From NCBI GenBank assembly GCA_903813345.2, contig CAIIXF020000008.1:35302867-35366866 (forward strand): a stretch of DNA of 64,000 nt. Direction: 5' to 3'. The stretch is from Owenia fusiformis (Eukaryota > Annelida > Polychaeta > Sabellida > Oweniidae). A program made the translations under genes and the position numbers. The notes under the pieces were generated by a model. It was not told the origin of the DNA, did no database searches, and worked only from the letters and a program-made list of their open reading frames with translations. Numbering within the stretch: position 1 is the stretch's first letter; each line of letters begins with the position of its first letter. Below are positions 1 through 64,000 of this stretch, in pieces.

Positions 1-275
1 TGTCCACAAGACATTTTATGGCTTATGAAGCTTTTGATTGTTCAGGGTACATTCTAAAGCTAGCACATATGTTGATTTCATGTAAAGATGTTCTCAAGAT
101 GAAGAAAAAATATTTTTGTCTCATAGAACATTGCCTCTAGTTCCCAAAACATTGTTTTTATTATTGCAAAAACATCGTTTTTGTTCCCAAACACTGTTTG
201 GTGAGTTTCAAAAATATTGTTTTTGTTCTCAAAACATTGTTTTTTTTTGCAAAAACATTGTTTATTTTGTTACAG
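1..275 (+). other. WDR43 intron (partial) with a degenerate short repeat
   Basis: This stretch lies upstream of the first visible WDR43 exon and is intronic. From about 130 to 270 it carries a degenerate repeat of the type AAAACATTGTTTTTGTTC, about five copies. The intron ends in a T-rich tract and CAG at 273-275. I see no snoRNA here. Confidence 0.6.
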
Positions 276-3200
276 CCATTTAACACAAAAGATGAAGATG
301 TTTGTACGTGCCTTATCCGAGAGGACCCCTCTCTGTCCCAAGTGTCAAGTGAAGAAAGTGTTAATAAGGTAAGACCACTATTCTTCTTCATAGAGATCCT
401 TGTGCTGATTTGCTAGTGAATAAGCATGAGGCGGTTTCAACAATCCTATTCAGTCAAGTTCGGTTCGGACAAGCAAAATGACATTTTGGGATACAACTCT
501 TATTTTGGTTGTAAACAAACATTTTTAAACATTCTTATTTCAGATAACAATAATGGTTAATATAGAAAAATAGGCCCTTTAGTTGAAAACTAGTTACAGG
601 CTATAAAAATTCTCACTGTTGCTATGATGACCAACTTAGGACACTTCTGATCCTTTGTGATTATAAAAACCAAGCGTTACCAATTTCTGAGCAGCTAAAA
701 TGGTACAACTAATGCTGTTTATTGTTTTGTATTCTAAAGATGCAAAAGTTCGGCAATGTATCATTAAAGAGGGAAGGGATCTAATAGTAGTTTTAACCAG
801 TTTACTGTTATTAATCTTAAAACAGGTGAAGCAACCAGGAATTAGTGAAGACATGACAACACTTGCACCTGGCAACCTGTTACCAAGGGAACCTACACAA
901 ATGGAGGCTGGAAAGAGAAAAAAACGAAAGAAGTCTGATCCGAAAGAGGTACAAATAGAAAAATTATTTAATAAGTGTACATATTTATGAACAAAAAGCA
1001 ATGCTATCTGCCATGATGACCAACTTAGGACACTTCTGATCCTTTGTGATTTTAACAACCAAGCGTTACCAATTTCTGAGCAGACTAACATTTAAGCCAT
1101 TGTACTGAACATTAAGGTGACAAAAATTGTAAGATTAACTTTTTTCAAATAATTTTGATTATGATTTCGCCTGATGACTGTGACACAGTTTTATGTATCG
1201 TCATGTCTTGAACATCAACGCTAACCATTTGAATAAAGATGTTATTCAGTGAATTCTTGAAGTTCAGAAAATATTATGCCCTGGGAAGGATATACTTCAC
1301 TGGAGTAGTACATTGTAAAAAGAGAACTTTCTCAGTCACATATGTTCTGTGTTTCACTCAAATCATTCAATTGCTCCTAATTCTTACTCTTTGTAATATA
1401 ATCTCTAAAAATATTGTGTTACAGTTGACGATTGAGGATCGTATTCAAGCACTAGGGCTGGCACAAAGTGGAGATAAACCTTCGGGCAGTGACCCACCCA
1501 CAGCAAGTACCCTAGTGCATCTGCTCATTCAAGGTCTACAGAGCAAGGATAAGAAAATATTAAACGTAAGTGAATATCTCTTGGGTCTATGTACTATGGT
1601 CTGTATACTATGTTCTGATCTGATTTTTATTAAATGGTGACATTTGTTACAGTCTCCAACTTTTTTATGGCGGCAGTTGAACTTTTTTATGGCGGCAGTT
1701 GGTGTGAAGCGTCTTTAACAAAAGGCGGGTGGTCACATTTTGTCTGCAGTTTAGTGTAGACTCAATCTATTTGTTGCGATGATGACCAACTTAGGACACT
1801 TCTGATCCTATGTGATTTTAACAACCATGCGTTACCAATTTCTGAGCAACGTCAACCAATTGTGATAAAAACTGTATCAATTGAAATCTTAATATTGTTT
1901 GACAACGTAATGCCTTCATTATGTCAAATCTAAGTTAAAAGCTGTTATATTTATTATTATCAAATATTAGCTATATTTTTATGGATATTTTCTGATTGAT
2001 TTTAGACTGTGCTCCAAAATAGGAATGATGTTATAGTTCGCAATACTGTGAAGCGCCTACCCTTACCTGCCATTATCCCCCTTGTAAATGAGCTCACTAG
2101 AAGACTACATGGGCATGCTACTAGGTAAGTTATGAGATAGTGCTAGTAGGGAGATCTTGTGTATGCTACTAGGTAAGTTATGAGATAGTGCTAGTAGGGA
2201 GATCTTGTGTATGCTACTAGATAAGTTATGAGATAGTGCTAGTAGGGAGATTGTGTGTATGCTACGTAGGTAAGTTGAGATAGTGCTAGTAGGGAGATTG
2301 TGTGTATGCTACTAGGTAAGTTATGAGATAGTGCTAGTAGGGAGATTATGTGTATGCTACTAGATAAGTTATGAGATAGTGCTAGTAGGGAGATTATGTG
2401 TATGCTACTAGGTAAGTTGAGATAGTGCTAGTAGGGAATATGCCTCATAAAATCAGACCATGTTTCAAGTGAAACAGAAAGATGCTATGAGTATCAGAAT
2501 GATTTTACGCCCATATGTGTTATTTTATGATATAAAGCGAGTATATACAATCCACATAATATGCTATAGTGATGAAAGTGTTTAGTATGATACCCAGTGA
2601 TTATACACATCACTTGCTACTATCACCATCTGAATGGCATTATACAAGGGCCGAGCAATATATTCACTACTTTTTGCTCTCAAATTGTTAATAATAAAGT
2701 ATCTTACCTGAAATTTTCCAAAATAATAGAAAAAACATTTTTCTGTAATATCACCAAATGTGCATTTATTTGGTTACATCCGTAATATTTTACATGGCAT
2801 TGAATATTGGTTGATAGTGACCACCGGAGCTGACATTTGTGACAATGTTCCAGAAAACAACTTTTTTATACAAAATGTCCTTTTTGTTAATTAAGACAGT
2901 TACTCCTCATTCCATGCCTCATTCTCAAAATAGTGTCCATCTGCAGCTATGCATTTTCTACATCGGGAAAGCCAGTCTTGATAGGCCTGTTGCAGTCCGT
3001 TTCCATTTCCATATAGGTCTTTTAGGGCCTTATGGATGGCCTCAACCACTTCTTCACGGTCACCAAACCTCTGCCCGCGTAGCTCATTCTTCAGTTTGCC
3101 GAAAATTTCAAAGTCGCACAATGCAAGGTCTGGACTGTATGGTGCATGATCAAATTTTTCAATGTTTAGAGCTGCTAATATATCAGTTACCTCATGGGCC

Positions 3201-6200
3201 CTGTGTGATGGAGCATTATCTTGATTATATATCATATGGTTGATCAATACTGGGCGCTTTTTACGAACTGCATCCATGAAGTTCTTGCTTCTTGATGCAA
3301 CTCAGGAAGGAGAGTCTCCCTTTTGTGATGCATATGCGGATCAATTGTGACCTCTTTATTCTTTGAAAAGAACATCTATGACATCACAAACATTGTTCTG
3401 AATATTGGATCAATGTCCAGTAAACAATGTATATCTCTTGACCAAAGCCACATGTAGAACATCATTGAAATATTCTCTTGGGAATATGTATTGATAGTAA
3501 GACAAGATTATAAAAATGAGAGCAGATTCATTTCCCATTCAATGACTGTTTGATTGTAAGTATGGTATTACTATTAATAAGCAAATATATTTGTTTTCAT
3601 TCCAGTGGTCATACAGTGCTGAAGTGGTTGAAAACAGTACTTGTTAGCCATACATCATACCTAATGTCAGTAAGTAATTCACTTTTATCTCTCCAATATT
3701 CTACATTTATTCTATGAATACCATTTTCTCTGGGAAAAAATCGTTAAAAATAAAATTGATTTTTCCCAGTCCTGTATTCATTCCTATATTCAATTCTGTT
3801 TATCGCTAAAATCCTATTTTCAATCCCATATTTGTCCAAATCCCATATCCAATCCCTTACTCAATCCGGTATTTGCGAAAATTCATTTTTCTTCATGTTT
3901 AAGTCAATTCCTGATTTCATCTCATACGATTCCATATTTATTTAGAATCATTGAATTTTATTTAATTGCTTCTATGGCAAACATGCCTTCATCAAGTCAT
4001 TAAAACCTTTAAAAGTTTTGGAATCATACTGAAGTGAGGATCGAGAGCGGATTGAGCAATTTTCGTGTTCGTCTAAGTGTTTTCATTGTTTGCCCAACTG
4101 CTCGACTAATCAGGGTGTTCATGGATCAGGATTTAAGAATCGTCAATATAAGAAGTCAAACAGGATTGATTTAAAAACTGATTTGGTAAAGAATGCATCT
4201 CTTGAAGACTTTTCATTGGTCTGTTGTGAATCTTTGAATCATGATTTTCAGATGGATCGTATATGTATCAGGTTATGAGGTACTGCTATAGTGATGAAAG
4301 TGTTTAGTATGATACCCAGTGATTATACACATCACTTGCTACTATCACCATCTGAATGGCCTTCAATGACCTCTAAATTTTGTCAACATAAAGAATAAAC
4401 AATTTAAAACCTGAGATTGACATAATGGGTTGACCCAACCCGTGGAGCAATTAACTGCGTTTAACTGTCCTGGACTGGACCCATCTCTTGAGAATGCATG
4501 CCAAAACTTGAGTGTATGGAATTGAGCAAGGGTAAAAATAGTGAAAATTGACTGAGTTTCCAGTTTTATCTCACTTTTAAGTTGCTATCAAAATATAATG
4601 TTGTGTACCATTGTAGCTCATTTTCATCCCACCCAACAAAGGCTGAGGGGGTTATAAGAAAGCCGTTTGTCCGTCCATTCTTCCGTCCGTTTCTTTGTAT
4701 AATTACATTTCATTGTATTGTTTCAGTTCCCAGATGTTGTAGAGACGTTTAGCAGCATGTATCAAATGATGGACGCCCGGGTGTCAATGTTCAGTAACAT
4801 ATCTAAACTACAAGGCAAGCTGGACCTCATGTTATCTCAGGTAAAGTGGTTTATTCAGTATAACCTCAGTGTATAAACTCAGTGTATTGAGCAAATGGAC
4901 TTTCAGGTTGGTGCAAGCCTATTATCAGAATCTCATGCGGGTGCTGCGCCCACTTGCTTTAATGCTGGGGAAATCACTGCACCTAGCTCTGTAACACTGT
5001 AACACCTCTTTAATACTCAAATTGAACATTATTTTTATTTCCATATGCATTTTATGCAAGAATTAACAAAGATGCAATAAGAAAAAAGTAGGAATAAAGA
5101 ACCTACTGTATTGTAGTGATGAAAGTGTTTAGCATGATACCTTGTGATTATACACATCACTTGCTACTATCACCATCTGAACAATGTCTATTTGATGTTA
5201 CAAATTCACTCCACTCATATAGCAGTTAAAGGATTGATTGCTTTGATATTTCGTGTATATTTTGTGTTCCTCCTGTGGCTAACTGGTATTTTCGTTATAA
5301 GTAAGGACAATCCTCAACTTTCTGAGATTTTGTTTAACTTTAGGATCATATTAAATTTCACCATGATTTATCTTTGACTCACTGGGAGTCCAATTTTGGA
5401 CTCATCTATTTACTCACTAGTATTCCCAGCTCATGAAAATTATCAGTTCTTGTTCAAATAATTTCTCGTTAAATCATGAGGCTTGGAATTGTCAAGGTTG
5501 TAAATTTATTCCTGTTTTTTTTTGTGTATTCTAGGTGACATCACAGGGTGGCAGCGGTGAAGAGGAATCTGGCACCCCAACCTCTCATCAGCCATTGTTG
5601 CTGTATCAAGAAGGTATGAGTAATTTATGTGTTTCATCGTTCAACTTGACACTGAATGCTGAATAGCCAAAATGTAATGTTTCAAACTTATAGTGTGCAA
5701 AAAATAATTCAAATCTACAGTAATACTTTGTTTATGAACAAACACTGAACTTTGATTTTTGGCATCTTAAAAGCTTTATTATAGGCCAGTTTCCCCAGAA
5801 ATGGTTTTTCTAAATGTGAACTGTAATGGAACCACATTTAAATATGATTATGGTCACACTGTTGACAGTCTTGGTGAAATAATGTTTATTTCAATATGTT
5901 TTAACCCTACTGCCTATACAAACAAAATCAGAAATGCTGATTGTTGGTGTACCTTTTGCTTGAATGATTTGAAAAATCAACATACATTGAATACAGCCTC
6001 TCACCAACAAAAAGTTACTATGTTAATCAATAACTATTAAAATTTCTGTATGTAGTGAGTTATCTTTCCAATGTTAATTTGTGTTTACAGAGTCTTCAGA
6101 TGAAGAGGATGCCATGCTAGAAGACATCGTAGTTAGCCACTCAGAGTCAGAGGTAAGATAACATTACAGTAACACCTATCTAATTCAAAACACCTCTGGG

Positions 6201-7075
6201 ACCAGCCAAAGGTGTTTGGCAGGTGTTCACATTTCAAATTTTATATGTCCCCACCAGAAATGATGACCTATTGTTATTGTTTCCAACTTTTTTTGTGGAT
6301 GGTGTTCGGCAGATTGTCTGTAATGAATAGCGGGGGGTGATATTTTGCATGTTATTTGCATGTTAATGTCTTGGTTGATATGTGAGTCCTTGAAAGATAA
6401 TAAAATTGGCACAGAGAAAAAATGGTCACATTGAGGGGTGTTTGAATTAGATAGGTGTTAATGGATATACAGGTTCAGTGTTCAGGTTTTACTGTAGTCT
6501 TGCATCAAGCTTCTTATTTACCATATGCCCCTGCTTGTGTTAGAGAGGATGGTTCCCAGGGAAATCAGGGATTGATGCAAGACTATACAAAATGTAAATA
6601 ATATGTTGTAGTGATGAAAGTGTTTAGTATGATATCCAGTGATTATACACATCACTTGCTACTATCACCATCTGAACAACTTTATATCCCTGCATTCTAT
6701 TTGTTAAAATGAATACAGAGTTGAAATTTACAAATTACCGATTACAAAACTCCTCACCACAAAGAAAAATTACTTAAAAATTATTTGTCGATATTTGATA
6801 CAGCCCTCTGCCTCTGTCCAGTAGGTATCTGATTCTATATTTTCCCGGTTCATTTTGCAGATTGATATCTCAGGTACTAATGATCTTATAGAAGGGGTGA
6901 TCAATAAGTAATGGACTATTTTTTACTGTTTCAGGACAACTGGGAAGAATTATCAGATGATGACCGGAATGCAATGGACGTTGAGAATGATCAAGGAAAA
7001 GAATCAGAGGATGATTCGGACAATGAAGATATTGTAGAAAATGGCAACTCCTCCAGTGAATCTGATATGGAATAG
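276..7075 (+). CDS. WDR43: WD repeat-containing protein 43 (UTP5 homologue), C-terminal nine exons
   Basis: WDR43/Utp5 is a nucleolar subunit of the t-UTP/UtpA part of the small-subunit processome and is needed for pre-18S rRNA transcription and processing. Nine exons join in frame: 276-368, 826-948, 1425-1565, 2006-2124, 3606-3669, 4727-4840, 5535-5613, 6091-6152 and 6935-7075. They give the last 311 residues, ending at TAG 7073-7075. The WD40 propeller must lie upstream of the window; the human protein is about 677 aa. Exon 2 carries a basic KRKKRKK stretch typical of nucleolar proteins. Exons 3-6 form the helical Utp12 domain (LVHLLIQGLQSKDKKIL, later VLKWLKTVL and LMSFPDV). Exons 7-9 are the acidic Ser/Glu/Asp tail. 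All introns have GT-AG borders with matching phases. The family assignment comes from remembered similarity to human WDR43. The snoRNAs in its introns support it, because human WDR43 hosts SNORD53 and SNORD92. Confidence 0.9.
619..694 (+). ncRNA. Box C/D snoRNA, family A, copy 1 (intronic)
   Basis: It lies in the WDR43 intron 369-825. Box C ATGATGA is at 624-630, box D' CTGA at 647-650, a C'-like TGTGATT follows, and box D CTGA is at 687-690. TGC/GCA flanks can close a terminal stem. The element before D' (CTTAGGACAC) is complementary to a conserved large-subunit rRNA segment that I recall as GUGUCCUAAG, so it probably guides a 2'-O-methylation there. Vertebrate WDR43 also hosts C/D snoRNAs. 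Confidence 0.85.
1008..1083 (+). ncRNA. Box C/D snoRNA, family A, copy 2 (intronic)
   Basis: It lies in the next WDR43 intron (949-1424). Box C ATGATGA is at 1013-1019 and box D CTGA at 1076-1079. The guide element upstream of the internal CTGA is identical to copy 1. Differences are confined to the linker after the C'-like box (TTTTAACAACC instead of TTATAAAAACC). This points to purifying selection on the guide or to recent duplication. Confidence 0.85.
1774..1849 (+). ncRNA. Box C/D snoRNA, family A, copy 3 (intronic)
   Basis: It lies in the WDR43 intron 1566-2005. Box C ATGATGA is at 1779-1785 and box D CTGA at 1842-1845. It has the same D' guide as copies 1 and 2. The D-side region differs by one base (CCATGCGTT for CCAAGCGTT). 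One copy sits in each of three consecutive introns. Confidence 0.85.
2115..2440 (+). repeat. ~48-bp minisatellite that duplicates the 5' splice site of a WDR43 exon
   Basis: About seven tandem units run from the end of exon 2006-2124 into the intron. Each begins TGCTACTAG(G/A)TAAGTTATGAG. The unit therefore contains the last bases of the exon plus the donor. Five of the seven keep AGGTAAGT. Two have ATAAGT, so the donor GT is lost. Confidence 0.85.
2561..2640 (+). ncRNA. Box C/D snoRNA, family B, copy 1 (intronic)
   Basis: It lies in the WDR43 intron 2125-3605. Box C GTGATGA is at 2569-2575 and box D CTGA at 2630-2633. ATGC/GCAT flanks can form the terminal stem. The 16 bases before box D (TTGCTACTATCACCAT) can pair, with one G-U, with the conserved large-subunit rRNA segment that I recall as GGUGGUAGUAGCAA, so the likely role is guiding rRNA 2'-O-methylation. 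A C'-like GTGATTA lies inside. Confidence 0.85.
2885..3420 (-). mobile_element. Mariner (DD34D) transposase remnant in a WDR43 intron
   Basis: On the minus strand, 2900-3277 encodes the C-terminal half of a mariner transposase. It has the block DNAPSHRA and then the block YSPDLALCDFEIF. The two catalytic Asp are separated by 34 residues, the mariner spacing, and the end reads WLSRCRKCIAADG. Upstream on that strand the homology continues with broken frames to about 3420. The N-terminal HTH half and clear TIRs are missing, so it is a dead fragment in antisense orientation to WDR43. Confidence 0.85.
4283..4360 (+). ncRNA. Box C/D snoRNA, family B, copy 2 (intronic)
   Basis: It lies in the WDR43 intron 3670-4726. 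Box C GTGATGA is at 4291-4297 and box D CTGA at 4352-4355. The body is identical by eye to family B copy 1, including the flanking ATGGC after box D. Confidence 0.85.
5108..5186 (+). ncRNA. Box C/D snoRNA, family B, copy 3 (intronic)
   Basis: It lies in the WDR43 intron 4841-5534. Box C GTGATGA is at 5116-5122 and box D CTGA at 5177-5180. It differs from the others only in the middle (AGCATGATACCTT for AGTATGATACCCA). The D-box guide is unchanged. Confidence 0.85.
6604..6680 (+). ncRNA. Box C/D snoRNA, family B, copy 4 (intronic)
   Basis: It lies in the WDR43 intron 6153-6934. Box C GTGATGA is at 6611-6617 and box D CTGA at 6672-6675. The guide element before box D is identical to the other three copies. 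The intron 5614-6090 is the only complete WDR43 intron in the window without a recognisable snoRNA. Confidence 0.85.
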
Positions 7076-7124
7076 TGCCATGTTCTCACCAATTAGTTGG
7101 GACTCCATTCCTGTTGTGCATAGT

Positions 7125-7430
7125 GCTTTGGGGACCAACTGTGTGGTCTCTGATGATTATGGGTCAATTTGTGTGGCCCATGGTGATTATGGGTCAAACT
7201 GTGTGGTCTCTGATGATTATTGGTCAAACTATGGTGATTATGGGTCAAACTGTGTGGTCCATGGTGATTATGGGTCAAACTGTGTGGTCCATGGTGATTA
7301 TGGGTCAAACTGTGTGGTCCATGGTGATTATGGGTCAAACAGTGTGGTCCATGGTGATTATGGGTCAAACTGTGTGGTCCATGGTGATTATGGGTCAAAC
7401 AGTGTGGTCCATGATGGTTTTGGTTTAAAC
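7125..7430 (+). repeat. 30-bp minisatellite in the WDR43 3' UTR
   Basis: About nine units of 30 bp (core TGTGTGGTCCATGGTGATTA plus TGGGTCAAAC) lie just after the WDR43 stop. Because 30 is divisible by 3 and the unit has few stops, long open frames appear on both strands. These encode only the repeat and are not genes. Confidence 0.9.
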
Positions 7431-7529
7431 TATGGAGTCCCCAATTATTGGAAAGGATACCTGGTGGTGGTCATTTGGCCAAATATTACATGTAATTTTC
7501 AAAGAACGATGGGGTGGCCCACTTTCTTC

Positions 7530-7535
7530 AATAAA
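7530..7535 (+). terminator. Candidate polyadenylation signal of WDR43
   Basis: AATAAA occurs about 455 bp after the WDR43 stop codon. It is the first good hexamer beyond the 3' UTR minisatellite. Cleavage position is not visible. Confidence 0.35.
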
Positions 7536-7619
7536 TTATCCTACTTACACATGTCTAGGAAAAAAACAAACACATTCATACTTTTCTACCTACTGGCGTT
7601 TGTAGTAAAAGGGTGAACC

Positions 7620-8383
7620 ACCAAAAAATCTAGAGACAATGAAATGTGACTATGAATCTGCAAACCTTCTTATGAGGTGGTAACATCAAAGGAAAGCATG
7701 GAAAAAGTATTGCGATATTTTAGGTTGAAACCTCTTATATAAGCCTTCGTAGACTGGATATTTATGACTTGAAATGAATATTCAATAGTAGGCCAGTATG
7801 AATAAGACTAAGACTTGTAAAATACAAACTATGCAATATTGAGTTCGATTCTTCACATGCAAATGTAGAAATATATGCAACATAAATCGAAGACTGGGGT
7901 AATTTAGATGATATAGTGAGTAAAATGGGTCACCCCTTAAATAAAAAGTTTATATGAATATTGAATAAGTTGGGTCTTCCAACAAGATGTTTTTAAGTTT
8001 TTCAAAGAATGAGAAACATTCAATACGAATATAATTTCAGTTATTCTCTGTTACGTACACATATACAAGAAGTGAGTACATTAAGAAGTAACACGATCCT
8101 GTTGATTCGAATTGAATTGCATGTTTTGAAACCAGCTAGGAAATAAAAATTAAAAAAAACTAATATAGGAACTGAAGGAAGAAATCATTGTCCAGTTCCA
8201 ACATTGTATGTTATAAGAATTTAATGCTATGTAGGTCAAAACTGGATTCGTTTGAGAATTGGATTTTTTATTAACATGCTGGAATGATTAGAATGCCTCC
8301 TCTCCTATGTAAGGAGTGCACATAATGATCTGCTAAGGAGATTGGATGTGTAGTTTGTACATATTAAAGAAGGTTACCAATTA
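7620..8383. other. Intergenic, no gene seen
   Basis: AT-rich sequence between the WDR43 3' end and the foldback element. I see no coding region, RNA gene or clear repeat. Confidence 0.5.
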
Positions 8384-9411
8384 TCACGCCCGGTGATCGT
8401 GAAAATGGGACGGAGGGGGGGAGCAGGCAATTTCCGATAGAAAATTCAACAAATCTGGTAAAATTATTTTTCAAGACAGAGTTTACGATTGAATTGCAAA
8501 TTGAATAAGCGCACGGTATGATAAAATATGTTAGGTATTCTAGGATTATTTTTCAACCGATACTATTTTAAGATATAAGATCTATTAAAAAAGGCGCAAC
8601 GCAACCAACGTGCAAAAGTCAAAGATTTTGCTATAAATCAAGCAACAATGGACTACACGACCTGTAATAAATACTTGTAAGTGATGTTATCATAACTAAA
8701 TTAATGTCATTGCTGAATTTATAAAATAAGTTTCCATACGTAAAATAAAAAATAATCGAAAATAATTAAAATGGGACGGAGGGGGGGAGGGGACGGAGGG
8801 GGGGGGGAGTAATAATTCTATAAAGTGAAACAACTTCACACGAATTCTTGTATTTGAAAAAAGAACTCATTAACTTAGTAAGAAACTGGATGATATACCC
8901 CTGGAGACTGAAAAATGGGGACATTTGGAGTAAAAGGACTTAAAGTCGCGAAACATCTCTAATCATGTCTTATATACATATTGCTCCCCCCCTCCGTCCC
9001 CTCCCCCCTCCGTCCCAAATTCATTATTTTCGATTGTTTTTTATTTCACATATGGAAACTTATTTTATAAATTCAGCAATGACATTAATTTAGTTATGAT
9101 AACATCACTTACAAGTATTTATTACAGGTCGTCCAGACCATTGTTGCTTGATTTATAGCAAAAACGTTGATTTGTGCCTGTTGATGGCCTTGCGCCTTTT
9201 TTAATAGATCTCATACCTTAGATGCGTATCGTTTCAGAAAAAATCCCAGAAAACCTAACATATTCTACCATACCGTGCGCCTATCCATTTAGCAATTCAA
9301 TAGTAAACTTTTTCTTGAAAAAATAAATCTTCCAGATTTGTTGAATTTCATAGCAGAAATTGCCTGCTCCCCCCCCCCCCTCCGTCCCATATTCACGATC
9401 ACCGGGCGTGA
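8384..9411. mobile_element. Foldback-type DNA element with ~425-bp inverted arms
   Basis: The left arm (8384-8808) and right arm (about 8984-9411) are reverse complements with a few mismatches and small indels, around a spacer of about 175 bp. Both ends read TCACGCCCGGTGATCGTGAA in inverted orientation. TTA flanks both sides (8381-8383 and 9412-9414), a likely target duplication. Purine runs of the type GGGACGGAGGGGGGG sit near both edges of each arm. No transposase is encoded, so it is non-autonomous. The superfamily is unclear. Confidence 0.9.
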
Positions 9412-10239
9412 TTATGAACAATTGTGGAATAATGAAATTCATTTCTTCGGGGGGGAGGGAGGGGGTGAATAATGATTTTTTAAAGGAACAGTTTATTTTA
9501 TAGATAGTACTATTTAAACGAAAGTCAAATTTTAAACATTTGAATATCTTGGGTATGAGGAAAACAAAATTACTTACAAATGTTGATAATTGGCTAATTG
9601 GACGCCATGCCTAATAACATGTACATGAATGATGATTACATGTAATGATAACATGGTAACATGTATGCTAATAAAGCGATCAGGTTAAAATAAAAAGCTA
9701 TTTTTATGAACTGAAAACACTGGCCTTGTGTCATTTAAAAATGGTTAATAATTGAGGTATTGTAATAATTAATGGTACTGGCCCATTGTCTCATTCCAAG
9801 ATCAGTTGGGTTTGGTTCATAACAACATTTGTCTGATATAGAATAGAGTTATTGTAGAGGTTTGATACACAAAAGCCATGGGATATTAGATCAGGATCTC
9901 CTGAATTTCCTTTGCACCCATGTGTATTCAAAGGTTTTTGTCGCACTTGAAATGATATATTTTTGTTCCTATAATGGGCATAATCGCGGGTGACAGGAGA
10001 AATCTTTCCACCAAGATGGCAAGAAAATATCATTTGTTTAGCTTGAAATTAAAGGAAGAATGTAATTTAAAAGATATTAACGTTAAAACCTAACATAAGA
10101 GGGTTTGTCAATTCTTTCCATAGATGCTATTGCAGTATTGAAGGATGACCATTGACCAAACAGTTCCTGCCGCCCAGGAAGTTAGTTACAGATGTTCCCC
10201 AGACAGGCAGTGTTCGTTTTTACATCGCGCATGTATATA
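9412..10239. other. Intergenic, no gene seen
   Basis: AT-rich DNA. It has a short G-rich run near 9450 and nothing that I can interpret. Confidence 0.4.
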
Positions 10240-11208
10240 CAGAGTGTCTCAAAAAATGTTACACTCACAAAAAGTGCAATATCTTTCATAATTTTGACTT
10301 TTCCCTAAAATATACTTTGGATACCAAAAGACAAATCTTTCTCGAATAATTTGACACCATCAAATTCAAAATCTGTCATTAATTGGCTCCACATGACAGC
10401 TTTTAGTGTCCCATGGTAAAATCTGACTTGCGCCAACTTCTAAGTGATTGGATTGACCAAATGACAAAAGAGGAACAGTTTCTTTAATATTTAACTTTCT
10501 TCTGAGTAGAAGCTTGACCTTAAACTGAGCCATTATGTAATTTTCCTATTTGTCTTACATATGATCATTGGGTATAAGACATAAACATGTGGTCCCCTCA
10601 ACATGTTCTCCTAATTAAACTTGAGGTACCCTTGACCATGCGTGCATGAATTGTAATATCACTCTGATTCTATCAATTATTTTTGCAGATGTTCATTTAG
10701 GTCAGTTTGTGATGCTGTAAACCGCTTTCAGAGGCCCTTCAAAAACTCAAGGGTGTAAAGTGGGATGACCCTGGGGGCCAATCCATTGGGTAATTCAATG
10801 CTCTCTAATTTCCAAAGAGTTCTACCAAACGATCTGCCACAGGCCTTTGCACCATCCTGTTGCCATCATAACAAAATTGAACACTGACAATGAAATCTTG
10901 TATTTCTATCCAGGAAAGAAACAACTGGATCATTGATCATATCAAGATATCACTGTCCACAGCATTCACACCAAAAAAGAATTGATCATCACATGTCCAG
11001 CCACTGAGAAGTTGGCGCAAATCAGATTTCACATGGGTCTATAAAATCTGTCCTGTGCAGTCAATCTTGGACGGATTTTGAATCTGATGGTGTGGATTTA
11101 TTCGAGAAAGACTGGTCTTATGGTATCTAAGTATATTTTAGGGGAAAAGTCAAAATCATGAAAGATATTGAACTTTTTGTGAGTGTAACATTTTTTTGAG
11201 ACACACTG
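10240..11208. mobile_element. Non-autonomous TIR element, Tc1/mariner-like ends
   Basis: It is flanked by TA on both sides. The ends are CAGAGTGTCTCAAAAAA on the left and, inverted, CAGTGTGTCTCAAAAAAA on the right. The inverted similarity continues about 140 bp inward and resumes at 10410-10446 versus 10998-11036 (around GCGCCAACTTCT). No transposase frame is visible. TA target choice and the CAGNGTGTCTCA end suggest the IS630-Tc1-mariner group. Confidence 0.75.
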
Positions 11209-11210
11209 TA

Positions 11211-11583
11211 GTAAGGTCATATTTAATGTATAATTGCCTATGGTTCATGGTGTAATGATTTTTGTAAAACAATCACATAGTAAGTACAAGTAGGTTTTTG
11301 GTAACTAAGATGAACCAAAAATAAGCTTGAAGAGGAATGAATTTGTTGTTCACATTTGGAACAATGGTTCAAACACGATTAAAGGCATTAAAGAGACATA
11401 CATGGGAATCGATCTCATCTATGCCTACATACTTTTGGTTCAAAATGTGTCGTCTCTGGTGGCTATTGCGTAAATGGCGTAATGAATCATGTATTAAAAC
11501 TGGGGAACAACGCAAGAATCATTTGCTTTTCAAGCTATCAAGAACTATGGATATACTCTAGAACTTGAATCAAGATTTAGAAG
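11211..11583. other. Intergenic, no gene seen
   Basis: An open frame of 74 codons at 11337-11561 has no recognisable similarity or gene context. I do not call it a gene. Confidence 0.4.
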
Positions 11584-11802
11584 CAGTGGCGGATTCGGGC
11601 CCCCCATCATTCAGTGGGCCCAAAAATTTGGTAGGGTCTCAGAAAGGGCCTTTTTGGGCATAATTTGGCCTTTTTGAGCCAATTTATCAAAAACTGGCTT
11701 CAATTTTCAAAATTTGGGGGCCCAATTTTGGGTTTTAGGGGCCTGATTTTTTTTCAAGACTCAAACCCCCCCCCCCCCCTTGTTAATTTCTGGATGCCAC
11801 TG
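11584..11802. mobile_element. Small hAT-like MITE
   Basis: It begins CAGTGGCGGAT and ends ATGCCACTG, short inverted termini of the CAGTGGCG type common on hAT derivatives. AGAAG flanks both ends (11579-11583 and 11803-11807), a partial target duplication. The interior is G/C-run rich and non-coding. Confidence 0.5.
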
Positions 11803-12065
11803 AGAAGGACGTGCCAATATATTTTAAATGGAAACAACTTGGACGAAGAAGGATGTATGGATGATTCTTGAATTTAAACTTAATGAGATCAAGAGGGATA
11901 TAAAATGAGAATCGAATGATATATTATTATTGAAATGAAAATACGTTCTTCTGGTAAATGTGAATAATCTTGTATATGTCTTAAATAAAGTCGTATATAT
12001 ATATCTGATTTGAATATCTTCTAAACATATAGAATGGTGAATAAATGCACAAATAGATGGAGTTA

Positions 12066-12152
12066 TTTGGATTTTATATGTATTTACAATATTTACAAGT
12101 ATTCACAATATTTACAAGTATTTACAATATTTACAAGTATTTACAATGTTTA
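12066..12152. repeat. ~17-bp AT-rich tandem repeat
   Basis: About five copies of a unit near ACAATATTTACAAGTATT. It runs directly into the following 35-bp array. Confidence 0.8.
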
Positions 12153-12985
12153 CAACTGACCCAGTTATCTATCATTGCCTGAATCACCAATTGACCCAGT
12201 TATCTATCAGTGACTGAATCACCAATTGACCCAGTTATTTATCATTGACGGAACCACCAATTGACCCAGTTATCTATCATTGCCTGGATCACCAATTGAC
12301 CCAGTTTTCTATCATTGACTGAATCACAAATTGACCCAGTTTTCTATCATTGACTAAATCACCAATTGCCAATTGACCCAGTTTTCTATCATTGACTGAA
12401 CCACCAATTGACCCAGTTATCTATCAGTGACTGAATCACCAATTGACCCAGTTGTTTATCATTGACTGAATCACCAATTGACCCAGTTATTTATCATTGA
12501 CTGAACCACCAATTGACCCAGTTATCTATCATTGCCTGAATCACCAATTGACCCAGTTTTCTATCATTGACTGAATCACCAATTGACCCAGTTTTCTATC
12601 ATTGACTGAACCACCAATTGACCCAGTTATCTATCATTGCCTGAATCACCAATTGACCCAATTATACATCATTGACTGAATAACCAATTGACCAAGTTGT
12701 TTATCATTGCCTGAATCACCAATTGACCCAGTTGTTTATCATTGACTGAATCATCAATAGACCCAGTTGTTTATCATTGACTGAATCACCAATTGACCCA
12801 GTTATTTATCATTGACTGAACCACCAATTGACCCAGTTGTTTATCATTGCCTGAATCACCAATTGACCCAGTTGTTTATCATTCACTGAATCACTAATTG
12901 ACCCAGTCGTTTATCATTGCCCGAATCATCAATTGACCCAATTTTCTATCATTGACTGAATCACCAATTGACCCAGTTGTTAAAT
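12153..12985. repeat. 35-bp minisatellite, about 24 units
   Basis: The unit is near TCACCAATTGACCCAGTTAT followed by CTATCATTGCCTGAA, with scattered substitutions. It sits between the 3' ends of the two convergent genes, about 330 bp from the stop of the coiled-coil gene. Confidence 0.92.
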
Positions 12986-13310
12986 TTAAAGGGCACGCAT
13001 ATGTTAAAACTCAGTCCGTAATTTCACATAGTTGGTCTCCACTTTTGGGATCGTGTAGACCAGATTGCCTGTGCGAATCGTACAATATGTGTTGAATCGA
13101 ATCACATGTACAAGGACAGCAGGGCATAGGCTCATAGGCTCAAGTCCCGTACTGGTTTCCTGCGATGGAACTGGATCTATACAAGGCATTCATTACGACC
13201 TCCTAGAATGTCGCATCATTCTCGCATATTGTGTGCGTCTTTCTTAAGTTTTTGAAATATGGATAATATAGTCCTGTTTCGTATACAATAGTATGTTTCA
13301 ATAGATTATG

Positions 13311-16300
13311 TTATTGTCCTATGACACGCTTCACACTATCCACAATGTTCATCAGTTTCTTTTTAATTGACTTCCCAATTTTTTTGAAGCCCTGCTTTAT
13401 TGTCTTTGACGGTTTTGTCTCCTTTGTCTTTTCTTTTGTGTTTTTATTCAACGACTGTGTTTTCCTAGCTAGATTGATTTCTTCATGTCCAAACACTTTG
13501 GTTACTTCGAGTAATCCACGCTTGTTCAAGTTGTTGCTGTTGTTGTTGTTGGCTGACATTATCATTTGCTGTATTGGTGTCAGAGGCTCGGGGACGTTCA
13601 GTGTTGGCTTTACAAACATAGGGCTGGCTGATCGTTGTGATGTTGTCAAGTCATCTTTATGTTCTATCGAGAGTGGGCTATCTGCAAAACAGTGAATCAA
13701 AACTGTACTTTTTCTGTCATATATACTTTTTGAAATATTAACTGATAAAAATTTAAGATATAAAATCAAATGGAAAACAAGTCCCTCTTGTTTTATATTC
13801 ACTTTTTAAACTATACCTTATTGAAAATCAAAATCGTTTCATTGTCAAGAGTGTTAAAACATGTTTTTATAAATTCACCATGTTAGTTTTTGGACATTGT
13901 GAAATTAATGAGCGTTCTTGTATATGGAAGATTTTCTTACCAGATTCATTTCTGTTGTGATAGCTTCTGTTCATATTCGGGAAGGACATGTTAGTTTCAG
14001 TAGCCCAAGTACGTTCCCTGGCTTGGGCTCGCCTTATTTCGGCCATAGTTGCACGGTATTCTGCTAGGAGGACATCTTTTGGGATTCCAAAATTCCCGCA
14101 AATTTGTTGAACGATGTTATCTTTCATCGCAGTGTTGGCATTGTAGAAATCCTCGCCTAACATCATTTCAACAATTCCTTTGACCTGTAGTTGTTGCTCA
14201 GCCTGACTCAAATCTTCAAATTGCAGTGGACGTTCAATCGGTTCCTCAGGCTGGAGGTTCAATGGGTTTTTCGCGTCAAATGTTTCTTCATGCATTATTT
14301 TCAGCTGTTCACGAGGGTTCTTTCCAATTAGAATTTGTTTTTGTACACTTGGATGCAACTGAGCAAATGTTACTACGCCTGGGGGTAAGTCTTCCGGATT
14401 AGGACGTCTTGGTTTTTCGGGTTCCTTTTCTACCTTTTGACCACGCCTATTCAGGAGTTTTGTATGTGGTCTTAAGCCCACATTAGTACCGGACCCAGGT
14501 ACAGATCTACCTCTCGGAACACCACCGACAGCGCCGAGAGCAGGAGAAAACTTTTTTCCCTTGGGATCTGTCAATTTAAATTGGTTTTTTCCAACTTTAA
14601 TCGTCTTAGGTTTATCCTCGATGGGATCAGAGGGGGTCTTTTCAAGTCCTGTTTTTGCTTGATTGGCACTTTTGTGTGGAACTGGGCCCAATCTTTGAGA
14701 GCTTTGACCAGGGTGTGAAAGTCCAAGACCTATTCTTTCTGGGTTTTGACCTGAGCGTGGAAGTCCAAGACCTATTCTTTCTGGGTTTTGACCTGGGCGT
14801 GGAAGTCCAAATTCAATGCCTTCCCCCGATTCCTCAGACTCGAGAAGGTCATCGTCAACGTATGAGCCATTGGCCATTTGCGGAGTTGTCTGTAATGGAC
14901 CGAATTTGGTAGAATTAACATTACCATATGTTGACATTTTTGGTTGAATGCCTCCACTACTTGGGCCATGCTGCATCATTATATTGCTTTCATTATGGAA
15001 CACACTACCGTCCAAATGCGAGGTGTCTCGTTGGCTCCTGGAACCGCCATCAACGGGGAATTTGTTTTTGTTTTTCTTCTGTTTTTTCTTCTTCTTAATA
15101 AAGGTAGTAGTTCCACACGTACCGGTTGGCTCTGTTGAAGTATTCTTTCCTTTAGTCATTAGAGATGATATACTATCAGGATTAGGATTAAGTCCAAGTG
15201 GGGTTAGTTTTACTGAAGACATAGGAGCTATCTCAGTGTGTCTGCCCTTAGAGAGAAGGCCAGCCACATTATCGTCAGAACTAGAATCTTCAATGAAGTC
15301 AATCAGTGGTCCAGGCACAAAGGAAGGTTTACGTGGGACATCTTTGAAAATAGGATTATTTTCAATAGGATCATCTTCCTCGGGAAAGAATTTCAAAGGC
15401 CCTGGTTTGAATGCAGCCTTGCGAGGAACACCAAAGTCTTTTAAGGCAGGGTCGTTTATTTTTGCTTGTTTGGAAAGCTGTGCTATTTCTTCATTTAGTT
15501 TTTCTGCCTCGACTTCCTTAGTTCTTTCATTTTGTTCTTCTTTCATTGCTTCCTCCTCATACACCTCGAGTGCTCTTTCTCTTTCTAACTCTTTTAGTTT
15601 CTTCTTTTCCTCTTCTTCAAGCTTCTTTTCTTGAATTCGCTTTTCCTCTTGTTTTTTTAGTTGATCTTGTCTCTCCCTTTCTTCATCTGCTCTCCTCATT
15701 TCCTCCCTCAAAGCCAATTGTCGTCTTTCTTCTTCTTCTTTTGCTTCTTGATTTTTTCTTCTTTGTTTTTCTAGTCTCTTCTTTTCAATTTCTTTCTTTT
15801 CTTGTTCAGCTTGTTGTTTCATTTCTTCTTGTCGCTGCTTGTTTGCATTACGCATTTTCTCAATCTCAAGTGCAAGTACTTTTCCTCGTTCACGGCGTTC
15901 TTCTTCTTCCATCTTTTTGATTTCAGCTTCTTTAGACAGTCTCTTTTGCTCAACTTCTTCTTTCTGCTTTCTCAACTGATCTATTTCTTCTTGCTTCGCT
16001 TTTTCTTTCTCCAATAATTTTTGTTTTGTTTCTTCTAAACGTGTCTGCCTATCTTGCTCACGTTTTTTTCTTGTCTCAGCTTCCCATTTTTGTTGGTTTT
16101 CTTCCAGTTTTCTTTTTTCCTTTTCAGCCTCTTGCTTCTCAATTGCAAGTTTCTTGGCCTCTTCTTTCTTGACCCTTTCGTCTATTTTTCTTCTCACTTC
16201 CTCATCTATCAGTCTCCGTCTTTCGTCTGCCTTTCTTTTCTCTTCTTCAACCTTCTTTCTTTCGGCCTCGGCTTTATTCTTCTCTTCTAGCTCCTGTATT

Positions 16301-19300
16301 TCTTTTAGTTTTTGCACCTCTTCAGCTTTCAACTTTTCAATGTATTTTTGCTCTTCTTCGGCTTTCTGCTTTTCTTTTAGTTTTCGTTCCTCATCGGCTT
16401 TCTGCTTTTCATTTAGTTTTCGTTCCTTTTCGGCATTCTGCTTATCTATTAATTTCTGTTCCTCTTTGGCATTCTGCTTTTCTATAAGTTTTCGCTCTTC
16501 TTCGGCATTCTGCTTTTCCATTAATTGTTCTTCCTCTTCATCGTTCTGCTTTTCCTTTGATTCCACACTTTCATCTTCTGCATAGAATAATGCTTTTTCT
16601 TTTCTTTTTCGTTCTTCCTCCTTTGATACTTTTTGTATTTTGCGTTCCTTTTTATTAAGTAGCTTTTTGTCGAGGGGTTCTTTCTTATTTCTAGCTATTT
16701 TAAATATATTGTCAAACTCGTCATCAAGTTTTATATCAGTTACTTCATCTTCTTCATCACTACCATATGTCTTAAGGTCATCACTTTCGCTGTCATTTGG
16801 ATTCATACTTCCAAAAGATACGCTTTTCTTCGCTATGGGTTTTAAAGGAGTTGTTACCACGAGATCTTTCATCTTCTCAAACTCATGTTTATCATTTTCT
16901 AATTGTATTTGTTGTTGTTTCAGATCCTTTTCCTTTGCTTCAATCTCTAAGTCTTTCTTCTTAAATTCTAATTCTTTTGAATTCATTTCATGGCCTTTCG
17001 TATTGAACTGAATCTCTCTAGCATTCACATCCCGCCATTTCTTTTTGAATTCATTTTCTTCGGCATTAATATCTTGAAATCTCTTTTTCATTTCCAACTC
17101 TTTCATACCAATTTCGTGGTCCTTCTTTATGAATTCCATTTCTTTTTCCGAAAATTGTGCATCTATTTCTCTTGCTTTCTTTTCAAGTTCCAACTCTCTC
17201 CTTCTATTTATTTCTTCAAAATCCTCTTCATGTTGTCGTTGTTCATTTCTGAGCTTTGCAAGTTTTATTTTGTTTTCCTTTACTTTTGCTTCATCCATTT
17301 TATTCATTTCATCACTGGATGTAAGAAATACTTTTTTCATCTCAACTGACTTCTTTTCAAATTCAAGATTCGTTCTATCAGATTTTGCCTTTGAACTTTC
17401 TTCTTCTAGCTCTTCTCGCATTTTTTCCAGTCGTTTATTTTCAGCTTCTACAATCTTCTTGCTTGCTTCAAGAGAATCCTTTTTAGCCTCCAGAATATCT
17501 TCGTCATGTCCACGTTTCATCTCTCTACATTCATCTATAATGAGGTAGTTTAACTCTTTCTGTTCAAAGATAGTATCTTTGGCCAATTGTAACAATTCAT
17601 TTGTGTCATTAATCTTGGATGGAGGTGGAGCTATTAAATCTGATCTCATCTTTTTCAATTCATTTTGAAGGTCGTCTAATTGAGATTGTATTCGTTCCTC
17701 TTGTTTCCCAAACAAATCATAGAGCAGTCTTGTACTGCAAGAGTTGCCTTCTGTTTCTTTTGGAGGCGCCACTATCTCAATTTTCAATTGCACATCCTTA
17801 ATAACGGTCTCTTTAGTTTCCTTTGAGACAGGAGACTCTTTTGTATCATCTGCGACGGGAACTTCACCATGTGAAATATTAGTATGCTTGGGACTTACAT
17901 CGTCGTTACCAATTTTTACCTGTTGGGAAATCTTGTTGTCAGGATCAGCGATGGCGTTCTCAGATGTGCGTCTTTCATATTTCTCGTAATGTTCGTGGAT
18001 AACTGGTGCGTATATGATGTCGCCCGAGGCATGCCAGTTAGCATTAGAATAATTAGTACTAGATCTAAGCACTTCGGGGCGATCAACAGCAAAACCACCA
18101 AGCAATTTATTTTGATTCTCTTTGCCGCCCTTGTGATATGATTCGTCTACCACGTGGTTATTTAGCTTCTGGGATGGCGTTTGCTTTAACCTTTGCGAAG
18201 GGGAATTTCTTTCTATCTCCCACTGCTCTAGTTCTTTGTATTTTGCAGCCCGACGACTGAGCTTTTCTTTCAATGACCTACCAACGTATTCATAAACGTC
18301 ATCCGGGATTGTAACTTGAAGTTGTGAGCCAGACGACCTGCCAATTCCACGTTTGCTCGCAGGATAGTCTTCCATAGGGTAGTTTGTCACAGGAATCATG
18401 TCAGCAGTAGGATCAATCTTGCCATCGAAACGTAGCTGTTAAAATTAGAAGGGATTATGAAAATAGTTGGACTAGATATCGAGACACTTTTAACGTTGAT
18501 TAACATTTTACTTTACAATTCCTATAAACAAAGTTGAATAAAACTATTTTTCTTTGGTGTTTTTAATTGGTAAAACGAGTAAATTCAAATCTAAAGATCA
18601 GCTCTGGTATTAAATAAGGAGATGGAAGGCCCATGATCAGATCTTAAAATTAAGTTACTAACGAGGGAATAAAAGGTAGTGATACGGTCGTGTATTAGTG
18701 TATTAGATTGGGAAATGAAAGAGTAATGATCAGGTCTTGTAATGGGGTATTCAATTTGGGGATGAAAAGGCAATGTTCAACTCTTGTAAAAGGTATTAAA
18801 TGAGGAAAGGAAAGGGTAATGATGAGGTCTTGTAATAGGTATTCAATGAAGAGATGAAAGGCCAGTGATCAGTTCATGTAATAGGTATTCAATGAAGAGA
18901 TGAAAGGCCAGTGATCAGTTCATGTAATAAGGTATTCGATGAAAAGATGAAACGCCAATGATCAGTTCTTGTAATAAGGTATTCGATGAAGAGATGAAAG
19001 GCCAGTGATCAGTTCATGTAATAAGGTATTCGATGAAGAGATGAAAGGCCAAAGATCAGTTCTTGTAATAAGGTATTCGATGAAGAGATGAAAGGCCGAC
19101 GATCAGTTCTTGTAATAAGGTATTCGATGAAGAGATGAAAGGCCAGTGATCAGTTCTTGTAATAAGGTATTCGATGAAGAGATGAAAGGCAAAGGATCAG
19201 TTCTTGTAATAAGGTATTCGATGAAGAGATGAAAGGCCGACGATCAGTTCTTGTAATAAGGTATTCAATGAAGAGATGAAAGGCCAATGATCAGTTCTTG

Positions 19301-22300
19301 TAACAAGGTATTTAATGAGGAGATGAAAGGCCAGTGATCAGTTCATGTAATAAGGTATTCGATGAAGAGATGAAAGGCCAATGATCAGTTCGTGTAACAA
19401 GGTATTCAATGAAGAGATGAAAGGCCGACGATCAGTTCTTGTAATAAGGTATTCAATGAAGAGATGAAAGGCAAAGGATCAGTTCTTGTAATAAGGTATT
19501 CGATGAAGAGATGAAAGGCAAACGATCAGTTCATGTAATAAGGTATTCAATGAAGAGATGAAAGGCCAATGATCAGTTCTTGTAACAAGGTATTTAATGA
19601 GGAGATGAAAGGCCAGTGATCAGTTCTTGTAAAAAGGTATTCAATGAAGAGATGAAAGGCCAATGATCAGTTCTTGTAACAAGGTATTTAATGAGGAGAT
19701 GAAAGGCCAGTGATCAGTTCATGTAATAAAGTATTCAATGAAGAGATGAAAGGCCGACGATCAGTTCTTGTAATAAGGTATTCAATGAAGAGATGAAAGG
19801 CCAATGATCAGTTCGTGTAACAAGGTATTTAATGAGGAGATGAAAGGCCAGTGATCAGTTCATGTAATAAAGTATTCGATGAAGAGATGAAAGGCCGACG
19901 ATCAGTTCATGTAATAAGGTATTTAATGAAGAGATGAAAGGCCAATGATCAGTTCGTGTAACAAGGTATTTAATGAGGAGATGAAAGGCCAGTGATCAGT
20001 TCATGTAATAAGGTATTCGATGAAGAGATGAAAGGCCGACGATCAGTTCTTGTAACAAGGTATTCAATGAAGAGATGAAAGGCCAATGATCAGTTCTTGT
20101 AATAAGGTATTCGATGAGGAGATGAAAGGCCAATGATCAGTTCTTGTAATAAGGTATTCGATGAGGAGATGAAAGGCCAGTGATCAGTTCATGTAATAAG
20201 ATATTCGATGAAGAGATGAAAGGCCGACGATCAGTTCTTGTAATAAGGTATTCAATGAAGAGATGAAAGGCCAATGATCAGTTCTTGTAATAAGGTATTC
20301 GATGAAGAGATGAAAGGCCAGTGATCAGTTCATGTAATAAGATATTCGATGAAGAGATGAAAGGCCGACGATCAGTTCTTGTAATAAGGTATTCAATGAA
20401 GAGATGAAAGGCAAAGGATCAGTTCTTGTAATAAGGTATTCGATGAAGAGATGAAAGGCCAACGATCAGTTCTTGTAATAAGGTATTCGATGAAGAGATG
20501 AAAGGCAAAGGATCAGTTCTTGTAATAAGGTATTCAATGAAGAGATGAAAGGCCGACGATCAGTTCTTGTAATAAGGTATTCAATGAAGAGATGAAAGGC
20601 AAAGGATCAGTTCTTGTAATAAGGTATTCGATGAAGAGATGAAAGGCCAACGATCAGTTCATGTAATAAGGTATTCGATGAAGAGATGAAAGGCAAACGA
20701 TCAGTTCTTGTAATAAGGTATTCAATGAAGAGATGAAAGGCAAAGGATCAGTTCTTGTAATAAGGTATTCGATGAAGAGATGAAAGGCCAACGATCAGTT
20801 CATGTAATAAGGTATTCGATGAAGAGATGAAAGGCCGACGATCAGTTCTTGTAATAAGGTATTCAATGAAGAGATGAAAGGCAAAGGATCAGTTCTTGTA
20901 ATAAGGTATTCGATGAAGAGATGAAAGGCCAACGATCAATTCATGTAATAAGGTATTCGATGAAGAGATGAAAGGCCGACGATCAGTTCTTGTAACAAGG
21001 TATTTAATGAGGAGATGAAAGGCCAGTGATCAGTTCATGTAATAAAGTATTCAATGAAGAGATGAAAGGCCAACGATCAGTTCTTGTAATAAGGTATTCG
21101 ATGAAGAGATGAAAGGCAAACGATCAGTTCTTGTAATAAAGTATTCAATGAAGAGATGAAAGGCAAAGGATCAGTTCGTGTAACAAGGTATTTAATGAGG
21201 AGATGAAAGGCAAAGGATCAGTTCTTGTAACAAGGTATTCGATGAAGAGATGAAAGGCAAACGATCAGTTCTTGTAATAAGGTATTCAATGAAGAGATGA
21301 AAGGCCGACGATCAGTTCTTGTAATAAGGTATTCAATGAAGAGATGAAAGGCAAAGGATCAGTTCTTGTAATAAGGTATTCGATGAAGAGATGAAAGGCT
21401 AACGATCAGTTCTTGTAATAAGGTATTCAATGAAGAGATGAAAGGCCAATGATCAGTTCTTGTAATAAGGTATTCAATTAGGAGATGAAAGGCAAACGAT
21501 CACTTCTTGTAATAAGGTATTCGTTGAAGAGATGAAAGGCCAACGATCAGTTCTTGTAATAAGGTATTCAATGAAGAGATGAAAGGCTAACGATCAGTTC
21601 TTTTAATAAGGTATTCGATGAAGAGATGAAAGGCCAACGATCAGTTCTTGTAACAAGGTATTCGATGAAGAGATGAAAGGCAAACGATCAGTTCTTGTAA
21701 TAAGGTATTCAATGAGGAGATGAAAGGCCAGTGATCAGTTCATGTAATAAAGTATTCAATGAAGAGATGAAAGGCCAACGATCAGTTCTTGTAATAAGGT
21801 ATTCAATGAAGAGATGAAAGGCCGACGATCAGTTCTTGTAATAAGGTATTCAATGAAGAGATGAAAGGCAAAGGATCAGTTCTTGTAATAAGGTATTCGA
21901 TGAAGAGATGAAAGGCCAACGATCAGTTCTTGTAACAAGGTATTCGATGAAGAGATGAAAGGCAAACGATCAGTTCTTGTAATAAGGTATTCAATGAAGA
22001 GATGAAAGGCCGACGATCAGTTCAAGTAATAAGGTATTCGATGAAGAGATGAAAGGCCAATGATCAGTTCTTGTAATAAGGTATTCGATGAAGAGATGAA
22101 AGGCCAATGATCAGTTCTTGTAATACGGTATTCGATGAAGAGATGAAAGGCCGACGATCAGTTCATGTAATAAGGTATTCGATGAAGAGATGAAAGGCAA
22201 ACGATCAGTTCTTGTAATAAGGTATTCAATGAGGAGATGAAAGGCGAGTGATCAGTTCATGTAATAAAGTATTCAATGAAGAGATGAAAGGCCAACGATC

Positions 22301-25300
22301 AGTTCTTGTAATAAGGTATTCGATGAAGAGATGAAAGGCAAACGATCAGTTCTTGTAATAAAGTATTCAATGAAGAGATGAAAGGCCAACGATCAGTTCT
22401 TGTAATAAGGTATTCGATGAAGAGATGAAAGGCCGACGATCAGTTCTTGTAACAAGGTATTCGATGAAGAGATGAAAGGCAAACGATCAGTTCTTGTAAT
22501 AAGGTATTCAATGAAGAGATGAAAGGCCGACGATCAGTTCATGTAATAAAGTATTCGATGAAGAGATGAAAGGCCAATGATCAGTTCTTGTAATAAGGTA
22601 TTCGATGAAGAGATGAAAGGCCAATGATGAGGTCTTGTAATAAGGTATTCAATGAAGAGATGAAAGGCCAATGATCAATTCTTGTAATAAGGTATTCAAT
22701 GAAGAGATGAAAGGCCAATGATCAATTCTTGTAATAAGGTATTCAATGAAGAGATGAAAGGCCAGTGATCAGTTCATGTAATAAGGTATCGAATGAGGAG
22801 ATGAAAGGGCAATGATGAGGTCTTGTAATAAGGTATCGAATGAGGAGATGAAAGGCCAATGATCAGTTCTTGTAACAAGGTACTCAATGAAGAGATGAAA
22901 GGCCAGTGATCAGTTCATGTAATAAGGTATCTAATGAGGAGATGAAAGGCCAGTGATCAGTTCATGTAATAAGGTATTCGATGAAGAGATGAAAGGCCAA
23001 AGATCAGTTCTTGTAATAAGGTATTCGATGAAGAGATGAAAGGCCAGTGATCAGTTCATGTAATAAGGTATTCGATGAAGAGATGAAAGGCCAAAGATCA
23101 GTTCTTGTAATAAGGTATTCGATGAAGAGATGAAAGGCCGACGATCAGTTCTTGTAATAAGGTATTCGATGAAGAGATGAAAGGCCGACGATCAGTTCAT
23201 GTAATACGGTATTCAATGAAGAGATGAAAGGCCAATGATCAGTTCTTGTAACAAGGTATTTAATGAGGAGATGAAAGGCCAATGATGAGGTCTTGTAATA
23301 AGGTACTCAATGAAGAAATGAAAGTCCAACGATGAGGTCTTGTAATAAGGTATTCGATGAAGAGATGAAAGGCCAATGATCAATTCTTGTAATAAGGTAT
23401 TCAATGAAGAGATGAAAGGCCAATGATCAATTCTTGTAATAAGGTATTCAATGAAGAGATGAAAGTCCAATGATCAATTCTTGTAATAAGGTATTCAATG
23501 AAGAGATGAAAGGCCAATGATCAATTCTTGTAATAAGGTATTCAATGAAGAGATGAAAGGCCAATGATCAATTCTTGTAATAAGGTATTCAATGAAGAGA
23601 TGAAAGGCCAATGATCAATTCTTGTAATAAGGTATTCAATGAGGATATGAAAGTCCAATGATCAATTCTTGTAATAAGGTATTCAATTAAGAGATGAAAG
23701 GCCAATGATCAATTCTTGTAATAAGGTATTCAATGAAGAGATGAAAGTCCAATGATCTATTCTTGTTATAAGGTATCGAATGAGGAGATGAAAGGCCAAC
23801 GATCAATTCTTGTAATAAGGTATTCAATGAAGAGATGAAAGGCCAGTGATCAGTTCATGTAATAAGGTATCGAATGAGGAGATGAAAGGCCAATGATGAG
23901 GTCTTGTAATAAGGTATCGAATGAGGAGATGAAAGGCCAATGATTAGTTCTTGTAATAAGGTATTGAATGAGGAGATGAAAGGCCAATGATCAGTTCTTG
24001 TAATAAGGTATCGAATGAGGAGATGAAAGGCAAATGATCAGTTCTTGTAATAAGGTATCGAATGAGGAGATGAAAGGCCAATGATTAGTTCTTGTAACAA
24101 GGTACTCAATGAAGAGATGAAAGGCCAATGATGAGGTCTTGTAATAAGGTATCGAATGAGGAGATGAAAGGCCAATGATTAGTTCTTGTAATAAGGTATC
24201 GAATGAGGAGATGAAAGGCCAATGATCAGTTCTTGTAATAAGGTATCGAATGAGGAGATGAAAGGCAAATGATCAGTTCTTGTAATAAGGTATCGAATGA
24301 GGAGATGAAAGGCCAATGATTAGTTCTTGTAACAAGGTACTCAATGAAGAGATGAAAGGCCAATGATGAGGTCTTGTAATAAGGTATCGAATGAGGAGAT
24401 GAAAGGCCAATGATCAGTTCTTGTAACAAGGTACTCAATGAAGAGATGAAAGGCCAGTGATCAGTTCATGTAATAAGGTATCGAATGAGGAGATGAAAGG
24501 CCAATGATCAGTTCTTGTAATAAGGTATCGAATGAGGAGATGAAAGGCCAATGATTAGTTCTTGTAACAAGGTATTCAATGAAAAGATGAAAGGCCAGTG
24601 ATCAGTTCTTGTAACAAGGTATTCAATGAAGAGATGAAAGGCCGACGATCAGTTCAAGTAATAAGGTATCTCATGAGGAGATGAAAGGCCAGTGATTAGT
24701 TCTTGTAACAAGGTATTCAATGAAAAGATGAAAGGCCAATGATCAGTTCTTGTAATAAGGTATTCAATGAGGAGATGAAAGGCCAGTGATCAGTTCTTGT
24801 AATAAGATATTCAATGAAGAGATGAAAGGCCAGTGATCAGTTCATGTAATAAGGTATTCAATGAAGAGATGAAAGGCCAATGATGAGGTCTTGTAATAAG
24901 GTATTCAATGAACAGATGAAAGGCCAATGATCAGTTCTTGTAATAAGGTATTCAATGAACAGATGAAAGGCCAATGATTAGTTCTTGTAACAAGGTATTC
25001 AATGAAGAGATGAAAGGCCAATGATCAGTTCTTGTAACAAGGTACATAATGAAGAGATGAAAGGCCAATGATGAGGTCTTGTAATAAGGTATTTAATTAG
25101 ATGATGAAAATGCAATGACCAGCTCTTGTCTCTTCAATTAGGAGATGAAAGGGTATTGATTAACTCTTGAAATAGGGCATTCGGTTAAGAGATGAAAAGG
25201 CGATGATTGACTCTTGTAATGGGTATTTAATAAGAAGATGAAAAACAATGATCAGGTCTTGTAATCAGCTATTAGTTCCTCTAATAGTTTGACTATTTAA

Positions 25301-28300
25301 TGAGGAGATGAAAGGAAAATGTTCTTCTCACATAGTTTGGTATTCAATTAGGAGATGAACGCAGGATCAGGATCCGCGGAGTGTTAACTTGATTCAACCT
25401 GAGATAGATTTCTATTCGTCCAGTTCAGATAAAATATTATAAACCCTACATTATGTTTGAAACTTTAGAAATAAATGTTATACTTACACCCTCACCCATC
25501 GCATAGCAACCACCAACTTGGCTCGCAAGCTGTCCCTTGATTCTAAAAGTAAAAATCAACTTAGATATTTTTGTGAAAGATGAATACAAGCAAATTGAGC
25601 CAACAGCCACATTGTTATGTATTCTTTCTGATAGGGTAACGTTATAGTTTTCAATGATAGCAATACGTGATATGAACGTTTATTGAATTTTGAAGTTTGA
25701 ATCATGTGTAAAAATGCGGTTCCTAATATTTGGTCGTACTCTCCCCTCTATAGGCTTGGCAATAGAAGGCGTCCTTTTGGATCGGTTTTCCATCCTGTTT
25801 ATGTGTATCATCCAAATTATTGTCATGTCTATGGGTGTTTACCGAAATGTAACCATTTTCACCATTATTGGCCATTTATCACTCACCTCTTTAGTTTCCT
25901 AATGAACTCAAGACAGTGATATTTCTTTCCCTCCCTAGTTCTACATACTGTCATCAGCATTGGCTGAACGTGCATTGTTATATCAAGGATATACGGGTCT
26001 ACAATGAGAGACACATTCGACTTAGAATCAAGGATACAGGGTAACAAATGGAGGTCTAAAATATGAAGTACTTTCAAGCTAGAACCAGAGATACAAGGAT
26101 TAACTAAATTGCCTGGCTAAACGTGCATGGTTATATCCAGGATAAACGGGTCTACAACTAAAAATACTTTCAAGCTAGAATTAGAGATACAGGGGGTAAC
26201 AAAATTGGTTGAATTGCATGGTTATATCCAGGATACATATGTGTCTACACGGATACATTCAAGCTAGAATCAGAGATACAAGGGTTAAAACAAAATCTGG
26301 TAAACGTACATGGTTAATGGTTATATCCAGGATACATGCGTCTGCAACGAGAGATACTTTCAAGTTAGAATCCGAAATACAAGGGTTATCACAATTTGGT
26401 ACGGTTGGGAACATAAATAAATGACAGGTGGATCTATTCTATCACCATTTCCTAGCCATGCTCATCTGAAAGCCCATACTTTCCAATATTGTCTAGATAA
26501 AAGTTGTATATTTTACATTTTATATACTCTCACCCACTGGTATATGGCCTCTTCAAAATTCTCTTAATTTTAACACTGGAAATCCTCACTTCAGCAAATC
26601 CACCTGTCATTTATTTATGTTCCAAACTGTAAACGTACATGGTTATATCCAGGACGGGTCTAAAATGAGAGATACTTTCAAACTTGAATCGGAGATACAA
26701 GGGTTAAAGAAATTAGTTGAACGTGCATGGTGATATCTAGGATACACGAGTCTGCAATGTTACTTTCAAGCTAGAATCAGAGATACAGGAGTAATAAATT
26801 AGGTAAATGACTAAACGTGCATGGTTATATCCAGGATTCATGGGTCTACAATTAAAGATACTTTCAAATAAGAATCATAGATATAGGGTTAACAAAGTTG
26901 GTGAAACGTGCATGGTTATATCCAGGATACACGGGTTTACAATGAGAGATACTAATACTAGATACTAAGCTAGAATCGGAAATACAAAGGTGGTAACAAA
27001 GTTGGTTGAGGATACATGGTTATATCCAGGATACGGGTTTACAATGAAAGATACTTTCAAGCTAGATTCAGAGATACAGGATGTAATAAAATTGGGTAAA
27101 CGTGCAGGATTATTTCCAGGATACACGGTCTACAGTCAGAGATACTTTCAAGCTAGAATCAGAAATACAGGGGGTAACAAAATTGGTTGAATGGCATGTT
27201 TATTCGTATCCAGGATACACGCATCATGATAAACCATGACATCTCATTTCTTCTCAGCCCCGAGATGCCATGATATAATAAGCTTGATTTGGCGATCCAG
27301 GAGAGCCCAAAATTGAGGATTTTTGAGATCTTTCATCCCAGCTCATATTTCATCTAATTGGGGTCATTGAACGTGTGTACCTGTGCCTGTGCTAATATCT
27401 GCTGTTAAATACAATGCTGATTGCATGATAACTATCTCACTTATTGACAGTTATAACTCTTCCCATCTGATGTGCGCAGATCACAGAATATGCCTCAAAA
27501 TATCAGAGTATCAGAATGGGATACACGGGTCTACAAGGATACATTCTAGCTAGGGTCAGAGATAGAGGCGGTAACAAAATTGGGTAAACGTGCATGGTTA
27601 AATCTAGGATGTACAGGCCTACATTGAGAGATACTTTCACGCTAGAATCAGAAATACAAGGGGTAACAAATTGGGTAATTGTACGTGGTTATACCCAGTA
27701 AAAACGAATCTGCAATGAGAGATACTTCGAAGCTAAAATCAAAGATACAACCCAAGGGGTAACGAAATTGGCTCAACGTACGTCGTTATATCCAGGGTAC
27801 ATGTGTCTACAATGAGAGATTTTCAAGAGAAGAGGGATATACATTTGTGTACAGATGAATCTTGGTAGGGATATATATTTTTTGTATCGATGAATCTTCG
27901 AAGGAGATATATTTTATTTTAGTGTAGATGGAACTTGGAAGGGGAATACATTTTGATACAGATGCATGTTGAAGAGGGTTATACATTTCAAAATAGGGTA
28001 CATTTTTAGATAGCTGAATCTTGGAAGGGGAATGCATTTTTGTACAGATGCATCTTGGAGGGGGATATTACATTTTTATATTGATGAATCTTGGAAGGGG
28101 GATACCTTTGTTTACAGATGAATCTTTGAAGGGGCATACATTTCGGTACAGATGCATCTTGGAGAGGGGTATACATTTTATGTAGATGAATCTTGGAAGG
28201 GGCATACATTTCGGTACAGATGCATCTTGGAGAGGGATAAGCATTTTTATATAGATGAATCTCGGAAGGGAGATGTATTTTTTTAGTGTAGATGAAACTT

Positions 28301-30034
28301 GACAGAGGGTTCATAGACGATATCCCATTAATTTTGGGGGATTTTCTATGCGTGAATGAGTATCGACCATTTCAATGAGTAAGGCAGCAAAAGAATGGAG
28401 ATTTCGACAAGATGGCAAATAATAGCTCGAGCATTCATCGGATATCATATTTGTTGAGTGTAAAGAAATGAAAGACATAGAATATCATATTACTTTCATA
28501 TTTTGAGGAGTTAACAAAATAGTATCAATAGGATACGATTCGGATATCATGTCATAACATGCAAATACGAGTTTAGGAGCACAAATCAAATTATCGGGTG
28601 TTGTAATCCCCATATATCATATATATCCTCATGTATAAGTTTAGTATACATATGATAGATTTCGAAAGATAAATTGTGGAACTTGGGGAGCCGTTTCGGT
28701 ATCTAGGGTATGAATGAATCTTGAATGAAATCTATCATATATACTTACACTCATTTGCCTCAGTTGTCTTTTCTCTAAAGTTTTGCCAGTTGACGTTGAC
28801 AAAACTTTCCTGATCGGGTGTAGCGTAGCTGATGTTTCGCCATTCCCGAAATGCGTCGTCTAAACACTCAACATATCTGTAAATAGATTGTTAAAAATAG
28901 TATCAGTGATGGTATGTTAGTAAATAATCATTTGCTCTTCATCATATCTTTTTGTTTTCAAATCTAGAGAAGAATTAGTCTTTGTTTAAACTGCACATTC
29001 ATTTAGATTAAATATTTTCCATCATGGATCTTTTTCTAAATGGATATTGGTATACTCTAGTCGCATCTAAAATGCTCGTAGAAATTAATATATTAATATA
29101 TTATTGTATGTTGCACATTCTGTGAAAACCAGCTGAAGAGAATATATCAAAAAGTAAAATCTTAGAGAAATGTTATTAGAACTTTATAATCAACCCTCGT
29201 ATAAAAGAAATTAATGAAAATGTAGAATGCAATCAGGCACAGCCCAACCGTGCAGTCGTAGTTTTCTACGGGATTATTTGTAACGGCGAAATAACTAAAG
29301 GAATGATCCTTGATAATCAATGAGACCCATTACGTCAAATAGCCCCACTTTGATGGTTTCAAACGTTACCTTCATAGTGACCTTGTTACACAACATAAAT
29401 TCTATTTTATATAACCCTCTTCTCTTTAAGATTTCCCCCCATTTTTTCTTCAAAAATAGTAATTTCATATATTCTATTTTAATAGTTTTGGTGCTTTCTA
29501 CATAAAATCTAAGTATTCAGTACTAAGAATTATTGTATTTATAATTCAAATGGATTCATATGAAAAGTAAAAAATTTGCGGTTCATCTTCCAACGAACAG
29601 ATCATTATGATAAAGGAAACAATATATTTTTTATTGTAAAATTCAAATGCATTAATACATACAGTTAAAAGTTAGCGGGACATCTTCCCACGAACAAATC
29701 ATTAATATAAAGGAAACAATATAATATATTTCTGTGTAATATATAAAATATGATTATTCAATACAACATATACGTAACGTTTACAGTATACGTAATGCTT
29801 TATCCTGTGAGACATATTTTTAAAATTAAAATTGTATATTTCTAGTACAATAATGGTGAGATTGCGAAATCCGCCCGTGTAAAAGCGAATCGTGAAAGTC
29901 GACCGAAATAGCTTGAAATTGCTGCTAAATACGTCCATTACAAGACCAGAATTATGGATTCGTCATTACCTTGAAATTATTCGTCTCTGTTCATCTCTCC
30001 GCATGAGAAGAAACGATCCGTTCGCTCGAAACAT
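13311..30034 (-). CDS. Unrecognised large charged coiled-coil protein, six exons, ~1724 aa
   Basis: The minus-strand exons, in coding order, are 30034-29970, 28876-28749, 25947-25887, 25542-25488, 18435-13941 and 13681-13311. All are bounded by AG/GT, phases match, and they total 5175 nt with one terminal stop. The protein starts MFRANGSFLLMRRDEQRR. The small exons continue through REGKKYHCLEFIRKLKR and MGEGLRFDGKID into a 4.5 kb exon. Roughly, residues 340-1085 are a Lys/Glu-rich coiled coil. Inside it (about 728-805) is a 12-residue tandem repeat like EKQNAEEERKLI. A repeated VPRKxxFxPGPL motif lies near 1100-1150 and three GLPRPGQNPERI-type repeats near 1311-1351. A less repetitive, conserved-looking segment (GVVTFAQLHPSVQKQILIG onward) covers about 1450-1580. 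The last exon adds a basic Lys-rich tail ending KRVIGQ. No enzyme motif or signal peptide is seen. A structural or cytoskeletal role is only inference. The 61-bp exon has a weak acceptor and is the least certain. Confidence 0.8.
13682..13940 (-). other. Last intron of the coiled-coil gene
   Basis: The donor TCTG/GTAAGAAAA (exon end 13941) and acceptor TTTTGCAG/ATAGCCC (exon start 13681) join as phase 1. This replaces the 25 or so read-through residues after NRNES with DSPLSIEH and the 123-codon basic tail. Confidence 0.85.
18590..25350. repeat. 47-bp intronic minisatellite, roughly 130 units
   Basis: It fills nearly the whole intron between exons 25488-25542 and 13941-18435. The unit is near GATGAAAGGCCAATGATCAG then TTCTTGTAATAAGGTATTCA then ATGAAGA. 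Variant units (GTGATCAGTTCATG, GACGATCAG, CAAAGGATCAG, GATGAGGTCTTG, TATCGAATGAGGA) recur in patches, which implies higher-order duplication. Homogeneous core units run about 18840-25110. Edge units are more diverged on both sides. Confidence 0.95.
25960..27810. repeat. Degenerate ~92-bp satellite in the same gene's intron
   Basis: Around 17-20 diverged units contain CATGGTTATATCCAGGATAC, then TCTACAATGAGAGATACTTT, then CAAGCTAGAATCAGAGATAC and GGGTAACAAAATTGG. Two insertions interrupt it, near 26405-26632 and 27200-27510. It is much more diverged than the 47-bp array and therefore probably older. Confidence 0.85.
26405..26632. mobile_element. MITE inserted in the 92-bp satellite
   Basis: Terminal inverted repeats of about 27 bp, GGAACATAAATAAATGACAG followed by GTGGAT, occur at 26408-26434 and inverted near 26602-26629. 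The interior is about 170 bp and non-coding. Confidence 0.7.
27825..28310. repeat. ~33-bp intronic minisatellite
   Basis: About 14 units of a degenerate repeat near ATGAATCTTGGAAGGGGATA followed by CATTTTGTACAG. It abuts the 92-bp satellite inside the same intron of the coiled-coil gene. The short open frames on the minus strand here are repeat translation only. Confidence 0.85.
28877..29969 (-). other. First intron of the coiled-coil gene
   Basis: It runs from donor AAG/GTAATGACG (exon end 29970) to acceptor ATTTACAG/ATATG (exon start 28876), phase 2. No gene is seen inside. The segment nearest exon 1 (from about 29695) belongs to the unit duplicated at 38.99 kb. Confidence 0.8.
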
Positions 30035-30207
30035 GATATTTTGTGAAAATCCAATCGTCTCGAGTAAAATTTTAGATAAATATTGCTAGGAACCAAACAT
30101 AAACAAAGCCTGTATCTATGACGTAATCAGATGGAGAAGAGTGACAAAACAATGTAACTTCTGAAAACGGTGTGGTTGATAGGGTAATTGATATGACGTC
30201 ATCAGAT
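30035..30207 (-). promoter_or_regulatory. Promoter of first exon copy 1 with two CRE-like sites
   Basis: Upstream of ATG 30034 lie TGACGTAA (30119-30126) and a palindromic CRE TGACGTCA (30194-30201). Both recur in the duplicated copies at 39.4 and 41.4 kb, with the first always 84-85 bp from the ATG. The copy at 44.0 kb keeps only the first. No clear TATA box is visible. CREB/ATF binding is inference from the motif. Confidence 0.55.
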
Positions 30208-30395
30208 CAAGGAGGATTGGCTCCCAGAATGCAACACCGATATTCTGCAAAACAATCACCTAGCGATAGCTTTGTTGGAGAGTATCGGGTCATTCTCCAT
30301 GCAGTCGTACAAATTACACAGACACGAATAGCAAATGACGCATGCGTGGAGATTAAAGAATATCGAGTTGGAACCCTGGCTTCCAATCCTCCTTG
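30208..30395. mobile_element. 188-bp MITE with 9-bp target duplication (Mutator-like)
   Basis: The ends are CAAGGAGGATTGG and its inverse CCAATCCTCCTTG. TCATCAGAT flanks both sides (30199-30207 and 30396-30404). The paralogous segment at 41.44 kb reads straight through (CGTCATCAGATTGAG), giving an empty-site control. A 9-bp duplication fits Mutator-like elements. The insertion starts 6 bp beyond the CRE of the promoter. Confidence 0.85.
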
Positions 30396-30584
30396 TCATC
30401 AGATTGAGAATATTGTTATTCAGACCCCTTATGAGCATACTAGATAAAGTATTTACAAGGCGACCGAATGTCAATATTTTATAAATTACATCATAAATTA
30501 TAATTTGCTATTATACAGTGTAATACATTTTCGCTAGGCTAAAACATCATTTTCTATATTCTTCCTACCGTTGTGAAGCTAAGT

Positions 30585-31540
30585 TCACATCAACGGCGAA
30601 TACCACGCTTTAAATCGGTGAGCAAAGTGCCGTCATTTTTGTTTACTTTTCCAAAAATATCACGATATCCTAAGTAATGTTACGCTCTGATAAGATCCTA
30701 CGAATTAGTTGCCGCTTTGGGGGACGAATTGTTTCCCGACTTGTTACGGTTCCTCACGCTTTGACCAGGCTTTGTTACGCTTGAAAATAAAATCACGCTT
30801 TGATAAGCTTTATGTCGCTTTGATGCGATGATGACGCTTTAAATCAGGCTCTGATACGATTATCAAGCTCTGTCGTGCATTGTTACGCTCTGTGAAGATT
30901 TGTTACGCATTGGAAAATGCAGAGATCGCCGATTTCATGCCGCTTTTGATCAAGAGCCTATATAAAGATGCAGCAGATCCATAAAATCATTGCATCTTTG
31001 ATTCCAGAACACGATGGCAGAACAACAAGATCTAGAAGTTCTAGATGTACCAGAGCATGATCTATCTGAAGAAGACATGATGTGGTACTCAAGTCTCAGC
31101 GCTATTTATAGGAATGGAGACAGAGCATGGGTATCGTAGGAGAGCATGAAAGAACGTGAGAGAGCGTGAGGAAGCTTGGCAACCGTAACAAAGCCTAACA
31201 AAGCGTGTTAATCCTTGATCAAAGCGTCTCAATTCGTGGGAAAGCGTGAGAGTCCTTCATGAAAGCGTAACAAAGCGTGTCAGATCTTGATTAAAGCGTT
31301 TGACCTCGTGTCAGATCTTCATGCCAGATCGTAGCAAATATTGAGATATCTTAACGAAGCGTGTCAAGTGGTGACAGATCGTGAAGATTGGGGTCTCCCG
31401 CTTTGAACCAAGCTCTGTTAAGCTTTTCTACGCTTTGGGTCAAGCTTTCCTGAGCTTTTTACGCTTTGTTAAGCTGTGATACGCTCTCGGCGCTTTAATC
31501 AATTCGTGACAGAACGCCCAAAATTTTTAAACAGTTTGAA
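30585..31540. repeat. Cluster of degenerate ACGCTTTG/CAAAGCGT motifs with orientation switches
   Basis: Dozens of short quasi-periodic motifs occur. Block 30585-30915 has ACGCTTT/GTTACGC orientation, 31140-31385 has AAAGCGT/GTAACAAAGCG orientation, and 31399-31500 returns to ACGCTTT. The edges carry CGGTGAGCAA (30616) and its inverse TTGCTCACCG (31551). The first two blocks can fold on each other around the short reading frame at 31014. No transposase is seen. Confidence 0.7.
31014..31139 (+). CDS. Candidate 41-aa reading frame with a TATA-type promoter
   Basis: The frame starts MAEQQDLEVLDVPEHDLSEE and ends GDRAWVS. It lies in the only non-repetitive stretch between the oppositely oriented repeat blocks. 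A TATATAAAG box ends about 50 bp upstream of the ATG, so a Pol II start near 30990 is plausible. I recognise no family. It could be a micropeptide, the remnant of a mobile-element gene, or chance. Confidence 0.25.
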   Translation: MAEQQDLEVLDVPEHDLSEEDMMWYSSLSAIYRNGDRAWVS

Positions 31541-31541
31541 A

Positions 31542-32801
31542 TTTCTGGTGTTGCTCACCGTTTAGTATAAAAGGCCCGATCCCGGAATAATACTCAAGGA
31601 TTCACAGGCTCGAGGTCGTTGTGTCAACACCTCTAACTGTTATATAGCATAAGTATATTATAGATCGTCACATATTTATATAAAACGGTGATCTTTATTT
31701 CGACAAATCAATTCCACATTTATGGGTGAAGTTTCAGGATCTTCTATTTGTGTATAATAAGGAAAAATTGACATCTAAATAGCACACAGCTTGGTATATG
31801 AAATATCCTACAAATGAAACAAAGCAGTTCTAATACAAGGATTTATATTGGCTGTTGTACATATTCTTTGAACGCAATCACTCTATGGATAATGTTTTCA
31901 AAATCATTATAAACGGATTACTTTATCTCAAAGACAATTTCAATAAACTGGATTTTACAGAACTCCCCTTATTTCTTAAAAATGGACTGATCCAGTCGAT
32001 TCGCCTGGAGCCGCCATATTGTTTTTATACGGGATGCTTATCGGAACCCTTTAAAGCCTGTTCCAAATTTGTCCTAACTGACAGGTTTGAAATAAACATT
32101 ATTACCACCTTGCCGGGCCTGTTCTAGGGGTATTAGTACTAATTTAGAATGCATTTATTTTACTATATTGCCCTATGATGGTACTTTTTACACACTGAAA
32201 AAAATTATGGTAGTGCCAAAACCGGTCTAAAACATCAATTTTAAACGATTTTACGCCTTAAAGGGTTCCGATTAGCATCCCGTATAAAAACAATATGGCG
32301 GCTCCAGGCGAATCAACTGGATCAGTCCATTTTTAAGAAATAAGGGGAGTTCTGTAAAATTCAGTTTATTGAAATTGTCTTTGAGATAAAGCAATCCGTT
32401 TATAATGATTTTGAAAACGTTATCCAAAGAGTGATTGCGTTCAAAGAATACATGTACAACAGCCACTATGAATTCTTGTATTAGAAACCGGTTTGTCTTG
32501 CTTTGTTTCATTTGTAGGATATTCCATATGCCAAGCTGTGTGCTATTATATTACGTTATGGGGAAACTTAGATGCCAATTTTTCCTTATTATACACAAAT
32601 AGAAGATCCTGAAACTTCACCCATAAATGTGGAATTGATTGTCAAAATAAAAATCACCCTTTTATAAATGTGTGACGATCTATAATATACTTATGCTATA
32701 TAACAGTTAGAGGTGTTGACACAACGACCTCGAACCTGTGAACCCTTGAGTATTATTCCGGGATCGGGCCTTTTATACTAAACGGTGAGCAACACCAGAA
32801 A
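31542..32801. repeat. Large palindrome, ~520-bp arms around a 195-bp spacer
   Basis: The left arm (31542-32058) and right arm (32254-32801) are near-identical inverted copies with small indels. Each outer end reads TTTCTGGTGTTGCTCACCG in inverted orientation. Each arm contains TATAAAAGG followed by a potential start region, so two promoter-like sequences point inward at each other. Open frames inside (for example 31855-32127 and its mirror 32272-32511) are copies of one another with no recognised domain. I find no polymerase, integrase or capsid gene. Confidence 0.85.
32098..32235. repeat. Interspersed repeat forming the palindrome spacer
   Basis: It shares ATTACCACCTTGCCGGGCC and following sequence through ACCGGTCTA with 60733-60860 in the second P450 gene. 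The spacer is thus a separate repeat family rather than unique DNA. Confidence 0.6.
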
Positions 32802-33963
32802 CGAGCGTTCGATTTGCTAAACGATATGCGTCACCCTTTAAATAGCAGTGAAATTAGGGAGAGGATTTAACCATTTTGCTCAATAAACACATTTATATAT
32901 CATATCCGACAAAACCTTTGGTATGCATAAGTTAAGTATGGAATATATAACATATTTATGGGTCATTTGCTGGAATTACACCACAAAATCCGCTAAAACG
33001 TTTTAGTGGAAGGCGCTTTATAAAATCGCCATTCTGATTACACCAACATTTCTAAAGCGTCTTAGGGATTATATTTTGGAATTACACCTGTTTTTTCTAA
33101 AACGCCTTTCGTGCACTTTTAACGATGTAGTTATGGATACTATTCAGCATACATGTATGTGTACATCTCCTGTAAATGTATTCTTTTTGCATCTGAGACA
33201 AAACTGATCTTCCATAATTTGATTAAAAATGCATGACATTGCATAATTTTTATTTATCTTTTATTAATTATGAGAAAACATATAATAAAAAGGTAAAAGA
33301 AAAATATGTACATATTCTCTGAAGATAACACTTGATTTCGATGTGACCTGGCTACCATCATCCATTTTACAATTTAGATAAAGCCAGATAGCAGCGTGAC
33401 CGGATGTCTCATCATGTATCAAATGTCTTTATTATTTTTGAAAATCAACTCATCCTTTGGCCGGCATAAGCACATCTTGAAAAGATCTTGGCAAAACTCC
33501 ATAGACGAGCGGCCAGACAGGCTTACTTCATGAGAGAAGTGCAGGAACGCACAAGCAGAATAAAAAATGGTTTGGTTGCTGGGGCTCTTTGGCTTGCTTG
33601 GAACGACCGGAAAAGAACGTTCGATATGGGAACGTGAAAGATCGAGGCACTTTTTTGATTTCATTGTAGAAAGGTAATCACAGACCTACACTTGATGAGG
33701 AAATTGAACTTTAATTCGAAATATTGAACAAATGAGTTAAGTGTAAGCCTACAATGAACGTGCACGAACTGAATACATACTAAAGAACGTACTCATCATT
33801 ATGCATACGAATGGACGTAAACGTACCAATGTCCTCATAAATGACCTATCAAATAAACTTTTGGACGTAAATCTAACTTCGAAATAATGAACGGACGGAT
33901 GAATGACCAAATAATTACAATTTTACGAACAAACGAACGTATTAGAACAAACGTATAAGAAAC

Positions 33964-33995
33964 CAAGGACGTCAATCTCGAGATTGACGTCCTTG
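33964..33995. repeat. Perfect 32-bp palindrome
   Basis: CAAGGACGTCAATCTC is followed directly by its exact reverse complement with no spacer. The centre is CTCGAG and the sequence contains two GACGTC half-site clusters. It sits in a tract rich in GAACG/ACGTA motifs (33740-34010). Confidence 0.9.
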
Positions 33996-34414
33996 AAGAA
34001 ACCAAGTCAAGAAGGAACGTGTAAATGAAACAAATGCATCTTAATCATCGTTTAGATACCTCTTTAACGAAATAAATATACCACGTATACAGTGTACTAT
34101 ATCTTACGTTATTTAGCTTGCTATGTGACTTTTCAGGACCTGGGATAATGATGATTTCAGAAGAAATTTCGGAAATGAGGTCTTATTTCGTTTAGGGCAA
34201 ATGTTAAAAACTAGTAAAAACCCGGGTAAGGCGTCTTACAAAAACCGATCGGTATTACACTACACACTTAAAACGCCTAACGACTTAAGCCGTTTACTAG
34301 TGGCAAGGGTTCTTAGAGTTTTAGAAAAGCGCTTTTGTAAAACCGCAATCGTGATTACACCTAATTCTTAAACCTGGTTAAAACCGAAGAAGCTTTTGTA
34401 AAACGCCAGGTGTA

Positions 34415-34740
34415 ATAAGAAGCATCAACAGGCAAAAGCGTTCAGATATCAAAAGCATGATGATGGCGAGGAGACAACGCTGAAAGGGTCTCAAAATGAT
34501 ATTCAATATAAAATTGGGTATGAATCAAAGTCATACAGAAGTAGGCATGTTGCTAGTGGAAATAGTAACAGATTTGCAAATAGAGACTATAGGTATTATA
34601 ATGATGAGGAAAGTGAGAGGTGTTATGACAATCATGATGACTATGATGAAGATTATTGGTACAAAGATGAAAGGCATGATGATCAATATTATTCAAACAC
34701 CAATGATCAGAGAGATTGGTGGTCTGATAAAGGCTATTAA
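34415..34740 (+). pseudogene. LINE ORF1, C-terminal remnant
   Basis: The frame runs (N)KKHQQAKAFRYQKHDD through the Tyr/Asp-rich segment DDYDEDYWYKDERHDD to WWSDKGY and a stop at 34738-34740. It lacks a start because the element is 5'-truncated. It is probably the tail of the nucleic-acid-binding ORF1 protein. The overlapping Met/Ile-rich frame 34496-34831 is a shadow. Confidence 0.6.
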
Positions 34741-34856
34741 GCTTGTATGTAGATGTGTATATCCAGTAACTCATTTTAATGTTAAGCACAGTTACAATAG
34801 TAATTTCTTTATTGTTATTTTTATGTTATAATAGTATACAAGAATCTAACAGAACT

Positions 34857-37800
34857 ATGGAGAATGTAAATGGAATAAGGATTTCAACATTCAATGTACA
34901 TGGATTTTCAACATGTAAACCATTCCTGTACAATTTATTATCAACTGTAGATATTCTAGGAATTTCAGAGCACTGGGTATACAATGCTGGTTTATGTAAT
35001 GAAATGAGTACATTTCACCCGGATTTTGAATGTTTAAGTCTGTGTGCAAAGCGAGTATTTAAGATTGGTAGAGCGAGTGGTGGCATTGCTATTTTTTGGA
35101 GGAAATCTTTAAATCATTGTATTCAAATAAGTGATATTAATTTACATTTTGATGTAAATCATGTACTACATAAGAGAATTTGTGGTATAGAATTAACAAT
35201 ACAAGGGAATAGTGAGAAATTGTGCATTTTTAATGTTTATTTACCATCTAAGGATAATGACAATGGTATTGCATATTCAAATGCCTTAGATATCATTGAT
35301 AATATTATTGAAACTAATGATATGCATCAAAGATGCATTATAATTGGGGATCTAAATGGTGATCCTCGTGCTTTAAATAGTGGTAACCCTCAATCACAAG
35401 GATCACTGTTATCTGAATTTACTCACAGGAATGAAATGAACAGTGTCAGCTCAATACATACACTTAAAGGTCCTAGGTATACATACACTGGATATAATGG
35501 AACAGTTTCTTGTATTGATCATATTTTAATACCACATAATATGAACAGTCAAATAGTTGAAGTTTCGCATATAGAGAATCCTGTTAATACATCTGATCAT
35601 TTGCCAGTGAGAGTAATTTTGGAATTAAAGTGCAATTTCCAAAATTCTGAGAATATTATGCAGTCCTCTAAACTTGCATGGAATAAGGTGTCTAAAGATT
35701 TTATAAATGACAATTATTTTCCTTTAGTGGAATCTTTATTTAAGAGGCTGAATGAAGAGAAATCTATAGATAATGACAACACATTTGATAAAAGAAAATT
35801 CTCACCAAGTGAAATAGAGGAGTTTATGGAAAGTATAATTAAAAATTTTAATTCAGCTGCCAATTTATCTATACCTAAAATACGGTTCAGGAAAAAGAAT
35901 GGTAAACCCTACTGGAAATGTAACCCACTATTACCCCAGATAACAAAGGATAAAAAGATTGCTTATGATAACTGGTGTGCAGCGGGAAAACCAAGGGAAT
36001 CCAATAATGTTCTTTGGATTAAAATGAAAGAGTCTAAAAAGGCTTTAAGGAAAGCTTTAAGGCAAGCTGAGTATGAATATAACAAACAAATTGATATCAC
36101 AATTGAAGATGCTAGTGTTTCACAAAAAGACCTGTGGTATTTATTAAACAAAGGCAAGAAAATGTCAAGATTACCTGATGTTATACTTGATGAAGAAGGA
36201 ATTTTATTGACTGATGCTGAAGAGGTTAGGGAGTCATGGAAACAATATTTTGAGAAGTTAGCTTCACCTGACCAAATGAACAATATATATGATGATACTT
36301 TTAAATGTGCAATTGAACAGAGAATAAAGTGTATAGAGGATGAAACTGGTCATGATTCTCCACAATTTCAGAATGTTATAACTGTAGATGAAGTCAGGGA
36401 ATCCTGTTATAAGTTACCTAAGGCCAAGGCACCAGGTTATGATGGCATACCATATGAACAATTTTTGTATGCTGGTGATCACACTTTTAAAACTATAGCA
36501 TTTCTATTTAATATGTTGATTAATGAAGAATATTCACCTAAGAACTTTAAACGGGGTGTTATAATTCCAGTATATAAAGGAGGAAAAAAGAAGAAACTTG
36601 ATAAAGATAGTTACAGACGTATAACACTTCAATCATCATTGTGTAAACTATATGATGAGATTTTACTTCAGAGGGAATTGCGGTATGGTCATAGTTATCA
36701 GACAATATCAGAGTTACAGGGTGGTAATAAGATTAAATGTAGTTCTCTTCACTCATCCCTTCTTCTTCAAGAGGCTATAGCTCATAATGTTGAAAATGGA
36801 AGTAAGATTGTTGCTGCATTTTTAGACACAAAGAAGGCATACGACACGGTGTGGATTGATGGGTTATTTGCTCAAATATATGACGCTGGTATTAAAGGGA
36901 AATTTTGGAGAATTTTGCGTCAATCTTATATAAACTCTATGGACTCTGTTTTCATACATGGTGCAAATTCTGAATGGTTTGTTAATAGACAGGGTTTAAA
37001 ACAAGGTGGAAAGATCTCCATGTATTTGTACCTTTTATTTATAAATCCACTTATTAACTTGCTTGCAAATAATAACTCATGTAAAGTTGGATCATTAAAT
37101 GTGAGTTGTGTGTGTTATGCTGATGATCTAGCAATTCTAGCTATACACAAGAGTAAATTAATTGATCAATTAAAACTTGCTAATAATTATGCCAATAAGT
37201 GGCGATTTCAATTTAATGCTTCCAAGAGCGCAATTATGGTTTTTGGAGAGACAAAAAGTCAGAAAAAGAAAAGACAACACTCTGAAGGTACCAACATTAC
37301 AATTGAAAACCTTGTAATTAATGAGGAGAATTCATATAAGCATCTTGGTGTTAATGTTTATGCAAATAATAATTCTGATAAGTTGAGGAATGTTAATGCT
37401 ACAATAAGTGATGCAAGATGTAATTTTTATGCATGTGTAGGAGCCAGAATGAGGAATGATGGTTTAAACCCCCTAATACTTTCTAAGGTTTACCAATCTG
37501 TAATGATACCTAAAATGCTATATGGAGCAGAAGTTAGATCTTTTAATAAGCAGGAGGTTGAACTTTATGAAAAAACTCATAAACACATGTGTAAATCTAT
37601 TCAGAAGTTACCTCAGAATACACCAAATGATGCATGCTTGGCATTATTGGGGTGGAGAGGAATATTATATAATATTGAGCTATGTAAGCTAATGTTCTGT
37701 TTCAACATATTGTCCTTGGGTGCCAGTAATATTTATAGAAACATTTTTATATTTAGAGTGTTTGAATGTTTAGTGAATCATCAAGCAGGTGGTATTACTA

Positions 37801-38393
37801 AAGAGTATATTACTATTTTAAATAAATATAAATTGTTGGACAATGTTGTGAGCTTCATGTACAATGGTTGTATAAATATGTCAAAGTTTCTTTGGAAAAA
37901 AATATGTAAGAACAATGTTAGGGATTTTGAATTTAATAGTTGGAGACAATCTTTATCAATGAGTATTCAACTTCAAGATTTTAGAACTGTACAGTTGCAT
38001 GTTGACATTCCTTCTATCTGGTATTACTTAGGACTTAAACATCCTGAACTTAAGCAAAAATGTAATATGATGATTAAGTTGCTATTTGGTATACATACTT
38101 TAGAAATTAACAACCATGGTTTACCTAGAGAAAATAGGGAATGTAAGAAATGCAATAATAACTCATTAGAGGATCTTTATCATTTTATTATGGGTTGTGA
38201 TAATTATGTTGATATCAGAAAGATTATGATTGAAAATTTGATTAAGGAAAATCCTACATTTAAGATACTTTCATGTGAGGTATTATATAACATTATTTTA
38301 GGCATGGAGTTTCCAATGAAAAATTGGGATAATGTTTTGATTATTTCATGTAAGAATGTATCAATTATGTACCACAGAAGATTTTTTAGCTGA
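34857..38393 (+). CDS. LINE ORF2: endonuclease/reverse transcriptase, 1178 aa
   Basis: The chosen start is MENVNGIRISTFNVHGF (34857), because the 26 codons in frame upstream do not resemble an endonuclease. APE-like endonuclease motifs are FNVHG, ISEHW (catalytic Glu), GDLNGD and SDHLPV within about residues 1-240. The reverse transcriptase has KAPGYDG (near 525), FLDTKKAYDTV, QGLKQGG and CYADDLA with the YADD catalytic box near residue 752. A C-terminal Cys/His segment (CKKCNN...YHFIMGC near 1096) matches the putative nucleic-acid-binding finger of many LINEs. No internal stop occurs, so the protein may be functional. It nicks target DNA and primes reverse transcription of its own RNA. Confidence 0.95.
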   Translation: MENVNGIRISTFNVHGFSTCKPFLYNLLSTVDILGISEHWVYNAGLCNEMSTFHPDFECLSLCAKRVFKIGRASGGIAIFWRKSLNHCIQISDINLHFDVNHVLHKRICGIELTIQGNSEKLCIFNVYLPSKDNDNGIAYSNALDIIDNIIETNDMHQRCIIIGDLNGDPRALNSGNPQSQGSLLSEFTHRNEMNSVSSIHTLKGPRYTYTGYNGTVSCIDHILIPHNMNSQIVEVSHIENPVNTSDHLPVRVILELKCNFQNSENIMQSSKLAWNKVSKDFINDNYFPLVESLFKRLNEEKSIDNDNTFDKRKFSPSEIEEFMESIIKNFNSAANLSIPKIRFRKKNGKPYWKCNPLLPQITKDKKIAYDNWCAAGKPRESNNVLWIKMKESKKALRKALRQAEYEYNKQIDITIEDASVSQKDLWYLLNKGKKMSRLPDVILDEEGILLTDAEEVRESWKQYFEKLASPDQMNNIYDDTFKCAIEQRIKCIEDETGHDSPQFQNVITVDEVRESCYKLPKAKAPGYDGIPYEQFLYAGDHTFKTIAFLFNMLINEEYSPKNFKRGVIIPVYKGGKKKKLDKDSYRRITLQSSLCKLYDEILLQRELRYGHSYQTISELQGGNKIKCSSLHSSLLLQEAIAHNVENGSKIVAAFLDTKKAYDTVWIDGLFAQIYDAGIKGKFWRILRQSYINSMDSVFIHGANSEWFVNRQGLKQGGKISMYLYLLFINPLINLLANNNSCKVGSLNVSCVCYADDLAILAIHKSKLIDQLKLANNYANKWRFQFNASKSAIMVFGETKSQKKKRQHSEGTNITIENLVINEENSYKHLGVNVYANNNSDKLRNVNATISDARCNFYACVGARMRNDGLNPLILSKVYQSVMIPKMLYGAEVRSFNKQEVELYEKTHKHMCKSIQKLPQNTPNDACLALLGWRGILYNIELCKLMFCFNILSLGASNIYRNIFIFRVFECLVNHQAGGITKEYITILNKYKLLDNVVSFMYNGCINMSKFLWKKICKNNVRDFEFNSWRQSLSMSIQLQDFRTVQLHVDIPSIWYYLGLKHPELKQKCNMMIKLLFGIHTLEINNHGLPRENRECKKCNNNSLEDLYHFIMGCDNYVDIRKIMIENLIKENPTFKILSCEVLYNIILGMEFPMKNWDNVLIISCKNVSIMYHRRFFS

Positions 38394-38569
38394 TTTACCA
38401 ATGTATCCATTGTTATTTTGGGTCTAAATTTTGCCCATGTATACATGTATAATTCATGATATTGTTATTGTCTAATTAGCATAAGGTATAGCGTAAGATT
38501 GTTTTAATTGTCAAACTATTCTTCAGTATTGGAGGCTAAATAAATAAATAAATAAAAAATTCCAGCAAT

Positions 38570-38989
38570 TGAGAAAGACAAACGGTTATAATTATCTTAC
38601 AAGTTCATATTTATTGTTATATATGTTACCCCTACCCATAATTTTGAACTGAGAAGAGACCTCTCAATCTGAAGGATATACCTCAAATTTCATCACAAAG
38701 TTGTTGTAATTAATCGGACTTTCATTCCATATAGGACTTCTCATATTATTCATAACGTCAACTTATGGTAAAAAGTCACTTACTCACGATTTTGGGAGTT
38801 ATTCTATTAAATCATTTCTAACTTTTTACCATATTGAGGAAATTTTCTCCATTTGGTCAAAGTACACATATATTATATATCTGAATGTTTGGTATGATAA
38901 TAACGAAAAATATAAAAGATATGATTGATAATTTATCTTTTTTCTTTACAGAGGATATTATATTATAATTGCTGCACTTTTAGCCTGAT
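38570..38989. other. No gene seen
   Basis: AT-rich DNA between the LINE-bearing transposon and the second copy of the promoter/first-exon unit. Confidence 0.4.
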
Positions 38990-39283
38990 CATTATATAAA
39001 GGAAACAATATGATATACATTTCTGTGTAATATATTATTTATTATTATTCAATACAACATATACGCAATGTCTACAGTATAATACGTAATGCTTAATCAT
39101 GTCAGAGACATATAAAACTGTTTTATACACTGTATGTCTCTGATCACGTGAGCCAATTTTTAAAATTGTATATTTCTAGTACAATATCACATTCCGAAAT
39201 CCGCTGATGAAACGATTCTTGCAAAATACGGCGACCAAAAAGCTTGAAATAGCAGCTAAACAAGAATTATGAACTGTCATTAC

Positions 39284-39348
39284 CTTGAAATTATTCGTCT
39301 CTGTTCATCTCTCCGCATCAGAAGAAACGATCCACTCGCTCGAAACAT
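39284..39348 (-). CDS. Duplicate first exon copy 2 of the coiled-coil gene
   Basis: 65 bp on the minus strand, ATG at 39348, encoding MFRASGSFLLMRRDEQRR and IISR, with donor CAAG/GTAATGAC at 39284 in phase 2. It differs from copy 1 by Asn5 to Ser. The surrounding segment 38990-39505 aligns with 29695-30205, including CRE-like TGACGTAA (39432-39439) and TGACGTCA (39494-39501). It could splice to exon 28876-28749, some 10.4 kb away, as an alternative promoter. No downstream exon copies accompany it. Confidence 0.65.
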
Positions 39349-39775
39349 GATATTTTGTAGAAATCTAATCGCCTCGAGTAAAAGTTTAGATAAACATTGC
39401 TAGGAAGCAAACATAAACAAAACCCTATATATGACGTAATCACATGAAGATGAGTGACGAAACAATGTGGTGTGTTTGATATGGTAATTAATATGACGTC
39501 ACTAAATTTGTTTCTATGCTTTTCCAACACAAGGCTTCTCAACTTTTACTCATATAGCCTTGGAAAAAATCATAATATTTTTATTATATTCAATAAAAAT
39601 CGTGACGATTGAAATCTTTTGTATGTATGTACATAAATTAAGAAAAACACAAAACCACAAAACAAAATTTGTTCTTGAAAGTTTCAATATAACCAGTCAA
39701 CTGGTTCAGAAGCTGTCATCTTTTGCATTACATGCTCCAAGTAGCTGCAATTGAGACCAAGGCAGACCTGGATTC

Positions 39776-40333
39776 AAATGACAAAATTGCCAATTACCCT
39801 TACCCCATCCAACCCTTATAATAGCATTACATTTAGCGGTGATTGCCTTCTTTAAGTCAGCAATTGCCTGTTATTGTTTTGGTATACATTGTCTTTCAAA
39901 TAGCCCTACAAAAAGAAATCAGGCGGATTCAAGTTTGGGGTGTATGGAAATGAAGAGTTATCTGACCTATGGCTTATGATCCTGTTGCCAAAGTGTTAAA
40001 TTAGCAAATCAAATGAGTTATTCTAGGTATAGGGGGCAGCGTCATCTAACTAAAACCAAGGGCTGCCCAAAACTTCCTTATAGGATGATACTGTAACTGA
40101 TTTGTAGTGCCACTGAGTCGTAAGCCAGGTAGGTCAGATAACCCTTCTCCATATAACCCAAACTTGAATCCATCTGATCTCTTTTTGTCGGTCTACTTGA
40201 AAAACAATTTATACCAAAATAATCCTCAGACAATTGCTAACCAAAAGAAGGCAATCACTGCTAAATGTAATGCCATAACAAGGGTTGAATGGGGTAATAT
40301 ACTATAAGGGTAATTGGCAATTTCCCCATATGA
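39776..40333. mobile_element. Inverted pair of Tc1/mariner transposase tails
   Basis: On the + strand about 40107-40307 reads PYNPNLNPSDLF, LKNNLYQNNPQTI and KKAITAKCNAI, the end of a DDE_3/IS630-Tc1-mariner transposase. The segment 39776-40000 is the reverse complement of the same region, with damage in both arms. A CGGACACCCTGTA terminus at about 40475-40487 may be the right end of the element. The left end is not identified. Confidence 0.6.
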
Positions 40334-40793
40334 ATCCCCTCTACCTTTTGACTGGTTGTATTGAAACTTTCAGGAAGAAATTTCCATAGAACTGTTCTGG
40401 TGTGTGCAAAATTTTCTTGATGTCACTTGTCTAGTTTAGGAGATATTGCCCACTTCAATGGTCTCCTTTTTTCGGACACCCTGTATTATATCTGAGACTA
40501 ACACAGTTATGGTTGACAAGGTTGTCTCAGATTATAATCGTCATCTGAACTACTGTTTGTCCGCAAACGTTTAGATTTTCTGAAACATATCATGCCGAGT
40601 CAGTACTATTGACACACGTTTGTGATAAAAGTGTCATGGAAATTCCGCCTACGTGAAATAAAGAAAAAAGAAAAATCGTACCTTCGAGATTTCACCATTC
40701 TGTTACGAAAACGGATCAACGAATCCGTCTTGGTTCCTAATTTGAAGAGTGGAGTATACAGTTCTACAGTATTAAAGCTTTCGTTACGTTTAA

Positions 40794-41037
40794 AGGCCCC
40801 CTCACATATGAACGATTCCACCAGACGCAGTCTTGCGAAGTCAATTCTGGCGATTGGGAACGTAAACATGCGAACTGAAGCACATTTTTGCGCATGCTTC
40901 CGAAGCTTTCCGAGGGGGTACTTACATATACGAACACCCCAACGATGTATAACGTACACGTACTAATGGGAACGACTTTTACTCAATTCCTATTCGCAAG
41001 ACTGCGCTTAGTGAATTCGTCCATATGTGAGGGGGCC
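40794..41037. mobile_element. TTAA-flanked MITE (piggyBac-like)
   Basis: TIRs of about 30 bp (GGCCCCCTCACATATGGACG-like) at both ends are bounded by TTAA at 40790-40793 and 41038-41041. The interior is about 190 bp and non-coding. A relative lies at 48907-49073. Confidence 0.75.
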
Positions 41038-41210
41038 TTAAAGCTAGCATGATGCGCAACTTCAATCTGCCATCTGCGCTTTAAAGTTGTATATTTCTAG
41101 TACAAGATGGCGACTTTGCAAAATCGTGAATGTAAAAGTCGACAAAAAAGCTTAATATTTCTGATAAATACGTCCAATTAAAAAGAGAAGAATTATGAAT
41201 TTGTGATTAC

Positions 41211-41275
41211 CTTGAAATTATTCGTCTCTGTTCATCTCTCCGCATGAGAAGAAACGATCCATTCGCTCGAAACAT
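41211..41275 (-). CDS. Duplicate first exon copy 3 of the coiled-coil gene
   Basis: 65 bp, ATG at 41275, encoding the same MFRANGSFLLMRRDEQRR IISR peptide as copy 1, with donor CAAG/GTAATCAC in phase 2. CRE-like sites are TGACGTAA (41359-41366) and TGACGTCA (41433-41440), at the same distances from the ATG as in copy 1. The unit extends about 41080-41480 and represents the empty site for the MITE found in copy 1. Confidence 0.65.
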
Positions 41276-41479
41276 GATATTTTGTAGAAATCCAGTCGCC
41301 TCGAGTAAAATTTTAGATAAACATTGCTAGGAAGCAAATATAAACACAGCTGTATCTATGACGTAATCAAAGGAAAAAGAATGACTAAACAATGTATCTT
41401 CTGAAAAGATTTGGTTGATAGGGTGATTGATATGACGTCATCAGATTGAGAATATCGTCATACACACCCCTCAGGAGCA

Positions 41480-42425
41480 TAATAACAAGGCAACCGAAAA
41501 AGAAATAAGATACTCTTATTTTAAGAGATTTAGGTATTTTCAAAGGAAATTGTGACACATTGTAGAGGAAGATTATTACAATATCTACCAACTTTCATCA
41601 CGTATAGTCTAAACATGTTAAAGTTACGGTTGTTATGGTTACGGCTGTGAGAGGTATGAGCAGTTCCAGAACATCGCTAAAATTTGAAAATTGCTATAAA
41701 ATACAACCATCTTTCTCAATTTTTCACGAGGAATTCATTTCTGAGGTCCATTTCAATGGATCTCATATCCTTCTGGATATATCCAGTGCCACATTGTTAT
41801 AAGGGCAAAATGAGGAAAAAAACTTTAGGCCCACCTTGTCATATCCGCAGCTGAGCCATCAGATTACATACTTTTGATCATGTGACTTATAGTTATGATC
41901 ATATGACTAATAGTTATAACAATGTGGAAATAATGGGACAATCACTTACTAGTATACTTTGTTGGTAATTAACAAAGGAGATCATAAATCATGACACTAT
42001 ACATGTAGTCATGACAGTTGCAGGATATATTGTCATTCCACATTCTGGAGCAATTTCATCTCATAACAGTTAAATCTCTTGGAATGAGAGCATTTGTATC
42101 TTTACTTTCCGGACACCCTGTATGTGCTCATCATCCATCCGTTCAGCTCAGAGGTAGAGCGTGTACCAATTACCAAGCCCATCCGAAGGGGAAGGGCGTT
42201 TAGGGCGACCCCTCCCTCTTTTTCCAGAAACTTTATTTTAGAAATTTATATTTAATGATGCAAAATGGCTTTCAGGCTCAGAATACACCAGAGAGGGTCT
42301 AAATTCCAATGGCATGCCCCCAGACCCCCAGGCTTACGGCGCCCCGCGGCTGCAACGCTGTACATGGTCGTGCATCGCACATGCCTGGGGCGTTGGCGGC
42401 ACAATCCATCCGTACACGAAAGTCC
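41480..42425. other. No gene; solo transposon end and a tRNA-like A-box
   Basis: CCGGACACCCTGTA near 42110 resembles a right-end TIR with no left partner found. GCTCAGAGGTAGAGCG near 42149 resembles a Pol III A box. A B-box-like GTTCGATCC lies at 43032 in the same orientation, so tRNA-derived SINE debris is possible. Confidence 0.3.
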
Positions 42426-42980
42426 ACCCTATGCTTAGTGAGCGGACCTAATTTCAAGGGTGATGGTAAAGACGAGGCATGGCGCCCAAAAACCAAAGAA
42501 TATTAGTACCATAATCTTTTAAGTCGTATTATTGCAGCATTAGGTGATGATATTGTGATATTTTATGCTGTTTTAGAAGTGAAAGATGTTAAACTATGCA
42601 TACCGTTTGTTTTACATCCAATAAAACGAATAGTTAAGATGAAACAGTCGTTTAAAGATACAATTTGAATTTACCGCAAGAAATTACAACCTAATATTGT
42701 CAATATGTCAATAATTCCTGATCGATGTCACATATAAAGATATATGTACCTAGATATGTTTTATTTTTTCATATATGCGAAATAAGGCGGTCTCTAGTTA
42801 TGTACATCCAATACAAAATGAATGTTTACTATTCGGCGATCAGAATTTCGATGACGAGCAATGGCGATGTAATTTGCGAAGAAAGCATCAGTGCACCTAG
42901 TTACAGGCCAGGTTTGGGCGCCATGCATCGTCTTAACCATCGCCCTTGAAATTAGGTCCGCTCACTAAGCATAGGGTGAA
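42426..42980. repeat. Inverted repeat with ~62-bp arms
   Basis: The arms 42426-42487 and 42917-42980 are near-perfect inverted copies (ACCCTATGCTTAGTGAGCGG onward). The spacer is about 430 bp and non-coding by eye. Confidence 0.8.
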
Positions 42981-43059
42981 GTCGCCCCTTGAGAAATCCT
43001 TTTGATACGCCTGATTTCGCATGGGTCCCGTTCGATCCCCGGTTCGGGCACTTTACTTG

Positions 43060-43900
43060 TTGCGTTAAGTAGGCTACTTCAGGGTGTTTGACTGAATGGT
43101 CCACGACTTCGATATTTTTCTTGTATAGTCTTATTAAAGTCCGCAACCAAATCATGTATCGCATAAAACTTAGTAGATTAAAACTTACGGGGTATAGTCA
43201 TCACATGATTTTTATTTTTAATGACGCGCAAACTAGTTCCCGAGTTTACAATTATAATGGGATTTAAATAGTTATAAAAATTGATATATGCAAAGTATTT
43301 CTCAGCCAATCGACGAGGAGCATTTTAGTGCATTAGATTAAGGTATAGTCAACTGAGCAGGCTTTTTTTCCGCGCATTATTGTTTCATAATAAACTCACA
43401 CCCCATTCCCAATTCCCACCACGTCGTACAAACGGAACTGAACGACATACGTTTGGCGCCAACTTTGTAAGTATTCATTTATTTCAACGTTTAAACAGAA
43501 TATGAGCATTTCTTCCCCATGAAATTACCGCGCATGCTACACAGAGATGCCTCTAGGAATAGCCTGACTACGGTAAAGTCAGATACCGTTGTCACAAATG
43601 GCGGACATAGCTGTTGCTTCAACCCTTCAATCACTTGGTCTTCATTTTATAGGATTTTATCGTCGCTAATTCTGTGCATGCATTAACCTCTTGTGATAAT
43701 GTATCATATGAAATCTCATTTTCGATCAAATTGGCCGTGAATCGCCACAATATAGCGTCTTCGATATCCTCAATGACAATGTAATCTGAATTTGAGTAAT
43801 TCAGAAACTCGACCGAACGTCGCTATACTCGTTGCTCTATGCATAAACTAAAGGCTCTAGCCATCCCTCCTGTGTTTGGAGGTTGCAGGCTAGTTTTATT
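43060..43900. other. No gene seen
   Basis: Intergenic DNA between the inverted repeat and first exon copy 4. No repeat or reading frame could be interpreted. Confidence 0.4.
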
Positions 43901-43925
43901 CCATCGGGAACTACGTTGTCCTTAC

Positions 43926-43993
43926 CTTTCGATTATTCGTCTCTTTTCTTCACGCCTTAAACGAGGGAAAGAACCACCCGCTTGTAAGTTCAT
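43926..43993 (-). CDS. Diverged duplicate first exon copy 4
   Basis: 68 bp, ATG at 43993, encoding MNLQAGGSFPRLRREEKRR IIER, with donor AAAG/GTAAGGAC in phase 2. It shares the pattern AxGSFxxxRRxExRRIIxR with copies 1-3 despite heavy nucleotide divergence. That argues that the peptide was under selection. TGACGTAA lies 106 bp upstream (44099-44106). It is the farthest and oldest copy. Confidence 0.55.
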
Positions 43994-44260
43994 GATGATA
44001 GCCACAAGATTTGGTTATGTTGTCAAAATCCGTTCTTCTCCGTGGAATACCGTTTTAGAAATGTTGCTAAGTTGCAAATAAACACAAAGTTGGGATTATG
44101 ACGTAATTGAATAACCAGATATGACAAAACAATATGTTATCAGAAAACATAAAATTTCAATATCGGTTGGTTGGTTAAACGTCTTAACCTGGCACTGAAC
44201 GAAAATACTTGGAGTTTGAATGGTTTGGTGTATTCTTTTCTTCTATCTGTTACCCTCCCT

Positions 44261-44448
44261 TGCCCGTAGCCAGCTTTTACCAGGGGGGGGGAGCTTTTTT
44301 CCAGGGGGGGAGCTTTTTCACAATTTTGGCTAAAAATCATGCGAAAAATTCTTAGAATGGTGAAAAACTGCATGATTTTGAAAGAATTTCTGGCCAGGGG
44401 GGGGGGGGGAGCTTCCGCTCCCCCAGCTCCCCCTCTGGCTACGGGCCT
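44261..44448. mobile_element. hAT-like MITE
   Basis: Termini GCCCGTAGCCAGC and the inverse CTGGCTACGGGC enclose an interior with long G runs and GAATGGTGAAAAACTGCATG. Confidence 0.6.
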
Positions 44449-44520
44449 GCCTCCAACATACTAAAATGTTTATAGGTGCAAACACGATTTGTGAGACATT
44501 TTCATCATTGATCAAAATAT

Positions 44521-46530
44521 TGCCGAAATAGTATTTGCTAATTTTAATATTGATTCAGCGGTTCAGTATCAAAATTATCCTCATTTATCTTTTATCGGAT
44601 GTATTCCTTCAGTCAAAACACTTTCTATTATGGCTACTTACTAAAAGTGTTCTTTATCAGGCCCGTAGCCAGCTTTTGCCGATTGGGAGAGTGCATTTTC
44701 TGAAAATTTTCAAAGGGGGGAGGTGTTCACATATGACAAGAAAGGTCCAAAAATGGCCAAAATCACTTGAAACATGCTCAGAATGGTGAAAAACTGCTTG
44801 ATTTTGATGTAATGTTTTGGCCAGGTAGGGGGGTCTGTTTATATATAGATTTGTAACCACAACCAATAAATACTTTTGTAAACAGACTCCGAGATCTTTA
44901 CGTTCTGTTGTATACATGTCGAAACAATATGTTAACTGATTTTCCTTGATATCAAACATATCCGATTTTTTGACATTGTATTCATATATTTTGAACCCTA
45001 AAGTAAACATGTTAGTTACTATTTATGAATTTCATGAACGTTCTCAGACGGGAAGGTGATTTTAGAATTTTGAAATGATTCAAAATTCGATGGCGACCAT
45101 ACCGTTCTGTAATCAGGTCATGATGACCTTCTAGACTAAGGGATGCGTTATATAGTCAAGTGAACTCGACTTAATGTTGTTGTTTCACGTTTCTTTTTGA
45201 CGATTTGGATATTTGTTTTTTATTTTTGTTTTCAACATTTGCGTCGAGGATATTAAGCCCTGTATATTGCGGTAAATGCTTTTCTGCCCTCTGTGCTCAA
45301 CAAAAGTTACACAGATAAGATAATGGATCCAATGCTTCAACTAGAATGTATTAACTCTTACCTTAAACACAGGAAGTACTTGATAATTGAAGAAATGTAA
45401 TCATTTTCGTATATGTTTGAACCAATTTCCAATATGGTTCTCAAGGTCACTCAAGGTCACTGAATACTGTCTAAATGTGAAACCATGCAACCAAAACGAA
45501 ATCGTAATTATTTATTACCAACATATCTGTTTTCGGTTTCTTCACCCTCCTTGGTGTCTGAGAAGGCGATTCAATTGTCATAAGACGATGATAAACTTTC
45601 GAGTTGAAATCTCGATCTCAATATGGCTGCTGTTATTTATTGTAATTTCGTTTTTCGCTTCACCTAGAGTTTTACTTTTACACAATCATTACCCAGAATG
45701 CATCTACACATGGGGAAAAAAAATTTTCCAGAAAAATTCTTATACTTCTTCAATTATCAAGCGTTTGACGTGTGTAAGGTAGGATTAAATACATTATCGA
45801 TGAAGAGCATATTCTAATACATAATTTGTGTGATTTTGGTTGCCTAAACAGGCCAGGAAAGCATTTCCCTCAATTTACAACCGGGAAGTGTGTACGACCC
45901 TAGTATGCAAGAAAATAACAAAAAATAAATATCCAAATTATCAAAAAATAATGACAAATAAAGCATACGATGGTCGGATTTATATGACTAGCGTTATACG
46001 ACGTTGCACACCGATGTGGAGCGACCTGAACGAACTGCGAATGAGATGGACGTATTGACGACTGTTTATGAACGAAGTAGCTAATTATTTTAGACATATT
46101 TCCCGACCACAGCCAGATTGAGCCCGTTTTACGACGTTTTCATAGGACTGGCAAGAACGGGTAAGAACTAGTTTGATGTGATAGGGGGGGTAACATGTAT
46201 TTGTTAATTTTAATACTGATATTCAGTATCAATATCATTCTCATTTATATTTATTCCTTTAGATAAACGAACTAAGATTACTTACTAAAAGTGTTCTTTC
46301 AAAACTTTGAACCCCGTCTTTGAAAACCATTAGGACTCATCGATCAGTGTTACCCCTAAACCAGTTCTTACTGTACATTACTAAGTTCATGAAACGTTTC
46401 GCCTAATGGATCTGTGAGAAAATGGATTGGACGTAATCGAAACTTAATCTTTTACAAACTTTATAAGACTGACGGGTATGTGCACAAGAACACTGGCGGC
46501 CATCCCGTTCTGCAATTTGACAGTGCGACG
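44521..46530. repeat. Tandem segmental duplication, two ~0.4-0.6 kb copies
   Basis: 44521-45120 and 46185-46525 share blocks in the same order. Examples are TTTGNTAATTTTAATANTGA, ACTTACTAAAAGTGTTCTTT and GGCGNCCATNCCGTTCTGNA. The first copy is enlarged by the hAT-like fragment at 44658. No gene is recognised in either. Confidence 0.5.
44658..44835. mobile_element. Truncated hAT-like MITE
   Basis: It begins CAGGCCCGTAGCCAGCTTTT and shares the GAATGGTGAAAAACTGC interior with 44261-44448. The right terminus is degraded. Confidence 0.5.
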
Positions 46531-46539
46531 ACGTACTTA

Positions 46540-47560
46540 AAACGAGATGGATTCGAAGAACGGGACTCTTAAGATCTTAACTGACGGTGGACGAGCTTGT
46601 ACTATGTTGAAGCGTTGTCCGTGGCTGTAAAAATTGCTTCTGAAGGAGCTAGCATAAAGCTGTGGTCACACGACGTTCTTTGGATTTTTAACGAAGGCGA
46701 AGGTTTATATTTATCTCTCAAATTTAATTGTGTCACTCTGAACTATACAATGTCATGTATGTTTTGTTAGTATACCTTTGTACACTGTGATATTTATGCG
46801 TGTTTAGATAACCTTAACTGCGATCTTGTACAATTCTTTATCTGACAATTACACAATTAGGAGGAGGTCAGGGTCCGATTTATTTTATATGATGTATAGT
46901 TTTTGAATTCGATACTTAACCTCCAGGCCCTACTGATTCGATCGTGTCAAACTAGTCATTTCATTTCAATATCATTGTTGTGAAATAACAAAGTGCCCTC
47001 CCATACGATTTGTTTTGAAAGTTTATGTTCGGCGATTTACAAGATTCATCGAATTTGTCATTTTCTAATCTATCATATACTGATGAACAAAATTCAAAAA
47101 GCTGCACACATGAGCCTTTACTTAAAGACCCCGTGTTAAGTTTGAAAATATATTTTTATCATACATTTACTATTTATCATGACTTTATAAGTAATTTTAG
47201 AGATTTTTGAAGAAAAAAAAATTTGAAAAAAAGTTGTCAGGTTTTCTTTTATCAAATACATGTATTCAAATTTCCCGCCATTTTTCTTATAAAAGTTGAA
47301 ATATTTTAATCATCAAAGCAAAAACTTTATCTTTTTAACACCAATGCAAAGATTGAACAAAGGAGACAATAATAGAATGTCATATCAAATGTGCCACTTC
47401 AATGTTTTAACATGTGAAAAATATTTTGCAACCTAAGTGACCTCATCGTGACATCACTCAGATGGCAAAAACATTTGAGAATGCTGTCAAATAAAAATTG
47501 CATAATAATGTAGTTTTAGACACGAGACCATGGATTATGACATATTATATAAGTTGTTAT
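46540..47560. other. No gene seen
   Basis: Upstream flank of the first P450 gene. The stretch around 47040-47100 (CATCGAATTTGTCATTTTCT) is also found at 56490-56540 downstream of that gene, marking the edge of the tandem duplication unit. Confidence 0.4.
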
Positions 47561-47599
47561 TAAGAGTTAGAAGAAGTAATCGTTAATCTTCGAGGACAA

Positions 47600-47761
47600 C
47601 TTTTGTGTCACCCTGTAAAATCGATTAATATCAAAACCACTTTTTAATACGTGATAACAGGGAGAAAAGATCACGAGAGGTCTCAGTTTTTTAAACAGCA
47701 CTACATATAAGCGTAATAATTTACTTATCACATATACTGGGAGAAAACAGGTTCGTTTGAT
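47600..47761 (+). promoter_or_regulatory. Conserved upstream region of P450 gene 1
   Basis: About 160 bp before the ATG match the region before the second P450 gene (58790-58959). Shared blocks include GAGGACAACTTTTGTGTCA, ATCGATTAATATCAAAAC, GGAGAAAAGATCACG and TATACTGGGAGAAAACAGGT. The block ACAGCACTACATATA could act as a TATA-like element. Conservation may reflect only recent duplication. Confidence 0.45.
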
Positions 47762-50700
47762 ATGTTGACAGAGTGTTTCATCGGGTTCTTGGTTATTGCT
47801 TTAACCAAGTGGATTTATGACAGATTAACGCGAAAAAGATGCACGGTTCCAGGGCCGTATGGATTACCTTTAATCGGGAATATACACCAAATCGGCAAAT
47901 CACCATTTCCATTACTTGAGAAGTGGAGGAAAACGTATGGAGATGTCTATAAAATCAACTTGGCAATGTCTGATGTAGTTGTTGTACACGGGGAAGCAAT
48001 TTATGAAGTTCTCGTCACGAAGGGCGATGACTATGCAGGACGACCTCCGAGTGAAAGATTTAGGTTAATAAACGACTACCAAGATATTTTAAGCCGTTCG
48101 GCTGATGCACAATTAAAAGATTACCGTAAGATAGCTCACCAAGGATTGCGGCAATATGGAACCGGTTTTGATCGCATTGAGCAAATCAGCATGGATGAAA
48201 TTCAAGATTGTGTTGAAAGGTTTGATCGGGATGATTCGTTTGATCCATATGAAGACATGTACCTCACAGTAGCAAATATTGCGCTTATTATGGTAAGACG
48301 CGATTACCTACATCTCCGACTTGAGCTCATCTCGGTCCCTTTGACACAATATTTATATGAATTGCCATAAATCATATAGTTTTAAAAGTACAGGGTGGTA
48401 AAAAACCGGAAACCCGGCATTCGGCATTTTCCTCATATCTTTGTCATTTTAAGAAATCACAATTTTACAGCACTTTGAACATCATGCTTCAGATTTGGCC
48501 ATCATCGCGCTGTAGGCAAACCTGCTCAGTTGTTGTCAATGACCCAAATGCATACCTCAGCAGGTATGGCCTAAATGATAGCAATGATCTCACTTTCGAG
48601 GTCTGCAATTGTCCTGAGGTCATACTATACTTTCCATCTCTGCCATATCCCCATAAGTAGGGAAATTTTGGACGACATGTGCAGGTTTCTTCTAGACATC
48701 GCAGGTTTCTTGGCCACCGGCAATGTTCTTTACAGTAAGTGTACACGCTGTGACTATCAATCTGATGGTCATGAAATTAGGTAGGCTGGTAGGAAATCGA
48801 GTGCTGTACAAATGTGTAAAGTTATTTCTTTAAATGACAAAGAAATTAGGAAAATGGTGTAAGAGTTTACAGTATTTTGACCACCCTGTATTACTCATAT
48901 AGCTATAAGCCCCCTCATGAATCCTCAGCGAATCCACCAAGCGCCGCCCTGGGCAATTTTGTCGAATCTTCACCGAAACTGTTTCAAAATCTGTAACCAG
49001 ATATACATTACGAATTTTACCTAATTCGCAAGAATGCGTTTAGTACGTGGATTCGTTCATTTGTGAGGGGGCTTAATTTGCATGTATAAATGACTATTTG
49101 TTGCGAATGTTTCAACGAAAATTAAGGGTTTCGTTTTAGTGTGATGAATATATTTATTTATATTTGCGAATCGATTTACGAAGTTTAACAAGATTTGATT
49201 GAGTTGCATCAACCAGTAGGTCTATCAAGAAAGATGAGCATCTAGATTTGGTTTTACTGATGTAGTTCAACTCATCTTTCTTTTTTACAGTTAATGGGAG
49301 AGAGGTTTGATAAAAATGATGATATGTTCAAACTAACCTTAAAGGTTGATAGGGATGCCGTCAGAGTATTTGGTATTGATTGCGCATATATGGATATTCT
49401 CCCCTGGACGATAAACATTCCGCATGAGTCTGGGAGACTTTTGAAAGAGGGTTTAGTGAATGTGAACACCTTGAAGGAGCTATGCTTTGACAAGACAAAG
49501 GTGTGTGATTTGTATGTGTACTTGCTGCACTTAATTGTCATGTCACGTTTTTTGGTCGGGTTGTGCCAAATTTGGTGTCGACGAAGAGTCATATTAATCT
49601 GAGATGGCAGTTTTATGTTAGAATGTGTCTTATCCATACTTGAGTATACAACAATTGCACATGACTTGTAGAGGGCTTGTACTTTCCTGAGATTGATTTA
49701 ACAATATTTCGGACCTGTACTTTATGCTGCAGTTTATCTCCACATTAATACAAGTATTTACACTACGTTTATATAGGGGTTTGTTTAAAAAACCGGGTGA
49801 CCGGGTAACCGGGTAACCGGGTAACCGGGTGACCGGGTACTTAACGTTCCTAGCAGGGTTAGGATTTTTTTATTTTTAACGTTGGATCTGGACGATACAT
49901 GTACGTTATTTTCGACGTCACGTTTTGAGGTTATTTCACATCGTAAGAACGTTTTGACAACGTTAACTTTTAACGTTAAAATAACGTCGGTAATGAACCG
50001 ATTTAGTGAGAACTTATTGACGTCTTTGTAACGTTTCCTTAACTCACAAATATTTTGAAGCCATTTCCACAATGTTGAAATTCAACCATCCATCGACGTT
50101 CTGTGAATATTTAAATAACGTCAGATCAATACGGTCCATAAACATCATTATTGACGTCACGTTTTGAGGTTATTTCAAATCGAAAAAACATTTCGACAAC
50201 GTTAAATTCTAACGTTAACAATACGTCGGAAATGAACCGACTTAGTGAGAACACAAAGTTTTTGTCATGTTTTTTTCCACCAACAAATATTTTGATATAA
50301 AAAGCCTGTTTTGACAACGTTGAATTTTAACGTTTGAGTTACGTCACATATGGACCAATGTAGTAAAAAATCAAACGTTCCTGTTTGTTATGTTTTCCAC
50401 ACTAACGAACTTTACGGACACGTTACAACAACGTTTTTTTTATACCATCAATAGATGTCTCGTGTTTACGTTGCCTCGATGTGTAAAGAACGAAAATGTG
50501 CAACGTTTTCTAGGAACTTATATGCTACTTATGAGCAACGTGACATGGACGTCACTGTTTGCTGGATCGATTATTTTAAAAAGTGCTCTGTCTCACCCTA
50601 TGCAGACAGAGCCTGTGGGTAATATTGGGTGCGGCGCAAATGAGCGGAGGGTGCGGAGCTAACGGTCTTTTTTGAATTTGAAATTGGGATATTTCTGAAA

Positions 50701-53700
50701 CTAAGCCGTTTTGGGACTTCAAATATACCGAGATATGTGTATTTGACACCAAATATCAATAAAATTGTGAAAATAGTAGTATTAAAAGTAGTAGTAAAAA
50801 ATCTCATAAAACTCCTTTCATTTAGAAAACCTTTGATGGAGATAATATTAGGGGTGTGTTTGATGCTATCTTCAAGGAACAAGAAAGGCGTAAAAACACA
50901 GATCAACCTTTGAGTGATGCAGCGTTTAAGGGCATATCTGTGAATCTTATTCTTGCAGGTAAAGATAGATTATTTGAAAAAAAACGGTCCATTAAGTTTA
51001 TGAAATAGAAAAACATAGGTAGGCCAACGCTAGATCTCAAATTAAAATAAAAAACATTTGTATTCCCTTTCGAAGTTATGTTTAAAAAGTCGTGGGGGGG
51101 GGTACAATAGACCTTTCCAATAAACTCTGCCACCTTTTGGTACATCAAAGAAACTAGGATACATTGATTGGCTAGATTGATGATGTCATTGGTTGTAGCA
51201 ATATATCCAAGTAAAAATAGACCTAACTTATGACTTATTTTGAAAAAGTACAACCAAATGACATCAATCGAGCCAATACATCATATATTTCTTGATATAC
51301 CAAAATGTGGTAGGGTTTATTGGAAAGGTCTATTAGGCCTACCTGCGTGTGATGTAAGGAAGATTTAGTCCAATGATCGACTCCTTTTCTATTGCAGCTA
51401 TTCTGACAACATCAACTGCTCTGAAAAGTATGATAGCATACCTGTTGGACTACCCAGACATCCAGGAAAAACTTCACAACGAAATTGATGACGCTATTGG
51501 AGAAAGGTAAACGGGATTGTCCGTTATGTTATGCCTTCAAAATACTATAAATGACTAGTACACCCAATTATTATGGTTACATGGATATAGATCGAATATC
51601 ACGTATCAAGATTCGACTTAGTTTAGCTGAAATCGGAGGTTTATCGTAAACGAAAGAATCTTGGTAACCATCTTCAATATATAATAGAGTCGTCCAGCTC
51701 CGGAACACTGCTAATGTTATGGCTACAAATTTCGTTTTTCACACATATTGTTTTTTAAATAATTCCAAAGATCTAAAGATTATATAAAGAAACCATCTTA
51801 GGCTGCCATTTTGAATTAATTAACATTTCAAAATGGCCGTCATCACGACAATGTAACTTTTCACCGCAGTATTTCGAATGTCATGCGAAAGATCAATATA
51901 AAGCTTGTAAGACTATGGAGGGAAAGCTATGTAAGAAATACCAAAGAATTATGGGAGCTACTCACTTCTTCTGAACTTGGCTTATTTGTCAATAGGTAGC
52001 AGCATGTAAAATTTTAACCAAATCCGTCGACTAGTATTTGAGATATCAAAGATGGCGTCCGTTTTGATGAACGAGGGCTATCTTGAAAATCGCCAAATGG
52101 AGGGACATACGGCGGTGCCTTCGTTTGACAAAACTGAGAAATCTGACATTTTCCCAATTAATCAGCAAGAAGAAACTGAGAAAGAAACACGTTTCAATAA
52201 TGTTTGAATGGTGGTCAAGGTGGACTAGATCCCAGGGTTCCTACTCGATCTTCTGCCATTCAGCCTGAACGAAGAGATGTTCTTGGTACGAGAGAACCGC
52301 AATTTTGTTCACTTTAGAATTTCAATTGCGAGTTTTGGTCTTGTTTGCATAAACAAAAATTCCATAACACTCAAGAAGTAAATCTTTTGGACAGCTGATT
52401 ATAAATTGTAAGTCAGTTATAATGACAAAAATACGAACCTTCTGACATTTTCATTGTTGGAAAATATTCAGTTGCGTCCCTGGGGGCTAATCCTCCTTGA
52501 ATACTGGTAAATAGGTAACTGGTCAACTCGTACCCAAGACAACTCGTACCCAAGTCAAGTCGTACCCAAGACAACTCGTACCCAAGACAACTCGTACCCA
52601 AGTATATGTATTGTTTTGAATCAAGTGTTGGGCTGAGAATGGGTATAGATATACATATTATAATGGTTACATACAGTTCAGAATAGTTTGAAGTATGTAG
52701 AAGAGTTTTTGGAAGAAATCGATTGAAATTTGTGACCAAATATATTGGTCACAGATTCAGATGTTCGAGGGAAGAGATTTATGTTTATTCCACATATTCA
52801 TAATCATTGTTCACAATATTAGTGGTATTTTTGTATGTTAATGAGTGTTTGAAACAAGTATCAGATCTAATTCATCTTGAAATATGGTATTATCAAAAAT
52901 ATAAAGATTTTCAAAAATTGTGCCTATTTCTTATTAAACATCTATTTAGGATTTCATATTATCAGATTAAAGAATGATAAATTTGAGAAGTCACCTTCAT
53001 AAAATTAAGCAATAAAAAATATTCTAAATAATATGAATATCAAATATTATTTTGATACTTATTCATACATGATATAATACACTTTGCATGCTTGTGTTCA
53101 AATATAATCCAATTAAGTTCAAAATGGAAAAGAAATTAACAGATTAAAGTTCCCATATTAATTTTTTCTGAATGCACTAAACTAAATTAATTGTTTGATT
53201 CATTTGTTGAAAAGTTACTGTTGTAATTATATTCATTTATATATGTATTACAAAAAAAGTTGAGAACAAGCCCTTCAAAGCACTTCAAAGGTAATCCAAG
53301 TTAAAACAAAATGCTTTGCTTAATCCATTGAGAAAAAATGTCTTCTAAATTCAGAAAAAATATTGAGGCACATTATAACATTAAACAATTTGACACAGAC
53401 TCAATTTGTTTTCTTATATGCACCCATAAAACAGAAAATAAACGTGGGTACGAGTTGTTTTGGGTACCAGTTGACTTGGGTACGAGTTGTCTTGGGTACG
53501 AGTTGTCTTGGGTACGAGTTGTCTTGGGTACGAGTTGACTAGGAAGCGGTAAATACATATAGGGTGAGCCAAAAAGGTAACCCAACCAAATGTATGTTAA
53601 TAACGCAGTCATTCAGCATGGGTTTAAAATCGTATTTAGCACAATTAAACCTTGTTTAATGTTCTTTCATTCTACTAAGTGTCATCTTCATCTAACTCTA

Positions 53701-56321
53701 ATAGCCACGATTTTATGGCCATTTACAAAACATGCGCAAAATGCCGAAATGTGTCTCACTGACACCCCATCCCATCAGATTTTTATGTGCAGGCCTATTT
53801 CCTACACTAACAACATTTGAAACATTGAAATAAGAGATGAGAAGGAATATGGGAGCCATAAAACTAGATGTTTATGCTCGTTTATGACGCCAAATTTTTA
53901 TGGCATGTTTTATAAAATGGCCCTAAAATCGTGACCACTAGAGTGAGACCACTGAAACTTGGTAGAATGACAATACATTGGACAAGACCTAAGTGCCAAA
54001 TATGACACTAAACCCATGCAGGATGACTGAGTAATTAAGATTTGTTAGGGTAACCTTTTTTGGCTCACCCTATAATGAACAAAATATAATAGAAATTAAT
54101 ATCGTTCTTAATAAATTGCATTGAATTGTTTTTGTATCTCATGCAGGATTCCTACATTGGATGATAGGAAACGCACGCCATATATGGAAGCGTTTATCCT
54201 TGAATCGTTAAGGTACATGTCCCACATTCCATTTGCGATTCCACACGAGACAATGGTGGACGTCACTCTGAAAGGGTACTTTATCCCTAAGGGAACGCAG
54301 GTAAAATGCAACTTCAAAAATAACTGTTTTAGAAAGATATTGTAAGATTACATTTCTCGTTCTTTATATTAACTTCCATTCAGAAAATATGTGACTTCTA
54401 CTCAACTGACTTCTCTTAAGCAACAGTATTTGATTTACTTTACTGAATGTGGGCCAATGTGTCCACACCTCTAGCCTATATACCCTATTTATAACAGCCC
54501 TTTACAAATCTTAAGCAACACTTAACGTTAGGTTTATTGAAGGTATGGACCAATTTATTCAGCCTGCATCACGACGAGCGGTACTTCCCCGACCCATGGA
54601 CTTTCAAACCAGACCGATTTTTAGATGATGCAGGAGAATTGATTCCAACGGACCAACGAAAGTTGTAAGTAGCCCTTGGCCCTGGATGCGAATATGGATA
54701 TCTAAAAGCATGTATGTGTGTCTGTGCATTTGTTTTTTGATTATTCTTTTTTAGTTTTTTATGGTACCTTTATTTAAACAATATTAATATACATCATTTA
54801 ACAGGGCCTAAGCCAAAGCATTATTGGCCCTGTGGGTAACAGTATTTGAATATACATTAAAGATGGCTCTCTTGTTTGGTGAACAGGTGAAATGAACTGT
54901 TTGTTTTTAACTCATCATAAATACATGTTATTTACGACAATTTATATTATCTTACAAAAAAATCTGAAAAAGATTTAAATACAAGACATTTAATATAATT
55001 ATTTAATGAGATGTCACCAAACAGGAGAGTATTTGTCTTGAGTTCTAAAGAGCATCTTGGTGAAAAAAGAAGTTCAGGCATTATCCCAAGTTCCCCCTCC
55101 CCCCCCAAAGTTCTTCTCTTTCTTTTTAATAATAGCAGGCAGTTGAAGATGAGGTGCTTAGTAGATTGGTATCTGTAGCCACATAAACAATCTGGACTGT
55201 CAACATTTCTAAAATTATGTAGGAAAAAGTGGTCTGTAAAAATCAAATCACATCTAATGCGATTTAGAAGGATTTCACTCTTTCGTGATAATTCTAGCTT
55301 AGATGTAGGTAATGGTAAATCTTTGTCTCGGAAATGTTCTTTAACATTCCTTTTCCTTTTGTTTTCTTTTAGGTATTGTGGGAGCCTTTCCCATTCGCGC
55401 ATTGTTTTTATCATTGTCGAATTAGAAAAGGAGCCAGATGATCTTGGAATATTAAATTCTCTGACATTTCTTAAGTTTATATCTTGAATAGGATTTCTAT
55501 GTTGGTCAAAAATTCGTTGGAGATGAGAAAGGAGTGTTTCGTTTTTTTTACTTTGTGCATAAGATTTAAGTATTTTCATTTCTCCTGGTCAAAAGATCAT
55601 TCGAGTTCAGGGATTTAAATAATTTAATTTTTGAAGTTCCCTGAATGCATCCACTTACTAGTTTAGGAGGTATAAAGGACAAGTACATTTTTTCAAGGTG
55701 TTTGGATCGACCTTTGTTCTTTAAAGCCTTGAATGGATTCAACATTATTAGATATTTGTCAATTGTTTCATGTATATGTGAGCTAAAAGTTAAGTGTTCA
55801 TCTAATAACACTCCTAGTTGTTTATGATTACATGTTCTGCTGATCTTTTCATTACTTAGAGAAACAAAAGGGTATTTTAACTGTTTCTTTCTTGACCCCT
55901 TAAAAATATTTTCTACACGTTTGGAAGGTTTAAGATTCGATTTCCATTTAAGGGACCATAGTGAAAGTCTGTCGAGGTCTGTCTGTACATTTTTGAGTAG
56001 TTTGAAATTATTTTTTACTTCTGTCACATGGAAAGAGGTATCATCAGAATACAGATATAACTGACTATAATTCAGACAATATGTCAATAAGATATATTTT
56101 CTTTTATTAGATTGATGCCATTTGGGGCAGGACGAAGAGTTTGTGTCGGTGAACAAATGGCAAGAGTTCGAATTTTCCTTTTTATGACGACAATGCTTCA
56201 ACGATATGAGTTTCTGCCTGAAAAGCCCGGGTGTCTGCCAAAATACGATCCGAGGGACAGTATCCTTGGTGCCCCTATGAAAATGAAAGACTACAAGATA
56301 CGCGTCAAGAAAAGAGACTAG
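47762..56321 (+). CDS. Cytochrome P450, CYP2 clan (CYP1/CYP17-like), complete, 489 aa
   Basis: Seven exons join in phase: 47762-48292, 49291-49500, 50826-50958, 51398-51506, 54147-54300, 54543-54664 and 56111-56321. The product is a microsomal haem monooxygenase: hydrophobic N-terminal anchor (residues 1-20), Pro-rich hinge PGPYGLP, ESLR as the ExxR pair (E347/R350), FKPDRF as the PxRF motif, and haem loop FGAGRRVCVG with ligand C431. The segment TLDDRKRTPYMEAFILESLR...IPHETMVDVTL and LFSLHHDERYFPDPWTF resembles CYP17/CYP1 proteins. Two departures: the I-helix AGx(D/E)T motif reads A-A-I-L-T (291-295), lacking Gly and the acid, and the C-helix WxxxR reads LKDYR, with Leu118 for Trp. Substrate is unknown; unusual chemistry or loss of activity are both possible. 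A near-identical tandem paralogue follows downstream. Confidence 0.9.
48391..48888. mobile_element. TIR element in intron 1 of P450 gene 1
   Basis: The ends are CAGGGTGGTAAAA and the inverse TTTTGACCACCCTG, with TA on both sides (48389-48390 and 48889-48890). Subterminal regions (TACAGCACTTTG / GTGCTGTACAAA) are also inverted. Non-coding, about 500 bp. Confidence 0.75.
48907..49073. mobile_element. Second member of the TTAA-type MITE family
   Basis: It starts TAAGCCCCCTCATGAATCC and ends GGATTCGTTCATTTGTGAGG GGGCTTAA. It is related to 40794-41037 through the CCCCCTCAC termini and the GAATTCGT-like subterminal block. Confidence 0.65.
49790..50540. repeat. Diverged ~238-bp tandem repeat rich in AACGTT in intron 2 of P450 gene 1
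   Basis: GACGTCACGTTTTGAGGTTA recurs at about 49915 and 50153 with matching downstream sequence (ATGAACCGA, TTAGTGAGAAC, ACAAATATTTTGA). A partial third unit follows. A short (ACCGGGTA/ACCGGGTG)n run lies at 49792-49830. Probably the body of an inactive DNA transposon. Confidence 0.6.
51110..51330. mobile_element. MITE with ~85-bp inverted ends in intron 3 of P450 gene 1
   Basis: The ends are GACCTTTCCAATAAAC and the inverse GTTTATTGGAAAGGTC, flanked by TA. The arms continue through CACCTTTTGGTA / TACCAAAATGTGG and CATTGATTGGCT / AGCCAATACA. Nearly the whole element can fold into one hairpin. Confidence 0.85.
52510..53545. mobile_element. Element with minisatellite inverted termini in intron 4 of P450 gene 1
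   Basis: The left end is about five units of CAACTCGTACCCAAGA (52525-52600). The right end is the same unit inverted, TCTTGGGTACGAGTTG, about five times (53447-53540). The outermost bases match as inverted sequence (GGTCAACTCG / CGAGTTGACT). The roughly 850-bp centre is very AT-rich and non-coding. I cannot assign the superfamily. Confidence 0.7.
53560..54072. mobile_element. TIR element in intron 4 of P450 gene 1
   Basis: TIRs TATAGGGTGAGCCAAAAA(A)G are at 53558-53577 and inverted at 54053-54073, each including TA. Non-coding, about 510 bp. It lies directly beside the minisatellite-ended element. Confidence 0.8.
54780..56095 (-). mobile_element. 5'-truncated LINE fragment in the last intron of P450 gene 1
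   Basis: On the minus strand the sequence starts at the reverse transcriptase catalytic region (LYSDDTSFHV, near 56050). It continues through RT palm/thumb-like text (LSLWSLKWKSNLKPSKR, HKQLGVLLDEHLTF) and then the C-terminal Cys/His region (SPDCLCGYRYQSTKHLIFNC near 55170). One frame change near 55575 separates the two open parts. The whole upstream EN/RT is missing. The insertion edge lies about 15 bp from the 3' splice site of exon 7 at 56111. Confidence 0.8.
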
Positions 56322-57680
56322 ACTACGTATATTGTTTTTGACTATAGACAAGACTATAAATGGTGCCTTTAACCATATCATCCGTTTGAACACGGGATAT
56401 GAAAGGCCGGCTACTGATGAGCGTAAAATTGAAGGACCAAATTAAACCAATTGAGCTTACGATTTTTTTGAAAGGGTTTTTACTAGATGCATCGAATTTG
56501 TCATTTTCTGATTTATTATATTCTGATGAAAAGAATTAAGATTCAAACGCCGAGAGGATTTAATGCGTTATTCAAAGGGAACGTTTGGTTACAAAACTTA
56601 CAGAGGGGTATAATACGAGTACATAAAAATGGAACTCTTACCATACATAATGTGAGAACTACAGGACATAAACTTAAGAACCAGATAGGGAGGTATCATT
56701 GATAATTATATATTCATTGCCCAATTTTTGGGGCACCATGTAATATCTGAAGAGCACCTATCAAAGTGGTGCCTCGATCACAAAGCAACGATTTCTAAGC
56801 TGGCCATTTTCAAAAAATATCACTCGATATGTCATGACATCTTGGAACCATATTTTCTAAAAATGTTTAACTTGAACTGTGACAATAAAACAATGTTGTA
56901 ACTAATCAACTGACTTTCCTATTTTTGGAAAGAAGTTTTTATTAAGTTTCAAATTACTTAATAACCAATTGATTTTATTAAATCTAAAAGGGGTGGTATC
57001 GATATGGAGAACTTTTTGAACACACGTTTCTCTTAAACCAGTCATAAAAATAATCTAAAGATTGAACACATTGTCAATTTTATGGTCATCTTTTGAATGG
57101 TAACATTATAATTTGAAATCTCGTATATCCTTTTCTCTATATTGTTTTAGAAACACATTAGAAACTTCTTTTGTTCTTGGTATCATATCTTCGGAATGAA
57201 ATAAAACATCTATCAGAACTCCATTGGAACAAAACGACATTTAACAATGTATTTAGGTCTCTCAATATTGTAATTGTACAAAGGAAAGTTTGATTTTAAA
57301 AAAGTATCTTGTTAATGAAATGAAGTGTTTATCTTAATTTTTTATATATTTTGAGGGGTTTTGTTTCAAGTGCTTGCATACTTTTTGTAAAATCAACCCA
57401 TGCACAGGTGGCACCAGTTCTATTATACGGCAATTTGGGGCATCCCATCTTATTCCAATCATATATGTGTTGACGGCTTAGACGAGTCAGTTAATCTTTA
57501 AAATCAGCTGAATAACTTAAATGTATAAAATCTTATAGATGGGCTGGTTCCAAAAAGCCTGGTGTGGTCAAGAGACATGTATTATTAGAACTAGATTCTT
57601 TCGAAACTAAATTAGAACTAATGACTTAAATACATTTGATAAAAACATAGCCCTCCATTTACATGAGAACTCTATAGATA
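56322..57680. other. Intergenic between P450 genes, no gene seen
   Basis: About 56490-56540 copies part of the upstream flank of P450 gene 1 (47040-47100), indicating the tandem duplication junction region. The rest is AT-rich and uninterpreted. Confidence 0.4.
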
Positions 57681-57780
57681 CAGTGGCGTAACCAGGATTT
57701 TGATAGCAGGCACGCGAGGACGAAGGCCGAGCAAAACTAGGGGTTCCGGGGACACCCCCCTCGGAAAATATTTGATTTTA
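57681..57780. mobile_element. hAT-like terminal fragment
   Basis: It begins CAGTGGCGTAACCAGGATTT and carries GGGGTTCCGGGGACACCCCC, both common near hAT-derived ends. No right terminus found. Confidence 0.4.
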
Positions 57781-57889
57781 GACCTTAAATGGTGCGTTCT
57801 AAGCGATATCAGACTGTATAATGGGGTACTTCTACATCATTTAGGGTACGCAACTGCGTACTCCCGCGTAATCTTGGTTACGCGCCCGA

Positions 57890-58735
57890 GATAGCAATTG
57901 CTACGAAAAACGTCATACTAGGTTTTGTAAAGCAATATTAAATGTCCATAAATCGTGCAACAACTTACCGGTAAGTTGCAGAGCTGAGCTAGGACGATTT
58001 CTTATGTCCTTTAAAATATGGGAGGGCTGTATAAAATATTGGAAAAGACTGGCTAATGGAACCAATAATTCTTTATTAAATGCTGCTTTTTAGATGCAAA
58101 ACTTCACAATAGTCATTGGTATAAGAGTATTAAGAGAATGATGTATACAAATGGATTTTTGGATGTCTTTAATAACCCTGCAGATTGCAACAGTTGTCAC
58201 TCACAATTTAAGATGGGACTTCAAGATTAATATTTACAAAACGTTAATGAAAAAATCAGTCTCCTCAGTGAGCTTACAGTTGATTAAAAACGAAAGAAAA
58301 TTATTAAATTGCACATTATCTAACTTCTAGTGACACCTAGTTAACGACATACATATCAAATCTTCTTTGTAATTCTGAATGCCCATTTTGTACAACCTTA
58401 CCAATTGAGGAAGACTTATCACATTTTATTTTGAATTGTGCTTTGCGAAAGAAAGAGCAGAAATGCTAAAATCTATAATAACTACTGTAATATACCGTAC
58501 CTCAAAAACCTAAGTGATGACCTAACAGTTCAAATATTATTTAACAATGACTGTCTTTATAGATATATAAAGTCAGCGTATTACCAGAGGAACTTATTAT
58601 TAACAACTTGAAAGGTCTACACTTCTACATTCTATATATTTTTCCTACTGTCATTGATAATGTACATTCAGCTGCATAATAATGTCAAATGTCAGCTTGT
58701 AAGACATATTGTGTTGGGTCAATAAACTTAAACTT
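57890..58735 (+). mobile_element. LINE 3' fragment upstream of P450 gene 2
   Basis: The reading frames show RFCKAILNVHKSCNNLPV, ELGRFLMSFKIWEGCIKYW and later ECPFCTTLPIEEDLSHFILN, in different frames. These are the C-terminal region of a CR1/Jockey-like LINE ORF2. The 3' end is an ATAAACTTAAACTTAAAA tail at about 58720-58738. It separates P450 gene 2 from the duplicated upstream flank. Confidence 0.75.
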
Positions 58736-58789
58736 AAAACTATTGTTATGACGTTACGAGTTTAGAAAAAGAATTAAATCGATAAAATT

Positions 58790-58959
58790 CGAGGACAACT
58801 TTTGTGTCAATCGATTAATATCAAAACTACATCTGAACAGGTGATAACAAGGAGAAAAGATCACGGGAGGTCACATTTCTCAGTTTTTTAACAGCACTAC
58901 ATATACTCGCGTAATAATTCACTTGTCATATATACTGGGAGAAAACAGGTTCGGTGAAT
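58790..58959 (+). promoter_or_regulatory. Conserved upstream region of P450 gene 2
   Basis: It is homologous to 47600-47761 (see that entry for the shared blocks). It differs by small indels. For example, the ACCCTGTAA inserted after TTGTGTC in gene 1 is absent here. Confidence 0.45.
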
Positions 58960-61900
58960 ATGTTGACAGAGTGTTTCATCGGGTTCTTGGTTATTGCTTT
59001 AACCAAGTGGATTTATGACAGATTAACGCGAAAAAGATGCACGGTTCCTGGTCCGTATGGATTACCTTTAATCGGGAATATACACCAGATCACCAAATCA
59101 CAAATTCTAATTCTTGAGAAATGGAGGAAAACGTATGGAGATGTCTATAAAATTAACGTAGCGATGTCTGATGTAGTTGTGGTACACGGAGAAGCAATTT
59201 ACGAAGTTCTCGTTACAAAGAGCGATGACTTTGCAGGACGGCCGCCGAACGAAAGATTAAGGCTACAAAATTACAACCAAGATATTATCACCCGCTCGGC
59301 CGATGCACAATGGAAAGATTACCGTAAGATTGCCCACCAAGGACTGCGGCAATATGGAACAGGTTTTGATCGCATTGAGCAAATCAGCATGGATGAAATT
59401 CAAGATTGTGTTGAGAGGTTTGATCGGGAGGATCCGTTTGATCCATATGAAGACATGTACCTCACAGTAGCAAATATTGCGCTTATTGTGGTAAGACGAG
59501 ATTACCGCGGTTAAAAAGAGCTCGATTTGAAGCCATCTTAGACACAATATTTAATATTGGTATCATTGCTATGTTTACTTTTTTCCATCAAAATTCAAGG
59601 TTTGATTTGATTTGATTCATAGGTTGCATCAACCAACATAAGGCTTATCAAACTAGAACGTAGCCAGGGGGTTGTTCAGGGGGGGGGGGGGGGTGTCAAA
59701 TTTGAATTCCCCCTCCTTGGCAAAAGCTGGCTACTGGCTTGGAACTGATTTTGCTAATTTACACATGTACGAGTACTTCATAATCAAGTTTTCAACATAT
59801 CTTTCTTTTTACAGTTAATGGGAGAGAGGTTTGATAGAAATGATGATATGTTCAAACTAACCTTAAAGGTTGATGGGGAAGCCATTAGAGCATTTGGTAT
59901 TGATTGCGCATATATGGATATTCTTCCATGGACGATAAACATTCCGCATGAGTCTGGGAGATTTTTTAAAGAGGCTATAGTGAATATGAACACTTTGAAG
60001 GAACTATGCGTTGAAAAGACCAAGGTGTGTGATTTATATGTTTACTGGCTGCACTTAATTGGCGGGTCAAGTTTTTTGGTCGGGTTGTGCCAAATTTAGA
60101 GTTGACGAAGAATCTGAGATGGCAGTTTTATGTTAGAATGCACTTGACTTGTAGAGGACTTGTGCTATCAATAATAGTTTTTCTTTTTTCTCTATTATCA
60201 TACCATAAATACAACGCACTGCAGACTGACTTATTGTCTACTGCGTTTCACATTCTGTATTTAAAGAGCAAACACAACAGTAGAGACTACTTAATATTTG
60301 ACGATCATTTGTCAACATTTATCTGTACGCCAAATGTTGTTCTTTTGTGTATGTGTACTTATTGCTTAAAACTTGAGTCTAGATCGAGACGTGTTACGCC
60401 GCTATCTAACGTCGTATCTTTACGACGTAGGGTCGGTTCAACCTAACGCCTACTTGTCAAATATCTTAATACAAACTCTCACTGTGTTTAGAAAACCTTT
60501 GATGGAGATAATCTTAGGGGTGTGTTTGATGATATCTTCAAGGAACAAGAAAAGCGCAAAAACACAGATCAACCTTTGAGCGATGCAGCGTTTAAGGGCA
60601 TATCTGTGAACCTTATTATTGCAGGTTAAGATAGATTATATATATTTGAAAAATACTAACCATCGCACATTAACTTTATAAAATAGCAAAACATGATTGA
60701 CTCGACCTAAAACAGGTACATGAATTTTGTATTATTACCACCTTGCCGGGCCAGTTCTGGGGGTTTTATTGCTAGTTTAGAAGGCGTTCATTTTACTATA
60801 TCAACCTGAGAAATGTGTGACGTCATAGTGTTGGTCCATATGAACCGGTCTAGAATATATTCTGGACCGGCAATTTTCCCCGGGAAATTAGATATCATTT
60901 AATGCGTAAGATTTTCTTGCTGTTTCAGTCGTTAACGGTGGTAATAATACTAATAACGTCATTTCTGCGAGCAATATAGTGAAATATTGGACCGAGGGCC
61001 GAACGGTCCAATATTTCACTATATTGCCCTTAGAAATGACGTTATTGTACTATTGTACCTCAAAAGTATGGTGTCGAATACAAGTGTAATGTAGCCATCC
61101 ACTGCACCACTGGGATAAAATGTTCTTTAAAAATATCTAATCCCGCAAATGGGCTTATATACAGGATAAGAAAGCTTTTTTAATTCCCACTATTATATCT
61201 TGTAATTTTAAAAAAATCCTGATATTGGATTTTTAATTAGTCCTGTGCATACAATTTAACTACAAACGTGCAATATTAGACAGCTTTAGCCAAAACATCA
61301 AAGAACCCTTTTCTATTGTAGCTATTGTGACAACATCAACTGCTCTGAAAAGTATGATAGCATACCTGTTGGACTACCCAGACATCCAGGAAAAACTTCA
61401 CAAAGAAGTTGACAACGCTATTGGAGAAAGGTAAACGGGATATGTTGCGAATGTATACCTACAAAATATCCCTAACTTAAATGAGTAACATATAGACATG
61501 GACGGAATATCAGATTTTGGGTGATACCATTCTTATCAACGAGATGATATCAAATGTTAAATACGCGTGAGCTTGGCGAATGAGTGTTGATAATTTTGAT
61601 ATCTACAAAGAAACCTAGTAAATCAAGATGCTTCTGGCGGCGAGAAGCTCTGGTGAGTCCAGACCAATTCATTTAAACCCGATTAAGGTGAATTATTACA
61701 TTGACTTGTTTTTGTATTTCATGCAGGATTCCTACATTAGACGATAGGAAGCGCATGCCATATATGGAAGCGTTTATCCTTGAATCGTTAAGGTACATGT
61801 CACACATTCCAATTGCGATTCCGCACGAGACAATGGTGGACGTCACTCTGAACGGATACTTTATCCCTAAGGGAACGCAGGTAAACTTAGCTATGAAGCA

Positions 61901-63458
61901 TCTTTAAAAATGACTGTTTTAGAAAGAACTTGTACGAGGGGGGATTCATAAGAAGTGGGACAAATGCTCTAACTTCACCCATATTAAACAGATTTTATTC
62001 AAATTTGGAACACAGAATCACAGACATGTGATAATCCATGGCGTGTAAATGTCATCAAGTTTATCCCAACTGTAGTAGAATGAGAGTTCCAATCAAGGCG
62101 TCACAACACGTTCCACGGAGCACAGTGTCACTCATTTCTTGTTCAATACATCAGCCTCAACTGATATCCATGACTTCTGGTGAGTGTTTCTGTGGACCAC
62201 ATCAATTATGTGCAAGACTATTGATTAAGTATTCGCCCTAACAATCTATGCATTTTGGCATCTTCTCGACCTTTCTAGGTATGCGCCCTCGAAACCATAT
62301 TTTCCAAGATTGGTCATCTTGGCTTTAACGCCATATTTCTGTTCTAATTAATTCTGATGAAATGTACCCTGTAGATTATTCTTCCTTTGGGTTGACATGG
62401 TAATCAAGGATTGCAAGGTGCAGCGAATATGGTGCATGGAGTACCCTTTCCATTTTATACTTTTCAAAGTTGAGAATGGTGGGGGATGTATTATCTTTAT
62501 AAATTGGTGCTTTTCTGACCTGATGATGCCCCCGTTTTCTTGCCATAATGATAAAATCATTACATATATTTCTTATATATTTATCAATATGACATCTACA
62601 CAAACTTATTATTGCATATCATAGAGTTCTGTATTAACATACTTTATTGTAGTATTTCTTATTCACTGTGGCTCCCTGTTGTGCAATGTGGGATAGAACT
62701 GGTCCAAAGATGTCGCCTCGAGGATTGTCGTTTGGTCTCAGGCTCATAAAAAGCAATCCAAGTCTCATATCCCTGTAACTACTTTTCCTAAGAAGGCTTA
62801 TCTTATCAACGGCCCTGATTGTGTATAAGATAATGATGGAAAGAGTTGTATTTAGGTCACCATATAAATCAATGGAGAGTAGGACCATAATTTGATAGGA
62901 CCTCCTACCCTTTTACAACTGGTCTCTCATACTGAAAACTTCTTCAAGATTTAAATTGATCACAGAGCGAATGTTTATACGTGATTTTTGCTTTGTCATA
63001 TTTCACCGAATTCTGCTTTATCCAAGAAGGGGAGAAAATGGCAGTGTCCTGGTGTCACTATTTTGGTTACCAAAGCAACCGTTGTTGCTAGGAAATCAAA
63101 TGCATTGAATTGTAATTTCACCAAATAATGCTTTATATTCTCGACCATTCAGATGCCAAATTTGGTTGAGATCTGTCTACAGGGACTTGCAGCCTCAAAA
63201 AAGTCCCACTACTTATGAATCCGCCTTCGTAAGATAAAATTTCTCCTTTTTATTTTCCTTTTCATTTTAGAGAAAGAAATATTTATGCATTTTTTAATAT
63301 CAATTCGTTAACGGAGAAATCAAAACCATACCAAGCCAAATAATCTGAACAGTATTTGGTTTATTGAAGGTATGGACCAATTTATTTAGCCTGCATCACG
63401 ACGAGCGGTACTTCCCCGACCCATGGACTTTCAAACCAGACCGATTTTTAGATGATGC
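58960..63458 (+). CDS. Cytochrome P450 paralogue 2, partial (exons 1-6, exon 6 disrupted)
   Basis: The start is ATG 58960, giving MLTECFIGF as in gene 1. Exons are 58960-59490, 59815-60024, 60492-60624, 61322-61430, 61727-61880 and 63370 to about 63458, with lengths and phases equal to gene 1. The C-helix motif is the normal WKDYR, unlike gene 1. The I-helix reads A-A-I-V-T, again without the acid. The ESLR pair and IPHETMVDV follow. In exon 6 the match ends after FLDDA: where gene 1 continues GELIPTDQRK, this copy has unrelated sequence that soon meets a stop (63550). The haem-binding exon is not present up to base 64000. Either an insertion interrupts the exon or the gene is becoming a pseudogene. 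Introns differ from gene 1 by their transposons. Confidence 0.8.
59658..59745. mobile_element. Small hAT-like MITE in intron 1 of P450 gene 2
   Basis: GTAGCCAGGGGG and the inverse CTGGCTAC surround a long G run. It is the same family as 44261-44448. Confidence 0.45.
60733..60860. repeat. Copy of the palindrome-spacer repeat, intron 3 of P450 gene 2
   Basis: It shares ATTACCACCTTGCCGGGCC, TTTACTATAT and ACCGGTCTA in the same order with 32098-32235. Confidence 0.6.
60938..61058. repeat. Long hairpin in intron 3 of P450 gene 2
   Basis: The inner stem of 24 bp is exact (60971-60994 with 61004-61027) around a 9-base loop. Outer stems AATAACGTCATTTCT/AGAAATGACGTTATT and weaker pairing extend it to about 120 bp. 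Confidence 0.85.
61935..63229. mobile_element. Mariner-like non-autonomous element in intron 5 of P450 gene 2
   Basis: TIRs of about 30 bp, ending GGATTCATAAGNAGTGGGAC, are inverted at 61935-61962 and 63201-63229, with TA on both sides. It is about 1.3 kb, but no transposase frame is recognisable. Intron 5 of gene 1 (54301-54542) lacks it, so it inserted after the duplication or was lost there. Confidence 0.8.
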
Positions 63459-64000
63459 AAGGGCGTTACAATACCCGGGAATTTATCGGTTCGTCCAGTA
63501 CTTGTTTGTGATAGCGCCCTCTGTAGGTCACTGTGCTTATAGCCTACAGTAATACGGGGTAGGATATCGGGAATTCGGTCAGTTTCTATCCGTCGATTTC
63601 GCTATGAATTGAAGCAAGTGTGACCACTTTATCCACTTAAACAATTTGATAATTGATTAAATCTTTAAACAAAATCGATAAACACGTTATACACTTCCTA
63701 TCTCCTTAGAAATTAGCATGTATTTATGGATTGTGTTTTCGAACAAGGCTCGACCCACCCCAATAGGGAAATCCTTATGCTAATTAGTATGACGTCATAT
63801 TTTCCTGGGGAATCCTAGATTTCAAGGCCTCAGTCTGTTATTGTGTCAAATGTAAACGCTCTTGGGACGCTCTTTTGCAGACAGAAAATTGACAGATTAG
63901 CTTTTTATTTTCAGCTTTGATGTTTAAATATTCTGTATTTCTACCGGACTTCTTGCTGAATATCATATAATGTTATCACTTGATTTGGATCATTGCCTGA
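63459..64000. other. Unassigned sequence after the disrupted P450 exon
   Basis: It starts AGGGCGTTACAATACCCGGG, directly after the exon 6 match. TAGCGCCCTCTGTAGG lies at about 63512. It may be the left end of an inserted element whose right end lies beyond the window. Confidence 0.35.

Follow-up and report, generated by a model that had tools for sequence, protein, structure and literature searches.

Tandem first-exon-like cassettes, probably duplicated alternative promoters, upstream of a single exon 2 in each gene of an Owenia fusiformis family

In UGT1A, the protocadherins and sDscam, tandem first exons are explained as a source of protein diversification. The human UGT1A locus is described as containing 13 homologous first exons with separate promoters, all of which are joined to the same four common exons (PMC9013439). 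Chelicerate sDscam and the vertebrate clustered protocadherins are described as having 5' cassettes in tandem that carry a promoter each and are joined to constant exons; in sDscam, whole genes have been duplicated as well as cassettes. The sDscam cassettes encode Ig domains and provide isoform diversity, and a gene of the scorpion described has between 2 and at least 40 of them (PMC4835542). In the Drosophila melanogaster gene hydra, the first exon has been duplicated recurrently, and at least four copies can serve as transcription starts (PMC9013439, PMC2374699). Hydra is expressed in testis, is known only from the melanogaster subgroup, has many copies flanked by DINE-1 and is classed under UTR duplications.

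Here we describe a gene family of the annelid Owenia fusiformis in which several homologous, first-exon-like cassettes precede, in tandem, a single set of common exons, an anatomy that holds whether the cassettes are first or internal exons. The family resembles hydra in the repeated duplication of a first exon, but differs from it in comprising four paralogs, constrained coding first exons and two old cassette classes. In comparison with UGT1A, the first exon here amounts to 22-23 nearly constant residues. Unlike the Ig domains of sDscam, such tiny peptides point mainly to promoter diversity or dosage. The first exons do not diversify a protein domain in the manner of UGT1A, the protocadherins and sDscam: within the gene described below, the peptides of cassettes A1 and A3 are identical and that of A2 differs from them by one residue, whereas class B has a different peptide.

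The window, that is, the whole stretch of 64,000 nucleotides analysed, contains one member of the family (G1) on its minus strand, with four cassettes (Table 1). The four ATGs, the four donors and the acceptor before position 28876 given in a preliminary description of this DNA were all found in place. As that description proposed, the donors, all of phase 2, fit the same exon 2, and in silico joining to exons 2-5 yielded an open frame of 1642 codons for the three A cassettes and 1643 codons for the fourth, B1. The A cassettes are distinguishable from one another by codon 5 (AAC, AGT and AAT in A1, A2 and A3, respectively), codon 10 (CTC, CTG and CTC) and the bases preceding the ATG. A gene model joining exon 2 directly to exon 4 was discarded because it broke the frame; comparison with the paralogs supplied exon 3. 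Judged by eye, the product of exon 5 appears coiled-coil-like. Exons 1+2 (64 aa) and exon 5 had no match in Pfam, a 183-residue N-terminal query, taken from an early gene model that missed 18 residues of exon 3, had no match in PDB at E up to 10, and no Rfam match at gathering score was obtained within the window.

Table 1. Positions in the window of the cassettes, their upstream blocks and the common exons; on this strand each first exon runs from its ATG at the higher coordinate to its donor at the lower one.
Feature	Position	Strand	Details
Cassette A1 first exon	29970..30034	-	65 nt; peptide MFRANGSFLLMRRDEQRRIIS + AG; phase-2 donor GTAATG
A1 promoter-like block	30035..30201	-	TGACGTCA 30201-30194; TTACGTCA 30126-30119
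Cassette A2 first exon	39284..39348	-	Peptide MFRASGSFLLMRRDEQRRIIS + AG
A2 promoter-like block	39349..39501	-	TGACGTCA 39501-39494; TTACGTCA 39439-39432
Cassette A3 first exon	41211..41275	-	Peptide identical to A1
A3 promoter-like block	41276..41440	-	TGACGTCA 41440-41433; TTACGTCA 41366-41359
Cassette B1 first exon	43926..43993	-	68 nt; peptide MNLQAGGSFPRLRREEKRRIIE + AG; class B
B1 promoter-like block	43994..44106	-	TTACGTCA 44106-44099; no TGACGTCA within 230 bp
Exon 2	28749..28876	-	128 nt; one acceptor for the four cassettes; phase-1 donor T|GTAAG
Exon 3	25887..25998	-	112 nt; identified via paralog comparison
Exon 4	25488..25542	-	55 nt
Exon 5	13867..18435	-	4569 nt including stop; long Glu/Lys-rich part

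The preliminary description treated this locus as a single gene. It does have four cassettes, but it is one of four paralogs in the same 498 Mb genome; each of the three others has two or three cassettes but only one exon 2, giving 12 cassettes in 4 genes (split 4, 2, 3 and 3) spread over three large contigs. Exon 2 has four DNA matches genome-wide, one per paralog, including that of the window itself, which for this exon agrees with the claim that downstream exons are not duplicated. The proposed duplication is likewise supported at the sequence level: it comprised the promoter-like block and the first exon, and one set of downstream exons is shared. All 12 cassettes lie on the strand of their gene, 1-23 kb upstream of their own exon 2, and in all 12 the ATG, the open frame and the GT donor are intact, the splice phase at the junction with exon 2 is identical, and joining to exons 2-5 of their own gene keeps the frame. 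The joined frames comprise 1729 codons in G2 and 1800 codons for G3 A1 with a 55-nt exon 4; the G3 frames are 1797-1798 codons when exon 4 is taken as 46 nt, and only A1 was rejoined with the 55-nt version. Unfiltered profile searches of 244 kb around the four genes recovered all 12 cassettes (E 3e-11 or better) and did not reveal decayed ones, the next matches having E values of 0.23 and 2.2. Peptide searches of the whole genome found nine copies of class A and three of class B; the A-peptide query misses B and vice versa, and more diverged copies elsewhere may escape detection. We did not find the gene family named in the literature, using queries that were not specific to it.

The upstream sequences of the cassettes share two short boxes. 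TTACGTCA, which reads TGACGTAA on the plus strand, starts at -92, -91 and -91 in the three A copies of the window, and TGACGTCA at -167, -153 and -165. The distances given previously for two boxes common to three copies fit the ends of these boxes, but the fourth copy also has TTACGTCA, at -113. Across the family, TTACGTCA is present in 12/12 cassettes and TGACGTCA within 230 bp in 10/12. Of the 15 TTACGTCA sites counted on the gene strand in the 244 kb surrounding the four genes, 12 are at cassettes, so that its presence there is not due to chance. Genome-wide, the pair of CRE boxes at this spacing shows no enrichment: it has 61 matches, including 4 cassettes, versus 109 for a reversed control. 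The alignable block of the A copies begins at about -175: mean identity per bin rises from 0.27-0.36 upstream of this position to 0.68-0.83 within the block and reaches 0.88-0.93 in the exon. A young transposon adjoins A1 directly upstream of the distal CRE and has replaced its upstream flank; without A1, the respective values are 0.28-0.50, 0.61-0.82 and 0.89-0.93.

We also screened the blocks for other motifs. The X-box consensus RYYNYY N1-3 RRNRAC (PMC2375033) has 8 matches in 6/12 cassettes, where about 3.4 are expected, with no position common to all; matches are at the site of a conserved TAGCAA (itself found in 9/12 cassettes) in two cassettes and near -137 to -155 in four. The FOX pattern TRTTKRY has 21 matches in 10/12 cassettes against 6.2 expected, a count to be read in the light of the homology of the cassettes and of a T-rich tract that could equally be a pyrimidine tract. 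On these matches, a ciliary (RFX/FOX) promoter is neither favoured nor rejected.

The cassettes fall into two classes, separated with a tree support of 100. Three of the genes contain class A in two or three copies each; class B, to which the fourth window copy belongs, is present twice in the paralog G3 on another contig and was not found in two of the four genes. The synonymous difference between A and B (0.61) exceeds the between-gene differences in exons 2 and 5 (0.33-0.56). Since class B is also present in a second paralog, A and B were, judging from these sequences, already distinct before G1 and G3 split. Previously, the fourth copy was regarded as a diverged duplicate whose retained peptide pattern suggested selection; peptide constraint is supported, but the copy is a member of an old class rather than a late, drifting duplicate. 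The proposed peptide pattern AxGSFxxxRRxExRRIIxR fits all four window copies, and by eye its strict form fits none of the eight paralog copies. On the age of the B copies the trees differ: G1 B1 groups with G3 B1 (96) when whole cassettes are used, and G3 B1 with G3 B2 (80) when the exon is used. Orthology between G1 and G2 of the proximal A copies, and likewise of the distal ones, was suggested by the starts of the introns but is not borne out by the trees. Counting synonymous against nonsynonymous changes, a check suggested in the preliminary description, gave 6 and 2 among within-gene A copies (hand count; P 0.003-0.011 under neutrality), indicating constraint on the A exon, although these numbers are small and gene conversion could contribute. 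Between G3 B1 and B2, the counts are 3.5 synonymous and 7.5 nonsynonymous, which is near neutral. Overall, the copies look as if they are maintained by selection as alternative starts.

These results have to be weighed against other readings. If only A1, adjacent to exon 2, works, the upstream copies would be duplicates that have not yet decayed, or enhancers that give no mRNA. It is not unusual for a young neutral duplicate to survive: a neutral single copy keeps its ATG, frame and GT with a probability of 0.68-0.23 at divergences of 0.05-0.2 (0.33 at 0.15), and G3 B2 does look relaxed. However, all 12 cassettes are intact without a decayed copy in the 244 kb, and class B has persisted since before the split of G1 and G3, while at a divergence of 0.5 the intact fraction of simulated neutral exons is 0.045, indels not counted; enhancers, moreover, would need neither coding frame nor donor. 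We therefore regard this reading as unlikely. It is very improbable that the extra cassettes start other transcripts, either non-coding RNA or a different gene. They lie up to 15 kb from exon 2 in the window and 23 kb in the C3 gene, with intervening DNA that is partly annotated, but all have kept a phase-2 donor and a peptide that fit exon 2. Dispersal as a mobile, promoter-bearing element instead of duplication in place would agree with copies on three contigs; as every copy found sits upstream of the four paralogs in the orientation of the gene, we consider it exceedingly improbable.

The cassettes might also be internal exons, because acceptor-like sites are present upstream of their ATGs. 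In 9/9 A cassettes, a YAG or AAG lies 51-72 nt before the ATG and follows a tract rich in pyrimidines (0.73-0.87 over 15 nt), comparable in richness to the exon 2 acceptors (0.6-0.8), and the conserved TAGCAA overlaps it. With a small matrix built from the 16 exon 2-5 acceptors of the family, the sites of the 11 cassettes having one score at percentiles 22-86, versus 89-99.9 for the true acceptors, and some AG within -125..0 reaches percentile 89 or more in 7/12 cassettes. The idea that the cassettes are devoid of any 3' splice site finds no support in these sites and scores. As internal exons, the cassettes would be alternative exons behind a hypothetical non-coding first exon or a trans-spliced leader, and the CRE-type block an intronic regulatory sequence. 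Against this, the sites score below all 16 family acceptors and none was found at -51 to -72 in G3 B2; TTACGTCA just upstream in every cassette is, from general knowledge, typical of promoters rather than introns; and 7/9 A cassettes, if spliced behind another cassette at their pyrimidine-rich AG, would cause a frameshift that leads to a stop. Taken together, we judge an internal position to be quite improbable.

We consider it probable that the gene can be started from four complete units in tandem, which would be duplicated alternative promoters with tiny, near-constant coding first exons, as in the arrangement of UGT1A, the clustered protocadherins, sDscam and hydra. Each cassette comprises an ATG followed by 21-22 codons and a phase-2 donor, preceded by a promoter-like block of about 110-170 bp. 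The block has one or two boxes of CRE type: TTACGTCA close to the ATG and, in most cassettes, TGACGTCA farther upstream. A transcript started at any cassette would be spliced to the single exon 2, and class B, with its own diverged block, would exchange the N-terminal peptide. As the proteins of the A copies are near-identical, duplication of A would multiply promoters and not protein forms. From the sequences we infer that the blocks act as promoters, that the cassettes are transcribed and spliced to exon 2 under the control of CREB/ATF-type factors and that cassette copy number alters how strongly, when or where the gene is expressed. A more tentative and, in our view, doubtful proposal is that promoter number is itself a selected trait, such that the family gains and loses CRE-type cassettes as dosage steps in amount or timing, with the old A/B pair providing two N-termini.

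Near-identical coding starts may be collapsed in short-read mapping and annotation. Because the duplicated exon is very short and hardly varies, the family would offer a natural test of the effect of extra promoters alone, its material being 12 cassettes of two old classes, four genes with unequal copy numbers and a transposon-flanked A1.

The window gene G1, which encodes a long coiled-coil-like protein on the minus strand, has four cassettes, each a promoter-like block with an ATG and a tiny first exon. Inspection of the sequence found all four first exons with their donors, as well as the common acceptor, where the preliminary description had placed them. The first exons are 65 nt long in the class A copies and 68 nt in the class B copy, and all four end in phase 2. 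When joined in silico to exons 2-5, all four gave an open frame, 1642 codons long with an A copy and 1643 with B1.

The window spans C8:35302867-35366866 of a genome of 498 Mb in 525 contigs. This genome was searched with the first exon, exon 2 and the start of exon 5, which recovered three paralogs, G2, G3 and G4; exon 2 and exon 5 each gave one match per paralog. Cassette arrays are a family-wide trait, present in all four paralogs with differing make-up. Peptide searches of the whole genome found nine A and three B copies, 12 cassettes in total across the four genes. The ATG, open frame and GT donor are kept in all 12, and each cassette yields a long open frame with the exons of its own gene. 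When the 244 kb surrounding G1-G4 were searched with unfiltered profiles, these 12 were recovered and no decayed cassettes. Because the A query missed B and the B query missed A, a further-diverged copy beyond the fetched stretches may be missed.

Exons of G1 (window positions) and location of the four genes with their cassettes
Feature	Position	Strand	Remarks
Exon 2	28876-28749	minus	acceptor common to all four cassettes
Exon 3	25998-25887	minus	fixed by paralog comparison
Exon 4	25542-25488	minus	fixed by paralog comparison
Exon 5	18435-13867	minus	
G1	window		cassettes A1, A2, A3, B1
G2	C8:36.50-36.51 Mb		cassettes A1, A2
G3	C5:4.63-4.65 Mb		cassettes A1, B1, B2
G4	C3:12.06-12.10 Mb		cassettes A1, A2, A3

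The exon 5 open frames comprise 1523 (G1), 1609 (G2), 1681 (G3) and 2564 (G4) codons, and EKQKAEEE-type repeats account for much of this length difference. Intron 4 of G1 (window 18725-25273) is largely a 6.5 kb minisatellite with about 140 copies of a 47-bp unit. It seems older than the G1/G2/G3 split, because related arrays are present in the same intron of G2 and G3 (80-82% and 72-74% versus G1, respectively, among the matches listed). Intron 2 of G1 (window 25999-28748) contains repeats of about 91-102 bp, some including the exon 3 acceptor and first bases. One strict pattern detected five such acceptor-bearing repeats in G1, two in G2 and none in G3 or G4; they might act as splicing decoys next to the genuine exon 3 acceptor.

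B1 of G1 had been described as a diverged fourth copy. It is indeed divergent, but it is not a lone late drifter, as it belongs to class B and matches G3 at two places. Cassette trees separate the A copies of all genes from the B copies of G1 and G3 with a support of 100. The A versus B synonymous difference is 0.61 (over 18 codons); between genes, the figure is 0.35-0.48 where exon 5 begins and 0.33-0.56 in exon 2. In the unrooted, four-taxon gene tree, G1 pairs with G2, and G3 pairs with G4 (DNA support 97, protein support 89). Together, these trees and synonymous differences indicate that A and B were already distinct ahead of the G1/G3 split; judged by synonymous difference, their divergence probably predates the whole family. 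Class B, not seen in G2 and G4 in the peptide and 244 kb profile searches, may have been lost there. The two B copies of G3 may also be older than the G1/G3 split, as grouped in the whole-cassette tree (support 96); the exon tree gives the opposite grouping (80).

In aligned blocks, exon included, the A copies of G1 are 75% (A1-A2), 85% (A1-A3) and 77% (A2-A3) identical, those of G2 72%, those of G4 82-87%, and G1 versus G2 copies 70-78%. Because the blocks differ this much, the A copies are unlikely to be assembly duplicates of a single allele. Cassette exons tend to cluster by gene (support 94 for G2, 81 for G4), which would reflect either recent duplication or gene conversion.

Most between-gene A pairs align from about -150 to -200 (nt upstream of the ATG) over the whole exon and part of the intron, with the alignments ending at about +70 to +360. 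With G1 A1, which has a transposon directly upstream, as the ruler, mean pairwise identity of the nine A copies per 25-nt bin stood at 0.27-0.36 for bins beyond -175, rose to 0.68-0.83 between that point and the ATG and reached 0.88-0.93 in exon bins. Without G1 A1, two other rulers gave 0.28-0.50, 0.61-0.82 and 0.89-0.93, respectively, and the step at -175 persisted. Within genes, 6 synonymous but just 2 nonsynonymous changes separate the A copies, which points to constraint on the peptide (hand count on the alignment; P 0.003-0.011 for a neutral nonsynonymous share of 0.77-0.70). The 3.5 synonymous and 7.5 nonsynonymous differences between G3 B1 and B2 are near neutral, which speaks against such constraint. 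Between genes, the A-exon synonymous difference (0.09-0.40, about 14 sites) is below that of exon 2 and exon 5 in five of six gene pairs, suggestive of either extra constraint or conversion.

The box TTACGTCA, noted in three window copies in the preliminary description, begins between -91 and -132 in all 12 cassettes, including G1 B1 (-113), and only 15 gene-strand sites exist in the 244 kb around G1-G4. TGACGTCA lies within 230 bp in all cassettes except G1 B1 and G4 A3 (10/12). Boxes of this kind (CRE) are bound by CREB/ATF-type bZIP factors. Across the genome, the CRE pair at this spacing shows no enrichment (61 matches versus 109 for the reversed pattern). Closer to the start, nine of 12 cassettes have a T-rich tract ending in TAGCAA, which could represent FOX or X-box sites, or a pyrimidine tract with its AG.

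It is improbable, in our view, that the cassettes are internal exons preceded by an unseen first exon. This reading stays live because acceptor-like AGs precede the ATGs and the best ones can score in the range of the known acceptors: the best AG within -125 to 0 reaches percentile 89 or more in seven of 12 cassettes. In all nine A cassettes, moreover, a pyrimidine-rich stretch (0.73-0.87; 0.6-0.8 at exon 2 acceptors) runs up to an AG that lies 51-72 nt from the ATG on its upstream side. However, in the 11 cassettes having one, the score of this pyrimidine-rich AG falls at percentile 22-86 among all AGs, under each of the 16 known acceptors (89-99.9, leave-one-out), in a matrix built from that small set of related introns (exons 2-5, G1-G4).

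We favor the reading, made from sequence, that each cassette is a putative complete alternative start spliced to the single exon 2. Were a downstream A cassette to be included internally through its pyrimidine-rich AG, the frame would shift into a stop in seven of nine cases, which fits one-at-a-time use. Because the predicted products of G1 A1 and A3 are the same protein and that of A2 differs by one residue, the A copies, if expressed, would likely act on the amount, timing or place of expression; class B would alter the N-terminus.

Elsewhere in the window, an open 1207-codon non-LTR-type retrotransposon frame with endonuclease and reverse transcriptase matches (34770-38393, plus strand) lies between A1 and A2. 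Two alike cytochrome P450 N-terminal exons (47720-48370 and 58918-59514, plus strand) are arranged in tandem, opposite in strand to G1. A fragment at 2900-3301 (minus strand) with a DDE_3 match under the Pfam cut-off (24 versus 28.6 bits) is presumably a mariner-type transposase remnant.

Tandem alternative first exons like those proposed here for G1-G4 are described for UGT1A and hydra (PMC9013439) and for sDscam and protocadherins (PMC4835542), with sDscam also sharing cassette duplication together with gene duplication (PMC4835542). The present family is set apart from these systems by a copied exon that is tiny and nearly constant, and by arrays of differing make-up in all four paralogs.

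A young, high-copy short element (window 30208-30395; inverted ends of 39 nt, 74% complementary) has at least 42 genome matches at 99-100% identity, its own copy included (40 of 948 candidates scored). It directly adjoins the distal CRE of G1 A1, the cassette nearest exon 2, on the upstream side and takes the place of that cassette's flank from about -173 outward. The transposon beside this CRE constitutes a natural promoter experiment.
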